The translations under genes and the position numbers were made by a program. Source: Sinomonas atrocyanea (lineage in GTDB: Bacteria > Actinomycetota > Actinomycetes > Actinomycetales > Micrococcaceae). From it: a stretch of 64,000 nucleotides of DNA. Of the stretch, positions 1-64,000 are shown one piece after another. Below the pieces are notes generated by a model. The model was not told the origin of the DNA and ran no database searches. It saw only the letters and a list, made by a program, of their open reading frames with translations. Each line of letters begins with the position of its first letter. Positions within the stretch are counted from its first letter, which is position 1. The stretch is from positions 1 to 64,000 of the forward strand of contig NZ_JAUSTE010000008.1 of the NCBI RefSeq assembly GCF_030812675.1, written 5' to 3'.

Positions 1-126
1 ATCGCGTGTAACGGTGTTGTGGCGGGTTTGTTGGGGGGGCCCCCCCCCCCCCCCCGCGTCCTGGTAACTTCCGGCGGGGGGGGGGCGCCCCCCCCCCCCC
101 GCCCCCCCCCCCTGCACCGCTCTGAG
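1..126. repeat. G/C homopolymer tracts flanking the displaced putA tail
   Basis: The sequence shows G7 (33-39) directly followed by C16 (40-55), then G10 (76-85), the dinucleotide CG, C13 (88-100), one G and C11 (102-112). Read on the minus strand this lies just after the stop codon of the displaced putA tail, and the G10/C13 pair could fold as a GC hairpin acting as a terminator. Homopolymers of this length are also typical sequencing or assembly errors, so exact lengths should not be trusted. No gene is seen here. Confidence 0.6.
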
Positions 127-168
127 TCAGAGCTCCACGGTCATTGACGTCGGGTTCGGGTTCCCGAA
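127..168 (-). pseudogene. putA: Stranded native 3' end of putA
   Basis: Read on the minus strand, 174 down to 127 encodes YRFGNPNPTSMTVEL followed by TGA. The intact PutA encoded at 11781-15476 ends HRFGNPNPTLMTVTL followed by TAA. Direction and order fit a putA gene split by an insertion: the body lies to the right and this original end lies to the left. The stretch has no start codon or promoter of its own. The GC-rich codons and TGA stop match the host better than the TAA-ended tail now attached to putA. That 127-168 is the host-derived part is inference from the att geometry. Confidence 0.85.
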
Positions 169-175
169 GCGGTAC
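136..175. other. attL of the integrated element
   Basis: This 40-bp stretch matches 11790-11829 at 33 of 40 positions. Positions 152-168 are identical to 11806-11822 over 17 bp. Inside the core, TTCGGG and CCCGAA form a perfect dyad around a central TT (161-162). Serine integrases cut around a non-palindromic central dinucleotide, so TT is the likely crossover. The serine integrase gene begins 30 bp to the right, the usual position for an attL. Confidence 0.8.
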
Positions 176-204
176 TAGAGACACACATGGCATAGGGTGC
201 TGTC

Positions 205-1806
205 ATGGCTACAGATCCTTCGAAGCTCGCGTTCATCTACACACGAGTGAGTCAGGACCGAGAGGGCGGCGGCCTGGCCGTGTCCCGCCAGCTCGAAGAC
301 TGTGAACGTCTGGCTCGGGATCGCGGCCTGACTGTGGTGGACCACTTCTCGGACAACGACGTTAGCGCTTATACGGGCAAGCCCCGGCCGAAATACCGGG
401 CCATGCTGGCCCACCTGTCCGACGTGCGGTCTGTGATCGTCTGGCACACCGATCGACTGCACCGGGACCCCACTGAGCTAGAGGAATGGATCGTGGCCAC
501 GGGCGGTGACACCGCCGCCAACGTGGCAACGCTCACGGTGCAGGCCGGAGACCTCGACTTGAACACTGCTGACGGGCGCTTGCGCGCCCGTATTAGCGGT
601 GCGGTTGCCCGCCACGAATCGGAGCGCAAGTCTGAGCGCGTTCGGCGCAAGATCGCCGACAAGGTGGGGCGAGGGGAATGGCTCGGGGGATCGGTGCCGT
701 TTGGGTGGGATGCAGTTGGGAGCGAGCTGGTGCTCAACGAGGAAGAAGCCAGCGTCGTAAGAGACTTCTCGATACGCGTCATCCAAGGTTCATCGCTCGG
801 GTCACTTGCGCGCGAGCTGCAGGAGAGTGGACGTCCGGCCCGGAAGCCCCGCAAGGACGGCACACCGAGCAAGAGGATTGGACGGTGGACTCCCGAAAGA
901 GTGAAGGAGATGCTCCTTAGGGCGCGAAATGCGGGCCTAGTCGAACTTAGGAACAAGACCACCGGTGAGATGGAAGTAGTTGGCACCACCAAGGCGCCGG
1001 CAATCGTGAGTGAAACGCAGTGGCGCGCCGTGGTCCGCAAGCTCACTGATCCCTCACGGCGGGTTCACACGAAGACGAACCGGCCCATCTACCTTCTCGG
1101 TGGCATCGGGCGCTGCAACTGTGGCGCACCCCTCCGGAGCGCGTCGGCTGCAAATGGGGGTCGGATCTACAAGTGTTCCCTTTATGGCACCGAGCGTGCG
1201 GCCACAGGGCCGCACACGAGTCGTAGCCAGAAGCCATTAGACGAGATGGTCCGTGAGTGCGCTGTCGCTGTTCTCAGCAACCAAGCGTTCATTGAGAGTC
1301 TGTCCGCCCCTGGTACCAGTGCTGAACGTCAATTGCTCAACGACGAACTCGCTGAGGTAGAGGCGCAGGAACAGGACGTGCTGGCTACTGTCGGCAAGTC
1401 TCGTATTGCTGGCCCCGTGCTGATCAAGCTAGCGGAAGAACGCGAACGCATCGAGCAGGCGCTCGCAGACCTCGAAGAACGTGGCGGGCGAGCCGCCACC
1501 GCGGATGCCATGATGGCGATGGCGGCTGTCGGGCAGTTCGATATGTTCCTCCACTTCGATGCCGTCGGTACCTGGGACTCATGGCCGATCGATCGAAAAC
1601 GAGACTGGATCAGGCAGAATCTGCGGGTCACAATCCGCCCAGAGATTGAGAAGGACCCCCGAAAGTTCTGCCGTGAGTCCGTCGAGGTAACGCTTTGGGA
1701 CGGCTCTCCCATCCCAACGCAGCACGCGCTCCCGCCTACGGGCGATGGAGCCGAGCCGGGTGGGCCGCCCGTGGGCGGCCGCCATCGTCGCCGCGGCTTG
1801 GGCTGA
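205..1806 (+). CDS. Large serine integrase
   Basis: This 533-aa site-specific recombinase has an N-terminal resolvase domain (about residues 8-155) with the catalytic Ser16 in YTRVS, a recombinase domain (about 160-280), a zinc-ribbon-like part with Cys304, Cys306 and Cys324, and a charged, probably coiled-coil stretch (about 350-430). The family integrates and excises DNA at attP/attB sites without host factors, and excision needs a directionality factor. It lies 30 bp from attL, so it is the obvious integrase for the island. The ATG at 205 gives a start close to the resolvase domain; no strong Shine-Dalgarno sequence precedes it. A perfect 8-bp inverted repeat with a 2-nt loop (1763-1780) sits inside the 3' end of the gene. 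No excisionase-like partner was recognised. Confidence 0.93.
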   Translation: MATDPSKLAFIYTRVSQDREGGGLAVSRQLEDCERLARDRGLTVVDHFSDNDVSAYTGKPRPKYRAMLAHLSDVRSVIVWHTDRLHRDPTELEEWIVATGGDTAANVATLTVQAGDLDLNTADGRLRARISGAVARHESERKSERVRRKIADKVGRGEWLGGSVPFGWDAVGSELVLNEEEASVVRDFSIRVIQGSSLGSLARELQESGRPARKPRKDGTPSKRIGRWTPERVKEMLLRARNAGLVELRNKTTGEMEVVGTTKAPAIVSETQWRAVVRKLTDPSRRVHTKTNRPIYLLGGIGRCNCGAPLRSASAANGGRIYKCSLYGTERAATGPHTSRSQKPLDEMVRECAVAVLSNQAFIESLSAPGTSAERQLLNDELAEVEAQEQDVLATVGKSRIAGPVLIKLAEERERIEQALADLEERGGRAATADAMMAMAAVGQFDMFLHFDAVGTWDSWPIDRKRDWIRQNLRVTIRPEIEKDPRKFCRESVEVTLWDGSPIPTQHALPPTGDGAEPGGPPVGGRHRRRGLG

Positions 1807-2216
1807 CGCGGCCCTCATGACGTAGGAAGCAGAGGCTGGGGAATGAGGACCCGCCCGGGCTAGGCAAACTGTCGGACGCGCCGCCGGAGGAGCTAGACAG
1901 GTCGTGTCGTGCCTCTCCCTGTCCGGTGGCATCCGCCGGTAGACTGCTCCTCAGCACGCTGGCCCCCTAGGGCCAGCGACAACTTAATACTTCACACACA
2001 ACAGAGCATCAGCCCCTACGTGGGCCGGTGCTCTGTTGCGTCTCGGGCCAGATCAAGAGAGGAGTTGAAGCCCGCGACAACGGCGACGGCCTGCCGGCCT
2101 CTGCCGAACCGAGAGTCGCAGCAGCTATTGGGCCACAGTGCCCGTCGCGCTCGGCTCCCGCCTCACACACCGGCCATCGACGGCCCTAGTCCACTAAGGA
2201 AGGACCACCTCTGACC
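1807..2216. other. Intergenic region with two strong hairpins
   Basis: This 410-bp gap between the integrase and the HNH gene shows no convincing coding sequence. It holds two stem-loops. One is an 8-bp stem with a 6-nt loop (1957-1964 paired with 1971-1978). The other is a 10-bp stem (1999-2008 with 2029-2038) with an internal GCCC/GGGC pair. Neither has a clear T-tract, so they may be terminators for the integrase or a structured leader of the HNH gene. A purine-rich ribosome site (AAGGAAGG, about 2197-2204) precedes the HNH start. Confidence 0.55.
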
Positions 2217-2954
2217 ATGCCCCCTCTGCTAGAAGCCGATCAAGCATCAGCTACCCCGCCACGGCAGAATGACCCCTCTGAGAGCAGCGCGCCATGGGGC
2301 GCAGTTCCCGCCCCAGCACTGGGCGAGACAGCCTCTCAAGAAACAATTCCACTGTTGCGTTCGGGACACATTCCCTGCGCCATCGAGGGATGCTCGTCGC
2401 CCCGCCACGCGGGCACGCCTGAGGGTCCGCTTTGCAACACCCACTACACGGCCTGGCGTCGAGCGCAGCCCAACAGGTGCTCCGTGCCCCGGTGCTCGGG
2501 GACCGCCCAGTTCGGGAAGGTCTGCCGACGACACGAGCCCACCCTCATCATGCAGGACAGGAAGCTTGCTGAGACCCTCGAACGGTTCTCGGCCAGCATC
2601 GGTGCCTACGCGGGCCACTGGCTGTGGACCGGCGCGATGAACGATGACTTGTACCCGACATTCACCGCGAACGGCCTCAAGTGGTACGCCCATCGGTGGG
2701 CGTACGCCTACTTCATAGGGCCCCACAGGGCCCGTCAGGAGCTCGATCACGTTTGCGGGATTGAACTGTGCGTACGGCCTGACCATCTGTTCCCTGTGGG
2801 CCACAAGGAGAACATCCGGCTCCGTGACCGTCGCTTGTACCTGCCGGATGCTTGGATCACGCCTAGGAACTATCGCCGTGTCTGGACACCCCGGGCAGAC
2901 GAGTTTGCGCTACAGCACAACCTGCCAGCTCCGCGCTTTGGTCTCGCTAGCTGA
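2217..2954 (+). CDS. HNH endonuclease with two N-terminal zinc knuckles
   Basis: This 245-aa protein resembles HNH endonucleases of actinophages and mobile elements. Residues 135-205 hold the HNH core: a WLWTG-type start, then LDHVCGIELCVRPDH (His178, His190) and HKENI (His196, Asn199). Ahead of it are two C-x4-C...C-x2-H modules (Cys54/59/73-His76 and Cys88/93/103-His106) that probably bind zinc and DNA. The ATG at 2217 follows an AAGGAAGG ribosome site. It is co-oriented with the integrase and ends before a strong hairpin. It could be a homing-type nuclease or a nicking enzyme of the element; its target cannot be told from sequence. Confidence 0.85.
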   Translation: MPPLLEADQASATPPRQNDPSESSAPWGAVPAPALGETASQETIPLLRSGHIPCAIEGCSSPRHAGTPEGPLCNTHYTAWRRAQPNRCSVPRCSGTAQFGKVCRRHEPTLIMQDRKLAETLERFSASIGAYAGHWLWTGAMNDDLYPTFTANGLKWYAHRWAYAYFIGPHRARQELDHVCGIELCVRPDHLFPVGHKENIRLRDRRLYLPDAWITPRNYRRVWTPRADEFALQHNLPAPRFGLAS

Positions 2955-2983
2955 CTTGATCAGAGCGTTAGGGGAAGACGCTC

Positions 2984-3024
2984 GGTAGCGAGCTGGAGGG
3001 GCGCACTCCCTCCAGTTCGCTACC
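2984..3024. terminator. Bidirectional hairpin terminator
   Basis: A 17-bp stem (2984-3000 with 3008-3024, one G-U pair) with a 7-nt loop lies between the convergent HNH gene and restriction-modification gene. Position and stem strength fit a terminator serving both strands. Confidence 0.8.
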
Positions 3025-3047
3025 AAGCTGGCAGGACAATTCAACTG

Positions 3048-6000
3048 CTACACGACGAGAGAGGACTCTTCTAGAGCATCGCGAAGATCGTCCACGCTTT
3101 CTCCCTCAACGGTTGGGATAACATGCTCGATCGACCGCTTGAGTTCGACGGCCACGCCATTGGACGCTAGAGCCTGATCGATCAAGTTGCGCGCCTGTTG
3201 AAATGTCTTAGCGCCAGTCAAGTCCACACCTCGGGCTACATTCTCAGCGCGTTCAGCAAGAGTCGCAATCTCTTGATGATGCCGACTAGCCGAGTCCCAG
3301 GCGGGAAACGGAACCTGGAACACATACTTATCGAAGTCCCTCTCACCGAAGAGCCCGAGAGTCTGTAGCGGCTTTACCCGTTCTAGAAGCACCTCGCTAT
3401 TCAAGATGGCTTCCAAGTACCTGGCTTCACCGATTGTGCTCGCGGACGCCCAGTAGAGCTTGTGCTCAACGATAGCCCGCGAGTCCTTTGTGATCGCGGC
3501 AGCTATCCGATTGCCTGAACTCGTATAGCAGACTCTGTACGTGGACTCTGTGACCAACTGTGCGCTCAGTTGCCCGTGGTAATCAAGGCGCTCGCGAAGC
3601 GGCCCAGCATTCGGATTTGAACGATTGCTCTCCCACGCAGTTTCCGCGGCCGACCACCAAGGGTCCAAGCCGGGATCGGCTTCCACTTCAGATCCCGAAA
3701 GTAGCTTCCTGTTCTTGATTGGAAGGACACACTCCAACGGCTCGGTCATCCTGTATGGCAGGACAGTTTCACCGAGGAGGAGCGGGAAGATGAAGTCTTC
3801 CGCCACGCTTGCCTCTATCGAGGGCAGGAACTTCCATGGCTTTTTATCCTGATTCGACCGTCGCGAAATCACCGACGTGCGGCCAGCGCCGGCCCCGAGA
3901 GGGCCGGGATCGGTTCGCAGCACGCAGACAAGAACACGGGGAAGAATCAGTGCGCCTTGTCGGAATCGCTTGGCATACGGAGAAACCGGCAGCGGATTAT
4001 TCGGATCGTGCTGTACCACGACACCCGCGGACTCAGTCACACGGCCTTGCACCGCATCCCATGTCTGTGCATGATTAGAGAATTTTCCAGTCAGATACTT
4101 GGTCGCGGAGGGCAGTGCCTCCGCACCATTCCTGGCCTTCTGCCCGAAGACGACGCAGGACACCATCGGGAACCCCGTTTTGATCTTGACAAGTTCCCAT
4201 GCTTCTCGAAATTGTGCGGTCAAACCTGCGACGGTCTGGCTGTTCGACTGCCAATTCCCCGTGCGGAACCCGTGATGCGGCTTCCTAGTGAGCGTCCCGT
4301 GCGGCATGATGAAAGCGAAGCTCCCGCCTACCTTCAAGTATAGTTCGATCGCACGGCAGACGAATAGTGTCGAGAGGTCGCGGCCGCTCGCTCCGAGGGG
4401 GCCTGACAGCAGATTCCTTTCACGCGCTAGGCGCTTGTATCGATCCTGCATGGAGCCAGTCATTTTTGAATAGCGGAGCCATGGAGGGTTCCCCACGAGG
4501 AGATCGACCCGGTTTTCGGGAAGAGACAGCCACAGTGGCCTGATTAGGTTTCGGACGTAGTACCCCCAAATGTGATCCCGTCCATTGAGGTGCAGCTGGC
4601 GAAGCGTAGAAAACGTCGCGCGCAACATCTCGCGGTCTTCTTCAGGGACGTCGTACCTAATGAGAATAGGATCAATGAGGTCGCGAACCTTACTGGAAGG
4701 CCCCGCTTTCATCTCACGCGCCCGCCTTCTAGGGTCCATCAGCTTGGAAGGCGCGAGCTCATTCTCCGCTGAACTAAGAACCTTGTCAGCCATCTCCGAC
4801 ACGATTGCGTCAAATCGTTGGGCGTCGTAAAGGATCGACTTCGGAAAAGCGAGATTGTCGTCGAACAGAAGTCCGCCGCCGGCGGACAAGAGATCTTCAC
4901 CTGTAGTCTCGACTGTGATGGCCTCTTCAGACGACAGCAGGTTCGTTTGTTGCTCCCACTGGAGAGAGTCCCCGAGATACACGGGTATGGACACGGGTCC
5001 GCGCTTGGGGTGGCGGAGTCTCTCTGTTCCAATTGCTAGGAGATAGGTGACTCGCGCGAGCGTGACGGCCACCGGGTGTATGTCCATGCCGTATACCGAG
5101 CGCACTACCCCGTCAACGGCCTCGGGCACGCCCAAGCCGCTCGACTCAGCAGCATCAAGGTAATGACGGACAGCATGGAACAAAAACGTTCCCGAGCCGC
5201 AAGAGGCATCCAATACTTTTACTCGAAGGGGGTCGGGGTACTCATCTGCGAGTATCTTGTAGGCCAGCCAGTCGGGGGTGTAGTACTCGCCTAGGCTCTC
5301 GCGCGTGGCCTGACTGATGACGCTCTCGTAGAGGTGCTTGAGAACGTCGTGCTCGACTTGGTCCCATCGGAATTTTGCCACACGCGAGGCGAGGGACCGC
5401 ACGAACTGCTCGCCGCCGTCAACCTCTAAAACCCAGTCGAAGAAGTCTGCCTCCACGACGCCGCGGATCTGGGCATGGCCAAACCGAGTTCCGTCTGCCA
5501 GATGCTGCGGGCTCACCGCATTAGGACCGCTCAGGTCGAAGCCCAGCACGGCGTGAGCGATCGATTCGGCCGTCAGCACAAGGAGCGTGTGGTCAAGGAA
5601 CAGATGCTCGGCATCTTCGAACCCAGACCCGAATGCAGTACGAAGCAACTTCGCCCAGAGTTCGCGTTTGAGTGTCACCGTAGGGTTCGTTCGGTTCGCG
5701 TCCAAGAGCACCTTGAGCGAGGCATGGTCAGCGTGATGCCCTGGGGAATTCGAACCGAGACGCGCCTCGATTGCCTGTGGTGTCGGCTTAACCTGGGCGA
5801 CCGTGGCAAGCACAGCGCCGAGCCACTCACGGAGCTTCTCAGCGTCGTCGGAACCGCGAATCAGCAGCGGCTCTGCGGCTTGAACGATGCCTCCCGCCGC
5901 TTGCGCGTCGGGGACATACAAGATCCACTCGTACCCGTCCGTAAGGACGCCAAGATAGCGAGCCCCAGTCTGCTGGCAGCGGGTCTGAACATACTGGCCA

Positions 6001-6278
6001 AGCTGTTCTTCAGCGGTGGCGAGGACATTGCCCGCTCTGAGATTCTTCTTGACCTCAATCACCGTTGTGCCCGACTCGACATCGATACGACGCCGGCTGC
6101 CGTCTCCGAGCTGAGCCTCCATCGCAACCGTTTGCACTTCGTCGGCGATGTCGTTTGCGTCCACGTTAAGTCCGGCCGCCAAGATGAATGCACGGACGTC
6201 TGCCTGTAGCGTCGCTTCGGACCTAGCCGGGTCCCGTCGAGCCATCCGTGCGGTCAGATCTTCAGGAGTCTCTGGCAA
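3048..6278 (-). CDS. Type IIG-like restriction-modification enzyme (nuclease plus adenine methylase)
   Basis: This 1076-aa single-chain protein has an N-terminal PD-(D/E)xK-like nuclease motif (Asp66 in RRRID, then E75-V-K77). A methyltransferase region follows: EYYTP (331-335), the SAM-binding DASCGSGTF (357-365) and the catalytic NPPW (597-600) of gamma-type N6-adenine methylases. The C-terminal 400 residues would hold target recognition. This order is that of Eco57I/type IIG enzymes, which cut invading DNA and methylate their own sites with one polypeptide. A TTG at 6278 is chosen because a GGGGGAG ribosome site lies just upstream; an in-frame ATG at 6245 is the alternative and loses 11 residues. 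A 416-aa gene lies 161 bp upstream on the same strand. The specificity is unknown, and a BREX or DISARM methylase is less likely given the nuclease motif and the lack of partners. Confidence 0.87.
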   Translation of the reverse strand: MPETPEDLTARMARRDPARSEATLQADVRAFILAAGLNVDANDIADEVQTVAMEAQLGDGSRRRIDVESGTTVIEVKKNLRAGNVLATAEEQLGQYVQTRCQQTGARYLGVLTDGYEWILYVPDAQAAGGIVQAAEPLLIRGSDDAEKLREWLGAVLATVAQVKPTPQAIEARLGSNSPGHHADHASLKVLLDANRTNPTVTLKRELWAKLLRTAFGSGFEDAEHLFLDHTLLVLTAESIAHAVLGFDLSGPNAVSPQHLADGTRFGHAQIRGVVEADFFDWVLEVDGGEQFVRSLASRVAKFRWDQVEHDVLKHLYESVISQATRESLGEYYTPDWLAYKILADEYPDPLRVKVLDASCGSGTFLFHAVRHYLDAAESSGLGVPEAVDGVVRSVYGMDIHPVAVTLARVTYLLAIGTERLRHPKRGPVSIPVYLGDSLQWEQQTNLLSSEEAITVETTGEDLLSAGGGLLFDDNLAFPKSILYDAQRFDAIVSEMADKVLSSAENELAPSKLMDPRRRAREMKAGPSSKVRDLIDPILIRYDVPEEDREMLRATFSTLRQLHLNGRDHIWGYYVRNLIRPLWLSLPENRVDLLVGNPPWLRYSKMTGSMQDRYKRLARERNLLSGPLGASGRDLSTLFVCRAIELYLKVGGSFAFIMPHGTLTRKPHHGFRTGNWQSNSQTVAGLTAQFREAWELVKIKTGFPMVSCVVFGQKARNGAEALPSATKYLTGKFSNHAQTWDAVQGRVTESAGVVVQHDPNNPLPVSPYAKRFRQGALILPRVLVCVLRTDPGPLGAGAGRTSVISRRSNQDKKPWKFLPSIEASVAEDFIFPLLLGETVLPYRMTEPLECVLPIKNRKLLSGSEVEADPGLDPWWSAAETAWESNRSNPNAGPLRERLDYHGQLSAQLVTESTYRVCYTSSGNRIAAAITKDSRAIVEHKLYWASASTIGEARYLEAILNSEVLLERVKPLQTLGLFGERDFDKYVFQVPFPAWDSASRHHQEIATLAERAENVARGVDLTGAKTFQQARNLIDQALASNGVAVELKRSIEHVIPTVEGESVDDLRDALEESSLVV

Positions 6279-6439
6279 CTCTCCCCCTCTTTGGTATTGA
6301 GAATGACACTACCGGTGACTTCTGCTTAGCCAGGACACCGCGGTCGCATGTCTCTAGGCCCAACCCCCAGTCGGCGCGACGGTTGGCTGATACCGAGTTC
6401 GGACGCCCGAGTTGCCGTCGGCACTCGGACCACTGCCGG

Positions 6440-7690
6440 CTACCTCAGGCGATCATTGGCGGCTAGAAGGTAGTACAGGTCGTGGGTGCGAGCAGTCCGC
6501 CGGCCCTCCGCAGCGTCACGGACAGCCTTGGCGGCGGAATGAACAACTGACCCTCCAGCCGCGGCAATCGCTGATCCGGACAACGCGCTGAGTTCCGCTA
6601 TTGATCCAATTCCGAAAACTAGGGCGGCTCCGGCAGCACCTGTTGTGATTGCCTTGACGTCGGTCACGATGCTTAGCGCAGCATCCTTTGCGATCCGCGT
6701 TGCAGAGAGGTCCCGGCGCAGAGATTCGAGCGTTGGCTGGACCTCGTCGCGCCACAGATCATCCACTTCGGCTCGGAGCGCCGGGTCCAGAGGCCCAGAG
6801 ACCAGTTTCGCTGAGAGATCAGCTATTCCCTTGCGATAGCTGATGAGGGGTACAGCGAGTTCTGATCGAGTTTCCAATATCGCCTCGATTGGCGCCTCTG
6901 GAAACGCTGGCAACCGCTCGACCAGTCCAATGCCTGTCGCTGCGCGTACGGCATGCTTCTCGGTCAGAGGATGAAGCTGGGCTTGTTCTTCTCGAAGCAT
7001 GGCGTTCACGATGCCTGCGATCTGATCATCAAACATCAGGTGACTGCGGGGGTCACCCAATAGGCGCTTCAGAGTCTCGGCGTACTGATCCACAGTGAGA
7101 CCCAAATCAGCGCTGATCTCGAAAGCATCGGCGGATAACGTGAGCAACCCGGCCTCGGCCGCGATGGCAAGGTCCGGCGCACCGGCCTGCTCCCACATCT
7201 TGCCGACTACGGCGTTGAAGCCATGGTCGCCGCCAAGAAAGCTGCTCACGAAACCGTTTACGGTCTCGCGGATCTGGCGGCTCCGCTCGGCCCCGAGAAG
7301 CCGCCGCCTCGCTTCTCGGTTGAGGTTGTTCAACTGTCTAAGAGCGTTGAGGGTCGCACGAAGATCAGCTATGTCACCGGTGAAGCCGAAGTGCCGGAGA
7401 GTTGCCTCGTCCAGTGCCCCCATCATTTCGAACACGAAGTCGGGACCTTGAGCTGCGCCAGCTGCAAAGGACGCGATCATAAAAGCACCTGGAGAGATGA
7501 GCTCTACCTCGTCGGCGTATAGGAGAGCAGACCGTACTAGTCGAGCATCTTCCTCAACCGACACTCCCCCTGGCCCCTCCTTGGGGCCAGTCGCTATCAC
7601 GATCTTCAGACCGCCGCTTGCCTGGATGCGGACAGCAGCCTTGGGTCGTTTGACGCCCTGACGGCGTGGACGCTGGCGAGATGCTGGCAC
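6440..7690 (-). CDS. Unrecognised 416-aa protein upstream of the restriction enzyme
   Basis: I do not recognise a family with confidence. The first 25 residues are very basic. Residues 28-35 (LKIVIATG) look like a beta-strand and loop; the middle is mostly helical. Residues 265-300 contain an ILETRSELAVPLISYRKG-type amphipathic stretch. Residues 338-388 are rich in Gly, Ala, Val and Ile and could be a membrane-inserting hairpin. The C-terminus ends HDLYYLLAANDRLR. The start is GTG at 7690 with an AGGGAG ribosome site about 9 nt upstream. It is followed on the same strand, after 161 bp, by the type IIG enzyme, so co-transcription is plausible. The context suggests a defence role, possibly a membrane effector or accessory factor, but this is inference. 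Confidence 0.7.
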   Translation of the reverse strand: MPASRQRPRRQGVKRPKAAVRIQASGGLKIVIATGPKEGPGGVSVEEDARLVRSALLYADEVELISPGAFMIASFAAGAAQGPDFVFEMMGALDEATLRHFGFTGDIADLRATLNALRQLNNLNREARRRLLGAERSRQIRETVNGFVSSFLGGDHGFNAVVGKMWEQAGAPDLAIAAEAGLLTLSADAFEISADLGLTVDQYAETLKRLLGDPRSHLMFDDQIAGIVNAMLREEQAQLHPLTEKHAVRAATGIGLVERLPAFPEAPIEAILETRSELAVPLISYRKGIADLSAKLVSGPLDPALRAEVDDLWRDEVQPTLESLRRDLSATRIAKDAALSIVTDVKAITTGAAGAALVFGIGSIAELSALSGSAIAAAGGSVVHSAAKAVRDAAEGRRTARTHDLYYLLAANDRLR

Positions 7691-8233
7691 CCCAAGTCTC
7701 CCTAATTCAACGATCGTGCGGTCGTACTTTCTAAGGCTAAACGCGGGCGGCTCCGATGGACCGCAGCACCCTGCAGTGATCTGTACAGTTCGGCTGCATT
7801 CGTTGTCTATCCCGTACAGGCTTGGACGTGCGTTTCACCACCGGGTCGGAGAATCGTGTTATGGGGTCCTCCCCCTGGGGGGGCATGTCGGCTACTGCCC
7901 AACCGAGCACGGGGGTCCGACGGCGAGCATTGAAGCGAGCGCGCAGGCGCCATCCTCGCGGACTCACACCGACCAAACCCAGCCGAGCACGTCGGTGAGC
8001 CAGCCAAGCCCGCAGAACGGTACACAGCAAGCCGAGGAACTGAGGGCGACGGCGAGGGTGGAGAGCTGGAGCGCCCGAATTTCTCAGCTCTCACCTACCT
8101 ATCAAAAAACCAAGGCTTGCTGACTCGGACCGCGACAGGCCTCCGGGCCTGTCAGATTTGCGAGAGCGAATGAGTAATTGATAGGTTCTCAATAACCCCT
8201 CAAACATGATGGGTAAACGCGAGAGGACCATCA
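7691..8233. promoter_or_regulatory. Divergent intergenic region with hairpin and resolvase promoter
   Basis: This 543-bp region separates two divergent genes. A perfect 8-bp stem with a TCCG tetraloop lies at 8134-8153. An ATTGA-N7-TCAAT inverted repeat starts near 8176, overlapping a TTGATA that could be a -35 box, with AAACAT about 18 nt downstream as a -10. Inverted repeats next to a resolvase gene are typical of res subsites, though no full three-subsite res was demonstrated. A 135-codon open frame (7716-8123) crosses the region but looks non-coding. Confidence 0.45.
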
Positions 8234-8842
8234 ATGGCCACGTACGGATACGCCCGAGTCAGCACGGCCGACCAGAACCCCCAGCTCCAGATCGATGCAC
8301 TCGAGGCTCACGGCGTGGACGTGGACAACCCTAAGCGGCTCTACACGGAGCATGTCAGCGGCACCGTGAAGGCCAGCGACCGCGAACGCCTGGCGGCGCT
8401 CCTCGACCGCGTAGAGGCAGGGGACAAGATCATTGTCTGGAAGTTCGACCGACTGGGCCGCAACACCCTTGACGTGCTCTCAGTGCTCCAGACCCTCAAG
8501 GATCGGGGCGTCTATCTCGAATCCGTGACGGACAAGATCGACACCTCATCGCCCATGGGTGAGGCCATGTTCACAATCCTTGCCGCGTTCGCCCAGCTTG
8601 AGCGTGACCTCATCGCTGAGCGCACGACGGCGGGGCTGCAGGCTGCCCGCGAACAGGGCAAGCTTGGCGGCCGTCCCAAGGTCACCACGAGAGACCCCCG
8701 TGTCGCTCAGGCTGTCGCGTACCGCAAGCGCGGTTTCACCGTCGAAGAGACCGCCCACCAGATGAGCCAGGCGAACGGCAAGAGCATCAGCATCGCGACC
8801 GTCTATCGACTCCTGAGGCTGGGTCGCGATGCGACCCAGTAG
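8234..8842 (+). CDS. Small serine recombinase (resolvase/invertase family)
   Basis: This 202-aa protein has the standard layout of Tn3 resolvases and DNA invertases: a catalytic domain starting GYARVST with nucleophile Ser10, the motif FDRLGRNTLDV near residues 75-85, the long E-helix region (FAQLERDLIAERT), the hinge GGRPK and a C-terminal helix-turn-helix. The ATG at 8234 has a GAGAGGA ribosome site. It is full length. It lies mid-element, away from the att sites, so it is unlikely to be the integrase. It may resolve cointegrates, invert a segment or be a remnant of a transposon. No transposase was seen beside it. Confidence 0.92.
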   Translation: MATYGYARVSTADQNPQLQIDALEAHGVDVDNPKRLYTEHVSGTVKASDRERLAALLDRVEAGDKIIVWKFDRLGRNTLDVLSVLQTLKDRGVYLESVTDKIDTSSPMGEAMFTILAAFAQLERDLIAERTTAGLQAAREQGKLGGRPKVTTRDPRVAQAVAYRKRGFTVEETAHQMSQANGKSISIATVYRLLRLGRDATQ

Positions 8843-8893
8843 GCTTGGGTCTCGTTCAACAGACCCGCGCCGGGGGTTGAGCGTTCAAGCAGG

Positions 8894-8932
8894 AGGGGCC
8901 CCGGATCATCACCTGATGACTCCGGGGCCCCT
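8894..8932 (+). terminator. Terminator after the resolvase gene
   Basis: A 12-bp perfect stem (8894-8905 with 8921-8932) encloses a further 5-bp TCATC/GATGA stem. It begins about 50 bp after the resolvase stop and is followed by a pyrimidine-rich stretch. The arm contains the self-complementary GGGGCCCC. Confidence 0.8.
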
Positions 8933-9105
8933 TCCGTTCCTGCGTTGTATGCGCTCAGCCGCCCGTACGGGCCCCTTCTAGGGCCCAGATCAGGCTTCCA
9001 GTCATCAGGGCTAAGTAGCGCCACCTGGGCTCTCTATGGGCCTCGCAGCGGCTCTCTGCGTGCGGCTGCCGTTTGCGGCTCGTGGCGTCGTCAGCGGGAT
9101 GCTAT

Positions 9106-9546
9106 TCAAAGCAGATTGGCGGCGTTGAATCGACGGCTGAACTCCGAGCGGGAACTGCCCCATGTGGAACCCATGAGCACGATTGGCACCTTGTATTCGG
9201 CCAAGAACTCATACACCGACTTTGCATCCATGCTCAACATCTCACCCATCTGGGTGACCGTCTCAAGGTCGCGATTCGGCGCTTCCATATGGGCGCCGCC
9301 TTGCGGGGCGCCTATCACGAGCTCCTCTTCGAGGGCCGGCAGATAGCTGGCAAGGAGCCGAAGGGCCTCGTCCCGGCCGATCCTCATTCGAAATGCAAAG
9401 TCGAATATTACGTCGGCAACGTCCTCCGAAACACTCATTATTGTGCGTCGAGGTGCAGCTGGACGCAAGTTCTTTTCTAGATTCATGGGCGCCAAGGTAG
9501 CACACATCTCGGCGGTCATGGAAAGATGTCCATTGTCTATTGGCAT
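9106..9546 (-). CDS. Small protein of unknown function
   Basis: The open frame encodes up to 146 residues and I do not recognise it firmly. The conserved-looking part runs from about residue 37 (MSVSEDVADVIFDF) and is mainly helical and acidic. The stretch MDAKSVYEFLAEYKVPIVL near the C-terminus resembles the helix-turn-helix end of small UPF0175-like antitoxins, but this is a weak impression. Candidate starts are ATG at 9546, 9486 (MNLEKN) and 9438 (MSVSED); none has a strong ribosome site. It is divergent from the Abi_C gene across an AT-rich region, so it could be the regulator or antitoxin partner of that gene. That pairing is inference. Confidence 0.5.
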   Translation of the reverse strand: MPIDNGHLSMTAEMCATLAPMNLEKNLRPAAPRRTIMSVSEDVADVIFDFAFRMRIGRDEALRLLASYLPALEEELVIGAPQGGAHMEAPNRDLETVTQMGEMLSMDAKSVYEFLAEYKVPIVLMGSTWGSSRSEFSRRFNAANLL

Positions 9547-9863
9547 ATGTTGCGAGTCGTGAAATATATATATGAATCTACAATTGAGAAATCTCTGATT
9601 CGCGCGGTTGGCTTTCCGGTCGCCGGCCGAAGGGGGAGGGGGATCGGCATGGAGGTTTGGCTCGCTCGGCTCAGGGCTTCAAACCGACCATCCCGAGCTC
9701 GCGCGGGCGCGACTCGGGCCCTCGCTCTGTCCCATAGGCTTCCTGCTGCCGAAGAGCCCGACGGTCATCCCGAGGTTCAGGGTGGTGAGCGGCTGCTCCC
9801 ACATCGAGACCGACTGGTGCGGCGCGCCGCGCCGCCCGGCTTCCACCGCGAGATGATCGTCAG
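9547..9863. promoter_or_regulatory. AT-rich divergent promoter region and long leader
   Basis: Positions 9540-9600 contain an alternating AT run (near 9567-9578), by far the most AT-rich stretch noticed in the window. It probably holds promoters for the small gene to the left and the Abi_C gene to the right. From about 9600 to 9863 composition returns to GC-rich; this part shows no trustworthy gene and would be a leader of about 260 nt. A short frame ends in a TGA overlapping the GTG start of the Abi_C gene (9864-9867). Confidence 0.4.
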
Positions 9864-10703
9864 GTGACGACACAGCCGATCAGCCAGGAAATTGGAGCCG
9901 CGCTCGGGCGCTTCTTCTACTCGGGCGAGGGGCCTTCGCACTCAAAGCTGACTCGGGTGTTCATGGCTGGGGGATACGGGGACGACGATCCTTACGTGCC
10001 TGCTGCAAATGGTCGCCCGGCGAGCCCCAATAAGGAGCAGCGGGTGCTTCAAGTCTTCGGGGCAGCCGTCCGGAGGCCGGGTGGGGCGAGGGCTCTCGTG
10101 GAGGCGATGCTGACCGAGCTTCGGGTGCACGGGTCCTTCAGCCCCACAAGCTCTAAGTACAACCCTGAAGCCACAACCACTGCACAAAGGGCCTTCTCGC
10201 GGAAGGGGTGGCATCTAGACGAGGACGGACTTCTCCAGCCCATCGCTGGCATCGATGTCACTACGGGAGGGCGGCAGGCTCTTGATGAGCAACTTGAGAG
10301 ACTACGTCGCAACAGTGAAGATCCGGGCGCGCTTCTAGGCACATCGAAGGATCTACTTGAAGCTGTCGCGAAGTTCGTCCTCAAGGAGATGGGCATGCCC
10401 CTCACCGGCAAAGAGAGCTTCAACCAGCTGTGGTACCTCGCACGAGAGCGACTTAATCTCTTGCCCCAGAACGTAGACACAAACGTCCCAGGTCATCTCT
10501 CAATCCGTGCGGTGCTCCAAGCGGCATGGGGCATCGCGGATCAGGTAAATGAACTTCGCAAGTTTCAAGGAACCGGGCACGGTCGGACGCTGCCTACTGG
10601 CGTAACCCGAGAACTGGCACTCTTGATCGTCCGCGAAGCGTGCAGCGTGGCAGAGTTTGTGCTGACCTCGCTCGACCGTCAGCTAGGTCGGCGCGCCGAG
10701 TAG
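9864..10703 (+). CDS. Abi_C-domain (HEPN-type) abortive infection protein
   Basis: This 279-aa protein ends in a region (about 210-275) matching the abortive-infection C-terminal (Abi_C) pattern: a helix with VNELRKFQGTGHGR followed by a hydrophobic helix (LALLIVREACSVAEFVL). It contains R232-x6-H239, the RNA-cleaving motif of HEPN ribonucleases. Known members sense phage infection and cleave RNA to stop growth. The N-terminal 200 residues are unassigned and probably sense the trigger or bind a partner. The start is GTG at 9864 and is weakly supported by a ribosome site. It faces the next gene tail to tail. No antitoxin is certain; the small divergent gene at 9106-9546 is the nearest candidate. 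Confidence 0.8.
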   Translation: MTTQPISQEIGAALGRFFYSGEGPSHSKLTRVFMAGGYGDDDPYVPAANGRPASPNKEQRVLQVFGAAVRRPGGARALVEAMLTELRVHGSFSPTSSKYNPEATTTAQRAFSRKGWHLDEDGLLQPIAGIDVTTGGRQALDEQLERLRRNSEDPGALLGTSKDLLEAVAKFVLKEMGMPLTGKESFNQLWYLARERLNLLPQNVDTNVPGHLSIRAVLQAAWGIADQVNELRKFQGTGHGRTLPTGVTRELALLIVREACSVAEFVLTSLDRQLGRRAE

Positions 10704-10827
10704 TCCGCCACTCCACCATTCCCTTTAGAGAAGCACGAGCAAAACGGTGCGGCCCCCAGGCTGGGGCCCACCTGAGAGAAGCTGTCGGGGGCTGCCGCCC
10801 CGGCAAGCGTTCGAAGCTTCGAGAGCA
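10704..10827. terminator. Convergent gap with hairpin
   Basis: This 124-bp gap separates two convergent genes. It contains a GC hairpin (GGCCCCCA...TGGGGCC, about 10751-10769). It also holds AGAAGCTGTC (10774-10783), which recurs near the right att site (11697-11706), so the stretch may be part of a short direct repeat of the element. Confidence 0.45.
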
Positions 10828-11484
10828 TCAGGGCATGTTTCTTTCCATCTCACCGAGCGCGTCCCTGACGCCTTCCATGACTGAATCTACGTAGTCCTCC
10901 ACAGCGCCGAGTATGTCGAAGGCCTGTTTCAACATGCGGACGAGGTTGGGGAAGTCGATGCGTTCCTCTTGGGAAGGGTGATGGTCGCTTACGTACCGGA
11001 AGGTTGTGCCGCTCTCGTCCGCTTCGTGGAGTAGCCCGATGACTCGAACGACTTGCTCCGGAAACTCGGCTCGAAGATCGAAGCGCTCGTCCAGTTCATT
11101 GAAATGTGACCGGGCTTCTGCGAGCAGTGCGTCAAGATTGTGCCGATGCTTCAATCGCAATCTCTTGTTGACGTTCTCCCTGTCCAGGAAAGGATCGTTG
11201 GCGTCGGCCAGTTCGCGGCGAAGCCTCGTCCAATCACGGATTATTGACTTCAGTTCAAGCTCGTAAGCCTGTCTATACAGGGTTAGGAACGGCAGCAGGA
11301 TCATGTCGTCCGCTGGCTGGCCCTTGAACGTGCCGGCCAAACGTTCGGCAGCTTCCGCGTAAAAGGCCGCTAGATGCCGGTCGGTCTCGTTCGATGCCTT
11401 GACAACTAGCCGCCTGTAGCTGGTCTCAGGCACCGCCTCAAGTAGCTGCCAGCTTTGCCGACTGTCAGAGTTCTCGCTGGTCAT
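10828..11484 (-). CDS. Helical 218-aa protein, possibly HEPN-like
   Basis: No family is recognised with certainty. The protein is predicted mostly alpha-helical and soluble. The segment FLTLYRQAYELELKSIIRD (67-85), the RHNLDALL stretch (114-121) and TFRYVSD (161-167) resemble uncharacterised HEPN-like proteins of defence islands. There is no textbook R-x4-6-H in the expected place, so nuclease activity is uncertain. The open frame extends upstream to 11736, but ATG 11484 is preferred because an AGAGAG ribosome site precedes it and the upstream translation is low-complexity. It is the last gene before attR. Confidence 0.65.
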   Translation of the reverse strand: MTSENSDSRQSWQLLEAVPETSYRRLVVKASNETDRHLAAFYAEAAERLAGTFKGQPADDMILLPFLTLYRQAYELELKSIIRDWTRLRRELADANDPFLDRENVNKRLRLKHRHNLDALLAEARSHFNELDERFDLRAEFPEQVVRVIGLLHEADESGTTFRYVSDHHPSQEERIDFPNLVRMLKQAFDILGAVEDYVDSVMEGVRDALGEMERNMP

Positions 11485-11780
11485 CCCGCTCTCTTTCGCA
11501 TATTGCCTTACATGTGCGGTCAGTCTCCCATGCCCCACCTCTTGATTGCTTCCAGTCAATGATCTGGTCGACCTGAGGGGGTGGGAGTATCCCCGGCGGT
11601 GAGGAGCCCGCCGGGGCCGCCCCTGAGACTGGCGCCCGAGGGTCCCTATCGGTGAATCGCGAAAGACGCCGCGGCTGCCTTGAGCAGGCCAGACTGAGAA
11701 GCTGTCTGAGGGCTTAGGCAGCAAGGCCATCGGCATGGAGCCGGTGGCCTTGCTGCGACCTTAGAAGGCGGCACAGGGCG
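11485..11780. other. Right end of the element: hairpins and putA terminator
   Basis: The region upstream of the helical gene holds a 9-bp stem (CCCCGGCGG with CCGCCGGGG, about 11593-11618) and, nearer attR, the hairpin listed as the putA terminator. A TTGACT (minus strand, near 11553) could be the -35 of the helical gene. No coding sequence is supported. Confidence 0.5.
11718..11756 (-). terminator. Element-borne terminator for reconstituted putA
   Basis: A 16-bp stem with one G-U pair (11718-11733 with 11741-11756) and a 7-nt loop lies about 25 bp beyond the putA stop in the direction of putA transcription. It lies inside the element, so the element supplies both the last codons and the terminator. 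Confidence 0.75.
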
Positions 11781-14700
11781 TTACAGCGTCACTGTCATCA
11801 ATGTGGGGTTCGGGTTCCCGAAACGGTGCGCCGTCACCGAGACGGCCTGCTCGTGCAGGAACGGCAGGAGCTCCACCCGGCCGGCCGAGACGACCGGGTG
11901 CGCGTACACCGCCACGTCCGGGGTGCCGCCCACGGCCTCGGCGAGGGCCCGCGCGGAGGAGGCCGCGTCGTCGTCCGTGCCGGCGATCAGCCGCACGCGT
12001 CCCGCCCCGAGCGCCGCCGCGCGCCCCAGCCAGGAGGCGGAGTCCTCGACCGCCACCGTCACGCCGTGGCGGCGCAGGACGTCCGAGGCCGAGCCGGGAA
12101 GGCCGACGGCGGTGCTCACCGTCACGGCAGACCCGGCCACGAGCCCGGCCCCCGCAACCCGCAGCAGCTCGGCGACTCCGTGTCCAGAGGTCGGCGCCTC
12201 GAACCGGACCGTCACCGGGACGGGGCGGTAGCGGAACACGTTGCGCTCGCAGGCCAGGGCCGAGACGTCCTTCGAGACGCCGAACTCCTCGGCCCATGCC
12301 GCGGCGTCCGAGCCGAGGGCGGCAGCCAGCCACGCGGCGTCGTCCGCGGGGAGCGCGCCCTCGGCGGACGCGAGAAGGTCTGCGGCCGCCCGGCCGAGGC
12401 CCCGCTCCGCCGCTGGCGCGGTCCCGCCGGGTGCGTCCGCCCAGGAGCCGAGCCCCACGAGGTAGTTGGGACCGCCCGCCTTGGCGCCGGCGCCGACGGC
12501 GGACTTCTTCCAGCCGCCGAACGGCTGCCGCTGGACGATCGCACCGGTGATGCCGCGGTTGACGTACAGGTTGCCGGCGGCGATGTGCTCGGCCCAGTAC
12601 GCGATCTCGCCGGCGTCGAGGGAATGGAGCCCGGAGGTCAGGCCGTAGTCCACCCGGTTGACGAGCTCCACGGCCTCCTCGAGCGTCCGCGCGGTCATGA
12701 CCCCGAGGACCGGCCCGAAGTACTCGGTCAGGTGGTACTCGCTGCCGGGGCGCACGCCCGCGCGCACCCCGGGGCTCCAGAGTTTGCCGGAGTCATCGAG
12801 CTGGCGCGGCTCGAGCACCCAGTGCTCGCCGGGGCCGAGCTCGGTGAGGCCGCGGCGCAGCTTGTCTCCCGGCGGCTCGACCACGGGCCCCATCTGGCTC
12901 CGCGGGTCCCACGGGTAGCCCACATGGAGCGACTCGACCGCGTCGACGAGCTGGTTGCGGAACCGCCGGGACCGGGCGACCGAGCCCACGAGGACCACGA
13001 GCGAGGCCGCCGAGCACTTCTGGCCGGCGTGCCCGAACGCGGAATAGGCCACGTCCTTCGCAGCGAGGTCCAGGTCCGCGCTCGGGGTCACGATGATGGC
13101 GTTCTTGCCGCTGGTCTCGGCGAGCAGGGGGAGGTCGGGCCGGAACGAGCGGAACAGCTGCGCCGTCTCGTACCCGCCCGTGAGGATCACGCGGTCCACC
13201 TCGGGGTGCGCGATGAGGCGCTGGCCGAGCCCGCGCTCGGGCAGCTGCACGAGCTGGAGCACCTCGCGCCCGACCCCTGTCTCCGCGCGCGTCGCCTCGA
13301 GCGCCTCCCACAGCGCCGCGACCATCACCGCGCCGCTGCGGCGCGCCTGCTGGGCGGGCTTGATCACCACGCCGGAGCCGGCAGCCAGCGCCGCCAGCGT
13401 GGACCCCGCGGGGATCGCCACGGGGAAGTTCCACGGCGGCGTCACGACGGTGAGGCGGCTGGGCACGAACCGGGCACCCTCCACGGCGTCGAGCTCGCGG
13501 GCGAGGGTCGCGTAGTAGTGGGCGAAGTCGACGGCCTCGGACACCTCGGGGTCGCCCTGGTCGAGGGTCTTGCCCGTCTCCGAGGCCATGGCCTCGAGGA
13601 GGTCCGCGCGGTGCCGCTCGAGCGAACGGCCCATCTCGTCCAGCACCGCGGCGCGCTGCGCGCCCGTGAGCGCTCCCCAGACTCCGCCGGCTGACGCCGC
13701 CGCGCGGACGACGCCGTCGAGCTCGCCCTCCGTGCCGACCGTCGCCTTCTCGACCGTGTCCATGCCGATTTGGCTATATTCCGATCTGGCGATAATCGCT
13801 CGGCCCCACGCCCGATTGGCGGGAAGGTCCGGATCGGTGTCCGGGGTGTTGGCGAACCCGGCTCCCGCCCTCCATCTGGGAGTCACCTCCTGGGAGTCAG
13901 CTGAGGTGACCTCCAGAAGCTGACTCCCAGAAGGGGCGGGAAGGTCGGTGGTGCGGTCCTGGATCCGGTTCGGGGCCGGCATGGCCGGGGTACCGTCCGG
14001 ACCGACGAAGGGAGCGGAGCCGAGGGCCGCGAGGGAGGCGAGGAAGCGTTCCTTCTCGCGCTCGAAGAGGGCAGCGCCGCGGGGGTCGTCCGAGCCCAGT
14101 TCGAAGACCGCGGACATGAAGTTGTCCTGGCTCGCGCCCTCCTCGAGGCGGCGGATCAGGTAGGCGATCGCGACGTCGAACTCGTCCGGGTGAACCACGG
14201 GCGTGTACAGCAGCAGGTGGCCCACGTCGGCCAGGACGGCCTGCGCCTGCGCGGACGCCATGCCGAGGAGCATCTCGAACTCGATGAGCCCGGAGCCTTC
14301 GCTTACCCCGGTGTCCACCCCGCGGGCCTTCGCGAGCAGCCACGCGAGGGCGATGTCGAACAGGTTGTGGCCGGCGACGCCCACGCGCACGTTGGCCAGA
14401 CGCTCGGGCGTGAGCGCGTAGTCGAGGATCGCCTTGTAGGACGTGTCCGTCTCCCGCTTGGAGCCCCACGTCGCCGCCGGCCAGCCGTGGATCTCCGCGT
14501 CCACATGCTCCATCGGCAGGTTGGCCCCCTTGACCACGCGGACCTTGATCGGCGCGCCGCCGCCGGCCACGCGCTGCGCGGCCCATTCCTGGAGGTGGAC
14601 CATGGCGCCGAGCGCGTCCGGCAGGTAGGCCTGCAGGACGATCCCGGCCTCGAGCCCCCGGAACTCCTCGAGCTCGAGCAGCCGCGTGAACACGGCGATC

Positions 14701-15476
14701 GTCAGGTCGAGGTCCTTGTACTCCTCCATGTCGAGGTTGATGAACTTGCGGGTGGGGGCCGAGGCCGCCAGGCGGTACAGCGGCGTGAGCGACTCGACGA
14801 TGTGCTCCACGGCCTCCTCGAAGGCCCAGTGGTTGTGCGGTGCCACGGTCGCGGAGACCTTGATCGAGGCGTAGTCCACGTCGTCCCGGGCGAGCAGCCG
14901 GCGCGTGCCCTCGAGCCGCCGGGCTGCTTCGCCGCGGCCGAGGATCGCCTCGCCCAGCAGGTTCATGTTCAGCCGGATCCCGGGCTTGCGGATCTTGGCG
15001 ATGGCGGGGCCCAGCCGGGAGTCCGAGGCATCGACGATCAGGTGGCCCACCATCTCGCGCAGGACCCGCCGGGCCACCGGCACCACCACGCCGGGGGCCG
15101 CCGGGGCGAGCGCGCCGCCCGCGGCAAGCGCCGCCCGCAGCGGCCAGGGGAGGAAGCGGGGGGCCTTGGCCGAAAGCGCCTTGAGGTTCTGCGCGGCGAC
15201 GCCGAGGTCTTCCGGGCGCACCACGCCGTCCACGAATCCCACGGTGAAGGGCAGGCCGTCCTGGTCCTGGAGCACGCCTGCCAGCTGCGCCGCGGCCGCG
15301 TCGACAGGCAGCGCGGCGGCGGCGTCGAGCCAGCTGCGGACCTGCGCGACGGCGTCATCGGCGAGGTCCTGAGGACGGATCGGGTGCGGCGCACCCAGGG
15401 CGCGCGGGCCGGCTGCCGGAGCCGACGGGGCGGGGATGCTGCCCGCGGAGCTCGGGGCGTCGATGTGCGTGGTCAT
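11781..15476 (-). CDS. putA: Bifunctional proline dehydrogenase / P5C dehydrogenase
   Basis: This 1231-aa enzyme oxidises proline to P5C (FAD-dependent PRODH half, roughly residues 100-480) and P5C to glutamate (NAD-dependent aldehyde dehydrogenase half, roughly 560-1130). Visible signatures include the PRODH stretch VRVVKGANLPME and the ALDH catalytic-cysteine motif GHAGQKCSAASLV. ATG 15476 is preferred over an upstream in-frame start at 15536 because family similarity begins after it. It is divergent from a LysR gene that probably controls it. Two oddities: the linker (around residues 515-535) is encoded by an inverted 14-bp repeat element, and the final codons and TAA stop come from an integrated element. 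The protein should still be functional because both parts keep the frame. Confidence 0.95.
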   Translation of the reverse strand: MTTHIDAPSSAGSIPAPSAPAAGPRALGAPHPIRPQDLADDAVAQVRSWLDAAAALPVDAAAAQLAGVLQDQDGLPFTVGFVDGVVRPEDLGVAAQNLKALSAKAPRFLPWPLRAALAAGGALAPAAPGVVVPVARRVLREMVGHLIVDASDSRLGPAIAKIRKPGIRLNMNLLGEAILGRGEAARRLEGTRRLLARDDVDYASIKVSATVAPHNHWAFEEAVEHIVESLTPLYRLAASAPTRKFINLDMEEYKDLDLTIAVFTRLLELEEFRGLEAGIVLQAYLPDALGAMVHLQEWAAQRVAGGGAPIKVRVVKGANLPMEHVDAEIHGWPAATWGSKRETDTSYKAILDYALTPERLANVRVGVAGHNLFDIALAWLLAKARGVDTGVSEGSGLIEFEMLLGMASAQAQAVLADVGHLLLYTPVVHPDEFDVAIAYLIRRLEEGASQDNFMSAVFELGSDDPRGAALFEREKERFLASLAALGSAPFVGPDGTPAMPAPNRIQDRTTDLPAPSGSQLLEVTSADSQEVTPRWRAGAGFANTPDTDPDLPANRAWGRAIIARSEYSQIGMDTVEKATVGTEGELDGVVRAAASAGGVWGALTGAQRAAVLDEMGRSLERHRADLLEAMASETGKTLDQGDPEVSEAVDFAHYYATLARELDAVEGARFVPSRLTVVTPPWNFPVAIPAGSTLAALAAGSGVVIKPAQQARRSGAVMVAALWEALEATRAETGVGREVLQLVQLPERGLGQRLIAHPEVDRVILTGGYETAQLFRSFRPDLPLLAETSGKNAIIVTPSADLDLAAKDVAYSAFGHAGQKCSAASLVVLVGSVARSRRFRNQLVDAVESLHVGYPWDPRSQMGPVVEPPGDKLRRGLTELGPGEHWVLEPRQLDDSGKLWSPGVRAGVRPGSEYHLTEYFGPVLGVMTARTLEEAVELVNRVDYGLTSGLHSLDAGEIAYWAEHIAAGNLYVNRGITGAIVQRQPFGGWKKSAVGAGAKAGGPNYLVGLGSWADAPGGTAPAAERGLGRAAADLLASAEGALPADDAAWLAAALGSDAAAWAEEFGVSKDVSALACERNVFRYRPVPVTVRFEAPTSGHGVAELLRVAGAGLVAGSAVTVSTAVGLPGSASDVLRRHGVTVAVEDSASWLGRAAALGAGRVRLIAGTDDDAASSARALAEAVGGTPDVAVYAHPVVSAGRVELLPFLHEQAVSVTAHRFGNPNPTLMTVTL
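11790..11829. other. putA: attR of the integrated element, inside putA
   Basis: This 40-bp stretch matches attL (136-175) at 33 positions, with a 17-bp identical core at 11806-11822 centred on TT (11815-11816). It encodes the last residues of the present PutA. Sequence to the right is host putA; sequence to the left, including the final codons and TAA stop, is inferred to come from the element's attP. Confidence 0.8.
13872..13933. repeat. In-frame inverted repeat element inside putA
   Basis: Two 14-bp units of the form AGSTGACYYCCAGR run forward at 13904-13931, and two run in the opposite sense at 13873-13900, making a hairpin-like inverted pair. The same unit family occurs three times in tandem at 38555-38596 outside any gene. 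Here it encodes a short Ser/Thr/Glu-rich peptide in the linker between the two PutA enzyme domains. Confidence 0.7.
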
Positions 15477-15565
15477 GAAGCCAGTATGTGACGCACAATA
15501 CGAAAGGAGAAGCGATGATTTCCGATGGATACCCATGAGGAAACCCGATGAATTAAGGAGTCGCC
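15477..15565. promoter_or_regulatory. Divergent putA / LysR promoter region
   Basis: This 89-bp region separates putA and its LysR gene. It contains nested dyads: TTTCC (15519-15523) with GGAAA (15539-15543), and ATGG (15525-15528) with CCAT (15533-15536). LysR regulators usually bind such interrupted dyads in the shared promoter, repressing their own gene and activating the divergent one. AAGGAG (15555-15560) is the ribosome site of the LysR gene. Confidence 0.55.
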
Positions 15566-16477
15566 GTGCTCGAGATCCGCCGCCTCAGGCTACTGCGTGA
15601 ACTGAGCATCCGCGGGACGCTGGCAGGGGTCGCGGAGGCTCTCGCGTACAGCCCCTCCTCCGTGTCGCAGCAGCTGGCCCTGCTCGAGGGAGAGGCGGGC
15701 GTGCCGCTGACGCGGAAGTCCGGCCGCGGCGTCGTCCTCACCCCCGAGGCAGAGGTGCTCGTGGCGCACACCGAGAACCTCCTCGCCGAGCTCGAGCGCA
15801 CCGAGGCGGCCCTCGCGGCGAGTGCGAGCGAGGTGCAGGGCACCGTGCGGCTGGCCGTCTTCCAGACCGCAGCGCTCGCGCTCATGCCCGCGGCCCTGCG
15901 CGCGCTCGGGGAGAGGCACCCGCTCCTGCGCGTGGAGATGGTCCAGCACGAGCCCGAGACGGCGCTGCGCGAGACCTGGGCGCGCAGCTTCGACATCGTG
16001 GTCGCGGAGCAGTACCCGCACCACGCGGCGCCCCGCTACCCCGGACTCGACCGGCAGCGGCTCACCCAGGACGCGATCCGGCTGGCCCTCCCGCCCGCGG
16101 GATCCGGCGGCGCGTTCGACGCCGTGGACGGCCTCGCCGCGGCGGCGGGCCTGCCCTGGGTCATGGAGCCGCGCGGGGCGGCCTCCCGGCACTGGGCCGA
16201 GCAGAGCTGCCGCGCCGCCGGCTTCGAGCCGGATGTCCGCTACGAGACCGCAGACCTGCAGGCCCACGTCCGGCTCGTCGAGTCGGGCAACGCCGTGGCC
16301 TTCCTGCCGGACCTCGTGTGGGTGGGGCGGACCCCGTCGGCGCGGCTCGTGGAGCTCGAGGCGGCCCCCCAGCGGACGGTCTTCACCTCGATGCGCTCTG
16401 CCGCGGCGCAGAATCCAGTCATGCTGGCCGTGCGGGGGGCGCTCGAGCAGGCGGCGCAGGCTGTCCTGCCGGCCTGA
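15566..16477 (+). CDS. LysR-family transcriptional regulator
   Basis: This 303-aa regulator has an N-terminal winged helix-turn-helix (LRLLRELSIRGTLAGVAEAL...SSVSQQLALLE, residues 6-42) and a periplasmic-binding-like effector domain from about residue 90. The GTG start at 15566 has an excellent AAGGAG site 5 nt upstream. Its divergent position next to putA suggests that it senses proline or P5C and controls proline catabolism; this is inference from context. Its stop is only 9 bp from the end of the convergent dps gene. Confidence 0.92.
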   Translation: MLEIRRLRLLRELSIRGTLAGVAEALAYSPSSVSQQLALLEGEAGVPLTRKSGRGVVLTPEAEVLVAHTENLLAELERTEAALAASASEVQGTVRLAVFQTAALALMPAALRALGERHPLLRVEMVQHEPETALRETWARSFDIVVAEQYPHHAAPRYPGLDRQRLTQDAIRLALPPAGSGGAFDAVDGLAAAAGLPWVMEPRGAASRHWAEQSCRAAGFEPDVRYETADLQAHVRLVESGNAVAFLPDLVWVGRTPSARLVELEAAPQRTVFTSMRSAAAQNPVMLAVRGALEQAAQAVLPA

Positions 16478-16486
16478 CCAGGCGCC

Positions 16487-16945
16487 CTACGGCGCGGTGG
16501 TCTTGGCCTTCTCCGCGCCGACCATCCACGAGAGCTTCTCCAACTGGAGGAGGATCTGGTTGAGGATGTCGGTCGTGGCGGCGTCGTCCTTCTCCACGGC
16601 GTCGTACACCCCGCGCACCGTGGCACAGACGGAGTTCAGAGCGGCCACGACGGCGTCGACCGTGCTCGAGGTGCTCACGAGGCCGTCGGACGCCTCGGAC
16701 AGGGAGGTGGTCTTGGCGATGGTGGCCGTCCGGCCGTCAGGAACCGCGTGGAGGGCGCGCATCCGCTCGGCGACCTCGTCGGCGTGCAGCCGCGCTGCCG
16801 ACACCACCTCGTCGAGCTGCAGGTGCAGGTCGCGGAAGTTCGGTCCCACGATGTTCCAGTGCGCCTGCTTGCCCTGGAGCGACAGCTCGATCAGGTCCAC
16901 GAGGATGGCCTGCAGTCCGTGGGCGAGCTGGTCGGAAGCCTTCAT
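16487..16945 (-). CDS. dps: Dps-type DNA-protecting ferritin
   Basis: This 152-aa protein of the Dps/ferritin-like family binds DNA and oxidises ferrous iron with peroxide, protecting DNA in stationary phase. The ferroxidase residues are visible: KQAHWNIVGPNFRDLHLQLDE contains the conserved His-Trp and the downstream Asp/Glu ligands (about residues 25-48). Length is typical. ATG 16945 is chosen, with AAAGGA upstream, rather than the longer open frame to 17008. It lies 69 bp after the transporter gene on the same strand. Confidence 0.93.
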   Translation of the reverse strand: MKASDQLAHGLQAILVDLIELSLQGKQAHWNIVGPNFRDLHLQLDEVVSAARLHADEVAERMRALHAVPDGRTATIAKTTSLSEASDGLVSTSSTVDAVVAALNSVCATVRGVYDAVEKDDAATTDILNQILLQLEKLSWMVGAEKAKTTAP

Positions 16946-17014
16946 GGCGGGTCCTTTCCGTCGGGGCGAATCGGGATACCGGCCTCTTACCCCAGCCCGA
17001 CGGAGCACAAAACT

Positions 17015-17998
17015 CTAGCGCCCGGCGTGCGGCGCCGGGCGGCGCGCGAGCCAGGCCGCCACCACCGCGCCGGAGACGTTGTGCCACACCGAGAACACCG
17101 CCGAGGGCAGCGCCGCGAGGGGCGTGAAGTGCGCGGCGGCAAGGGTCGCGGCGAGCCCGGAGTTCTGCATGCCCACCTCGAAGGCGAGCGCGCGCCGGGC
17201 CCTGCGGTCGAGGCGCCCGGCCTTGCCGGCGAGGTAGCCGAGGCCCAGCCCGAAGCCGTTGTGGAGCACCACCGCGAGCAGCACGATCCCGCCCGCCGCC
17301 ACGAGCTTGCTGGCCGAGCCGGCCACGACGATCGCCACGATCGCCGCGATGACGACGGCCGAGATCCACGGCAGCGCCGGGAGGAGCGACGCCACGGCCT
17401 TCTTCAGGAACACGCGGACCACGAGGCCGAGGACTACCGGGATGAGGACGGTCTTGACGATGTCCAGGATCATCCCGCCGGCGTCCACGTGCAGGAACGA
17501 CCCCGCGAGGAGGAGGGTGAGGGCCGGGGTCACGAGGGGCGCCACGAGGGTGGAGACGGTGGCGACGGCGACGGACAGCGCGACGTCGCCCTTGGCGAGG
17601 TAGGCCATGACGTTCGACGCCGTCCCCGAGGGCGCGCAGCCTACGAGGATTACGCCGACGGCCAGCTCGGGGGGCAGCTGCAGGGCCGTCGCGATGGCCC
17701 ACCCTGCGCCCGGCATGATCACGTAGTGGGCCACGAGTCCGAGGGCCACCGCCCACGGGCGCCTGGCCACGGACGCGAAGTCCGGGGGAGTGAGCGTGAG
17801 CCCCATGCAGAACATGATGACGCCCAGGAGATACGGCACGGCCGGGGCGCCGGCCTTGACCGGTCCTGGGACCAGGAAGCCGATGAGGCCTGCGGCGAGC
17901 ACGAGGACGGGGAAGACGGTGACAGCGAGCTTCGCGTCGCGGTCGGCCTTCGAGGGCGCGGGGGCAGGGGCAGTCTGCTGCGGGGGAGCGGGGGTCAC
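17015..17998 (-). CDS. BASS-family sodium symporter
   Basis: This 327-aa membrane protein has about ten hydrophobic segments, a Pro-rich cytoplasmic N-terminus and the signature GCAPSGTASNVMAYLAKGD of the bile acid:sodium symporter family (YocS/ASBT type). Bacterial members take up organic anions such as pantoate-like or keto acids with sodium; the substrate here is unknown. The GTG at 17998 is the longest start, but its Shine-Dalgarno-like AGGGAG abuts it, so a start slightly downstream is possible. It is divergent from the sedolisin gene. Confidence 0.9.
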   Translation of the reverse strand: MTPAPPQQTAPAPAPSKADRDAKLAVTVFPVLVLAAGLIGFLVPGPVKAGAPAVPYLLGVIMFCMGLTLTPPDFASVARRPWAVALGLVAHYVIMPGAGWAIATALQLPPELAVGVILVGCAPSGTASNVMAYLAKGDVALSVAVATVSTLVAPLVTPALTLLLAGSFLHVDAGGMILDIVKTVLIPVVLGLVVRVFLKKAVASLLPALPWISAVVIAAIVAIVVAGSASKLVAAGGIVLLAVVLHNGFGLGLGYLAGKAGRLDRRARRALAFEVGMQNSGLAATLAAAHFTPLAALPSAVFSVWHNVSGAVVAAWLARRPAPHAGR

Positions 17999-18169
17999 CT
18001 CCCTATCGTTGCATCGGGCACCTAAAGGAGCGAGCCGCGCCCGTCATCCGGACCGCGAATCGCCGACGCCGGCCATGGTCCGGGTGCCGCCGTGGTCGTA
18101 TCGTCGCCCGTACCGGATCGCACCCTCCCGCAGCAACGGGCCCGGTTGGGCCCACGAACGGAGAACGCC

Positions 18170-19816
18170 ATGACCGACCAGCCCACCCCCGGGTCCTCCG
18201 CCGAGGAGCCCAGCGTCACCCTCGAGGGGTCGGAGCGCGCCCCCGCCCCCGGCCTCGCGGCAGGCCAAGCCGCCGACCCCGCCGAGCGCATCCAGGTCAC
18301 CGTGGTGCTGCGCCGCAAGGCCCCGCTCCCCGAGGGGCCCGCGCAGGCCCCGCTCTCCCCGGAGGAGCTGGCCGCGCGCCACGGCGCCTCCGACGAGGAC
18401 CTCCGGCTCGCCACCGAGACCTTCACCCGCCTCGGGGCCGAGGTGGTCGAGGCCGACGCCGCCTCGCGCAGGATCCGCCTGGCCGGCACAGTCGAACAGC
18501 TCAGCCGGATCTTCGGCACGAGCCTCGAGAAGGTCACGAGCTCCGGGCCGCACGGGCAGTCAGTCGCGCACCGCCACCGCACCGGGACCCTGCAGATTCC
18601 AGCCTCGCTGGACGGCGTGGTCACGGCCGTGCTGGGCCTGGACGACCGCCCCCAGGCGCGGGCCCAGTTCCGGGCCATCCCCCGCGCCGCAGCGGGCACG
18701 AGCTACAGCCCGCCGGACCTCGGCCGGATCTACGGCTTCCCGGCCGGGACCGACGGCACGGGCCAGACCGTGGCGATCCTCGAGCTCGGCGGCGGGTTCG
18801 GCCAGGCGGATCTCGACGCCTACTTCGGCGGCCTCGGACTGGCCACGCCCACGGTCACCGCGGTCGGCGTCGACGGTGCCCAGAACCAGCCGGGCCAGGA
18901 CCCCCAGGGCGCGGACGGGGAGGTGCTGCTCGACATCGAGGTGGTCGGCGCCCTCGCCCCCCGGGCCGACATCGTGGTCTACTTCGGGCCCAACACGGAC
19001 GCGGGCTTCCTCGACACCCTCGTCCAGGCCTCGCACGCGAGTCCCGCCCCGTGTGCCGTGAGCATCAGCTGGGGCCAGAGCGAGGACGCCTGGACCGCCC
19101 AGGCCCGCAACGCCATGGACCAGGCGCTCGCCGACGCGGCGGCCCTCGGCGTCACGGTCACCGCCGCGGCCGGCGACCGCGGCAGCACCGACGGCGTGGG
19201 CGACGGCAAGGACCACGCAGACTTCCCCGCCTCGAGCCCGCACGCCCTCGCGTGCGGCGGCACCCGTCTCGTCGCCGACGCGGCGTCGGGCACCATCACC
19301 TCCGAGACCGTCTGGAACGACTCGCCCACCACCTCCGCGACAGGCGGCGGGTACAGCGACGTCTTCCCCACCCCGGCCTGGCAGAACTCGTCGGCCGCGG
19401 CCCAGCACAGGAAGCCCGCACCCCACCCGGCCAAGCATGGGCGCGGCGTCCCCGACGTGAGCGCGGTCGCCGACCCGCAGACCGGCTACCGCGTCCGGGT
19501 GGACGGCACCGACATGGTGATCGGCGGGACGAGCGCCGTGGCACCGCTCTGGGCGGCGCTCGTCGCCCGGCTGGCCCAGGCCACGGGGCGGCGCTTCGGC
19601 CTGCTCCAGCCCGCGCTGTACACGCAGGCGTCCGCGTTCCGGGACATCACCTCGGGCACCAACGGCACCTACCACGCCGGCCCGGGGTGGGACCCGTGCA
19701 CCGGCCTGGGCTCCCCGAATGGCGCAGCGCTCCTGGCGGCCCTGGGCGGCCAGACCTCCTCAGGCGGCCAGACCTCCTCGGGCAGCCAGTCCCCCTCGGG
19801 CGCCCAGTCCTCCTGA
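18170..19816 (+). CDS. Sedolisin (S53) pro-kumamolisin-like serine protease
   Basis: This 548-aa acid peptidase carries a prodomain (about residues 40-180, ending near the HRHRTGT stretch) and a catalytic domain. Catalytic Glu/Asp lie in GEVLLDIEVVGAL (about 248-260), the oxyanion Asp in AAAGDRGS and the nucleophile Ser in GGTSAVAPLWA (about 454). A calcium site near RDITSGTNGTY is also present. No clear Sec signal peptide is seen, which is common in this family. ATG 18170 is preferred over an upstream in-frame start (18092) because GGAG precedes it. The C-terminus ends in an imperfect Gly/Ser/Gln repeat. Confidence 0.93.
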   Translation: MTDQPTPGSSAEEPSVTLEGSERAPAPGLAAGQAADPAERIQVTVVLRRKAPLPEGPAQAPLSPEELAARHGASDEDLRLATETFTRLGAEVVEADAASRRIRLAGTVEQLSRIFGTSLEKVTSSGPHGQSVAHRHRTGTLQIPASLDGVVTAVLGLDDRPQARAQFRAIPRAAAGTSYSPPDLGRIYGFPAGTDGTGQTVAILELGGGFGQADLDAYFGGLGLATPTVTAVGVDGAQNQPGQDPQGADGEVLLDIEVVGALAPRADIVVYFGPNTDAGFLDTLVQASHASPAPCAVSISWGQSEDAWTAQARNAMDQALADAAALGVTVTAAAGDRGSTDGVGDGKDHADFPASSPHALACGGTRLVADAASGTITSETVWNDSPTTSATGGGYSDVFPTPAWQNSSAAAQHRKPAPHPAKHGRGVPDVSAVADPQTGYRVRVDGTDMVIGGTSAVAPLWAALVARLAQATGRRFGLLQPALYTQASAFRDITSGTNGTYHAGPGWDPCTGLGSPNGAALLAALGGQTSSGGQTSSGSQSPSGAQSS

Positions 19817-19844
19817 GCTGGCCGGGTGCCGGCACCGCGGACGA

Positions 19845-19881
19845 CGCCGGGCGTCCCCCTCGTTCGGGCGGGCGCCCGGCG
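19845..19881. terminator. Hairpin between convergent genes
   Basis: A perfect 9-bp stem (19845-19853 with 19873-19881) lies between the convergent sedolisin and alarmone synthetase genes. The 19-nt loop makes it a moderate terminator candidate. Confidence 0.5.
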
Positions 19882-19894
19882 CCGTGGTCGCGGC

Positions 19895-21001
19895 CTACCG
19901 GCCCGTGAGCCGGTAGCGCTCGATCTGCTTGAGCCGCCGCTGGAGCGAGTCCCGCCGCGGGTGCGGCTCGACGTCGGCCGGTTCGGCGGTGAGCTCGATG
20001 TGCTCGCGGCCGTAGCGCCACAGCAGGAGATCGTCGAGGAGCCGGTCTGGGCCGGGAGAGTACCGGTGGTCGAGGGCCTTGCGGACGTCGGTGACCCGCT
20101 CGGCGTCGAGCAGCTCGACGAGCTGGCGGGTCTCGGCGAGCCCGTGCGCGGCCACGAGCTCGGCGGCCCAGCCCCAGTCGTCGTCGATCTTGCGGTCCAC
20201 GTGCGGCAGGAGTGTCTGCCAGACCTCGCGGATGCGCTCGGGGGTGAGGGGTGCGGCGCCCTCGCCGGCCTCGTTCCAGAAGCTCACCACGGTCTCGTAG
20301 CGCTCGTGGAGCTCGGCGAACTCCTTCTCCACGACCTCGAGCATGGCCGCGGTGGCGGTGAACTGGCGGTCGAACTGGGGGCTCCAGGCCCTCGGGTCCT
20401 CGCCCTTGAAGCGGATGTCGTGCTCGATCTCGCTCCACGCGTGGGCGAAGACGGTGCGGATCTGGCACTCGAAGAAGTAGGAGCCGTTGGCCGGCAGCTC
20501 GGGGTTGAAGACGGCCTGGTAGGCGCGCACTGTGTCGTTCTGGAGGGTCCGCAGGATCAGGTGCCGGCTCGAGTACCCGTACGTGCCCGACTCGATCGAG
20601 CCGATGGCCTTCTCCCGGTCCCCGCGGCAGTCGAAGATCTGCCGCTGGCGCTTGATGAGGTTGGCCACCACCGCGTTCTCCGCCGGCAGCTTGGTGATGA
20701 CCCGGACCCCGACCATGTCGTTCAGCGTCCGGAACGGGTCGGGGAACTTGAGCGTGGGCTCCCCTCCGGGCACGGCCGGGGGGTCGAGGCGGGAGATCTT
20801 CTCCCGGAAGGACTCGACCGTCTTGGTGCGGCCCGTGACGAACAGCGGCGTCACCTCTGCGTCCTTGAACATAGAGATGAGGGTCTGGATCATGTCCCTC
20901 GTGACGCTCTTGAGCATGGGCCGGACGCGCTCGTACGTCGCGACGGACGCGTCCACGATGGCGCGCTGCCCGGCGTCGAGGTGGTCATAGGTGGAGGCCA
21001 T
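19895..21001 (-). CDS. Small alarmone (ppGpp) synthetase, RelA/SpoT domain
   Basis: This 368-aa protein has the (p)ppGpp synthetase fold and no HD hydrolase, TGS or ACT domain. Visible motifs are the ATP-site GRTKTVESFREKI (about 57-69), NDMVGVRVI (about 94-102), the substrate-binding YGYSSRHLIL and the FECQIRTVFAHAWSEIEHD block (about 180-198). It transfers pyrophosphate from ATP to GDP or GTP, feeding the stringent response. The C-terminal half is longer than in RelQ/RelP types and may be regulatory. ATG 21001 has only a weak ribosome site. Confidence 0.9.
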   Translation of the reverse strand: MASTYDHLDAGQRAIVDASVATYERVRPMLKSVTRDMIQTLISMFKDAEVTPLFVTGRTKTVESFREKISRLDPPAVPGGEPTLKFPDPFRTLNDMVGVRVITKLPAENAVVANLIKRQRQIFDCRGDREKAIGSIESGTYGYSSRHLILRTLQNDTVRAYQAVFNPELPANGSYFFECQIRTVFAHAWSEIEHDIRFKGEDPRAWSPQFDRQFTATAAMLEVVEKEFAELHERYETVVSFWNEAGEGAAPLTPERIREVWQTLLPHVDRKIDDDWGWAAELVAAHGLAETRQLVELLDAERVTDVRKALDHRYSPGPDRLLDDLLLWRYGREHIELTAEPADVEPHPRRDSLQRRLKQIERYRLTGR

Positions 21002-21071
21002 GCAAGAACCGTAGCAACCGGCGCCGACACCCGGCCCGGGCGGGAGCGACTCCCGCCCGGGCCGGCCGGGG

Positions 21072-22523
21072 CTACTTCTTGTGCACGAGGTAGATCGCGC
21101 CGGTGGTGACGTCCTCCTCGAGGGCCTCGAGGGTGCGCCCGCGGCTCTCGGGCACCTGGGTGATGACGAAGACCAGGGCGAGGGCGCCGACCGCAGCGAA
21201 GAGGAAGAACGTGCCGGTGATCCCCATCGCGGCGACCATCGAGGGGAAGTAGAGCGAGAGGAACCCGTTGACCACCCAGAGGGCGAACACCGCGACGCCG
21301 ATGCCGAAGCCGCGCATGTGCAGCGGGAAGATCTCCGAGAGGTAGACCCAGACGGCGATGTTGAGGAAGGTCTGCATCGAGCCGACGAACGCCACGACGA
21401 GGAAGAGGATCACGAAGGGGCGGGCCGGGTTGCCGACCGGCAGGGCCATCGATGCGATGCCGATGAGGACGTGGCAGGCCGTGGTGAGCGAGAGGCCGGT
21501 GATGAAGGTGGTGCGGCGGTCGAGGCGGTCCATCATCTTCAGGGCGATGATGCCGCCGACCACGGCGATGACGCCGGGGGCGATGTTGGCGATCAGCGCG
21601 CCGTCCTTGCTGAAGCCGGACTCGGTGAGCACGGTCTGGCCGTAGTACATGATCGAGTTGATGCCGGTGAGCTGCTGGGCGACCCCGAGGCCGATCGCGA
21701 CCAGGAGGATGCGCAGGAGGTTCTTGTTCGAGAAGATGGCGCGCCAGCCGATCTGGTGGCTCTCGCGCTCCTCCTTGGCGACGAGCTCGACGTCGGCGAG
21801 CTCGGCGACGGCGCGGTCGCCGGCCCGGACGGTCTTGAGCACGGCCAGTGCCTCCCCGTGGCGGCCCTTCTCGACGAGCCAGCGCGGCGACTCGGGCATC
21901 CGGAGCATGCCGAAGAACAGGGCGATGGCGGGCAGCGCGCAGATGGCGAACATGATGCGCCAGACGCCGGGGATGGTGCCGAAGACGTTGCCGATCACGG
22001 CGTTGATGACGAAGGCCGCGAGCTGGCCGATCACGATCGCGAGCTCGTTGCGGCCGGCGACGGAGCCGCGGATCTCGTAGGGTGCCAGCTCGGCGAGGAA
22101 GACCGGAACCACGGTCGAGGCGCCGCCGACCGCGAGGCCGAGGAGGATGCGGCCCAGGACGAGGACCTCGAAGTTCGGTGTGGCCACGACGGCGACGGTG
22201 CCGGCGAAGAACAGGACCGCGAGCATGATGATCGTGGTCCGCCGCCCCCACGTGTCCGAGAGGCGGCCGCCGAAGATCGCGCCGATCGCGGCCGCGAACA
22301 CGAGCGAGGCGGTGACGACGCCCTCGGTGATCGGGGTCAGGCCCAGTTCGGCGGACATCGGGTTCAGCGCGCCGTTGATGACGCCGGTGTCGTAGCCGAA
22401 GAGCAGGCCGCCGAAGGTCGCGACGAGCGCGATGAGGCCGAGGCGCTTGGAGTGGGGGCCGGGGACGAGCGCGGGAAGCTTCGTCGCCGACGGTTGGTTG
22501 TGTGGTGCTGCCGTAGCGGACAT
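21072..22523 (-). CDS. MFS sugar porter (sugar:proton symporter)
   Basis: This 483-aa membrane protein has 12 predicted helices and sugar-porter signatures: GYDTGVINGAL in the first helix, GRLSDTWGRR after helix 2, PESPRWLVEKGR in the central loop and PESRGRTLE at the end. Members such as IolT, XylE and AraE import monosaccharides or inositol. ATG 22523 has an AAAGGAG site. It is divergent from a LacI regulator whose operon encodes a PfkB kinase, so the pair likely imports and phosphorylates one sugar; which one is not visible. Confidence 0.92.
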   Translation of the reverse strand: MSATAAPHNQPSATKLPALVPGPHSKRLGLIALVATFGGLLFGYDTGVINGALNPMSAELGLTPITEGVVTASLVFAAAIGAIFGGRLSDTWGRRTTIIMLAVLFFAGTVAVVATPNFEVLVLGRILLGLAVGGASTVVPVFLAELAPYEIRGSVAGRNELAIVIGQLAAFVINAVIGNVFGTIPGVWRIMFAICALPAIALFFGMLRMPESPRWLVEKGRHGEALAVLKTVRAGDRAVAELADVELVAKEERESHQIGWRAIFSNKNLLRILLVAIGLGVAQQLTGINSIMYYGQTVLTESGFSKDGALIANIAPGVIAVVGGIIALKMMDRLDRRTTFITGLSLTTACHVLIGIASMALPVGNPARPFVILFLVVAFVGSMQTFLNIAVWVYLSEIFPLHMRGFGIGVAVFALWVVNGFLSLYFPSMVAAMGITGTFFLFAAVGALALVFVITQVPESRGRTLEALEEDVTTGAIYLVHKK

Positions 22524-22663
22524 CGGGGGACTCCTTTGTCTGAAGACTGCCGGGTCTGTGACCCGTCTCACTCCAGCCTAACGCGCGAAAGATGACTTTG
22601 TAAGGTCATATGGACAACATTTCAAAAAATCTCGAATGCCTCCAGGGTGGAACGATAGGGCAC
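22524..22663. promoter_or_regulatory. Divergent promoter with LacI-type operator
   Basis: An imperfect dyad ATGAC-N8-GTCAT (22591-22608) sits between the transporter and its LacI regulator. Such dyads are typical LacI-family operators, and this position would repress both directions. The dyad abuts an in-frame ATG at 22610, which argues that translation of the regulator starts downstream. Confidence 0.6.
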
Positions 22664-23734
22664 GTGCCCGCGCCGTCCTCCCCGCAGCCCCGGCGCCCCG
22701 CGACACAGGCCGACGTGGCGCGGGAGGTCGGCGTGTCCCGCACCCTGGTCTCCTTCGCCTTCCGCAACGCCCCCGGGGTGAGCGAGGAGACCCGGCACGC
22801 GATCTTCGAGGCCGCCCGCCGCCTCGGGTACCGTCCCAACCGGATCGCCGCGGACCTCGCCCGCAAGCGGGCCACCACGATCGGCCTCCACCTCCTCGAC
22901 CTGCACAACGAGGTCTACGCCGACATCTTCGCCGGCGTCCGCGAGGCGCTCGAGGGCTCGGGCGTCCGGGTCATCCTGAGCGTCGGGGACGTGCGGGGCC
23001 GGGGAGGGACCGATCCCGGCGACGAGGTGGGCTCCCTGCTCGAGGCGCGGGTCGGCGTCGTCATCGCCGCGACCCTGACGGGGACGGACGCGAGCGTGCG
23101 GGAGGCGGCCGCTGCCGTTCCCATCGTGAGTGTGGCGCGCCGGATCGAGGGCGTGGACAGCGTCTACTCCGACGACGCTGCCGGGGCCCGCGCCGCCACC
23201 GGGCACCTGCTGGACCTCGGCCACACTCGGATCGTGCACCTCACCGGGCCGCACTGGGAAGGGCACACCGAGCGGCAGCGCGCTTACCGCGAGAGGATGC
23301 ACGACGCCGGCCTGCCGCCCCGCGTCCTCGCCGCACCGGAGTTCACCTTCGAGGCGGCGCAGGCCGCCGCGGCCCGGATCCTGGACGGCCCGGACAGGCC
23401 GACGGCGGTGTTCGCGCACAACGACCAGCTGGCCCTCGGCGTGCGCGAGGCCGCCACGGACCTCGGGCTGAGGGTGCCGGAGGACCTCTCCGTGGTGGGC
23501 TACGACGACTCCCGCATCGCGCGGCTGGCGGGGATCCGGCTCACGAGCGTGGACCTCGACGCCCACGAGCTCGGGGCTGCCGCGGGGGCCGCGGCGCTCG
23601 CGCGGCTCGCGGATCCCTCGGCTCCTGCCGTGGACCGGTGCAGCGCCCCCCGTCTGGTGGTGCGCACCTCGACCGCGCCCCCGCCCGGATCCGCGCGCGA
23701 GATCGAGCGCTGCAGGGCCGTCCCGCACCCCTGA
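22664..23734 (+). CDS. LacI-family transcriptional repressor
   Basis: This protein of about 356 aa has an N-terminal helix-turn-helix (TQADVAREVGVSRTLVSFAF, about 13-32), the hinge-helix YRPNRIAADLAR, and a sugar-binding periplasmic-type domain. GTG 22664 is preferred because a candidate operator touches the upstream in-frame ATG at 22610; that ATG would add 18 residues. It is the first gene of an operon with a PfkB kinase 17 bp downstream and is divergent from a sugar transporter, so it probably senses the sugar or its phosphate. Confidence 0.9.
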   Translation: MPAPSSPQPRRPATQADVAREVGVSRTLVSFAFRNAPGVSEETRHAIFEAARRLGYRPNRIAADLARKRATTIGLHLLDLHNEVYADIFAGVREALEGSGVRVILSVGDVRGRGGTDPGDEVGSLLEARVGVVIAATLTGTDASVREAAAAVPIVSVARRIEGVDSVYSDDAAGARAATGHLLDLGHTRIVHLTGPHWEGHTERQRAYRERMHDAGLPPRVLAAPEFTFEAAQAAAARILDGPDRPTAVFAHNDQLALGVREAATDLGLRVPEDLSVVGYDDSRIARLAGIRLTSVDLDAHELGAAAGAAALARLADPSAPAVDRCSAPRLVVRTSTAPPPGSAREIERCRAVPHP

Positions 23735-23751
23735 CTGCTACCGTGAATGCC

Positions 23752-24690
23752 ATGCTGACAGTCATCGGCGAGGGACTCATCGACGTGGTCCGCCGCCCCT
23801 CCGGCACCGAGTCGCACCCCGGCGGGAGCCCGCTCAACGTGGCAGTCGGCCTCGCACGCCTGGACCACCCCGTCCAGTTCATCGGACGCTACGGCGACGA
23901 CTCCAACGGGCGGCTGCTCACCGATCACCTCCACCGCGCCAACGTGCTCGTGGCCCTGCCCGCGGACGGGAGCCCGACCTCCGTCGCGATGGCCGAGCTC
24001 GACCACCACGGCGCCGCGAGCTACCACTTCGAGCTCGAATGGCACCTGCCCAGCCTCCGCGACCGGCTCGACGAGCTCCTGGGCCCCACGACCCTCGTGC
24101 ACACGGGCTCGATCGCCGCTGTCCTCGAGCCCGGCGCCGACCAGGTGCTGCACGCCGTGGAGCGCGCCCGGCCCCGGGCCACCATCTCCTTCGATCCGAA
24201 CTGCCGCCCGACGATCACGACCGATGCCGACGTGGTGCGCGGCCGGGTCGAGCGGCTCGTGGCCCTCGCCGACGTGGTCAAGGCCTCCGACGAGGACCTT
24301 GCCTGGCTCTACCCGGGCGTGGACCCCCTGGACTCCGCCCGCCGTTGGCTCGGCCTGGGCGCCCCCGAGGGGCCCGCGTTCGTGGTCGTCACCCGGGGAG
24401 CGGAGGGGCCGTGGGCCGTGTGCCGCGACGGCGAGGCCTCCGCCCCGGCTCCGAAGGTGCGGGTGGCGGACACGGTCGGCGCCGGCGACTCGTTCATGGC
24501 GGCGCTGCTCTCCGCCATCGTGGACCGCGAACTCGACGGCGCCCAGCGCCGCCCCGAGCTGCGCCGCCTCGACGCCATCGAGCTCGGCCACATCCTCGAC
24601 TTCGCCGCGCGCGCCGCCGCGGTGACCGTCTCGCGCCCGGGCGCCAACCCGCCCTCGCGCGCCGAGCTCCGCGCGGGAGGAACGCCATGA
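23752..24690 (+). CDS. PfkB-family carbohydrate kinase (fructokinase-like)
   Basis: This 312-aa kinase has both PfkB signatures: the N-terminal substrate region with GGSPLNVAVGLARL (about 25-38) and the C-terminal DTVGAGDSFMAALL, whose Asp is the catalytic base. It would phosphorylate an imported sugar with ATP; fructose or a related ketose is a guess. The start is ATG 23752, with an in-frame GTG at 23743 possible; neither has a clear ribosome site. Its stop overlaps the next ATG (ATGA, 24687-24690). Confidence 0.9.
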   Translation: MLTVIGEGLIDVVRRPSGTESHPGGSPLNVAVGLARLDHPVQFIGRYGDDSNGRLLTDHLHRANVLVALPADGSPTSVAMAELDHHGAASYHFELEWHLPSLRDRLDELLGPTTLVHTGSIAAVLEPGADQVLHAVERARPRATISFDPNCRPTITTDADVVRGRVERLVALADVVKASDEDLAWLYPGVDPLDSARRWLGLGAPEGPAFVVVTRGAEGPWAVCRDGEASAPAPKVRVADTVGAGDSFMAALLSAIVDRELDGAQRRPELRRLDAIELGHILDFAARAAAVTVSRPGANPPSRAELRAGGTP

Positions 24691-25214
24691 GCCAGGGGCC
24701 GTTCATGCTGACCAGCCAGGACCTCGTAGACGGCGCGGAGCTGCCGCGCCCGCAGGCCAGCGCCTACTTCGGGCTCGACGGGCAGGACCTCTCCCCCCAG
24801 CTGGCATGGAGCGGGGCGCCCGAGGGGACCCGCAGCTTCGCCGTGACCGTCATGGATCCGGACGCTCCCCGTGCGGGCAGCTTCTGCCACTGGGCCGTGG
24901 TGAACATCCCCTCCGAGGTCGAGGGGCTGCCCGAAGGGGCCGGTGGGGCACCCGACGGCATGGGTCCGGCCGATTCCGACGCAGGCCTCCCCAACGGCTG
25001 CCTCGAACTCCTCAACGACGCCGGCTTCACGGGGTTCGTCGGGGCCGGCCCGCCGCGCGGCTCGGGGCCCCACCGCTATGTGTTCACGGTCCACGCCCTC
25101 GACGTCGGCGCCGTGCCCGGCACCCCCCGCAGCAAGGGCTCGCGGGTCCTGCGGGACATCGCGGCCCACGAGATCGCGGCCGCGACCATCACCTGCACGT
25201 ACGAGGTGCGCTGA
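24687..25214 (+). CDS. YbhB/YbcL-family PEBP-like protein
   Basis: This 175-aa protein matches the bacterial phosphatidylethanolamine-binding-protein family. The hallmark MDPDAP (about 55-60) is followed by CHWAVVNIP (about 67-75), and a PHRYVFTVHALD stretch lines the pocket. The molecular function of bacterial members is not settled; they bind anionic ligands and some affect kinase signalling. It overlaps the kinase stop by 4 nt and directly abuts the next gene, so it belongs to the LacI operon. Confidence 0.9.
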   Translation: MSQGPFMLTSQDLVDGAELPRPQASAYFGLDGQDLSPQLAWSGAPEGTRSFAVTVMDPDAPRAGSFCHWAVVNIPSEVEGLPEGAGGAPDGMGPADSDAGLPNGCLELLNDAGFTGFVGAGPPRGSGPHRYVFTVHALDVGAVPGTPRSKGSRVLRDIAAHEIAAATITCTYEVR

Positions 25215-26090
25215 ATGTCCGGCACTGAGGGCGCCCGGGCCGCCGCCGAGCGGCTCATGCGGCTCGTTGCCAGCGACATCGACGGCACCATCCTGCGCCG
25301 GGACGGGCGGATCACCGAGCGCACGGTGCAGGCGCTGCACGCGTGCGAGGCGGCCGGCGTCGAACTCGTCTTCGTCACCGGGCGCCCGGCGCGGTGGCTC
25401 ACGCCGCTGAGCGAGCAGCTCGGGCATGCCGGTCGGGTGATCTGCTCGAACGGCGCCCTCGTCTACGACCTCGAAACGATGTCCGTGGTCTCCTCGGAGG
25501 CCATCCGGCGCGAGACCATGCTGGAGGTCCGCGGCATCATCCAGGGGCTGTTCCCCGAGACGGCGTTCGCGGCGGAGACCCCAGCCGAGTTCGTCATGGA
25601 GACGGCGTTCGCGGAGCCCCGGCACCGGTCCCTGCTGGAGCAGGTCCGCCACGGCGACCTCGCCGAGCTGGTTCCGGGGGATGACGTCGTGAAGTTCATG
25701 GCGAAGATCGAGGGCATCACCGCCGACGAGTACCTGCGCGTCGTGGCGCCCCACGTCTCCCACCTCGTCTCCATCACGCACTCGGCCGTGGACCTGACGA
25801 TGCTCGAGATGGCCCCGCTCGGGGTGAACAAGGCGGTGACGCTGGCCGAGTACGCGCATGCGCTCGGGATAGCGCCCGCCGACGTGGTCGCGTTCGGGGA
25901 CATGCCGAACGACGTCGAGATGCTCGCCTGGGCGGGCGAGGGCTACGCGATGTCCTCGGGCCACCCCGAGGCGCTGGCCGCGACGGAGCTCCACGCTCCC
26001 GGCATCGAGGACGACGGCGTGGCCCAGGTCCTCGAGCGCAAGCTCGCCTCGGCCTCCCGGTCTCCGCGCTCCGGCACCCTGGCGCGGTAG
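25215..26090 (+). CDS. Cof-type HAD phosphatase
   Basis: This 291-aa haloacid dehalogenase-fold hydrolase has motif I ASDIDGTIL (nucleophile Asp about residue 22), motif II in FVTGRP, a Lys in GVNKAVTL and motif IV GDMPNDVEML. The large C2-type cap places it in the Cof/YidA group, which dephosphorylates sugar phosphates and flavin precursors. It starts one base after the previous stop and closes the four-gene operon, fitting a role in sugar-phosphate detoxification. An internal start at MRLVASD is possible. Confidence 0.9.
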   Translation: MSGTEGARAAAERLMRLVASDIDGTILRRDGRITERTVQALHACEAAGVELVFVTGRPARWLTPLSEQLGHAGRVICSNGALVYDLETMSVVSSEAIRRETMLEVRGIIQGLFPETAFAAETPAEFVMETAFAEPRHRSLLEQVRHGDLAELVPGDDVVKFMAKIEGITADEYLRVVAPHVSHLVSITHSAVDLTMLEMAPLGVNKAVTLAEYAHALGIAPADVVAFGDMPNDVEMLAWAGEGYAMSSGHPEALAATELHAPGIEDDGVAQVLERKLASASRSPRSGTLAR

Positions 26091-26108
26091 ACGGCGGTCG
26101 TCGGCGCA

Positions 26109-26168
26109 AGGCCCGGAGACGACAGGCCCGGAGACGCCAGGCCCGGAGACGACAGGCCCGGAGACGCC
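26109..26168. repeat. Four tandem 15-bp repeats
   Basis: Units at 26109-26123, 26124-26138, 26139-26153 and 26154-26168 read AGGCCCGGAGACGMC. The variable base alternates A, C, A, C, so the array is also two copies of a 30-bp unit. It lies between the HAD stop and the terminator. The units are contiguous with no spacers, so this is not a CRISPR. Confidence 0.9.
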
Positions 26169-26169
26169 A

Positions 26170-26209
26170 GAGAGGGCCATGGGCGGGTTGTCCCGCCCAT
26201 GGCCCTCTC
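26170..26209. terminator. Strong terminator after the LacI operon
   Basis: An 18-bp perfect stem (26170-26187 with 26192-26209) closes on a 4-nt TTGT loop. It lies between convergent genes and can serve both strands. Confidence 0.9.
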
Positions 26210-26269
26210 CGCACGCCTCGTCCTGGACCCGGCCGGGACCGAGAGGCTGCCCGGCCCGCCGCTAGCGCA

Positions 26270-26419
26270 TCACGCGCGCCGGTGGGACAGCTTCATCGAG
26301 CCGATGATGATCAGCACGAGGGCGGCCCACAGAAACATGTAGACGCCGCCGCCGATGTCCACCAGCAGGCCCAGGATGAAGACGGCCAGCATCACGAGGC
26401 CCCAGATCAACAGTTTCAT
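26270..26419 (-). CDS. 49-aa two-helix membrane protein
   Basis: This very short gene encodes 49 residues: MKLLIWGLVMLAVFILGLLV, a short DIGGG turn, then a second hydrophobic stretch ending at the basic tail SHRRA. It has the form of the small hydrophobic stress proteins found beside lmo0937-type genes in actinobacteria. AAAGGGAG lies 7-8 nt before the ATG, which supports translation. It is followed on the same strand by the LacI-operon terminator. Its function is unknown; an envelope-stress role is a guess from neighbours. Confidence 0.75.
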   Translation of the reverse strand: MKLLIWGLVMLAVFILGLLVDIGGGVYMFLWAALVLIIIGSMKLSHRRA

Positions 26420-26504
26420 CGACAACTCCCTTTGATCGCCCAGCACTCTGTCCGAATGCCTCCATTATGGCGGGAGCGGGGGCCGCGGGTGCAGGCGTGC
26501 CCGG

Positions 26505-26654
26505 TCAGACCGCCCTGCGGCCCCTGACGAAGTGCACGATCAGGGCGATGACGGCGAGCACGATGAGAATGTGGACAATGCCTCCGAGGCTCGGAAGCGC
26601 GATGAATCCGAGGAGCCAGAGGACGAACAGAATGAGTGCAATCCAGAGCAGCAC
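26505..26654 (-). CDS. lmo0937-family 49-aa membrane protein
   Basis: The gene encodes 49 residues with two hydrophobic helices joined by a Pro/Gly turn: MLLWIALILFVLWLLGFIAL, PSLGGIVH, then a second helix and the basic end VRGRRAV. The leading LW.L.LFVLWLLG pattern and FVRGRR tail match the lmo0937 family. The start is GTG at 26654 with a clear TAGGAG site 6 nt upstream. Its sister gene lies 85 bp downstream. Function is not established. Confidence 0.8.
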   Translation of the reverse strand: MLLWIALILFVLWLLGFIALPSLGGIVHILIVLAVIALIVHFVRGRRAV

Positions 26655-26671
26655 GGTGATCTCCTAAGGTC

Positions 26672-26695
26672 GGTTGTACAACGTCTGGTTGTACA
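26672..26695. promoter_or_regulatory. Operator-like GTTGTACA repeats
   Basis: GGTTGTACA occurs twice in direct repeat (26672-26680 and 26687-26695), 15 bp apart. The first copy belongs to a perfect palindrome GTTGTACAAC (26673-26682). The site lies just upstream of the small membrane protein at 26505-26654 and 125 bp before a divergent DegP-like protease, so it may control both. Confidence 0.55.
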
Positions 26696-26819
26696 GCGAT
26701 CCATCTCTTTCCCTGCACGTGCGTCATCCAAACAACCTCCCTTCCGCAGTTCTGCGGCCGGCGCCGTTCGCCCCGCGCGATACCCGGCATGCGCGGGACC
26801 TCCGCGGCGTTGGGAGAGC

Positions 26820-27779
26820 ATGAGCGAGAACAGCGACGTCGGCGGCCCGGCCGGGGCAATCCCCTCCGGGGGACCGGCCATGGATGCCTACTCCCAGATC
26901 GTGACCGGCGTGGCCCGGCACCTGACGCCGCGCGTCGCCTCGGTGCGGACCGAGCGGGGGTCCGGGAGCGCCGTCGTGCTCACCGCCGAGCGGCATCTCG
27001 TGACGAACGCGCACGTGGTCGGGCGGCTCAACCACGGCGAGGTGGCGTTCGCGGACGGCACCGCAGGGCCGTTCGCGGTGGTGGGCCGCGACCCGCTCTC
27101 CGACCTCGCCGTCCTGCGCAGCGGCATCGACGTCCCCGAGCCGCCCGAGTTCGGAGACGCGGACACGCTGCTGGTCGGATCGCTCGTGGTCGCGGTGGGC
27201 AGCCCGCTCGGCCTCGAGGGCAGCGTCACCGCCGGCGTGGTCAGCGCCCTCGGGCGGTCCATCCCGGCCCGCGGGCGCACGGCGTCGCGCCTCATCGAGG
27301 ACGTCATCCAGACCGACGCGGCGCTCAACCCGGGCAACTCGGGCGGGGCCCTCGCGGACTCGCGGGGGCGTGTGGTGGGGATCAACACCGCCGTGGCCGG
27401 ATTCGGGCTCGGCCTCGCCGTGCCGGTCAACGCCACGACGCGCCGGATCCTCGACTCCCTCCGCCTCGACGGGCGGGTGCGCCGGGCCTACCTGGGCCTC
27501 GTGAGCGTGCCTACGCCGCTCGACGCGCGCTGGGCGGCCCGCACCGGGACGCGGCGGGCGCTGCGCGTCGCCGAGGTGGTGGGCGGGAGCCCCGCCGAGT
27601 CGAGCGGCATCCGGGCCGGCGACCTCCTGCTCGCCGTCAACGGCGAACCCCTCAAGGACGCCCAGTCGCTCCAGCGGCACATGTTCGCCGAGGCGATCGG
27701 GCGGCGCACCGAGATCAGCGTGCTCCGCGGCGAGGCCATGGTGGACGTCGTCACCGAGCCCACGGAGCTCGTGGACTAG
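26820..27779 (+). CDS. DegP/HtrA-like trypsin-fold protease with PDZ domain
   Basis: This 319-aa serine protease has the catalytic triad in VTNAHVV (His about 63), SDLAVL (Asp about 93) and NPGNSGGAL (Ser about 172), followed by a PDZ domain (about 220-310, with GSPAESSGIRAGDLLLAVNG). No signal peptide or transmembrane anchor is seen, so it is probably cytoplasmic or uses another route. ATG 26820 follows GGGAGA. It ends in a 4-nt CTAG overlap with the convergent phzF-like gene. HtrA proteins degrade misfolded proteins under stress. Confidence 0.92.
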   Translation: MSENSDVGGPAGAIPSGGPAMDAYSQIVTGVARHLTPRVASVRTERGSGSAVVLTAERHLVTNAHVVGRLNHGEVAFADGTAGPFAVVGRDPLSDLAVLRSGIDVPEPPEFGDADTLLVGSLVVAVGSPLGLEGSVTAGVVSALGRSIPARGRTASRLIEDVIQTDAALNPGNSGGALADSRGRVVGINTAVAGFGLGLAVPVNATTRRILDSLRLDGRVRRAYLGLVSVPTPLDARWAARTGTRRALRVAEVVGGSPAESSGIRAGDLLLAVNGEPLKDAQSLQRHMFAEAIGRRTEISVLRGEAMVDVVTEPTELVD

Positions 27780-28606
27780 AGGGACACCTGCCCCCGGATG
27801 CCCACCACCGTGTCACCGCCGACCCAGACGTCCGTGCCGTCCGAGGCGATCCGGACCAGGCCGCGCCGGCCGAGGACGGTGCCCTGCTGGGCCACGTAGG
27901 CGGTGGGCGCGCGGCCGCTGCCGATGAGCCACTGGGCGAGCCCCGCATTGAGGCTGCCGGTGACCGGGTCCTCAGGGACGGCAAGATCGGGGCAGAACGC
28001 CCGCACCTCGAAGGCGGCCCGGCCGCCGGGCGCGCGCGGGCCGATCACGCCCACCTGGTAGCCGCCCATGGCGGCGAAGTCCAGCCGCAGGCCGAGCACG
28101 GTGTCCGCGTCGCGGAGGAGAAGCCCCACCCAGCCCGGACCGTCGTCCACCCAGGCGGCCTCGACGACCTCCTCGGGAGCGAGCCCCAGCGAGGCTGCCA
28201 CGGCGGCCAGGTCGGCCTCGTCAACCGGCCCCGAGCGCAGGAGGTCCGGGGCGGCGAAGGCGAGCCCCCCGGCGTCGTCCTTCACGGTCACGAGGCCCAC
28301 GCCGCACTCCTGCACGACCCGCCCCTCAGTCGCCGGCACGCCGCCTGCTTCCAGCCAGGCCCGGGCCGAGCCGAGCGTGGGGTGCCCGGCGAACGGCAGC
28401 TCGCCGCCCGGGGTGAAGATGCGGAGGCGGTAGTCGGCGCCCGGCTGCGTCGGCGCGAGCAGGAAGGTGGTCTCCGAGAGATTGGTCCAGCGGGCGAACG
28501 CGGCCATCTCCTCTGCGCCGATCCCGTCGGCATCGTGCACCACGGCCACCGGGTTCCCGCGCAGGAACTCCGAGGTGAACACGTCGACCTGGCTGAACCG
28601 CCTCAC
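27776..28606 (-). CDS. PhzF-family isomerase/epimerase-like protein
   Basis: This 276-aa protein has the duplicated PhzF/diaminopimelate-epimerase fold. It starts VRRFSQVDVFTSEFLRGNPVAVV and contains the signature TNLSETTFLL with the catalytic Glu, FTPGGELPFAGHPTLG and, in the second half, DPVTGSLNAG. PhzF itself isomerises a phenazine precursor, but most members have unknown substrates and no other phenazine genes are here. The GTG start at 28606 overlaps the NUDIX stop (GTGA, 28603-28606), so the two are translationally coupled. Confidence 0.92.
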   Translation of the reverse strand: MRRFSQVDVFTSEFLRGNPVAVVHDADGIGAEEMAAFARWTNLSETTFLLAPTQPGADYRLRIFTPGGELPFAGHPTLGSARAWLEAGGVPATEGRVVQECGVGLVTVKDDAGGLAFAAPDLLRSGPVDEADLAAVAASLGLAPEEVVEAAWVDDGPGWVGLLLRDADTVLGLRLDFAAMGGYQVGVIGPRAPGGRAAFEVRAFCPDLAVPEDPVTGSLNAGLAQWLIGSGRAPTAYVAQQGTVLGRRGLVRIASDGTDVWVGGDTVVGIRGQVSL

Positions 28607-29085
28607 AGGACCTCGACGCCGTCCTCGAGCTCGAGCGTGCGGGCCTCGGCGAGGCCGGTGAGCGCGGCCTCGATGTGCCGGGCACCGTGGTCGCCGAAGT
28701 ACTCCCCGAACTCCTCCTCGCCCACGAACCGCCACTCCGTGAGCTCCTCCTCCTGGAGGGTGACCGGTGCGCCCTGGGGGAGCGCGCCGCCGTCGTACAG
28801 GAAGCTCAGCCCGTCCCCGACCGGGTCCGGGAAGGCCGAGTGGGCGATCAGCAGGAGCGCACCCGGCTCGATGTCGAGCCCGAGCTCCTCGCGGCCCTCG
28901 CGGCGGGCGGCCTTGCGCGGCGCCTCGCCCGGGTCCACGGTGCCGCCGGGCAGCAGCCACCCGTCCCGGTAGTTGGGCTTGACGGCGAGGACGCGGCCGT
29001 CCCCGTCGCGGATCACCAGACCGGCGGCGACCCGCCGTCGTGGAAGCGTGCGGAAGTACTCGCGGCTCGCGGCGCTCAGCTCCAT
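28603..29085 (-). CDS. NUDIX hydrolase
   Basis: This 160-aa protein has a complete Nudix box, GGTVDPGEAPRKAARREG followed by REELG (about 47-70), which binds magnesium and hydrolyses nucleoside diphosphates linked to another group. The substrate cannot be read from sequence; small NUDIX proteins often clean oxidised nucleotides or NDP-sugars. It is coupled to the phzF-like gene by a 4-nt overlap and is divergent from the GDPD gene. Confidence 0.9.
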   Translation of the reverse strand: MELSAASREYFRTLPRRRVAAGLVIRDGDGRVLAVKPNYRDGWLLPGGTVDPGEAPRKAARREGREELGLDIEPGALLLIAHSAFPDPVGDGLSFLYDGGALPQGAPVTLQEEELTEWRFVGEEEFGEYFGDHGARHIEAALTGLAEARTLELEDGVEVL

Positions 29086-29121
29086 GCCGCCAGCCTACTC
29101 GGGTGGCGGTAGCGTGGGGCC

Positions 29122-29892
29122 GTGCCGTTCCTCCACCCGGCCCCCATGGCCTTCGCGCACCGCGGCTTCTCGTCCGAGGGGCTCGAGAACACGCTCACCG
29201 CGTTCCGTGCCGCGTGGGACCTCGGCTTCACCCACCTCGAGACGGACGTCAGGGCGACGCGCGACGGCGCGCTGGTCGCCTTCCACGACGAGCGCCTGGA
29301 CCGCGTCACGGACCGGACCGGGGCGCTGGCCGAGCTGGACTTCTCCGCCGTGGCCGCGGCGCGGATCGGCGCCTCCGAGCGCGTGCCCCTGTTCTCCGAC
29401 CTCGTCGAGGAGCTGCCGGGGGCGTACGTCAACGTGGACGTGAAGTCGGCCGACGCCGTGGCGCCCCTCGCCGCGCTCATCGAGCGGATGCGCCTGCACG
29501 ACCGGGTGCTCGTCACCTCGTTCTCCGACACGCGGCGCCGCGCCGTGCTGTCCCGGCTCTCCCGGCCGGTGGCGTCCTCTTCCGGCATCGAGTCCGCGGC
29601 CGTGATGCGGCTCCTCGGGGCGGCCCTGCCGGAGGCGCTGCTGCGCCGGGCGCTCGGGGGCATCGGCGCGCTCCAGGTGCCCGAGCGCTTCCGGGGCCTG
29701 CGCGTGCCCACCCCGGGGTTCGTGGCCCGCGCCCACCGGCTCGGCCTGCAGGTGCACGTGTGGACGGTCAACGAGCCCGCGGACATGCACCGGCTCCTGG
29801 ACGCCGGGGTGGACGGACTCCTCACCGACCGGGCCGACGTCCTCCGCGGCGTGCTCCGCGCGCGCGGGGCCTGGCCCCCGTCTGGCCGCTGA
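29122..29892 (+). CDS. Glycerophosphodiester phosphodiesterase
   Basis: This 256-aa enzyme of the GDPD (TIM-barrel) family hydrolyses glycerophosphodiesters to glycerol-3-phosphate and an alcohol. Motifs are FAHRGFSSEGLENTL (about 11-25, catalytic His and metal-binding Glu), LETDVRATRDG and VAFHDERLDRVT (second His). There is no signal peptide, so it acts in the cytoplasm. GTG 29122 is preceded by TAGCGT (29110-29115) and a 6-nt spacer and lacks a ribosome site, so it is probably leaderless. Confidence 0.92.
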   Translation: MPFLHPAPMAFAHRGFSSEGLENTLTAFRAAWDLGFTHLETDVRATRDGALVAFHDERLDRVTDRTGALAELDFSAVAAARIGASERVPLFSDLVEELPGAYVNVDVKSADAVAPLAALIERMRLHDRVLVTSFSDTRRRAVLSRLSRPVASSSGIESAAVMRLLGAALPEALLRRALGGIGALQVPERFRGLRVPTPGFVARAHRLGLQVHVWTVNEPADMHRLLDAGVDGLLTDRADVLRGVLRARGAWPPSGR

Positions 29893-29980
29893 GGGGTCTC
29901 TGGCGCCCACCTGCGGGGTCTCTGGCGTTCACGTGAGGGGTCTCTGGCGCCCACCTGCGGGGTCTCTCAGCGGGGAAACA
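29893..29980. repeat. Tandem 22-bp repeats GGGGTCTCTGGCG...
   Basis: Four units with an exact 22-bp period start at 29893, 29915, 29937 and 29959. Units 1 and 3 are identical, unit 2 differs at several positions and unit 4 keeps only the first 9-10 bases. The array starts immediately after the GDPD stop codon. The same GGGGTCTCTGGCG core recurs in the hairpin at 31832-31914. Confidence 0.85.
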
Positions 29981-29983
29981 CCC

Positions 29984-30047
29984 CGGAGTTCTCCCTGAGT
30001 TCCCGGGGAACTCGGCAACGCCGAGCCGAACTCCCGGGGAACTCTCC
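29984..30047. repeat. Pair of AGTTCCCGGGGAACT-like palindromes
   Basis: Palindromes at 29997-30013 and 30028-30044 share CCCGGGGAACTC and flank a third hairpin, CTCGGC-AAC-GCCGAG (30011-30025). They lie in the 266-bp gap between the GDPD gene and a secreted phosphodiesterase. They could form a terminator cluster or a regulator site upstream of the next gene; nothing else was seen in the gap. Confidence 0.6.
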
Positions 30048-30158
30048 GGCGGGGTGGCTCCACGGCGCCGGCCGCCCCGGCTGTACGTGGCAGCATCTGG
30101 GCGAGGCCGCATGCTGACGGCCCGACGCGGGGCGCCGAGGCGCCGGAACAGGAGAGCC

Positions 30159-31817
30159 ATGAAGACCACCACGAAGCGCGCGGCTGCTGCCGTGCTCGGC
30201 GCTGCGCTGACCACGGCGGGCGCGGCCGGGGCCGCCGTGGCCGCCCCGGCGACGCCCCACAAGGCAGCCTCGGACCAGCACGTCCTGCTGCTCTCGGTGG
30301 ATGGCCTGCACCAGTCCGACCTGGACTGGTACGTCCGCAGCCACCCCGGCTCCGCCCTCGCCCGCCTCGTGGGCCACGGCACGAGCTACACGGACGCCCA
30401 GACCCCGGTGCCCTCCGACTCGTTCCCCGGCATGGTCGGCCAGCTGACCGGCGGCAACCCCGGCACCACCGGCATCTACTACGACGACACCTGGAACCGG
30501 GCCCTCCTGCCCGCCGGCACCACCGACTGCACCACGGCGAAGCCGGGCGCTGAGGTGGCCATGACGGAGGCGGCGGACAAGAACCAGAACGCGCTCGACG
30601 CCGGCCAGGGCCTGACGGGGCTGCCGAACGGCATCCTGGCGATGACCGGCCAGCCCCGCTCGCTGCTCAACCCGGCGAGCCTCCCCGTGGACCCGACCAC
30701 GTGCAAGCCGGTGTACCCAAACCAGTACCTCAAGGTGAACACGGTCTTCGAGGTCGCCAAGAAGGCCGGCCTCCGCACCGCCTGGTCGGACAAGCACATC
30801 GCCTACGACATCCTCAGCGGCCCCTCCGGCACCGGCCTCGACGACCTGTTCGCCCCCGAGATCAACTCCGATGCCTCGGCCGCGGGCTTCCCCGCCGGCA
30901 GCGACTGGACGACGGACAACGCCGCGACCCAGCAGTACGACGCCTATAAGGTGCAGGCCGTCGTCAACGAGATCGGCGGCAAGGACCACTCCGGGACCCA
31001 GAACGTGGGCGAGCCCGGCGTGTTCGGCATGAACTTCCAGACCGTCTCGACGGCGCAGAAGCTCCCGACGTCGGACGGCCTCGCCGGGGGCTACCTCGCC
31101 GACGGCGTCACGCCCGGCCCGCTGCTGACGAAGGCGCTCGACGACATCAACACGCAGGTCGGAAGGATGACCGACGCCATCGCGAAGTCCCCCGACGCGA
31201 AGAAGACCACGGTGATCCTCTCGGCCAAGCACGGACAGTCGCCGACGGACCCCGCCACCCTCAAGCGCATCGACGACGGCCCCATCATCGACGGCCTCAA
31301 CGCCGCGTGGAAGGCCGCAGGCCACGCGGACGACCTCGTCGCGTTCTCCACGGACGACGACATCATGCAGCTCTGGCTCACCGAGCACACCCAGGCGGCC
31401 GCCGACTTCGCCAAGCAGTACCTGCTCGCCCACTCCGCGGGCGGCAACAGCATCAGCGGCTCGTCGCTCACGGTCCAGGACTCCGGCCTGTCCTCCGTCT
31501 ACGCAGGCTCCCAGGTGGCAGACTTCTTCCACACGGCCGCCACCGACTCCCGCATCCCGGACATCTTCGGCGTCGTCCAGCACGGCGTGGTCTACACGGG
31601 CGGCACCAAGAAGATCGCGGAGCACGGCGGCGCCGACCCCCAGGACCGCCACGTCCCGCTCGTCGTCTCGCGGGGCACCGACACGAGCGCCTCGACCGTC
31701 GGCAGCAGCGTCGAGACCACGCAGATCGCCCCGACCATCCTGCGCGAGCTCGGCCTCAATGCCAACGACCTCCAGGCCGTGCAGATCGAGGGCACCCGGG
31801 CGCTCCCACAGCACTGA
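30159..31817 (+). CDS. Secreted alkaline-phosphatase-superfamily phosphodiesterase
   Basis: This 552-aa protein has a Sec signal peptide (MKTTTKRAAAAVLGAAL... with an AVAAPA cleavage region near residue 30) and the type I phosphodiesterase / nucleotide pyrophosphatase fold. Metal ligands are visible in LLSVDGLHQSDL, the nucleophile region in TPVPSDSFPGM, SDKHIAYD, SAKHGQSP and AEHGGADPQDRHVPLVV. It would act outside the membrane, releasing phosphate from nucleotides or phosphodiesters. ATG 30159 follows AGGAGAG; the upstream extension to 30054 is rejected. Confidence 0.9.
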   Translation: MKTTTKRAAAAVLGAALTTAGAAGAAVAAPATPHKAASDQHVLLLSVDGLHQSDLDWYVRSHPGSALARLVGHGTSYTDAQTPVPSDSFPGMVGQLTGGNPGTTGIYYDDTWNRALLPAGTTDCTTAKPGAEVAMTEAADKNQNALDAGQGLTGLPNGILAMTGQPRSLLNPASLPVDPTTCKPVYPNQYLKVNTVFEVAKKAGLRTAWSDKHIAYDILSGPSGTGLDDLFAPEINSDASAAGFPAGSDWTTDNAATQQYDAYKVQAVVNEIGGKDHSGTQNVGEPGVFGMNFQTVSTAQKLPTSDGLAGGYLADGVTPGPLLTKALDDINTQVGRMTDAIAKSPDAKKTTVILSAKHGQSPTDPATLKRIDDGPIIDGLNAAWKAAGHADDLVAFSTDDDIMQLWLTEHTQAAADFAKQYLLAHSAGGNSISGSSLTVQDSGLSSVYAGSQVADFFHTAATDSRIPDIFGVVQHGVVYTGGTKKIAEHGGADPQDRHVPLVVSRGTDTSASTVGSSVETTQIAPTILRELGLNANDLQAVQIEGTRALPQH

Positions 31818-31831
31818 CCGGGGCCCGCACC

Positions 31832-31914
31832 GGAGACCCCGCAACGGGCCGCCAGAGACCCCGCAACGCCTGCCCGGCGTTGAGGGGTCTCTGGCGCCGG
31901 CCTGTGCGGTCTCC
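31832..31914. terminator. Long imperfect palindrome between convergent genes
   Basis: Two arms of about 38 nt (31832-31870 and 31876-31914) are complementary with few mismatches. They contain GCCAGAGACCCCGC and its complement, the same core as the 22-bp repeats after the GDPD gene. It lies between convergent genes and can act as a bidirectional terminator. Confidence 0.75.
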
Positions 31915-31941
31915 AGCGCGGAGGCGAGGGACGCGCCGCCC

Positions 31942-32544
31942 TCAGGCGCCGTCGTCGGCCGCCGAGGAGCCCTCGGCGACGGCGCGCTCGATGCGCCGGT
32001 CCGGCACGATCCACAGGGCCGCGACCGCCACGTAGGCGGCCACGCTGATCCACACCGAGGCGAAGGCCCCCGCGCACCCGACCAGGTACAGGGCCATGGA
32101 CCACTTGCCCTTGGCATCGTTGCGGATGGCCCGGGCGAGCCGGCTCCCGGCGCCCTGGAGGCGGATGAGCCGGGTCTGGAGGATCGTGTAGGAGACCGCG
32201 GCGGCTAACAGGTTGATCCCGTACACGAGCACCGGCAGCTCCGCGAGGCTGCTCTCGTCCATCCAGCGCGTGGTGAACGGGACCACCGACAGCCAGAACA
32301 GCAGGTTCAGGTTGGCCCACAGGGCACCCCCGTCGATCCTGCGGGTCAGGTGCATGAGGTGGTGGTGGTTGGTCCAGTAGATCCCGATGTACACGAAGCT
32401 GAGCACGTACGTGAGCAGCGTCGGCAGGACCGCGGCGAGGCCGTGCAGGTCCGGAGTCTCGGGGGTCTTGAGCTCCAGCACCATGATGGTGATGGCGATG
32501 GCGAGGACGCCGTCGCTGAACGCCTCGACGCGGTTGGTCTCCAC
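31942..32544 (-). CDS. TMEM175-family potassium channel-like protein
   Basis: This 200-aa membrane protein has about six hydrophobic helices. It opens with RVEAFSDGVLAIAITIMVLEL, the FSD motif typical of TMEM175 (DUF1211) channels, in which pore helices form a potassium-conducting tetramer. NHHHLMHLTRRIDG follows helix 3. GTG 32544 puts the conserved motif close to the N-terminus; an ATG at 32583 in the same frame is possible, but it would sit on the start of the divergent glycerate kinase gene. Confidence 0.85.
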   Translation of the reverse strand: METNRVEAFSDGVLAIAITIMVLELKTPETPDLHGLAAVLPTLLTYVLSFVYIGIYWTNHHHLMHLTRRIDGGALWANLNLLFWLSVVPFTTRWMDESSLAELPVLVYGINLLAAAVSYTILQTRLIRLQGAGSRLARAIRNDAKGKWSMALYLVGCAGAFASVWISVAAYVAVAALWIVPDRRIERAVAEGSSAADDGA

Positions 32545-32582
32545 GCGGACATTGTGCCAGCGGGTACTGGCAGGATGGTGCA

Positions 32583-33698
32583 ATGCGCATCCTCATCGCC
32601 CCGGACAAGTTCAAAGGCTCGCTCACGGCCGCCGAGGCCGCCGACGCCATGGCCGAGGGCGCGCTGGCCGTCTACCCCGACGCCGAGATCGTCCGCGTCC
32701 CCGTGGCAGACGGCGGCGAGGGCACCCTCGAGGCGGCCGTCGCCGCGGGCTTCGAGGAGCGCATCCGCGCCGTCACCGGGCCGCTCATCAAGCCCGTCGG
32801 GGCAGCATGGGCCCTCCGCGGCGGCACCGCCGTGATCGAGACCGCGCAGGCGTCCGGTCTCGCGGCGCTCGGCACGGACCCGGATCCGGAGACCGCCGGC
32901 CGCGCCCACTCCTACGGCGCCGGCCAGCTCATCGCGGCAGCCATGGACGCCGGCGCCACCGAGATCGTGCTCGGGCTCGGCGGCTCCGCGATGACCGACG
33001 GCGGCTCCGGCGCCCTCCGCGCCCTCGGGCTCCGGCCGCTCGATGCGGCCGGGAACGTGGTGCCGCTCGGCGGGGCCGCGCTCGCGGACATCGCCTCACT
33101 CGACGACTCCGCCCTCGACCCCAGGCTCGCGGCGGCCACGCTGCGCATCGCCGTCGACGTCCGCAACCCGCTCATCGGGCCGGACGGCGCGGCCCACGTC
33201 TTCGGCCCGCAGAAGGGCGCGGATCCCGAGACGGTCGAGGCGCTCGACGCCGGCCTGCGCACCTGGGCGAAGGTGCTCGCGGGCGCGACGGGGCGCGACG
33301 TCGATGTCCCCGGCGCGGGCGCGGCCGGCGGCTTCCCTGCGGCCTTCCTGGCCTTCACCGGGGCGCGGCTCGAGAGCGGGTTCGACCTCGTGGCCGAGCT
33401 CGTGGGGATCGACGCCCGCCTGGCCGGGGCCGACCTCGTGATCACGGGGGAGGGCTCGCTCGACGGGCAGTCGCTCACCGGCAAGGCGCCGATCGCCCTC
33501 GCCGACCGCGCGCGGGACCGCGGCATCCCCGTCATCGCGGTGGCCGGCCGCATCCTCGCGGAGCCGGACCAGCTCGCCGAGCACGGGATCGAGGCCGCGG
33601 GCGCGCTCGTGGACCTCGCCCCGAGCCCCGCGGACGCGATCGCCCACGCGGCCCAGTACGTGCGCCGCGCGGTCGCCGAGCTCCTCGCCGGTGCCTGA
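32583..33698 (+). CDS. Glycerate kinase (GckII/GarK family)
   Basis: This 371-aa enzyme phosphorylates D-glycerate with ATP and matches the family from the N-terminus: MRILIAPDKFKGSLTA, VPVADGGEGTLEA, LGGSAMTDGGSGAL, NPLIGPDGAAHVFGPQKGA, and GEGSLDGQSLTGKAP near the end. No other glycolate or glucarate genes are nearby. ATG 32583 overlaps the promoter side of the divergent TMEM175 gene. Confidence 0.95.
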   Translation: MRILIAPDKFKGSLTAAEAADAMAEGALAVYPDAEIVRVPVADGGEGTLEAAVAAGFEERIRAVTGPLIKPVGAAWALRGGTAVIETAQASGLAALGTDPDPETAGRAHSYGAGQLIAAAMDAGATEIVLGLGGSAMTDGGSGALRALGLRPLDAAGNVVPLGGAALADIASLDDSALDPRLAAATLRIAVDVRNPLIGPDGAAHVFGPQKGADPETVEALDAGLRTWAKVLAGATGRDVDVPGAGAAGGFPAAFLAFTGARLESGFDLVAELVGIDARLAGADLVITGEGSLDGQSLTGKAPIALADRARDRGIPVIAVAGRILAEPDQLAEHGIEAAGALVDLAPSPADAIAHAAQYVRRAVAELLAGA

Positions 33699-33719
33699 GG
33701 CGCTCCTCGGGAGATTCTG

Positions 33720-33762
33720 CCTCCGCTTTCGGTCAAAGCCCCGCGCCGAAGCGCAGGGTTCT
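33720..33762. repeat. Degenerate copy of a dispersed palindrome
   Basis: CTTTCGGTCAAAGCCCC (33726-33742) and the right arm CCGAAGCGCAGGGTTCT (33746-33762) match the elements at 48920-48977 and 50138-50195. The inner part is shortened. It lies between glycerate kinase and idi, convergent genes. Confidence 0.7.
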
Positions 33763-33797
33763 GTCCGAAGGCCAGGGTCGCCTCGGCCCGGGGACTC

Positions 33798-34334
33798 CTA
33801 CCGCCCCTGGGCGCCCAGGGCGTCGAGCTGCAGGACGAGCCACGGGCTGAACGCGTAGGGCGCGGCGGCGACGGCGGCGCGGAAGTCGCCCGGGTCGGAC
33901 CAGGCCCACTCGGCGACCTCGTCCGGATTGCCCTGGGGGTCCGCGGCGGCGACCGCCCGGAAGACGGGGCAGACCTCGTACTCGACGATCCCGGAGGCGT
34001 CGACCGCCCGGTAGCGGAAGTCCGGCAGGACCGGCTCGATCGAGTGGACCTCGAGGCCGAGCTCCTGCTGCGCCCGGCGCCGGATCGCGTCCTCGAATGC
34101 CTCGCCGGGGGCGGGATGGCCGCAGAACGCGTTGGTCCAGACCCCGGGCCAGGTCTTCTTGGCGAGGGCCCGACGGGTCACGAGCACCCGGCCGTCCGCG
34201 CCGAACAGGTGGCACGAGAACGCGAGGTGCAGCGGGGTGCTCTCGGTGTGGACGGTCGCCTTCGGAGCGGTGCCCAGCGGGGTCCCGTCCTCGTCGACGA
34301 GTTGGACGAGCTCTTCCGTGGGGGTGTCAGCCAT
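33798..34334 (-). CDS. idi: Isopentenyl-diphosphate delta-isomerase, type I
   Basis: This 178-aa NUDIX-fold enzyme interconverts IPP and DMAPP for isoprenoid synthesis. Family motifs are visible: HLAFSCHLFGADGRVLVTRR, the active-site cysteine block TNAFCGHPAPGE (about 68-79), RRRAQQELGL and EYEVCPVF with the catalytic Glu. ATG 34334 has a GGAAG site. Length is normal. It is followed by convergent glycerate kinase. Confidence 0.94.
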   Translation of the reverse strand: MADTPTEELVQLVDEDGTPLGTAPKATVHTESTPLHLAFSCHLFGADGRVLVTRRALAKKTWPGVWTNAFCGHPAPGEAFEDAIRRRAQQELGLEVHSIEPVLPDFRYRAVDASGIVEYEVCPVFRAVAAADPQGNPDEVAEWAWSDPGDFRAAVAAAPYAFSPWLVLQLDALGAQGR

Positions 34335-34362
34335 GGGGCCATTCTTCCAGCAGGGGCGCGGC

Positions 34363-35664
34363 TCAGCGGTTGCGGACGGCGGGCTCGGTGGCATCGTCGG
34401 TCGCGGTGCCGCGCCAGCGGGCGAGCGCGCTCATGCCGTGGAAGACGACGAGGGCGGCAGCCGAGCCGAGCGCGATCCCGGCGAAGGCCAGGTCACCGAC
34501 CTTCCATGTGTAGTCCGCGATGCCGACGATCAGCGCCACGGCGGCCGTGGTGATGTTCACGGGGTTGGAGAAGTTGACCCGGTTCTGCACCCAGATCTTC
34601 ACGCCGAGGACGCCGATCATGCCGTAGAGCATCGTGGCCGCGCCGCCGAGCACTCCGGCCGGGACGGTGGCGATGAGCTCGCCGAACTTGGGCGAGAAGC
34701 TCAGCAGCAGCGCGGTGATGCCGGCGACCCAGTACGCGGCCGTGGAGTAGACCTTGGTCGCGGCCATCACGCCGATGTTCTCGGCGTAGGTGGTGGTGCC
34801 CGAGCCGCCGCCGAGGCCGGCGAGGACGGTCGCGGCGCCGTCGGCCATGAGCGCGCGTCCGGCCATGTCGTCCAGGTTCGCCCCGGTCATGGCGGCGACG
34901 CTCTTCACGTGTCCCACGTTCTCGGCGACGAGCACGAGGACCACGGGCACGAAGAGGCCGAGCACGCCGAGGTGGAAGGCGGGCGTCTGGAAGTGGGGCA
35001 GCCCGACCCAGGCGGCGGCGTCGATCTTCGAGAAGTCCACCTCGCCGCGCCACACGGCCACGATGTACCCGACCACCACGCCGATGAGGATGCTCAGGCG
35101 GCCCAGGATCCCGCGGAAGAGCACGGAGACGAGGATGATCGCCAGCAGCGTCACGAGCGCCGTGACGGGCGCGGCATCGAAGTTCTGCTTCGCCGCCGGA
35201 GCCAGGTTCAGGCCGATCAGCGCGACAATCGTGCCGGTCACCACCGGGGGCATCACCACGTTGATCCAGTGCGCCCCGAAGGCCTGCACCACGGCGCCCA
35301 CGGCGGCGAGCACCGCGCCCGCCACCACCACGCCGCCGAGCGCCCCGGCGACGCCGAACTGCTGCTGCGAGGCCAGGATCGGGGCGATGAACGCGAACGA
35401 GGACCCCAGGTAGCTGGGCACCCGCCCCCGCGTGACCAGGAGGAACAGGAGCGTGCCGATGCCCGAGAAGAACAGCGTCGTGGCAGGCGGCATGTGCGTC
35501 AGGATCGGCACGAGGAACGTCGCACCGAACATCGCGACGACGTGCTGCAGGCCGACCCCGATGGTGATCGGCCACGCGAGCCGCTCGCCAGGGGACACCA
35601 CCTCGCCGGGACGGACGGAGCGGCCGTCGCCGTGGAGCTTCCATCTGGTTCCGAGCAGGCTCAT
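34363..35664 (-). CDS. NCS2 uracil/xanthine permease
   Basis: This 433-aa membrane protein has about 14 hydrophobic segments and NCS2 signatures: GVGLQHVVAMFGATFLVPIL near the N-terminus, VLVAENVGHVKSV (the conserved Glu binds the base) and GGGSGTTTYAENIGVMAATKV. Members such as UraA and RutG import uracil by proton symport. The next gene on the opposite strand is RutE-like, which hints at pyrimidine use, but no other rut genes are present. It ends 28 bp before idi on the same strand. Confidence 0.93.
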   Translation of the reverse strand: MSLLGTRWKLHGDGRSVRPGEVVSPGERLAWPITIGVGLQHVVAMFGATFLVPILTHMPPATTLFFSGIGTLLFLLVTRGRVPSYLGSSFAFIAPILASQQQFGVAGALGGVVVAGAVLAAVGAVVQAFGAHWINVVMPPVVTGTIVALIGLNLAPAAKQNFDAAPVTALVTLLAIILVSVLFRGILGRLSILIGVVVGYIVAVWRGEVDFSKIDAAAWVGLPHFQTPAFHLGVLGLFVPVVLVLVAENVGHVKSVAAMTGANLDDMAGRALMADGAATVLAGLGGGSGTTTYAENIGVMAATKVYSTAAYWVAGITALLLSFSPKFGELIATVPAGVLGGAATMLYGMIGVLGVKIWVQNRVNFSNPVNITTAAVALIVGIADYTWKVGDLAFAGIALGSAAALVVFHGMSALARWRGTATDDATEPAVRNR

Positions 35665-35838
35665 GGGGCGCCTTCCAAGCGTGGGGGGGGAGCGGGGATG
35701 CCGCAGGACATCCTACCGCCGGCCGGAAGCGCGGCCGCGATGTGGGCAACCTCACCCCCCGGTCGGGGATGCCCGCAGCATGTTCAGGGGTTGTCACCTT
35801 GATGAGGGCGGCCGCCGGGCCGCCGTGAGGAGACACGC

Positions 35839-36441
35839 ATGAGCATCGCCCACCAGGAAGCTGCGCTCGACGCCGAAGCCGTCAACGCCCTCTTCGTCGA
35901 GGCCCGCACCGCCAACACCTTCACCGGGGAGGTGACCGACGAGCAGGCTCAGGCGATCTACGAGCTCGCCAAGTTCGGTCCGACCGCCTTCAACAACCAG
36001 CCGATGCGCGTCACGTACGTCCGCACGCCCGAGGCGCGCGAGCGCCTCGTGTCCCACATGAGCCGCGGCAACCAGGAGAAGACCCTCGCCGCGCCGCTCG
36101 TGGCCGTCCTATCCTTCGACACCGAGTGGCACGAGCGCTTCGAGACCTTCCTCCCGCAGGCCGCCGGGCTGAAGTCGATGTTCGACGACGACGTGGTGCG
36201 CTACGGCACCGGTCGCGACAACGCACACCTCCAGGCCGGCTACTTCATCCTCGCCGTGCGCTCGCTGGGGCTCGCCGCCGGTCCGATGACCGGGGCGGAC
36301 TTCTCCGCGATCGACGCGGACTTCTTCCCGGAGGGCGGCCGCAAGAGCTTCCTCGTGGTCAACATCGGCCGCCCGGGCGAGGACGCGTGGGGCCCCGCGA
36401 AGACCAAGTTCGCCTACGAGGACGTCGTCGAGACCGTCTGA
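35839..36441 (+). CDS. Malonic semialdehyde reductase-like nitroreductase (RutE type)
   Basis: This 200-aa FMN-dependent oxidoreductase of the nitroreductase superfamily resembles RutE/HadB: FTGEVTDEQAQAIYELAKFGPTAFNNQP at the N-terminus, LAAPLVAVLSFDTEWHE in the middle and GPMTGADFSAIDADFF near the C-terminus. RutE reduces malonic semialdehyde during uracil breakdown; other members detoxify quinones. ATG 35839 follows a GAGGAG-like site. It is divergent from the NCS2 permease. Confidence 0.88.
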   Translation: MSIAHQEAALDAEAVNALFVEARTANTFTGEVTDEQAQAIYELAKFGPTAFNNQPMRVTYVRTPEARERLVSHMSRGNQEKTLAAPLVAVLSFDTEWHERFETFLPQAAGLKSMFDDDVVRYGTGRDNAHLQAGYFILAVRSLGLAAGPMTGADFSAIDADFFPEGGRKSFLVVNIGRPGEDAWGPAKTKFAYEDVVETV

Positions 36442-36459
36442 TCCGGCAGTCCCCGACAA

Positions 36460-36500
36460 GGATCTGGCCGCCTGCCCGCAAGGGGCCGGCGGCCAGATCC
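36460..36500. terminator. Strong terminator
   Basis: A perfect 13-bp stem (36460-36472 with 36488-36500) follows the reductase stop and is itself followed by GTTTCT. It can also terminate the convergent MFS gene. Confidence 0.9.
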
Positions 36501-36517
36501 GTTTCTGACGGCCGTTG

Positions 36518-38002
36518 CTAGTTCTTGGGGGCGACTGCCGGGTGCGAGCCGGTCGTCGGAGCCGGTGAGCGCCGCGGCAGGGGCCGTGACAGACGGGGCC
36601 GGGAGGCCAGCGGCTCGGCGGCAGCGTCGGGATCCGGTGCGGTCGCCGGGCGCGGCGCGGGCCCGCCGTCGTGCGCGGGAGGTGATGCAGGGACGCCGGA
36701 GGGCGGCCCCGCGTCCGGGGTGCGGGGGGAGGCGAGGGCGGCAGCCGCACGGGCCGCGCGCCGCTCGGCCCAGACGGCCCGGACCTGCTCGCGGAGGGTC
36801 CCCTCGCCCCAGCGCGCCAGCGCCCAGATCCCCACGGCTCCCGCCGCGAGCGCCGCGAGGCCCCCGGCCAGCACAGCCCAGCGGGTGCCGACCGCATTCG
36901 CGAGCCAGCCCACGAGCGGGGCGCCGATCGGCGTGCCGCCCTGGATCACCGCCATGTACAGGGCGAGGACGCGGCCCCGGTACTGGGGCTTTGTGGTGAG
37001 CTGCACGATCGTGTTGGCGCTGTTGAGGAAGGTCAGCGCCGTGACGCCGACGAACACGAGGACCACGGCGTACGAGACGTAGCCGGGCATGGCGGCCGCG
37101 ACGATCGTGGAGACGCCGAGCCCCACCGCGGCACCCACAAGGAGTGTGAGCCGGGGCTGCTTCCGGCGCGCCGCCAGGAGCGCGCCCCCGAGCGTGCCGA
37201 TGGCCTGGATGGAGCCGAGGAGGCCATAGGCGTCGGCGCCGGTGTGGAACACGTCGGCCGCCATGAGCGCGTTGGTGACCTGGAAGTTGAGCGTGAAGGT
37301 GCCCACGAGCCCGGCCATCACCAGGATGAGCAGGATGCGCGGCTCGGTGCGCACGTAGCGCACCCCGGCGATGATCTGGCCCTTGCCCCGCGCCAGCGGC
37401 GGCGTGCGGTGCAGGAGGTCCACCCGCAGGCGGGTGAGCGAGAACAGGACGCCGAGGAAGGTCGCAGCGTTGAGCATGAACACCCAGCCTGTGCCGATGA
37501 GGCCGATCAGCACGCCGGCGACCCCGGGCCCCGCGAGACGCGCGAGGTTGAAGGACGCCGAGTTGAGCGCCACGGCGTTGGGCACGTCGGCCCGGCCCAC
37601 GAGCTCCGAGACGAAGGCCTGGCGCGGCGGGGCGTCGAAGGCGCTGGCCACGCCGAGCAGCAGCGCGATCGCGTAGATGTGCCAGAGCTGGGCCACGCCG
37701 GTGAGCACGAGGACGCCCTGCACGAGCGCGAGCAGCCCCATCGCGGTCTGCGTGGCGAGGAGGAGCTTGCGCTTGTCGAGGCGGTCGCCGAGGAGGCCCG
37801 CGTAGGGGCCGAGGAGGAGGATCGGCAGGAACTGCAGGCCCGTGGTGATGCCCACGGCAGCGCCGTCATGGTTGGTGAGCTGGGTCAGGACGAGCCAGTC
37901 CTGGGCCACGCGCTGCATCCAGGTCCCCACATTGGAGACCAGGGCGCCGGCTGCCCAGAGGCGGTAGTTGGGATGCTGGAGTGCGCGGAACATGCTGCTC
38001 AT
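36518..38002 (-). CDS. MFS exporter, EntS/DHA3-like
   Basis: This 494-aa protein has 12 predicted helices and a Pro/Ala-rich cytoplasmic tail of about 80 residues. The start MSSMFRALQHPNYRLWAAGALVSN, GDRLDKRKLLL after helix 2 and QAFVSELVGRADVPNAVALNS are typical of the EntS/DHA3 type, which exports siderophores, macrolides or other drugs. ATG 38002 overlaps the marR stop (ATGA, 37999-38002), so the two are co-translated and the regulator likely senses the exported compound. Confidence 0.92.
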   Translation of the reverse strand: MSSMFRALQHPNYRLWAAGALVSNVGTWMQRVAQDWLVLTQLTNHDGAAVGITTGLQFLPILLLGPYAGLLGDRLDKRKLLLATQTAMGLLALVQGVLVLTGVAQLWHIYAIALLLGVASAFDAPPRQAFVSELVGRADVPNAVALNSASFNLARLAGPGVAGVLIGLIGTGWVFMLNAATFLGVLFSLTRLRVDLLHRTPPLARGKGQIIAGVRYVRTEPRILLILVMAGLVGTFTLNFQVTNALMAADVFHTGADAYGLLGSIQAIGTLGGALLAARRKQPRLTLLVGAAVGLGVSTIVAAAMPGYVSYAVVLVFVGVTALTFLNSANTIVQLTTKPQYRGRVLALYMAVIQGGTPIGAPLVGWLANAVGTRWAVLAGGLAALAAGAVGIWALARWGEGTLREQVRAVWAERRAARAAAALASPRTPDAGPPSGVPASPPAHDGGPAPRPATAPDPDAAAEPLASRPRLSRPLPRRSPAPTTGSHPAVAPKN

Positions 38003-38466
38003 CGGGCGGTCATCTCCAGCAGCAGTTCGGCCGCGCGGTGCAGGGCGGCCTGGTCCCCGGGCGGGAGGGCGTCGAGGCGGCTCGCGAGCCAGGCGGACCG
38101 CAGGCGCCGGGACTCCTCGAGGACCGCCCGGCCGGCATCGGTGAGTCCGACGACGACGAGCCGCCCGTCCGTCGGGTGTTCCGTGCGCCCGACGAGCCCG
38201 CTGTCGCACAGGTGGTTCACGGTGCGCGTCATGCTCGGCGCCTGCACATGCTCGATGTCGGCCAGCTGGCGCATCGTGAGCGGCCCGCGCTTCCCCAGGA
38301 CGGACAGCACCGAGTTCTGGCCGGGGCTCACCACATCGCTGGTCGCCTGCGTGCGCAGGATGCGGGAGGTGCGCATGACGGCGACGCGCAGCTCCGCGGC
38401 GAGCTCGAGGATGTCGGGAGATGCAGAGGTGGCCGGTTCAACGTCGGCAAGGTTCGGGGGAGTCAT
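37999..38466 (-). CDS. MarR-family transcriptional regulator
   Basis: This 155-aa winged-helix regulator has the MarR layout: an N-terminal dimerisation helix (AAELRVAVMRTSRILR), recognition helix LTMRQLADIEHVQAPSMTRTVNHL and the wing with DPTDGRL-like TEHPTDGRLVVV. It is the first gene of an operon with an MFS exporter and overlaps it by 4 nt. The classical role is repression of the exporter until a ligand binds. Confidence 0.93.
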   Translation of the reverse strand: MTPPNLADVEPATSASPDILELAAELRVAVMRTSRILRTQATSDVVSPGQNSVLSVLGKRGPLTMRQLADIEHVQAPSMTRTVNHLCDSGLVGRTEHPTDGRLVVVGLTDAGRAVLEESRRLRSAWLASRLDALPPGDQAALHRAAELLLEMTAR

Positions 38467-38510
38467 CGATACTTAGCTTAGCTCATTACCCGCGCTAAGG
38501 ATATGATCGC
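38467..38510. promoter_or_regulatory. marR promoter/operator
   Basis: CTTAGC (38472-38477) and GCTAAG (38494-38499) form an interrupted dyad just upstream of the MarR start, with a further TTAGCT beside the first arm. The size and spacing fit a MarR-dimer site for autorepression. Confidence 0.55.
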
Positions 38511-38554
38511 GGTCACCCCACGACGATGTGGGGGCCACCCCCGGAGTCCACGCG

Positions 38555-38596
38555 AGGTGACTCCCAGGAGGTGACCGCCAGAAGGTGACTTTCAGA
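38555..38596. repeat. Three tandem 14-bp units AGGTGACNNYCAGR
   Basis: Units at 38555-38568, 38569-38582 and 38583-38596 lie between marR and pgm, ending 4 bp before the pgm stop codon. Related units occur as an inverted pair inside putA (13872-13933). Confidence 0.8.
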
Positions 38597-38599
38597 TGG

Positions 38600-40252
38600 T
38601 CAGGCGATGACGGAGTCGACGAGCGCCTTCGCCTCGGCCTGCACCTGCTTGAGGTGGTCGGCGCCCTTGAACGATTCCGCGTAGATCTTGTACACGTCCT
38701 CGGTGCCGGACGGGCGGGCGGCGAACCACGCGTGCTCGGTCGTGACCTTCAGCCCGCCGATCTTCGCGCCGTTCCCGGGCGCCTCCGTGAGCTTGGCGGT
38801 GATGGGCTCGCCGGCGAGCTCGGTGGCCGTGACATCGCCCGCGGACAGCTTGCCGAGCTTCGCCTTCTGCTCCCGGGTCGCCGCGGCGTCGATCCTCGCG
38901 TACGACGGCGAGCCGTACTTCGCGGTCAGCTCGCCGTAGAGCTCGCTCGGCGACTTCCCCGTCACGGCCCTGATCTCCGAGGCCAGGAGGTTCAGGAGGA
39001 TGCCGTCCTTGTCTGTGGTCCAGACGCCACCGTCCCGCTTGACGAAGCTCGCCCCCGCCGACTCCTCGCCGCCGAACGCGCCCTGGCCGGAGAGCAGGCC
39101 CGGCACGAACCACTTGAAGCCGACCGGCACCTCGACGAGCTTCTTCCCGAGCCCCTCGGCCACGCGGTCGATCATGGACGAGCTGACGAGGGTCTTGCCG
39201 ACCACCGTGTCCGGGCGCCAGCCGGTGCGGTGGCGGTAGAGGTAGTCGATGGCCACCGAAAGGTAGTGGTTCGGGTTCATGAGCCCGCCGTCGGGGGTGA
39301 CGATGCCGTGCCGGTCGGCGTCCGCGTCGTTGCCCGTGGCGATGTCGTAGCCCGCGCCCTGGGAGACCTTCTGGATGAGCGAGGCCATGGCGAACGGCGA
39401 CGAGCAGTCCATGCGGATCTTCTCGTCCCAGTCCAGCGTCATGAAGGCCCACTGCGGATCCACGGTCGGGTTCACCACGGTCAGGTCGAGGTGGTGGCGC
39501 TCGCCGATCTCGCCCCAGTAGTCCACCGAGGCCCCTCCCATCGGGTCCGCGCCGATGCGCACGCCGGCGTTGCGGATCGCCTCGATGTCCAGCACGAGGG
39601 GCAGGTCGTCGACGTAGGAGGAGAGGAAGTCGAACTGGCCGGTGGAGTCCGCGGCGAGCGCGTCGGCGAGCTGGATGCGCCGCACGCCCGCGAGGTCCGC
39701 CTCGAGGAGCTCGTTGGCGCGGTTGGCGATCCAGCCGGTCGCGTCGGTGTCCGCGGGGCCGCCGTGCGGCGGGTTGTACTTGAAGCCGCCGTCCGAGGGC
39801 GGGTTGTGGCTCGGGGTCACCACGATCCCGTCCGCCCGGCCCGGGTCGTCCTCGGCGCGGCCGGCGTTGTACTTGAGGATCGCGTGGCTCGCGGACGGGG
39901 TCGGAGTGTAGCCGTGGCGCGCGTCGACGAGGACCTGCACGCCGTTCGCGGCGAGGACCTCGAGCGCCGTGTTGGTCGCGGGCTCGGAAAGGGCGTGGGT
40001 GTCCTTCGCGAGGAACAGGGGGCCCTGGATGCCCTGCCCGGCGCGGTACTCCACGATCGCCTGGGTGATCGCGGCGATGTGCTTCTCGTTGAACGAGGCC
40101 TTGAGGCTCGAGCCGCGGTGGCCGGACGTCCCGAAGGCCACACGCTGGCCCGGGTCGCTCAGGTCCGGCGACACGTCGTAGTACGCGTCGAGGAGCGCGG
40201 TGATGTCCACGAGGTCACTGGGGAGGGCTACGGTGCCTGCTCGGTTCGCCAT
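38600..40252 (-). CDS. pgm: Phosphoglucomutase (alpha-D-glucose phosphate-specific)
   Basis: This 550-aa enzyme interconverts glucose-1-phosphate and glucose-6-phosphate. Signatures are [13 protein letters not shown], the phosphoserine loop [12 protein letters not shown] (catalytic Ser), the metal loop [22 protein letters not shown] and the phosphate-binding [12 protein letters not shown]. Length is standard. ATG 40252 is chosen; the frame runs open far upstream because of high GC. It feeds glycogen, trehalose and cell-wall sugars. Confidence 0.96.
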
Positions 40253-40329
40253 GTGCCTAGCTTTGCAGAGAAGGCCGACAAAGGGTGGCGACTCGGTGAA
40301 GATTTCGCCCCGTCTCCCGCGCGGGGGGA

Positions 40330-40629
40330 CTACTGCCCCTCGGCGAGGACCTTTTCCGCCAGCTGCCGCAGGGGGCCCCGCAGCGTGGCGTCGGGGACCT
40401 CGAAGCGTTCGCGCCCGAACCGCAGGGTCCACTGGAAGGCGTCCCGGACATGCGGGGCGGCCGACGGCTCCGGCGCTTCGGGCAGCCGCCCCCGCTCGCT
40501 GCGCGCCTGGCGGTACAGGGTGGCCCACTCGGCGTCGGCGGGCTCCCGCGCCCCACGCACCCTGAACTCGACCCGGCCGCGGCGCGGGATGCCGGCGACG
40601 CCGCCCGAGCGGATGACCTCGACCCTCAT
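40330..40629 (-). CDS. Emfourin-type inhibitor of the adjacent M4 protease
   Basis: This 99-aa protein matches the emfourin (M4in) family of protealysin inhibitors: an N-terminal [20 protein letters not shown] strand pair and a C-terminal helical half with [19 protein letters not shown]. Its ATG overlaps the stop of the M4 protease (ATGA, 40626-40629), the same arrangement seen for protealysin and emfourin in Serratia. It should bind the active site and keep the enzyme silent in the producing cell. This is family knowledge applied here, not shown by the sequence alone. Confidence 0.85.
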
Positions 40630-41828
40630 CGCCCCTCCTGGCGTCCTGGCCCCGGCCTCCTCCTCGGAGCCGGGGCGCCGTTCCCGGTGAGCCGTACCGT
40701 GATCCCGACGCCGCGCCATCCGGCGCGCACGGCCTTCTCCTCCGCGGACTCGCGTCCGAACAGCGTCCGGGCCACACGCACAGTCTCCCGTGCGAATCCG
40801 CGGAAGTCGACATCGAGGGGGAGCCTGCCGCGCGCGCCGGTCTCGAGCCAGACGCGGCCCGCCCGCTCCCACGCGTGGCCGCCGAGCGCCGCGGCGGCAA
40901 GGTAGAAGGCCCGGTTGGGGATGCCGGAGTTCAGGTGGACGCCTCCGTTGTCCTCGCGGGTGCGCACATACCCGTCCATGTGGTCCGGCTGCGGGTCCCG
41001 GCCCAGGACCGGGTCGTCGTAGGCGGTGCCGGGCGCCTTCAGGGACCGGACCCCCGCCCCCGCGATGCCGGGCAGGAAGATCCCCGGCCCCACGATCCAC
41101 GTCGCCGTCTCGACGGTGTCCCCGCGCGAGAACTGGTCCACGAGCACGCCGAACACATCCGCGAAGGACTCATTGAGGGCCCCGGACTGTCCCTCGTAGG
41201 CCAGGGCCGTGGTGTGCTGCAGCAGGCCGTGGCCCAGCTCGTGCGCGATGATGCTCAGCGATCCAGTGAAGGAGCCGAACACCTTTCCGTCGCCGTCCCC
41301 GAAGACCATGCGCGACCCGTCCCAGAACGCGTTGTCGTAGCCCACCCCGTAGTGGACGGTGCCTTCGAGGGGGAGCCCCGCGCCGTCGACGCTCGACCGG
41401 CCGAGGACCTGCTCGAGGAACCGGTAGGTCTCACCGAACCCGTCGTAGGCCCGGTTGACGTCCGCATCCGCCACCGGGTGCTGTCCCTCCTTGCGCACGA
41501 GGCGCCCGGGGAGGTCTTCACCGGCCTCCGCGTCACTGATCTCGCGGTGGAGCGTCCCCGGGGCGACGCGCAGGCCGCGCTGGTCCTCCCGCGGACGCAC
41601 CCGGCGCCGCTCGCGGAGGCGGGCGTCCTCGAGCAGCGTCCGGCGCGCGAGCTCGGCGACGGCCTCGAGGCCGCGCACGTCCGCCGCGGATCCATGGGCC
41701 GGGCCCTCCCCCGAGAGCGCCCGGGCCCGCCGTTCGCCAAAGCCCGCGAGGCGCTCGAGCAGGTACGGTGGCACCGCGCCCTGATGGCCCGGGCGGCTGG
41801 TCGTTGCTGCTGGGCACGTGCTGGACAT
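40626..41828 (-). CDS. Protealysin-like M4 (thermolysin family) metalloprotease
   Basis: This 400-aa zinc protease has no Sec signal peptide and a short propeptide beginning [14 protein letters not shown], as in protealysin-like enzymes. Zinc-binding HELGH lies at about 193-197 with the third ligand in [12 protein letters not shown] (about 217), and the conserved catalytic-His region is near the C-terminus ([17 protein letters not shown]). ATG 41828 follows GGAAGGGG. It is coupled to an emfourin inhibitor. Such enzymes lack known secretion signals and have been linked to cytoskeletal-protein cleavage in enterobacteria; the role here is unknown. Confidence 0.92.
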
Positions 41829-41920
41829 CGTCGGTCCCCTTCCGCTGCGAGATGCGCCCAGGATGGCACCGGGCACCGACAGTTCTCGGACCCCTCCGAG
41901 CGGGTCCGGCGGGTACGCTG

Positions 41921-41948
41921 GGACCAGGGACCAGGGACCAGGGACCAG
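41921..41948. repeat. Four perfect 7-bp repeats GGACCAG
   Basis: Units at 41921, 41928, 41935 and 41942 are identical. The array lies in the 144-bp gap between the divergent M4 protease and DUF4190 genes, 24 bp upstream of the latter's ATG. Such arrays can change copy number by slippage and could alter promoter or leader spacing. Confidence 0.85.
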
Positions 41949-41972
41949 GCACGGAGTCGGGGAGGGGCATCG

Positions 41973-42683
41973 ATGTCGGATCAGCCGGAGCGCCGGGACG
42001 AGGACGCACCGCAGGAGGGGCAGCCGGACACGGCAGGCGCCGCAGACGACGGGCGCGCCGAGCGCCCCCGCTACACCCCGCCGTCGTACGTCCCCCCGAT
42101 CACCCTGGACAAGGACCGCGGCAACCCCACCGAGCCGATTCCCTCCAACCCCACCGAGCCGCTCCCGCCGGGTGCACCGCCCCGCCCGGGAACGCCCGAA
42201 CAGCCAGCAGCCCTCCCCACACCCGGCTACCAGCCCCCCGGCTTCGGAGCGTCCGCCCACCAGCCGCCGGCCCATCAGGGGCCCGCCTATCAGAACGCCC
42301 CCCACACCGGCCCCGCCTATCCCGGCGCCGCCTACCCTCCCGGAGCCGCCTACCCTCCCGGGGCCTATCCGGGCCAGGGCTACGCCGCCCAGCCCTACCC
42401 GGGCTCGCCCGGCCAGCCGTACTACGCCGCCCAGGCGCCGCGCGGGCTGAGCATCGCCGCGATGGTGTGCGGCATCTCCGTGTTCGTGGGCTTCGGCTTC
42501 CTCGTGCTGCCGCAGATCGCCGCCGTGGTCCTGGGGCACCTCGGCCTCGCCCGGGAACCCGCAGGCCGCGGCATGGCGCTCGCCGGCCTCATCATGGGCT
42601 ACGTCGGCATCGCGCTGACGCTCGCGTTCCTCGCGTTCTTCATCCTCGTGCTCAGCATGGCCCCGGCCCGCTCCAACTACTGA
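41973..42683 (+). CDS. Pro-rich DUF4190 membrane protein
   Basis: This 236-aa protein has a long Pro/Ala/Gly/Tyr-rich, probably disordered cytoplasmic N-terminus (1-155, with AYPPGAAYPPGAYPGQGYAAQ-like repeats) and two membrane helices (about 160-185 and 200-230) separated by the basic GHLGLAREPAGRGMALAG loop of DUF4190. ATG 41973 has a GGAGGGG site. Its function is unknown; such proteins are common in actinobacterial envelopes. It ends 7 nt into the convergent amidase gene. Confidence 0.88.
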   Translation: MSDQPERRDEDAPQEGQPDTAGAADDGRAERPRYTPPSYVPPITLDKDRGNPTEPIPSNPTEPLPPGAPPRPGTPEQPAALPTPGYQPPGFGASAHQPPAHQGPAYQNAPHTGPAYPGAAYPPGAAYPPGAYPGQGYAAQPYPGSPGQPYYAAQAPRGLSIAAMVCGISVFVGFGFLVLPQIAAVVLGHLGLAREPAGRGMALAGLIMGYVGIALTLAFLAFFILVLSMAPARSNY

Positions 42684-44161
42684 CCGCGGCCCGGCTGACC
42701 CGCCCCCCGAGGCCCGGGGGCGGGCACGTGGAGCAACCGCGCCACCTGCAGCAGCAGCCCCTCCGCACCGGGTTTCCCCACGGCCTGCACGCCCATCGGC
42801 AGACCGGCCTCGGTCCAGTGCGTCGTCGCCACCACGGCCGGCAGCCCGCACACGTTCACCCAGGAGGACCAGGGAGCGAACTCGCACTGGCGGCGGTAGT
42901 CGTCGTCGGCCGTCCTGCGCCACTCGGCGCCGGCGAACCAGCCCACCGGCCGCGGCGTCTGGGCCAGCGCAGGGGACAGGAGGATGTCCCACTCGGAGAG
43001 CTCAGCCAGCATGTCGCGCTCGAACTGGCGCAGGAAGGCCAGCGCCTCGTCCAGCTTCGCCGGGGAGCGCTGCTGCGCCCGGCGGCGGAAGGAACGAGTG
43101 AGCGGGGTCAGGAGCGGCTCCCTCTCGGGGCGGATCCTCGCGGTCCCGACCCCCGCCGTCCACGCGGCGGTGAAGGCGTCCGGGTAGCGGTTGTCGAACC
43201 GCGGGTCGGCCTCGGCCACGAGGTGCCCGGCCGCAGCCAGCGCCTCCGCTCCCCGGCGCAGCGCCTCAAGCGCCTCGGGCTCGGGCTCGACTCGGTAGCG
43301 CCCGTCCCACGGGCTCGACAGCCCCACCGCGACCCTGAGACGCCCCGGTTCGCGCACGACGGCGTCCGCGAACGTCCCGGTGTGCCGGCCGTGGTGCGGG
43401 TGGTCGCCTCCCGCTGGCCCTGCGGGGTGGGTCCCGGCAACGAGCGCGTCGAGGAGCAGCGCGGCGTCCTCCGCGGAGCGCGCGAGCGGGCCCGCCACGA
43501 CGAGCCGCGCGGCGTCCCCCGCGCTCTGCCCCGCCGGGATGAGCCCGCGGCCGGCCTTGAGCCCCACGATCCCGCACGCCGCGGCGGGGATGCGCACGGA
43601 CCCGCCGCCGTCGGACCCGGGGGCGAGGGGCACGAGGCCCGCGGCGACGGCCGCGGCCGAGCCGCCGGAGGACCCGCCGGAGCTGAGGGCGGGGCCGTGC
43701 GGGTTGCGCGACGCGGGCGCGATCCGGTTCTCCGAATAGGCCGTGAGCCCGAATTCGGGCACCTGGGTCTTGCCCAGGGACACGACTCCGGCCGAGCGCA
43801 GGAGGGCCACGACGGGGGAGTCCTCGGGCGCGGGCCGGGCGTCGAGGGCCGCCGAACCGTGGGTCGTCGGCACCCCGGCGACATCGGCCAGGTCCTTGAA
43901 CGCGGTCGGCATCCCGTGCAGCGGCGGCAGCTCGCCGAGGCGTCCCGAGCGGGCGAGGCGCGCGTGCAGCGCGTCGGCGGCAGCAGCGGCGTCGTGCGCC
44001 TGCTGGGCGGTAACGGTCACGAAGGCGCCGAGGAGGCGGTTGTGCGCCTCGATCCGGGACAGGAAGTGCGCCGCGGCCTCGCGGGCCGAGAGCTCGCCGG
44101 AACGGAGCGCGTCGCGGAGGGCCACGGCGCCCAGAGCCCCGATCCCGGCGTCGACTGTCAC
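42677..44161 (-). CDS. Amidase (amidase-signature family)
   Basis: This 494-aa hydrolase has the Ser-cisSer-Lys triad: Lys in [11 protein letters not shown] (about 88), Ser-Ser in the Gly/Ser-rich [17 protein letters not shown] (about 165-180) and [12 protein letters not shown]. Substrates of unlinked amidases are diverse and none can be assigned here. GTG 44161 is preferred: a TATAGT -10 box (44168-44173) lies 6 nt upstream, so the transcript would start at the codon. An upstream in-frame ATG at 44191 lies before that box. Confidence 0.9.
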
Positions 44162-44167
44162 CGGGCC

Positions 44168-44173
44168 ACTATA
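44168..44173 (-). promoter_or_regulatory. Leaderless -10 box of the amidase gene
   Basis: TATAGT on the minus strand is followed by a 6-nt spacer and then the GTG at 44161. No ribosome site fits, so leaderless translation is likely. Confidence 0.6.
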
Positions 44174-44206
44174 GGCTGGAGGAACAAGCATCTCCGGAGG
44201 GGAAGA

Positions 44207-44533
44207 ATGTCTGATTTCGAGACCGTCCGCGTCGAGGCCCTCCCCGCGGGCGGCATCCTGCTCGACGTGCGCGAGGACTACGAGTGGGAGGCCGGCCACG
44301 CCGAGGGCGCCGTGCACATCCCGCTCGAGCAGCTGCCGGCGCGGCTCGACGAGCTGGACCCGGACGACAACCTGCTCGTCATCTGTCGCACTGGCGGCCG
44401 CTCGGCCCGGGCCACCCAGTGGCTCGTCGCGAACGGCTACTCGGCGGTCAACGTGGCCGGCGGCATGGACGCGTGGCTCACCGCGGGCCGGCCGCTCGTG
44501 GCCGAGAACGGCCAGCCTCCCACGGTGCTCTGA
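44207..44533 (+). CDS. Single-domain rhodanese
   Basis: This 108-aa rhodanese domain protein carries the sulfur-accepting Cys in VICRTGGRSARA (about 63), within the usual six-residue loop. ILLDVREDYEWEAGHAEGAVHIP is the standard N-terminal half. It transfers sulfane sulfur; the acceptor is unknown. A GGAGGGGAAG site precedes ATG 44207. It lies 3 bp before pheA, so the two are probably one operon. Confidence 0.93.
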   Translation: MSDFETVRVEALPAGGILLDVREDYEWEAGHAEGAVHIPLEQLPARLDELDPDDNLLVICRTGGRSARATQWLVANGYSAVNVAGGMDAWLTAGRPLVAENGQPPTVL

Positions 44534-44536
44534 GCC

Positions 44537-45472
44537 GTGCGGTACACCTTCCTGGGTCCCGAGGGGACCTTCACCGAGGCCGCCCTCCTCAAGGTCCCCG
44601 GCGCCCGCGAGGCGGCGCGCGTGCCCGCCACCACCGTCAACGCTGCCCTCGACGCCGTCCGGGCTGGCACCGCGGACGCCGCCATGGTCCCGATCGAGAA
44701 CTCGGTCGAGGGCGGGGTCACCGCGACCCTCGACGCGATCGCCACCGGCCCCGAGCTGCGCATCGTGCGCGAGGAGGTCGTGCCCATCACGTTCGTGCTC
44801 GTCGCCCGGCCCGGCACGCGGGCCGCTGACGTGCGGCGCATCTCCACCCACGGCCACGCGTGGGCGCAGTGCCGGGGCTGGGCTGCGGCGAACGCGCCCG
44901 ACGCCGTCCACCTCGCCGCGAGCTCGACCGCGGCCGGGGCGCTGGCCCTCCTCGACCCCGCCTCCCGCCCGGGCGACGCCGCGATCTGCGCGCCCATCGT
45001 GGCCGAGGAACACCCCGAGCTCGAAGTCCTCGCCACCGACATCGGCGACAACCCCGGAGCGGTCACGCGCTTCGTCCTCGTCTCCAGCCCGGGCCCTCTG
45101 CCGCCGCGCACGGGGGCGGACAAGACGTCCGTGGCCGTGCCGCTGCCCGAGGACCGGGCCGGGGCGCTCATGGAGATCCTCGAGCAGTTCGCCGCCCGCG
45201 GCGTGAACCTCTCCCGCATCGAGTCCCGGCCCACCGGTCGGTACCTCGGGCACTACTTCTTCTCGATCGACGTGGACGGGCACATCCAGGACGCCCGCAT
45301 CGCGGATGCGCTCGCGGGCCTCCACCGCATCAGCCCGCAGATCCGCTTCCTCGGCTCCTACCCGCGGGCCGACGGCGCGCGGCCGGTCGTGCGCGACCAT
45401 GTCACCGACCATGCCTTCGCCTCCGCGCGCGGCTGGGTCGACGCGATCCTCGACGGCGAGCCCGATGGCTGA
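44537..45472 (+). CDS. pheA: Prephenate dehydratase
   Basis: This 311-aa enzyme makes phenylpyruvate from prephenate in phenylalanine synthesis. It starts YTFLGPEGTFTEAAL, has the catalytic Thr-Arg-Phe motif in NPGAVTRFVLV (about 173-183) and a C-terminal ACT domain (about 195-285, with ESRPTGRYLGHYFF) for feedback inhibition by phenylalanine. The start is GTG at 44537. Its end overlaps the N-acetyltransferase start by 8 nt. Confidence 0.95.
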   Translation: MRYTFLGPEGTFTEAALLKVPGAREAARVPATTVNAALDAVRAGTADAAMVPIENSVEGGVTATLDAIATGPELRIVREEVVPITFVLVARPGTRAADVRRISTHGHAWAQCRGWAAANAPDAVHLAASSTAAGALALLDPASRPGDAAICAPIVAEEHPELEVLATDIGDNPGAVTRFVLVSSPGPLPPRTGADKTSVAVPLPEDRAGALMEILEQFAARGVNLSRIESRPTGRYLGHYFFSIDVDGHIQDARIADALAGLHRISPQIRFLGSYPRADGARPVVRDHVTDHAFASARGWVDAILDGEPDG

Positions 45473-46373
45473 GGGCGCCGCGAGGACGGGCGGGGGCGAG
45501 GCGCGCTTCCTGGCCGCCTACTTCGGGCGCATCGGCTATGCGGGGGCTGCCGCCCCGACGCTCGCGAACATCGCAGCCGTCCACGCCCACCACACACGCG
45601 CCATACCGTTCGAGAACCTCTCGCCTGCCACCGGGGCGCCCGTCGACATCACGGACGAGGGCATCGAGGGCGTCCTCGTGGCGCGCCGCCGCGGAGGCTA
45701 CTGCTTCCAGCACGCGGGCCTGCTCTCCCGCGCCCTCGCGGCGATGGGCGCGCGCGGCGTCGAGAACCACCTGGGCCGGGTCTACTGGGGCCGCGAGCCG
45801 GGGACCGGGGCGCCCGCCCGCACGCACCAGGCCACCGTGGTCGAGGCCGAGGGAGCCCGCTACCTGGTCGACGCCGGCTTCGGCGGGTTCAATCCCTCGG
45901 GCCTCCTCCCGCTCGGGCTCGCCGCGGAGGAGTCCGCGGTCGCGACGCCGCTCGGGACCTTCCGCGCGGTCGACGTCGCCGCGGCCGGCCTGCCTGCGGG
46001 CGACACGGCCGGCGTCGACCTCATGGTCCAGGCACGGCTGGGGGAGCGCTGGGCCAACCTGTACGGGGTCGGCCTCGGCGCCCACGCCCCGGCCGACTTC
46101 CAGGTCGCCAACTGGTACGTCTCGACCTCGGCCGTCCCGCCGTTCACGCGCTCGCTCATGTTCTCGATCCGCACCGAGACCGAGCGGATCACCCTGGCCA
46201 ACCTCGAGCTCGGGGTGCGCACGTACACGCCCGATGGGGCGTCCGCCGCCAGCCGGCGCACTCTCGGCAGCGCCGACGAGCTCCGCGAGGCCGCCCGCGA
46301 GCTGTTCCGCATCGAGGACGCCGACCTGGACTGGGGCAGGGCTTTCAGGGTGGCTGCCCAGGCCCAGGCCTAG
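45465..46373 (+). CDS. Arylamine N-acetyltransferase
   Basis: This 302-aa enzyme transfers acetyl from acetyl-CoA to arylamines or hydrazines. The Cys-His-Asp triad is visible: RRGGYCFQHAGLL (Cys about 79), RTHQATVV (His) and YLVDAGFGG (Asp). AIPFENLS near residue 46 is also typical. ATG 45465 overlaps the pheA stop by 8 nt, implying translational coupling. The physiological substrate is unknown. Confidence 0.93.
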   Translation: MAEGAARTGGGEARFLAAYFGRIGYAGAAAPTLANIAAVHAHHTRAIPFENLSPATGAPVDITDEGIEGVLVARRRGGYCFQHAGLLSRALAAMGARGVENHLGRVYWGREPGTGAPARTHQATVVEAEGARYLVDAGFGGFNPSGLLPLGLAAEESAVATPLGTFRAVDVAAAGLPAGDTAGVDLMVQARLGERWANLYGVGLGAHAPADFQVANWYVSTSAVPPFTRSLMFSIRTETERITLANLELGVRTYTPDGASAASRRTLGSADELREAARELFRIEDADLDWGRAFRVAAQAQA

Positions 46374-46424
46374 CCCCAGCCCAGGTGGGCCGGCCCGCGC
46401 GAGGCGGCAGGGCGGCGTCGTGCG

Positions 46425-47471
46425 TCAGGCCACGCGCACGAGCAGGCTCGAGGGGCGCACCTCGACGTCGACCCGCGTCGCGGACCCGACCACGTCGCCG
46501 TCCACCTGCGCCTGGATCGGCTCCGGGACGCGGATGGCCACCCTGTGCGCGCCGTAGAACTGCATGACCGGCAGCTGCCGCTTGTGCTGGACCATGATCT
46601 TCACGTACATCGCGATCCAGCCGATGAGGCTGCGGGGGCTCATGACGGCGACGTCGAGCACGCCGTCGTCGATGAACGAGTCCGGGATGAAGTCCACCCC
46701 GCCGGGCAGCTTCGAGCAGTTCGCGAAGAGGACGCTGCGGACCCGGCGGGTCTGGAAGTCGGCGCCGTCGAGCGAGATCTCGACGCGGCGGCGGCGCTGG
46801 CCCGGCATGTGCCGGATGCCCGCCTCCGTGTACGCCATCCAGCCGACCACCCGCTTGAGGTCCTCGCTCGTGTCATTGAGGATCTCGGCGTCCATGCCCA
46901 CGCCCGCGATCACCAGGAACGTGTGCGTGGACCGGGTGCCGTCGGGCGCCGTGAGGACCAGGGCCGCCGTGTCGATGCGCCGCTGCCGGCCGAAGACCGC
47001 CGTGTGGACGCACTGCGCGAGCCGGGTGACGTCCAGGTCGAGGTTGCGGGCCAGGAGGTTGCCGGTCCCGAGGGGGACGAGCCCGAGGGCGGTGTCCGTG
47101 CCGGCCAGCACCTCGGCGACCACGCGCACCGTCCCGTCCCCGCCGCAGGGGATCACGACGTCGGCCCCCGCCTCGAGCGCGCGGCGCGCCGCGGTGTAGC
47201 CCGGATCGGCCTTGGTGGTGTGGAAGACGAGCGGCTCCGGCCAGCCCGCGCCCCGGCACGCGGCCTCGATGAGCATCCGTGCCTCGTCGGCACGCTCCTT
47301 GATGGGGTTGAGCACCACGGCGACCTGCTGCGGGCCCGCCGGCGGCGGCCCTGCGGACTCGGCCATGGCGCTGCGGGCGTGCTGCTCCTTGAGCCGGCGT
47401 ACGCCCCACCAGCTGGCGACCGCAACGCCGCCAGCGGCGGTTACGGCACCCGCAATGATCCACCCGCGCAT
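46425..47471 (-). CDS. Diacylglycerol/lipid kinase family protein
   Basis: This 348-aa protein has one N-terminal membrane helix (MRGWIIAGAVTAAGGVAVAS) followed by a DAGK catalytic domain with the nucleotide-binding PCGGDGTVRVVAEVL (about 107-121), GLVPLGTGNLLARNL and FIDDGVLDVAV. It probably phosphorylates a membrane lipid such as diacylglycerol at the inner face of the membrane. It is divergent from serS, and ATG 47471 has a GAGAG site. Confidence 0.9.
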   Translation of the reverse strand: MRGWIIAGAVTAAGGVAVASWWGVRRLKEQHARSAMAESAGPPPAGPQQVAVVLNPIKERADEARMLIEAACRGAGWPEPLVFHTTKADPGYTAARRALEAGADVVIPCGGDGTVRVVAEVLAGTDTALGLVPLGTGNLLARNLDLDVTRLAQCVHTAVFGRQRRIDTAALVLTAPDGTRSTHTFLVIAGVGMDAEILNDTSEDLKRVVGWMAYTEAGIRHMPGQRRRRVEISLDGADFQTRRVRSVLFANCSKLPGGVDFIPDSFIDDGVLDVAVMSPRSLIGWIAMYVKIMVQHKRQLPVMQFYGAHRVAIRVPEPIQAQVDGDVVGSATRVDVEVRPSSLLVRVA

Positions 47472-47526
47472 GATGCTCTCACTCTATCCCGCCCTGCTGG
47501 CGCCCCGATCCGCCCGCAGCGCCCGC

Positions 47527-47532
47527 TAGTCT
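47527..47532 (+). promoter_or_regulatory. Leaderless -10 box of serS
   Basis: TAGTCT is followed by a 7-nt spacer and then GTG at 47540. No Shine-Dalgarno sequence is present. The same TAGTCT occurs at 56451-56456 upstream of hpt. Confidence 0.6.
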
Positions 47533-47539
47533 TGGACTC

Positions 47540-48826
47540 GTGATCGACGTCAAGGACCTTACTGAGAATCCGGACAAGTACCGTGCGAGCCAGCGCGCCC
47601 GCGGGGCGGACGAGGCGCTCGTCGACTCGATCATCGCCGCCGACGTGCGGCGCCGCGCGTCGCTGACCGAGTACGAGATGCTGCGCGCCCAGCAGAACGT
47701 GTTCGGCAAGAAGGTCGCCGCCGCCAAGGGCGAGGAGAAGCAGGCCATCCTGGCCGAGGTCAGGGACCTCGCGCAGAAGGTCAAGGCCGCGCAGGCCTCC
47801 GCCGAGGAGGCGCAGGGCGAGATGGACCAGCTCATGCGCGTCGTGCCGAACCTCATCGTCGAGGGCATCCCGGCCGGCGGCGAGGACGACTACGCCGTGG
47901 TCAAGACCGTCGGCACGCCCCGCGACTTCGCGGCCGAGGGCTTCGAGCCGCGCGACCACCTCGAGATCGGCGAGCTCCTCGGCGCGATCGACATGGAGCG
48001 CGGCGCCAAGGTCTCCGGCTCGCGCTTCTACTTCCTGCGCGGCGTCGGGGCCCGGCTCGAGCTCGCCCTCCTGCAGATGGCCATGGACCAGGCCGTCCAG
48101 AACGGGTTCATCCCCATGATCACCCCCACCCTCGTGCGCCCGGAGACGATGCAGGGCACCGGCTTCGACGTGGCCCACGACGCCGAGATCTACCGCCTCG
48201 CCGAGGACGACCTCTACCTCACGGGAACCTCCGAGGTGGCCCTCGCCGGCTACCATGCCGATGAGATCCTCGACCTCGCCGGCGGCCCGATCCGCTACGC
48301 CGGCTGGTCCTCCTGCTACCGGCGCGAGGCCGGCTCGCACGGCAAGGACACCCGCGGCATCATCCGGGTGCACCAGTTCAACAAGGTCGAGATGTTCATC
48401 TACTGCCCGCCGGAGGAGGCCGAGGCCGAGCACGCCCGGCTCCTCGCGTGGGAGGAGGAGATGCTCGCCAAGGTCGAGCTGCCCTACCGCGTCATCGACA
48501 CCGCCGCGGGAGACCTCGGCATGAGCGCGGCGCGCAAGTTCGACTGCGAGGCCTGGGTCCCCACCCAGGGCCGGTACCGCGAGCTGACCTCGACCTCGAA
48601 CTGCACGGGCTTCCAGGCCCGCCGGCTCAACATCCGTGAGCGCGTGCTCGACGCCGAGGGCGCTTCCCGTGGGACGCGCGCCGTCGCGACCCTCAACGGC
48701 ACCCTCGCGACGACACGCTGGATCGTGGCCATCCTCGAGCACCACCAGAACGCCGACGGCTCCGTGAACGTGCCGGCGGCCCTGCGCCCCTACCTCGGCG
48801 GCCTCGAGGTCCTCCCCGTCCTGTAG
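47540..48826 (+). CDS. serS: Seryl-tRNA synthetase
   Basis: This 428-aa class II synthetase has the N-terminal coiled-coil arm that grips tRNA-Ser (about 25-105) and class II motifs 1-3: motif 2 in [22 protein letters not shown] and motif 3 in [18 protein letters not shown]. The serine pocket [12 protein letters not shown] is present. The start is GTG with a -10 box 7 nt upstream, so it is probably leaderless. Length is standard. Confidence 0.97.
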
Positions 48827-48919
48827 CGAGCCCGCCGCTGCCTTCAGCGGACGACGGCGGGTGCCCGCCCGCCGTCGTGCGCCGTCACCCGCCGCGGTCC
48901 GCGCCTTCTGGCACCAGCG

Positions 48920-48977
48920 CCCTGCGTTTCGGTCAACGCCCCGGTCTCTTCCCCCGGGCCTTGACCGAAGCGCAGGG
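48920..48977. repeat. Dispersed palindromic element, best copy
   Basis: A 17-bp stem (48920-48936 with 48961-48977, one G-T pair) bears CCCTGCGTTTCGGTCAA, with an inner GCCCCGG/CCGGGC stem. Copies occur at 50138-50195 and, degenerate, at 33720-33762. All three are intergenic. It lies in the 235-bp gap between serS and the AbiEi-like gene, which otherwise shows nothing but a possible promoter. Confidence 0.85.
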
Positions 48978-49061
48978 TTCTTTCGCCGAGGTGCGGCCGG
49001 GGTTGTCCACATACGCTCCCACGGACCTCCGGGGCGCGGCTGGGGACGCTGTGCTGGTGCC

Positions 49062-50120
49062 GTGAGATTTCCCCAGATTGCCTTCGCCAGCTCCCTCTCG
49101 GCCGTGACGGGCCGCACCCCACGTCGGCTCGCTCGCGCGTATGCTGCGGGCGCCCTCGTCCGGTTGCGCCGAGGCGTCTACGTCGGCATCGACGAGTGGT
49201 TCGCCGGGACGGCGGCGGACCGCTACGCGATGACGACGGCGTCGCTCGCCGTCGGCGGCAACGCACCGGTGCTGTGCCGCGAGACCGCACTGCTCGCCTG
49301 GGGTCTGGAGCTCCCGAGCATGCCCAGCCACGTCCGCTACCGCACCGACCGCCGCGCGGCCGTGGGCGGGGGTCCTCCGCCGGCGCTCTACGGGAACCGC
49401 GAGTCGGCCGAACGCCTGTGGCAGGCGCGGACGCGCGAACGGCCCGGACCCCTCCCGCTGGGGTTTCCCGATGCGAAGCACCTGGGCTTCCCCGCGGCGG
49501 CCGCGGTCCCCCTCTATCTGCCCCACCTGGACCTCACGCTGCCCCTCGAGCCCTTCGACGAGGCCTTCGTGGACGCGGTGCCGAGGCTCAGCTTCGCCGA
49601 GGGCCTGGTCTTCGCGGACGCGGTGCTCGCCCGTCGGCCCGGTCTGAAGGTCACCCGGACGCTCGAGGATCTCCGGCGGCTGTGCGCCGCGATGGACAAC
49701 CGGGCTGCGCAGGCTCGCCTGAACCAGGTCCTGGACCTAGCATCGGCGGCGTCGGAATCCGTGGGGGAATCCCTCAGCCGCGCCCTGATGTGGGAACTGG
49801 GGTTCGAGATGCCCACGCTCCAGGTCTGGATCACCAAGGACGGGCGGCGCATCGCCCGTGTGGACTACCGCTGGGCGCAGATCCGGCTCGTGGGAGAGTT
49901 CGACGGCCTGCAGAAGTACTTCCGGTCCCAGAAGCTCAGCGGGAAGTCGGCCTCGCAGGTGGTCGTCGAGGAGAAGCTGCGCGAGGACGAGATCCGCTCG
50001 ACGGGGGAGCGCGTGGTGCGCTGGGTGTGGGCAGACCTTCTGGAGCCGGCCCGCTTCGCCGCGATCCTGCACCGCGCCGGTGTGCCGCGGCGCGCGGCGC
50101 CGCGGGCGGCCTGGCGCTGA
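49062..50120 (+). CDS. AbiEi-antitoxin-like protein with nuclease-fold C-terminus
   Basis: This protein of about 352 aa belongs to a large actinobacterial group annotated as type IV TA AbiEi-like. The N-terminal winged helix (RRLARAYAAGALVRLRRGVYV, about 25-46) is the AbiEi part. The C-terminal 100 residues (IARVDYRWAQIRLVGEFDG, then VVVEEKLREDEIR) resemble a DUF559/Vsr-like nuclease fold with Asp, Glu and E-x-K. No AbiEii toxin is adjacent, so a toxin-antitoxin role is not supported by context. GTG 49062 is chosen; the frame extends upstream across a palindromic repeat. Confidence 0.8.
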   Translation: MRFPQIAFASSLSAVTGRTPRRLARAYAAGALVRLRRGVYVGIDEWFAGTAADRYAMTTASLAVGGNAPVLCRETALLAWGLELPSMPSHVRYRTDRRAAVGGGPPPALYGNRESAERLWQARTRERPGPLPLGFPDAKHLGFPAAAAVPLYLPHLDLTLPLEPFDEAFVDAVPRLSFAEGLVFADAVLARRPGLKVTRTLEDLRRLCAAMDNRAAQARLNQVLDLASAASESVGESLSRALMWELGFEMPTLQVWITKDGRRIARVDYRWAQIRLVGEFDGLQKYFRSQKLSGKSASQVVVEEKLREDEIRSTGERVVRWVWADLLEPARFAAILHRAGVPRRAAPRAAWR

Positions 50121-50137
50121 GTGCCACTGCCAGAATG

Positions 50138-50195
50138 CCCTGCGTTTCGGTCACAGCCCCGGTCCCTTCCCGGGGGCGCTGACCGAAAGGGAGGG
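50138..50195. repeat. Dispersed palindromic element, second copy
   Basis: CCCTGCGTTTCGGTCA (50138-50153) pairs imperfectly with TGACCGAAAGGGAGGG (50180-50195), with an inner CCCCGG/CCGGGGG stem. It begins 17 bp after the AbiEi-like stop, so the two copies flank that gene on both sides. Confidence 0.8.
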
Positions 50196-50307
50196 CGATT
50201 CGGGGCCGGCGGAGGGGGGGCCCACCGTCGTGAGTTCACCCCGATTTCATACCGCGTGTGTCATGAGTCCTACGGCATCCACAGGCCGGGGTGCTTAACT
50301 AGTACGC

Positions 50308-51144
50308 ATGACTACAACGCTGAATGCTGGCATCGATGACCAGCGCACTGCCCTCAACCGCAAGCTCATCGGCCTCGACGTGGACGGGACCCTCGTCGAC
50401 CACTACGGCCACATGTCCCCTGCCATCCGCGAGCTCGGCGCCGCGGTCGTCCAGGCCGGCCACGAGGTCGTGGTCGCCACCGGCCGCTCCCTCGGGGCCA
50501 CGCTCCCCGTCGTGGAGCTGCTCGGGGTAGACCACGGGTACGCCGTCTGCAGCAACGGCGGCGTGACGGTGCAGATCCACGCGGGCGCCAACGGCGGGTA
50601 CACCGTCATCGACCGGCGCTCCTTCGACCCGGCCCCGGCGCTGAAGGCCCTGCGCCACCGCCTCCCGAACGCGAAGTACGCCCTCGAGGACATCGAGGGG
50701 AACTTCCTCTCCACCGAGCGCTTCCAGGACGCGAGCTTCGGCGTCGAGGCCACCGGCGTCACCTTCGAGGAGCTCCTCGAGGCAGAGGCGGTCCGGCTCG
50801 TCGTCTTCTCCACCGACTCGACCGCGGAGGAGTTCGGCACCGCGGTGCAGTCGATCGGCCTGCACGGCGTCACCTACTCGGTCGGCTGGACCGCGTGGCT
50901 GGACATCGCGGCCCAGGGCGTGACCAAGGCCAGCGGCCTCGAGAATGTGCGCGAGCTGCTCGGCGTCGACCGTGCCCACACGGTCGCGATCGGCGACGGC
51001 CGCAACGACATCGAGATGCTCCAGTGGGCCGGCCGCGGCGTCGCCATGGGCCAGGCCCCGGCCGAGGTGAAGGCCGCCGCCGACGAGGTCACCGCGACCG
51101 TCGAGGAGGACGGCGCCGCCGCTGTGCTGCGCTCGCTCCTCTAG
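50308..51144 (+). CDS. Cof-type HAD phosphatase
   Basis: This 278-aa HAD hydrolase has motif I LIGLDVDGTLVD (Asp nucleophile about 25), motif II ATGRSLG, the Lys in GVTKASGLE and motif IV GDGRNDIEML, with a C2-type cap. It probably dephosphorylates a sugar phosphate or cofactor. ATG 50308 is used. Its stop overlaps that of the convergent SatD-like gene by 4 nt (51141-51144). Confidence 0.9.
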   Translation: MTTTLNAGIDDQRTALNRKLIGLDVDGTLVDHYGHMSPAIRELGAAVVQAGHEVVVATGRSLGATLPVVELLGVDHGYAVCSNGGVTVQIHAGANGGYTVIDRRSFDPAPALKALRHRLPNAKYALEDIEGNFLSTERFQDASFGVEATGVTFEELLEAEAVRLVVFSTDSTAEEFGTAVQSIGLHGVTYSVGWTAWLDIAAQGVTKASGLENVRELLGVDRAHTVAIGDGRNDIEMLQWAGRGVAMGQAPAEVKAAADEVTATVEEDGAAAVLRSLL

Positions 51145-51788
51145 CTCCGCCCGCTCGCCGAGCGCAGCTCGCTCCTGGGGCGCGCGCCGTCCGCGAGCCA
51201 CAGGAGCCGGGCAGCCGCGGGCCGTGCGGCCCACTCCTCGGGCCAGTGCGCCCGGGCGATCGCCTTGGACACCGCCTGCGTGGTGATCCCGAGCGCCTCG
51301 GCCACCGCCCTCTGCTGCCCCCGCACCCCGGGCGTGAGGAGGTCGAGGACCCGCCATTCGGCCGCGGTGCGCTTCGCCACCGCCAGTCCGATCAGACGGA
51401 GGACCCCCTCGGCGTCCCGCGCGAGCTCCGGGTCCGGCCCCGCCACGGCGATCGCCGGCCCGTCGCCGCTCGTCTGCGCGCGTTCGACGGCGCGCCGCGA
51501 GTGCACGAGTGCCTCGCCCCGGACCTCCGCGACCCCGAGCGGCAGCGGCTCGTCGAGACGCCCGACGCCGATTCCCACGTTCCAGCGCACGTCGCCACAC
51601 ACGTCAGGCCGGAGCGCGGTGAGGGCGGCGTCGACCACCGCGCCGGGCTCGGCGAAGACTGCCTGGGCCTCGTCGCCCACGGTCCGGTCGAACGGCACCT
51701 CCGGCCGCAGCCGGGCGAGGGCCCTGAGCAGCTCCGGGACACGGTCGCCCGGGCCGCGGTCGCGCTGGTTGATCGTGACCGTGTACAT
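51141..51788 (-). CDS. SatD-like protein with helix-turn-helix
   Basis: This 215-aa protein resembles the SatD family: TVGDEAQAVFAEPGAVVDAAL (about 36-56) and RWNVGIGVGRLDEPLPLGVAEVRGEAL follow the family pattern, which looks like a nucleotide-cyclase-related fold. The C-terminal part (QRAVAEALGITTQAVSKAI, about 160-178) is a helix-turn-helix. It may be a regulator; the role of SatD proteins is not established. It converges with the HAD gene. Confidence 0.72.
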   Translation of the reverse strand: MYTVTINQRDRGPGDRVPELLRALARLRPEVPFDRTVGDEAQAVFAEPGAVVDAALTALRPDVCGDVRWNVGIGVGRLDEPLPLGVAEVRGEALVHSRRAVERAQTSGDGPAIAVAGPDPELARDAEGVLRLIGLAVAKRTAAEWRVLDLLTPGVRGQQRAVAEALGITTQAVSKAIARAHWPEEWAARPAAARLLWLADGARPRSELRSASGRS

Positions 51789-51862
51789 GGCGTCAGCCTA
51801 GTGGCGCGGCGCACCGGCGCCGCGGAAGGCGCGGACGCCGGAGGCGACGGCTCCGGAACGAC

Positions 51863-51904
51863 GCGGAGGTGGCTCCCCAACGCTGGTTGAGGAGCCACCT
51901 CCGC
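51863..51904. terminator. Hairpin terminator of ppa
   Basis: A perfect 14-bp stem (51863-51876 with 51891-51904) and a 14-nt loop lie beyond the ppa stop in its direction of transcription. The remaining gap to the SatD-like start holds its promoter. Confidence 0.8.
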
Positions 51905-51959
51905 GGCCTCGGGGAGTCACGTACGCGCCCCGGCGAGGGCTCACGCACGCGAGGAGGCC

Positions 51960-52448
51960 CTAGTGCCCCTGGGCCTCGAAACGCTTGATCGAGGCCTCGA
52001 GCTCGGCCTCGGCCGCCGCGCGGTCGTCCCAGCCGGCCGGCTTGACCCACTTGCCCGGCTCGAGGTCCTTGTACCGGGTGAAGAAGTGCTCGATCTCCTT
52101 GATGAGGAACTCGTCGAGGTCGGACGCCTCCTGGATGTGGTCGAAGCGCTTGTCCGCCGGGACGCACACGAGCTTGGCGTCGCCGCCGGACTCGTCCTCC
52201 ATGTTGAAGATCGCGATCGGGCGCGCCTCCATGACGATGCCCGGGAACAGGTCCACGTCCGGGTACCAGACGAGAGCGTCGAGCGGGTCGCCGTCCTCGC
52301 CGAGGGTGTCCTCGAAGTAGCCGTAGTGCGTCGGGTACTGCATCGAGGTGAAGAGGACGCGGTCCAGGCGGACGCGGCCGGTCTCGTGGTCCACCTCGTA
52401 CTTCACGCGCGAGCCGCGCGGGATCTCGATCGTGACATCGTGCTTCAT
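51960..52448 (-). CDS. ppa: Inorganic pyrophosphatase
   Basis: This 162-aa family I pyrophosphatase hydrolyses PPi. Signatures are [18 protein letters not shown], the metal-binding loop [11 protein letters not shown] (three Asp) and [17 protein letters not shown] 52448 has an AAGGAG site. It is divergent from dacB, which starts 167 bp away. Confidence 0.96.
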
Positions 52449-52615
52449 GGGTGCTCCTTGCATGGCCCGAGGGGCCGGACGGCATCGTTCACGGCGGCCG
52501 CCGATGCCCGCGCGTGAGGGCCGGGCCACGGCGGCGACTACCATGAAGGATATCTGCCTTGGGGCCCTCGCTCCCCGTATCGAGGCCACACCTGCACCCG
52601 AGGACGGAGCCCTCC

Positions 52616-54133
52616 ATGACTTCCGAGCGCGGCCGCCGCACGCCCTGGGGCGGCGCGTGGGCGCTCGTGGCCTGCGCCGTCGTCCTGGCAGTCGCGGTCG
52701 CCGCCGCGCTGCTGGCCACGGGCGCCGCGACCCGTGCGCGGGGGAAACTGTTCCCGGCCCCGACGCCCGCCGCGACGACCCCCGCATGGCTCGCCCCGCC
52801 GTCGTCCGTCCCCACGCTCGAGGGGGCCGCGGCGCTCTCCGCCGCCGCCTCGCAGCCCGCGCCCGCTGTCCTCGCCAAGGAGCTGGAGGACAGGCTCAAG
52901 CCCGCCGGGGACACCGTCAGCGCCACCGTGCTCGACGGCCTCACGGGCCAGACCCTCTACTCGCGGTCCGGCACGGAGGGGCACGTGCCGGCGTCGAACC
53001 TCAAGCTCCTCACGGCCGCCGCCGCCCTCACCACCCTGGGTCCCGACGCGACGCTCGCCACGAAGGCGGTGCGCGGAGCGGACCCGGGCACGGTGGTGCT
53101 CGTGGGCGGCGGGGACGTCATGCTCGGCTCCGGGTCATCCCAGCCGGGAGCCGTGATGGGCCGGGCCGGGATGGCGACGCTCGCGGAACGGACCGCCGCC
53201 GCCCTCCTCCAGGGCGCCGCGCCGTCCGCGCACGACGCCGGGGGGCCGCCCCGCGCGTCCGCCCCGCCGGCGGCGCCGCTCCCCGCCACGGTCACGGTCC
53301 GCCTCGACGACACCCTGTTCACCGGGCCGTCCCTCAACCCGGCGTGGGACCCCGAGGACGTCGCCGCCGGGGAGATGGCCCCCCTCTACGCCCTCGCCCT
53401 CAACGCCGGCCGCAGCGCCCCCGGCGCCGGCGGCCCGCGCCCGCAGGACTCGGCGATGGACGCCGCCACGGCGTTCAGGGCCGAGCTCGCCAAGGACCTC
53501 GCGGCCTCGGGCGTGAAGGTCGCGGACGGGGTCGAGCGCGGCGCCGCCCCCGCCGCTGCGCCCCAGCTCGCCGCCGTGGAGAGCGCCCCGATCGCCGACC
53601 AGCTCGGATACGCCCTGCGGGAGTCGGACAACTACGCGGCGGAGGCCCTCGGCCGCCTCGCCTCGCACGCCGCGGGCGGGCCGGCCAGCAACGACGGCGC
53701 GGTGGCCGCGCTGAAGGCCGCGGCCACCCGGGTCCTGGGCAGCGCCGACGGCTTCCAGCTCTCCGACGCGTGCGGGCTCGCGATCGCGGACCGGGCGGCC
53801 CCGGCAGCCCTCGCCGGCCTCGTCCGTGCCATGGCCCTCGGCCCCGACCCCCGCCTGCGGGCGGCCCTCGACGGCCTGCCCGTCGCCGGGCTCGACGGCA
53901 CGCTCGCCGGACGGTTCGGCGGGGCAGCGGCGGGAGGGGCCGGCGTCGTGCGGGCCAAGACCGGCACCCTGAACACGGTGGCGGCGCTCAGCGGCTACGC
54001 CGTGGACGCCGACGGGCGCCTGCTCGTGTTCTCGGTCCTCGCCAACGGCCTCGACCCGGCCAAGCGCCAGCCGGTCCTCGCGGCCATCGACAACGCGGTC
54101 GCTGCACTCGCCGGCTGCGGCTGCAGAGGCTGA
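52616..54133 (+). CDS. dacB: D-alanyl-D-alanine carboxypeptidase/endopeptidase (PBP4, S13)
   Basis: This 505-aa penicillin-binding protein has an N-terminal membrane anchor ([19 protein letters not shown], about 15-33) and the three active-site motifs: S-x-x-K in VPASNLKLL (about 126), S-x-N in [11 protein letters not shown] (about 335) and KTG in RAKTGTLN (about 447). It trims or cleaves peptidoglycan cross-links outside the membrane. ATG 52616 is preferred over 52559, with GGAG upstream. Confidence 0.94.
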
Positions 54134-54197
54134 TCGCCCGCCGCGAACCCCGGGCGGCCCCGGGCGGAATGTCAGCTGCGTGTGGTCGAATGGTGCC

Positions 54198-55304
54198 ATG
54201 GATGCCCCGCAGATGGCCGGCCGACTGATCAACTGGGACCTCGCCGCCTCGACGGCGGCCCGGCTCACGCCTCCGGGCCCGGCGCTGAGCGCGGCCGAGG
54301 CCAGGGACGCGGTGGAGAGCCTGCGCCGGCTGGCGGACGCGTCCGTGCCCCACGTCCACCGCATCACCGGCCTCGCCGTGGCCGAGGACCTCCGCGATTC
54401 ACAGCTGCTGGTCGTCGACCGGGCCTCGTGGGCCAAGGCGAACGCCCAGGGCTTCGAGGTCATGATGGCCCCGGTCCTCGCGCACCTCGTGGAGAAGAAG
54501 GCCAGCGAGCTCACGCCCGCCGCGGCCCGCGTGGGCGGCGCGATCACCGGCGCCCAGCTCGGCGCGATCCTCGCCTACCTCGCGAGCCGGGTCCTCGGCC
54601 AGTACGAGCCCTTCGCGGCCCTCGCGCCCGGGTCCACCGTCCCGCCGGCGGGCCGGCTGCTGCTCGTGGCCCCCAACATCGTCCACGTCGAGCGGGAGCT
54701 CGCGGTCGACCCGGAGGACTTCCGGATGTGGGTGTGCCTCCACGAGCAGACTCACCGCGTCCAGTTCGCCGCCGCGCCCTGGCTGCGCGGGCACATGACC
54801 GAGCAGATCGGCAAGCTCAGCGAGAGCCTCGTGGGCAACGTGGACAGCATCATGGAGCGGGCGACGGCGGCGGCGAAGTCCCTGCGCGACCGCACCGGCG
54901 CGTCGGCGAACCTGCCCAGCAAGGGCGCCATCCTGGACCTGCTCCAGGATCCCGAGGAGCGCGCGGCGATCTCCCACCTCACCGCCGTCATGAGCCTTCT
55001 CGAGGGGCACGCGAACGTGGTCATGGACGCCGTGGACGCCTCCGTGGTGCCGAGCGTGCGCACCATCCGCCAGCGCTTCCAGGCCCGCAACGAGAACCGC
55101 GGCCCGATCGAGACATTCGTGCGCCGCTTCCTGGGGCTCGAGGCGAAGATGCGCCAGTACACGGACGGCCAGGAGTTCGTCCGCCACGTCGTCGACACCG
55201 TCGGGATGGCCGGATTCAACCGGGTGTGGGAGGCCGCCGAGCACCTTCCCACCGAGGAGGAGATCCACGATCCCGGGGCGTGGATCGCCCGGATGGGGCT
55301 GTGA
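54198..55304 (+). CDS. DUF2342 zinc-dependent metalloprotease
   Basis: This 368-aa protein belongs to the actinobacterial DUF2342 family (also named F420-biosynthesis-associated). The zinc motif is CLHEQTHRVQF (HExxH about 178-182), with a second-ligand candidate in LLEGHANVVMD (about 270). It sits directly upstream of tilS, the usual actinobacterial context. ATG 54198 is used; GTG 54180 in frame is an alternative. The tilS start overlaps its stop. Confidence 0.93.
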   Translation: MDAPQMAGRLINWDLAASTAARLTPPGPALSAAEARDAVESLRRLADASVPHVHRITGLAVAEDLRDSQLLVVDRASWAKANAQGFEVMMAPVLAHLVEKKASELTPAAARVGGAITGAQLGAILAYLASRVLGQYEPFAALAPGSTVPPAGRLLLVAPNIVHVERELAVDPEDFRMWVCLHEQTHRVQFAAAPWLRGHMTEQIGKLSESLVGNVDSIMERATAAAKSLRDRTGASANLPSKGAILDLLQDPEERAAISHLTAVMSLLEGHANVVMDAVDASVVPSVRTIRQRFQARNENRGPIETFVRRFLGLEAKMRQYTDGQEFVRHVVDTVGMAGFNRVWEAAEHLPTEEEIHDPGAWIARMGL

Positions 55305-56473
55305 GCCCCGAGGGCCCCGGCGGAGACGGCCCCGCCTGGGACCCCTCCCGCGACGAGGCCTCCCCAGCGCGGCGCCGGCTGCACCCGGCCGTGGGCGCCG
55401 CCCGCAACGCCGTCAGGTCCGCCCTCGAGGAGGCCGGCTGGCCGCCCGTGGTCCTCGTCGCCTGTTCCGGCGGCCCCGACTCGCTCGCGCTCGCCGCGGC
55501 GGTGGCGCACTTCGCGCGCCGGGGCAGCGTCCGCGCCCCCGGCAGCGGCAGCCGCCCGCTGCGCGCTAGCGCCGTCGTCGTCGACCACCAGCTGCAGGAG
55601 GGCTCCGGCGAGGTCGCGCGCACGACGGCGGCCGTGCTGGCCGGGCTCGGCCTCTCGCCCGTGCGGGTGGTCCCCGTCGAGGTGCGGGCCGAGGGGGAGG
55701 GGCCGGAGGCCGCCGCGCGCACCGCGCGGCACGCCGCGCTCACCGAGCAGGCCCTCGACCTCGGGGCCGGTGCCGTGCTGCTCGGCCACACGCTCGACGA
55801 CCAGGCGGAGCAGGTGCTCCTGGGCCTCGCCCGGGGCTCCGGGCCGCGGGCCCTCGGCGCCATGCGGCCCGTCCGTGGCCTCTTCGTGCGGCCGTTCCTC
55901 GGCCTGCGCCGGGCGGAGACCCTCAGCATCTGCGCGGCCGAGGGGCTCGCGCCCTGGTTCGACCCCACCAACGAGGACCCGCGGTTCATGCGCTCCCGCG
56001 TGCGCGCCTCGATCATGCCCTTCCTCGAGGCCGAGCTCGGGCCTGGCGTGGCCGAGGCGCTCTCCCGCACCGCCGCGCTCCTGGGCGCCGACGCGGACTT
56101 CCTCGATGCCCACGCCCGGAGCGCCTACCAATCCCTCGCGGAGGTCGTGGCCCCCGCACCGCCGCCCGCGGAGGCGACTGACGGCGGGACCCGGCCGCGC
56201 GCCGTCGTGCTCCCCGGCGAGGCGCTCCGCGAGCTGCCGCCGGCGATCCGCGGGCGCGTCATCGCCCTCGCCGTGGCCGAGCTGGGCGGCGAGGCGACGT
56301 ACGAGAGGCTCCGGGCCGTCGAGCGGCTCCTCGACCGGCGCGGCTCGGCCGGCCCCGTCGAGGTCCCCGGACACGTGAGCGCCTACCGTCGGACCGCGTC
56401 CAGCGGTGCGGCGGGCAGCGGAGGAATCAGTCCCGGCGTACCCGGGGCGCTAGTCTTGGTATCGCACCGCTGA
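55301..56473 (+). CDS. tilS: tRNA(Ile)-lysidine synthetase
   Basis: This 390-aa enzyme converts the wobble C34 of tRNA-Ile(CAU) to lysidine using ATP and lysine, so that it reads AUA. The PP-loop SGGPDSLAL (about 55-63), the VVDHQLQEGS strand and GHTLDDQAEQVLLGLARG are present. GTG 55301 overlaps the previous stop (GTGA). The C-terminal domain is shorter than in E. coli, as usual in actinobacteria. Confidence 0.94.
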   Translation: MSPEGPGGDGPAWDPSRDEASPARRRLHPAVGAARNAVRSALEEAGWPPVVLVACSGGPDSLALAAAVAHFARRGSVRAPGSGSRPLRASAVVVDHQLQEGSGEVARTTAAVLAGLGLSPVRVVPVEVRAEGEGPEAAARTARHAALTEQALDLGAGAVLLGHTLDDQAEQVLLGLARGSGPRALGAMRPVRGLFVRPFLGLRRAETLSICAAEGLAPWFDPTNEDPRFMRSRVRASIMPFLEAELGPGVAEALSRTAALLGADADFLDAHARSAYQSLAEVVAPAPPPAEATDGGTRPRAVVLPGEALRELPPAIRGRVIALAVAELGGEATYERLRAVERLLDRRGSAGPVEVPGHVSAYRRTASSGAAGSGGISPGVPGALVLVSHR

Positions 56474-56525
56474 ACCCAGCGGCCTCGCGCCCCAGCAGTC
56501 ACGCTCGCAATCTCAGGAGCCGCAG

Positions 56526-57077
56526 GTGGAATCGAACGACGTCCACGCAGATCTCAAGCACGTCCTCAAGTCGAAGGACGAGATCCAGAACCGCATCGCC
56601 GAGCTTGCCGCGGAGATCGACCGCGACTACGAGGGGCGCGACCTGCTGATCGTGGGCGTCCTCAAGGGCGCCGTCATGGTCATGGCCGACCTGGCGCGTG
56701 CGCTCCACTCGCACGTGACGATGGACTGGATGGCAGTCTCCTCCTACGGCTCGGGCACCCAGTCCTCCGGCGTGGTCCGCATCCTCAAGGACCTCGACTC
56801 GGACCTCATGGGCAAGCACGTCCTCATCGTCGAGGACATCATCGACTCGGGCCTGACGCTCTCGTGGCTCAAGACCAACCTCGAGTCGCGCGGGACGGCC
56901 TCGGTCGAGATCTGCACCGCCTTCCGCAAGCCGGACGCCGCCAAGGTCGCGATCGACGTCAAGTACGTCGGCTTCGACATCCCCAACGAGTTCGTCGTGG
57001 GCTACGGCCTCGACTACGCAGAGAAGTACCGCAACCTCGACTTCGTGGGCACCCTCGCGCCGCACGTCTACGAGTGA
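56526..57077 (+). CDS. hpt: Hypoxanthine phosphoribosyltransferase
   Basis: This 183-aa purine-salvage enzyme makes IMP or GMP from the free base and PRPP. The PRPP loop VLIVEDIIDSGLTLSWL (about 99-115) and the substrate part DYAEKYRNLDFVGTL at the C-terminus are typical. GTG 56526 follows AGGAGCC. A TAGTCT -10-like box (56451-56456) inside the end of tilS could give it a separate promoter. Confidence 0.96.
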   Translation: MESNDVHADLKHVLKSKDEIQNRIAELAAEIDRDYEGRDLLIVGVLKGAVMVMADLARALHSHVTMDWMAVSSYGSGTQSSGVVRILKDLDSDLMGKHVLIVEDIIDSGLTLSWLKTNLESRGTASVEICTAFRKPDAAKVAIDVKYVGFDIPNEFVVGYGLDYAEKYRNLDFVGTLAPHVYE

Positions 57078-57241
57078 GCGTTTCGCCCTGAGCGCACCCG
57101 CGGGAACTTCCGCGGCGCTGGGGGAACTTTTGCCCGTCTCCATGCGTGAACGCTTCCGAACGGTGTCATGCTGGTGGCCACACTCTGGTGCATGACGGTA
57201 CCGGTGCATGAGAAGAAGGGACGGGGCCCAGCCCCGATTTC

Positions 57242-59272
<2,031 letters not shown>

Positions 59273-59306
59273 CGGCCCCGAGGGGGACCTGCACGCCACC
59301 CACCGA

Positions 59307-59312
59307 TAGGAT
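59307..59312 (+). promoter_or_regulatory. Leaderless -10 box of folE
   Basis: TAGGAT is followed by a 7-nt spacer and GTG at 59320. It lies 35 bp after the ftsH stop and probably starts a separate folate transcript. Confidence 0.6.
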
Positions 59313-59319
59313 CATTGAC

Positions 59320-59934
59320 GTGACCCACTTCGATGACGACGACGTGTCCGCGCTGCCCGCCGAGGCCGAGAAGATGGATCTGCCGCGCATTGAGGCGGCC
59401 GTCCGCGAGATCCTCCTCGCGGTCGGCGAGGACCCGGACCGGAGCGGACTGAAGGACACCCCCCAGCGCGTGGCGAGGGCCTACGCCGAGACGTTCGCCG
59501 GACTGCACCACAACGCCGAGGAGATCCTCGGCGTGACCTTCGACATGGACCACGAGGAACTCGTGCTCGTGAAGGACATCCCGTTCTACTCGACGTGCGA
59601 GCACCACCTCGTGCCCTTCCACGGCGTCGCGCACGTGGGCTACATCCCCTCGCACGACGGCCGGGTGACGGGGCTGAGCAAGCTCGCCCGCCTGGTCGAC
59701 GTCTACGCGCGCCGCCCCCAGGTGCAGGAGCGGCTCACCACCCAGGTCGCGGACGCCATCGTCAGCCACCTCAAGCCCCGCGGAGTGATCGTGGTCGTCG
59801 ACTGCGAGCACATGTGCATGTCCATGCGTGGTGTCCGCAAGCCGGGCGCCCACACCGTCACGAGCGCCGTCCGCGGGCAGCTGCACGACCCCGCCACCCG
59901 CGCCGAAGCCATGAGTCTGATCCTCGGAAAGTGA
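59320..59934 (+). CDS. folE: GTP cyclohydrolase I
   Basis: This 204-aa enzyme converts GTP to dihydroneopterin triphosphate, the first step of folate synthesis. Zinc and catalytic residues are in [11 protein letters not shown] (about 87-97) and [15 protein letters not shown] 59320 is preferred because it fits a leaderless promoter; an in-frame upstream start at 59269 would overlap ftsH. It heads the run folE-folP-folB-folK. Confidence 0.96.
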
Positions 59935-59944
59935 GCACCCCATA

Positions 59945-60850
59945 GTGGACTCTCTCGCAGCAGCGCCCGGAACCGGGCCGAATACCTCCCCCCTCCCCGT
60001 GCTCCGCAAGCCGCGTCCCAAGGCGACCTTCGAGGGCCTGCCCCGGGACCGCGCCGTGGTCATGGGCATCCTCAACGTCACTCCGGACTCCTTCTCCGAC
60101 GGCGGCGAGCACGGCCAGACGGACACCGCGATCGCCGCGGGACTGCGCATGTTCTACGCGGGTGCGGACATCATCGATGTCGGCGGCGAGTCCACGAGGC
60201 CCGGCGCCGAGGAGGTGCCCGAGGACGTCGAGCAGGCGCGCGTGCTCCCTGTCATCGAGGCCCTCGCCAAGGCAGGGGCCCTCGTGTCCGTGGACACCCG
60301 CCGGGCGAGCACCGCCGCGAAGGCGCTCGACGCCGGGGCCACGATCGTCAACGACGTCTCGGGGCTCGCCGTCACGGACGAGATGATCCGCCTCGTCGCA
60401 GACCGCGACGCCTACTACGTCCTCATGCACAACCGGGGCGACTCGAAGTCCATGGACGGGCTCGCCTCCTACGGGGACGTGGTCGAGGACGTCATCGCGG
60501 AAACCCTCAAGGTCCGCGATCGGCTGCGGGCCGGCGGGGTGGACGACGCACGCATCATCCTCGATCCCGGCCTCGGCTTCGCCAAGCAGGGCGAGCAGAA
60601 CTGGGAGCTCGTCAAGCATGTCGGCCGGTTCACGGCGCTCGGCTACCCGGTGCTGGTCGCAGCCTCCCGCAAGCGGTTCCTCGGCGAACTGCTCACGAGC
60701 GCGGGCAAGGCCGCCGAACCCAGGGAGCGGGACGCAGCCACCGCCGCGATCACCGCGCTCGCCGCCGCAGCCGGTGCGTGGGGCGTGCGGGTGCACGACG
60801 TCGCAGCGAACCTCGACGCCGTCAAGGTCGCCGCCCGGGCGAAGGCCTAG
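59945..60850 (+). CDS. folP: Dihydropteroate synthase
   Basis: This 301-aa enzyme joins dihydropterin pyrophosphate with p-aminobenzoate. It has both family signatures, GILNVTPDSFSDGG (about 41-54) and DIIDVGGESTRPGA (about 76-89), and the Lys/Arg loop AASRKRFLG near 240. It is the sulfonamide target. GTG 59945 starts 10 bp after the folE stop. Confidence 0.96.
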   Translation: MDSLAAAPGTGPNTSPLPVLRKPRPKATFEGLPRDRAVVMGILNVTPDSFSDGGEHGQTDTAIAAGLRMFYAGADIIDVGGESTRPGAEEVPEDVEQARVLPVIEALAKAGALVSVDTRRASTAAKALDAGATIVNDVSGLAVTDEMIRLVADRDAYYVLMHNRGDSKSMDGLASYGDVVEDVIAETLKVRDRLRAGGVDDARIILDPGLGFAKQGEQNWELVKHVGRFTALGYPVLVAASRKRFLGELLTSAGKAAEPRERDAATAAITALAAAAGAWGVRVHDVAANLDAVKVAARAKA

Positions 60851-60856
60851 GGCGCC

Positions 60857-61255
60857 ATGGGCAACCAGCCGGGCGCCGCTGCGGCCCGGACCCGAAGGCC
60901 CGACCTGATCGCCCTCACCGGGGTCACGGCCGTGGGGCACCACGGCGTGCTGGACTTCGAGCGGCGCGACGGGCAGCCCTTCGTGGTGGACGCCGTCCTC
61001 CACACGGACTTCGGCGCCGCGGCGTCGTCGGACGACCTGTCCCGGACGGCAAGCTACGCCGAGGTTGCCGAGCGCATCGTCGCGCTCGTCGAGGGTGACC
61101 CGGTCGACCTGATCGAGACCCTCGCCGTGCGCCTCGCCGAGATGATCTTGGCCGAGTTCCCGGTCGACGCCGTGGAGCTGACGGTCCACAAGCCGCAGGC
61201 GCCCATCGCCGTGCCCTTCAGCGACGTGTCGGTGACCGTGTTCAGGGAGCGCTGA
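60857..61255 (+). CDS. folB: Dihydroneopterin aldolase
   Basis: This 132-aa enzyme cleaves dihydroneopterin to hydroxymethyl-dihydropterin and glycolaldehyde. Motifs are ALTGVTAVGHHGVLDFERRDGQPF (about 16-39), SYAEVAERI and the catalytic Lys in VHKPQAPI. It lies 6 bp after folP and 3 bp before folK. Confidence 0.95.
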   Translation: MGNQPGAAAARTRRPDLIALTGVTAVGHHGVLDFERRDGQPFVVDAVLHTDFGAAASSDDLSRTASYAEVAERIVALVEGDPVDLIETLAVRLAEMILAEFPVDAVELTVHKPQAPIAVPFSDVSVTVFRER

Positions 61256-61258
61256 GAG

Positions 61259-61804
61259 ATGGAGACGGGGCACCACGGCTGGGTCAGGTCCGTCCTGGCG
61301 CTCGGCAGCAACCTCGGCGCCCGCGCGGAGACCCTGGCGGAGGCGGTCGCCGACCTCGTCGACCGCCCCGAGGTGCGCCTCGTCGATGTCTCGCCCGTGG
61401 TGCAGACCAAGCCGGTCGGCGGCCCCGAGGGACAGCCGGACTTCCTGAACATGGTCATGATCGTCGAGACCACGCTGGGCCCGTACGAGCTGCTCGAGCA
61501 CTGCCACGCCGTCGAGGCCAAGCACCACCGCACCCGCGAGGTCCGGTGGGGCCCGCGCACCCTCGACGTCGACATCATCACCTACGGCGACCTGCAGCTC
61601 GACGACCCCGAGCTAACCATCCCGCATCCGCGGGCCGCGGAGCGCGCCTTCGTCCTCTTTCCCTGGCTCGTGATCGAGCCCCTCGCGGTCCTCGAGGGGC
61701 ACCCGATCGTCGAGCTCCTCGAGTTCTGCGCCGACGCCGACGGCGTCGAGGGCTATGACATGCTCACTGATGGAGGAAGCCAGACCGGAGGGGGAATCCA
61801 GTGA
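61259..61804 (+). CDS. folK: Hydroxymethyl-dihydropterin pyrophosphokinase
   Basis: This 181-aa kinase has the HPPK start VLALGSNLGARAETL and the signature RWGPRTLDVDIITYGD (about 96-111), whose Asp residues bind magnesium. It activates the pterin for FolP. The stop overlaps the next GTG (GTGA, 61801-61804). Confidence 0.96.
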   Translation: METGHHGWVRSVLALGSNLGARAETLAEAVADLVDRPEVRLVDVSPVVQTKPVGGPEGQPDFLNMVMIVETTLGPYELLEHCHAVEAKHHRTREVRWGPRTLDVDIITYGDLQLDDPELTIPHPRAAERAFVLFPWLVIEPLAVLEGHPIVELLEFCADADGVEGYDMLTDGGSQTGGGIQ

Positions 61805-62304
61805 AGCCGCTCAAGCCGTGGGTGCTCGTGCTGGTGGCGATCATCGTGGGCCTCCTGGGCGTCGCCGCGAACGCGTTCGCGATGCGCTCGTCGGCGCCGA
61901 CGCCCGTGCTCCCGGTCAGCGCCCTCGGCTCGATGGCCGTGATCGCCGTCGTGACGCTGGGCCTCGGCATCAGGGTGCTGAGGTGGCGGACCGGCCACCG
62001 CTCCCGCATGCTCGATCCGATCTTCGCGGCGCGGACCCTCGTCCTCGCCCACGCCTGCGCCTACGCGGGGGCTGTCCTCCTGGGCTGGCACGGGGGCGTC
62101 ATCGCGGACCAGGTGCCGCAGCTCTCCGCCCGCGCGGGCACACCCGCGGTCGAGACCGCCCTCCTGCTGATCGGCGGGAGCGTCATCATGGTCGCGATCG
62201 GCTTCATCGTGGAGCGCTTCTGCCGCATCCCCCCGGAGGAGGGCGACGACGAGGGCCTCTCCGAGGGGGGCCGCGCGCCGGACGCCGAGGGCGGCCTTGC
62301 CTAG
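61801..62304 (+). CDS. DUF3180 membrane protein
   Basis: This 167-aa protein has four hydrophobic helices: residues 5-27, 40-60, 80-100 and 118-140. It matches the DUF3180 family that follows folK in many actinobacteria. Function is unknown. The GTG start overlaps the folK stop, and its own stop overlaps the next start by 8 nt. Confidence 0.9.
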   Translation: MKPLKPWVLVLVAIIVGLLGVAANAFAMRSSAPTPVLPVSALGSMAVIAVVTLGLGIRVLRWRTGHRSRMLDPIFAARTLVLAHACAYAGAVLLGWHGGVIADQVPQLSARAGTPAVETALLLIGGSVIMVAIGFIVERFCRIPPEEGDDEGLSEGGRAPDAEGGLA

Positions 62305-63268
62305 CTCCGCGCCTCAGCCCTCCGCGCCCCGGCAGCCCTCCCGCCCCGGGCGGCTCGGCGTGGGCGTCATCGGCGCCGGCAAGGTGGGCGCCGTCCTCGG
62401 GGCGGCGCTGCGTGCGGCCCAGCACGCCCTCGTCGGCGTCTCCGCGGTGTCGGAGGAGAGTCGGGAGCGCGCCGAGCTGCTCCTGCCGGGCGTCCCCGTC
62501 CTCGAGGTCCCCGACATCGTCGAGCGCTCGGAGCTCGTGCTGCTGGCCGTGCCGGACGACGCACTGGGGCCTCTCGTCGAGGGCCTCGCCAAGCTCGGCG
62601 CCTGGCAGCCCGGCCAGCTCGTGGCCCACACCTCCGGCCGCCACGGCGTGGGCGTCCTCGCCCCGGTGCGCGCCGCCGGGGCGATCCCGCTCGCGATCCA
62701 CCCCGCCATGACGTTCACCGGGATGTCCCTGGACCTCGCACGCCTGACGGACTGCTGCTTCGGCGTCACCGCGGATCCGGCAATGCTGCCGATCGCGCAG
62801 GCGCTCGTGGTCGAGATGGGCGCCGAGCCGGTCGTGGTCGCCGAAGGGGACCGGGCCGCCTACCACGCCGCGCTCGCGCACGGATCGAACCACCTCGTCA
62901 CCCTCGCCTCCCAGGCGGCGGAGATCCTCGGCAGGATCGGCGTGCCCGACCCGGGAGCCGTGCTCGGCCCCCTCCTGCGCGCCTCCCTCGACAACGCGCT
63001 CTCTGCGGGCGAGTCCGCACTGACGGGGCCCGTGGCCCGCGGGGACGTCGGCACCGTCGCCGCGCACGTCGCCGCCCTCAACGAGCTCGCCGCCGACCCG
63101 GACGGCCGGGGCGGGGCCGCCGATATCCTTGACGCGTACCGGGCCATGGCCCATGCGACCGCGGTCCGCGCCGAGCGCCGGGGACGCCTCACCGCCTCGG
63201 CCCGCGAGGCGATCGAGGAGGCGCTGGAGGGCATGGAGCCCGGCGACGAGACACGAGAGGACCTGTAA
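62297..63268 (+). CDS. Rossmann-like DUF2520 oxidoreductase-type protein
   Basis: This 323-aa protein has an N-terminal NAD(P)-binding fold ([22 protein letters not shown], about 21-42) and a DUF2520 helical C-terminus, resembling ketopantoate or pyrroline-carboxylate reductases. The start appears to be TTG at 62297, overlapping the previous stop. Its stop overlaps the panC ATG (TAATG), so a role in pantothenate synthesis, perhaps as ketopantoate reductase, is plausible but unproven. Confidence 0.88.
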
Positions 63269-64000
63269 TGCCTGCTGAGCCCGTTCTGGCCATCGAGGTG
63301 GTGCGCACGCGCGCCGAGCTCCAGCCGGCCATCGCCCGCCGGCTGGCGGCGAAGCGCCGCGGCCCGGGCCTGCCGTCCCTCGGGCTCGTCCCGACCATGG
63401 GCGCCCTGCACGCGGGGCACCGTGCCCTCGCCGAGGCCGCGGCCGCCCAGAACGACGTCGTGGTCGCGAGCGTGTTCGTCAACCCCCTCCAGTTCGGGGA
63501 CGCCACGGACCTCGAGCGCTATCCCCGCACCCTCGACGCGGATGCCGCCCTGCTGGCGGACGCCGGCGTCGACCTGGTCTTCGCCCCGGACGCCGACGAG
63601 ATGTACCCGGGCGGCGAGCCCGAGGTGCGGGTCACCGCGGGGCCGCTGGCCCAGAAGTGGGAGGGCGCCTCCCGCCCGGGCCACTTCGACGGGGTGTGCA
63701 CGGTCGTGTCGAAGCTCCTCCACCTCGCGATGCCCGGCGGGTTCGACGGCGCACGGGCCGCCTACCGCGCCTACTTCGGGCAGAAGGACGCCCAGCAGGT
63801 CGCCGTCGTCCGCCGGATGGTGCGGGACCTGGACTTCCCCGTGGAGATCGTCGCCGTCCCGATCGTGCGCGACCCGGACGGCCTGGCCCTCTCGAGCCGG
63901 AACCGCTTCCTGTCCGAGGCTGAGCGCGATGCGGCGCTCGTCCTCTCCCGGGCCCTGGGACTCCTCGAGGACCGCGCAAGCGCCCACGAGCCCCTCAACC
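63268..64000 (+). CDS. panC: Pantoate-beta-alanine ligase (partial, runs off the window)
   Basis: The first 244 residues are present with no stop before the window ends. PanC makes pantothenate from pantoate, beta-alanine and ATP. Motifs are [15 protein letters not shown] (about 43-57, ATP binding), [20 protein letters not shown] (about 70-89), YFGQKDAQQ and the KMSK-like LSSRNRFLS (about 209-217). Its ATG overlaps the DUF2520 stop by one base. Confidence 0.95.

Follow-up and report, generated by a model that had tools for sequence, protein, structure and literature searches.

SCC and ECC elements, whose large serine recombinase is CcrAB, are described as occupying the 3' region of rlmH and as carrying cargo between direct repeats (PMC6222049). 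Insertion by a serine recombinase at the 3' end of a gene is thus already known in kind. The island reported here lies in a 64,000-nucleotide stretch of genomic DNA (the window) and resembles these elements in its large serine recombinase, its attB at the 3' end of a protein gene, its cargo and its direct repeats at both ends. It differs from them in that the target is putA rather than rlmH, the host is probably an actinobacterium, and the single integrase scores far below the Ccr cut-offs (CcrB, 44.5 of 900 bits; CcrA, 36.6 of 700 bits). Islands in tRNA and tmRNA genes also restore their target gene but use tyrosine integrases, and the SGI1 integrase is of the tyrosine type as well. Restoration of tRNA and tmRNA targets by island sequence is described for the Islander set (PMC4383910), and SGI1 has been placed at the 3' end of trmE (PMC8409611). 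A large-scale catalogue of serine integrases likewise contains large serine recombinases (LSRs) with gene targets, and neither "putA" nor "proline" occurs in its main text (PMC10083194). The putA-putP region appears as a marker site in PMC3976249, and "proline dehydrogenase" occurred in none of the open-access literature matches listed. The original prediction had called a proline catabolism gene end an unusual target for a serine integrase; within the open-access literature searched this holds for putA itself, but insertion at a gene end is not new in kind, as the rlmH elements show.

Two identical copies of the 17-mer GGGTTCGGGTTCCCGAA were found at positions 152–168 (attL) and 11806–11822 (attR), with an 11,654-bp element between the cores (an 11.7-kb island, 152–11822). 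This repeat pair had been noted beforehand, and it proved unique: with up to one mismatch allowed, the core occurs only at these two places in the 4.12-Mb assembly, in which a reversed control of the pattern gave no match. With up to three mismatches, the window again contained only the two copies, both with zero mismatches; shuffled windows gave a mean of 0.32 matches, and two matches in 4 of 100 shuffles. The core contains at both ends a perfect 6-2-6 dyad, TTCGGG-TT-CCCGAA, with a non-palindromic TT centre (161–162 and 11815–11816). A short dyad core with a non-palindromic central dinucleotide is expected for the att sites of serine integrases. TT is also the core dinucleotide in one multi-target LSR example (PMC10083194).

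Both copies read as putA-type ends on the minus strand, YRFGNPNPTSMTVEL and a stop for the left one and HRFGNPNPTLMTVTL and a stop for the right one, which completes PutA, as had been read from the sequence at the outset. The putA frame (11781–15536, minus strand) encodes a bifunctional proline dehydrogenase/aldehyde dehydrogenase of 1251 aa, with Pro_dh (PF01619) and Aldedh (PF00171) domains above cut-offs and an HRFG motif that is also present near the end of the solved PutA structure 5ux5. Its last codons, TLMTVTL (11781–11805, minus strand; stop at 11781–11783), are borne by the element. A strong hairpin lies 3' of the new stop (11718–11756, minus strand; z −5.5 on the putA strand) and may be a replacement terminator; a T-run pattern search returned no terminator-like match there. 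The other tail, TSMTVEL, is found at 127–151 on the minus strand with its stop at 127–129.

The window opens at the very first base of contig C8, and most of its first 111 or so bases consist of poly-G/C, an assembly artefact, so that the genuine left flank is only ∼40 bases long. Contig C16 terminates in similar poly-G/C, at a point where the same-genus relative G013 has a GC-rich hairpin downstream of putA. The rest of the left flank is supplied by C16, which carries the further downstream region of the G013 putA at 85–86% identity. G013 has an empty site: its putA ends in PTAMTVKL and a stop, and the DNA downstream matches both the left flank of the window and the end of C16. Among the four relatives with downstream DNA aligned, the left flank was matched by G013 only; the DNA at this place is different in G002, G003 and G008. 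Because the G013 site matches the left flank and the C16 end, we conclude that the native tail, PTSMTVEL-stop, has been displaced and survives as the left copy, and that the element gave PutA the end PTLMTVTL-stop and the hairpin after it. The single insertion proposed earlier, with a swap of the PutA tail, is borne out by the same empty site and its continuation in C16. The prediction had looked for an empty site ending SMTVEL, and the one found differs in its last residues. It had also named as adverse outcomes an LMTVTL ending native to relatives, which was seen in none of the 14 same-genus putA genes, and a lack of putA-tail homology left of the element, where the flank aligns with the G013 tail and the DNA beyond it.

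The native tail agrees with that of G013 at 20 of 24 nucleotides, and the element tail agrees at 15 of 24 with G013 and with G009. Six of eight codons (including the stop) have the same meaning in the element and native tails despite eight base changes, which occurred at a frequency of 0.005 when the changes were placed at random. Crystal structures show the PutA C-terminus as a lid that covers part of the channelling tunnel (PMC12398946), which would give a reason for keeping a tail.

The integrase gene (205–1806, plus strand) begins 36 bp from the left core. Its 533-aa product carries a Resolvase domain (PF00239, 86.3 bits) followed by a Recombinase domain (PF07508, 42.4 bits), both above cut-off, and falls within the length expected for an LSR (about 450–600 aa). 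Next to it lie genes for an HNH endonuclease-like protein of 245 aa (2217–2954, plus; PF13392 and PHROG HNH families), a type IIG restriction-modification-like protein of 1076 aa with N6_Mtase and Eco57I domains (3048–6278, minus, TTG start as listed; PADLOC REase_MTase_IIG, 5.1e-67) and a 416-aa protein that matched no family in profile searches (6440–7690, minus). A small serine resolvase/invertase of 202 aa follows (8234–8842, plus; PF00239, phrog_125), with a 74% DNA relative in G010. The remaining frames are a possible 146-aa ORF without family match, taken from the ORF listing (9106–9546, minus), a 279-aa protein with an abortive-infection C-terminal domain (9864–10703, plus; PF14355 Abi_C, 2.6e-14; weak AbiJ match, 5.7e-4), and a protein of about 220–230 aa with no family above cut-off (10828–11520, minus), whose start codon is uncertain, the ORF listing giving a longer frame to 11736. 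PHROG matches of the eight element proteins were to integrase, invertase, HNH, methylase and unknown-function families, with none to capsid, terminase or tail families; Pfam gave no relaxase or conjugation match among the same eight, and no directionality factor was identified for the element. The type IIG and Abi_C proteins suggest that the island may confer phage defence.

The nearest integrase is that of G008 (43–47% identity), which is located in the cpaF/tadA ATPase gene. The two group together in the tree with support of 100/99, and the 8-row set that contains them has support of 97/92. Four of the seven clade mates, G008 included, sit in cpaF/tadA near one GLP codon site; of the others, two have no cpaF within the DNA covered and one (L039) has a weak cpaF match only. 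Both junctions could be read in G008, G059 and G092, where the breakpoint is at the same codon, the halves of cpaF are separated by about 12.5, 5.1 and 6.7 kb, and the cores are 8, 6 and 2 bp, respectively. These ends came from reading the cpaF halves, as a direct-repeat search in the loci of four relatives gave no att pair. The cpaF-inserted elements come from the same bacterial family, carry integrases that are among the nearest, and also have the integrase close to the left junction. They split cpaF mid-gene, with exchange at GLP/GFP-coding sequence and with attP left arms that show no marked likeness to cpaF, whereas the present element occupies the end of putA and has a 17-bp core. In the window's own genome (G000) cpaF is intact, and the element is in putA instead.

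Comparison of the two junctions allowed us to deduce the attP halves at 163–192 (right half, on the element side of attL) and 11785–11814 (left half, on the element side of attR; both plus strand), the latter identical to the attB left half at 23 of 30 positions. Outside the core, attP and attB are alike at 14 of 21 positions in the left arm and at 7 of 24 in the right; the left-arm values for three cpaF-type relatives are 10/27, 6/26 and 7/30. These left-arm matches and the six preserved codons make the attP look adapted to putA. The attP shows little or no likeness to those of the three relatives (22, 23 and 25 of 62 positions, scores reached by 23,017, 3,205 and 739 of 127,878 window positions, respectively). 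The cpaF site of G000, by comparison, matches the putA attB at 33 of 62 positions, as do only 9 of the 127,878 window positions. For the cpaF sites of G008 and G092 the likeness was strong as well, at 32 and 29 of 62 (reached by 32 and 102 window positions), and for that of G059 it was weak, at 24 of 62 (reached by 5,011).

We consider it probable (roughly 0.85) that a cpaF-type large serine integrase inserted the island at the look-alike 3' end of putA and that its attP became the substitute gene tail. The segment 152–11822 would be a mobile island in integrated form, with its own integrase as the enzyme that moves it. The attP of a circular form would have recombined with an attB made up of the last codons of putA, on the opposite strand, with the TT in the middle of the dyad as the point of exchange. 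As the anatomy and the empty site show, the insertion moved the last seven native codons to the far left end, and putA gained seven element-borne codons, a stop and the hairpin. With the left half of attP serving as the substitute tail, PutA would keep a full-length C-terminus. The tree suggests that the integrase descends from a clade inserting inside cpaF/tadA, and the shift to putA may have occurred because the end of putA resembles the cpaF attB.

That likeness, together with the several clade mates in cpaF, could also mean that cpaF is still the true target and that we observe a rare pseudo-site event, with the resemblance of the tails due to chance. Serine integrases do use pseudo-sites (PMC5937489). 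We regard this as improbable, since cpaF was left free in the same genome and the attP already bears a putA-like tail, in its left arm as well as in its codons, while the left arms of the three cpaF-type relatives do not resemble cpaF in this way.

Much less credible is that the 3' end of putA was repeated through ordinary tandem duplication or homologous recombination, with integrase genes acquired later and no site-specific event. G003 does carry two putA-tail cores with no integrase between them, but the likeness of the two window copies stops at about CGGT and near the stop codon, and the spacing of 36 bp from core to integrase is about that seen in G008. The polarity could in principle be reversed, with PTLMTVTL native and PTSMTVEL brought by the element. 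Little speaks for this beyond the element tail being equally close to G009 and G013, and the closer agreement of the left copy with the G013 tail and the match of the left flank and C16 to the region downstream of the G013 putA make it hardly conceivable.

What is new is that the nearest integrase is in cpaF/tadA, as are four of the seven clade mates if it is counted among them, whereas this one is in putA; the island thus has the appearance of a naturally occurring switch of target by an integrase. Serine integrases are key tools for genome writing, and their natural target change is, to our knowledge, poorly understood. Sister integrases (100/99) with different targets and readable junctions provide attB and attP sets to compare. 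It is also uncommon for an element with a serine integrase to rebuild, as this island does, the C-terminus of a metabolic enzyme rather than break a gene.

We searched for sibling elements in the genus, the family and viral and plasmid DNA. The cargo (query 1807–11780) is in none of the other 14 same-genus genomes; seven of them gave matches, five in the small resolvase (the 74% relative in G010 and four short pieces), one at the hairpin (G002) and one of 40 bases (G011). Recombinase-domain matches numbered 22 in 11 of the 15 genus genomes, and the other 21 are not near putA when positions are compared by eye. The right end (11490–11822) gave only short matches (29–78 bases) in 8 of 394 other family genomes, six of them (L073 and L143 to L147) on the hairpin stretch 11699–11770. 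In L073, L143 and L145, the three examined, the match is no element end but lies inside a 580-aa coding frame, presumably that of a glyoxylate-carboligase-like enzyme. In viral contigs neither a relative of the integrase nor an exact copy of the core pattern turned up. Integrase searches returned 409 phage and 28 plasmid records, all below 60% identity, and two Pseudonocardia loci at 37% among genome contigs.

In G003 the two putA-tail cores are 1,673 bp apart and enclose a lipoprotein gene. With a lipoprotein paralogue in place of an integrase, this arrangement was rejected as a second copy of the element. A wider reading, which we hold to be doubtful, would combine natural retargeting of a cpaF-destroying lineage to the putA end and evolution of its attP into a working tail with a recurrent landing site at the putA end in the genus. 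The last seven to eight hypervariable residues would then be partly scars of successive tail swaps, and the G003 insert a second, degraded occupant. Of the two G003 units, the one next to tail 1 has 97.7% likeness to that of G014 and the other 70%. Beyond the part that both share, the left junction in G003 agrees with the right half of the element attP at 10 of 17 positions (background frequency 0.0015), a likeness that is only suggestive.

The window is the beginning of contig C8 in a 4.12-Mb assembly, and its bases 1 to ~111 are mostly a poly-G/C artefact. Two identical copies of the 17-mer GGGTTCGGGTTCCCGAA, at 152-168 and 11806-11822, are separated by a core-to-core distance of 11,654 bp. 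On the minus strand, the left copy codes for YRFGNPNPTSMTVEL followed by a stop, and the right copy for HRFGNPNPTLMTVTL followed by a stop, the end of a 1251-aa PutA with Pro_dh and Aldedh domains. The original prediction of a 17-bp core pair with two putA tails was confirmed, and the pair is unique in the assembly at ≤1 mismatch; the reversed control pattern gave no match in the 4.12 Mb.

A core-like site was present at the putA end in 15/15 genus genomes (this genome counted), with one putA tail per genome in the 14 same-genus relatives. None of these 14 has a putA ending in TLMTVTL, as the element tail does. The putA tail of the same-genus relative G013 is PTAMTVKL plus stop, and window positions ~113-173 match this tail and the DNA downstream of it; putA-tail homology is thus present in the left flank of the element. 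The DNA 3' of putA in three other relatives (G008, G002, and G003) differs from the left flank of the window; by putA DNA likeness, G008 is slightly nearer to the window than G013 (90% vs. 88%). A 7.8-kb stretch of G013 taken downstream of its putA matched another contig of the assembly that contains the window, C16, at 40038-46731 (85-86% identity). C16 terminates at 46838 in poly-G/C sequence resembling the window start. A strong GC-rich hairpin lies at the corresponding place in G013 and is a plausible cause of the assembly break; C16 and C8 are probably adjacent in the genome. Because the left flank and C16 match the region downstream of G013 putA, sequence comparison identifies the left copy as the displaced native putA tail and the right copy as the one brought by the element. 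The proposed swap of PutA's own tail for an element-borne one is supported by the empty site in G013 and the continuation of the left flank on C16.

Compared with the native tail, the element tail has 8 base differences in 24, and 6 of 8 codons (stop included) keep their meaning, an outcome with a frequency of 0.005 for eight random changes. It is most like the native tail (16/24 nt), followed by those of G013 and G009 (15/24 each). A hairpin 3' of the new stop is also element-borne (-39.5 kcal/mol on the putA strand, z -5.5); a scan requiring a T-run gave no terminator at the new putA end. Since new tail, stop, and hairpin all come with the element, we concluded that it substitutes the last putA codons and stop, and perhaps the terminator too. 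The hairpin stretch (11699-11770, near the right end of the element) resembles DNA of six relatives at 73-81%, and its counterpart is part of a 580-aa coding frame in the three inspected. The HRFGNPNP codons of putA are undisturbed by the insertion; the same HRFG motif occupies residues 1066-1069 of 1076 in the solved PutA 5ux5. A 2025 paper states that part of the channelling tunnel is covered, in PutA crystal structures, by a lid made of the C-terminus (PMC12398946), so a proper PutA end likely matters and would be worth keeping. The last 7-8 PutA residues, directly after HRFG(N/T)P(N/S)P, are hypervariable in the genus (15 genomes), and a TPNHLSD-type end is kept in several other genera.

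The core holds TTCGGG-TT-CCCGAA, a perfect 6-2-6 dyad. From both junctions we deduced attB (131-160, TT, 11817-11846) and attP (11785-11814, TT, 163-192), which are equal at 38/62 positions. Outside the core, 14/21 positions agree in the left, tail-coding arm and 7/24 in the right arm. For cpaF-type relatives the corresponding values were 10/27 and 5/27 (G008), 6/26 and 8/30 (G059), and 7/30 and 13/30 (G092). G003 has a second putA-tail core (locus L078:4895-6590) at a distance of 1,673 bp from the real one; the DNA that separates them holds a lipoprotein paralogue and lacks an integrase. The G003 junction resembles the right half of the element's attP at 10/17 positions (background frequency 0.0015).

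The 533-aa integrase (205-1806, plus strand) carries both large serine integrase (LSR) domains above cut-off, and its nearest relative among 197 family genomes is that of G008 (47%; 43% by BLAST). Upstream of the integrases of near relatives lies an ATPase gene, with a T2SSE domain in G008 and G059, that we take to be cpaF/tadA. In G008, G059, and G092 this gene is interrupted at IALNSG(L/F)P; both cpaF halves were located there, ~12.5, ~5.1, and ~6.7 kb apart, respectively, and both junctions read. In G213 the break is further along, near residue 368. A CpaF match near the integrase was found in 16/35 LSR loci (L035-L039, L041, L042, L048, L050, L052, L055, L057, L059, L060, L062, and L110), the 35 including the window's own, itself lacking one. 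The breakpoints include ones close to residues 128, 334, and 368, and cpaF/tadA looks like an LSR hot spot in the bacterial family and order.

In an integrase tree of 33 rows (L065, which duplicates the L064 match, and the fragment L054 were dropped), the window integrase paired with that of G008 at 100/99 support, within an eight-row set at 97/92. Four of the seven other rows (L035, L036, L037, and L041) have a clear cpaF neighbour broken near residue 334; in L037 the protein match reaches 355, yet the DNA junction is at 334. L039 has a weak cpaF neighbour (41% identity), and L043 and L044 have none within the available locus DNA. The terminal branch of the window integrase is 1.1 long vs. 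0.38 for that of G008.

The genome's own cpaF is intact (open frame of 447 aa), with its GLP site unoccupied. Aligned on the central dinucleotide over 62 positions, the putA attB agrees with this cpaF site at 33, a score reached by 9 of 127,878 window positions (window mean 17.2, sd 3.8) and by 79 of 1,468,690 positions over all long loci, which partly overlap and include some cpaF DNA. Agreement with the attB of G008 was 32/62 (reached by 32 of the 127,878 window positions), with G092 29/62 (102), and with G059 just 24/62 (5,011). The element's attP matched those of the three relatives at 22, 23, and 25 of 62 positions, no clear likeness. Since likeness is high between attB sites and low between attP sites, the targets look related and the attP sites diverged. 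Tree and site likeness together suggest that a cpaF-directed integrase changed its target to a site at the end of putA that looks alike by chance; the left half of attP would then have evolved into a putA tail, as codon conservation suggests. What these comparisons add to the original prediction is that the window integrase is sister to cpaF-inserted integrases and that the putA and cpaF targets are alike.

In the main texts of open-access literature, putA with attB/integrase or prophage/attL matched papers on Salmonella, judged by title, and one on Corynebacterium, and no paper combined proline dehydrogenase with an integrated serine recombinase. With that coverage, the putA target may already be catalogued elsewhere. 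One of these papers treats putA-putP as a marker site (PMC3976249). SCC/ECC elements likewise use large serine recombinases and insert at a gene's 3' end, there rlmH (PMC6222049); the integrase described here does not class as a Ccr when NCBIfam cut-offs are applied. Islands often rebuild the genes they enter (PMC12884075).

Besides three unknown ORFs, the DNA between the cores has genes for an HNH protein, a small resolvase, a protein with an Abi_C domain, and a type IIG R-M-like protein (PADLOC 5.1e-67). Phage structural or conjugation families gave no matches among eight element proteins scanned. From these cargo genes we call the element a predicted defence-type integrative island. Seven of 14 other genus genomes contain matches to it, consisting of resolvase matches and short pieces only.
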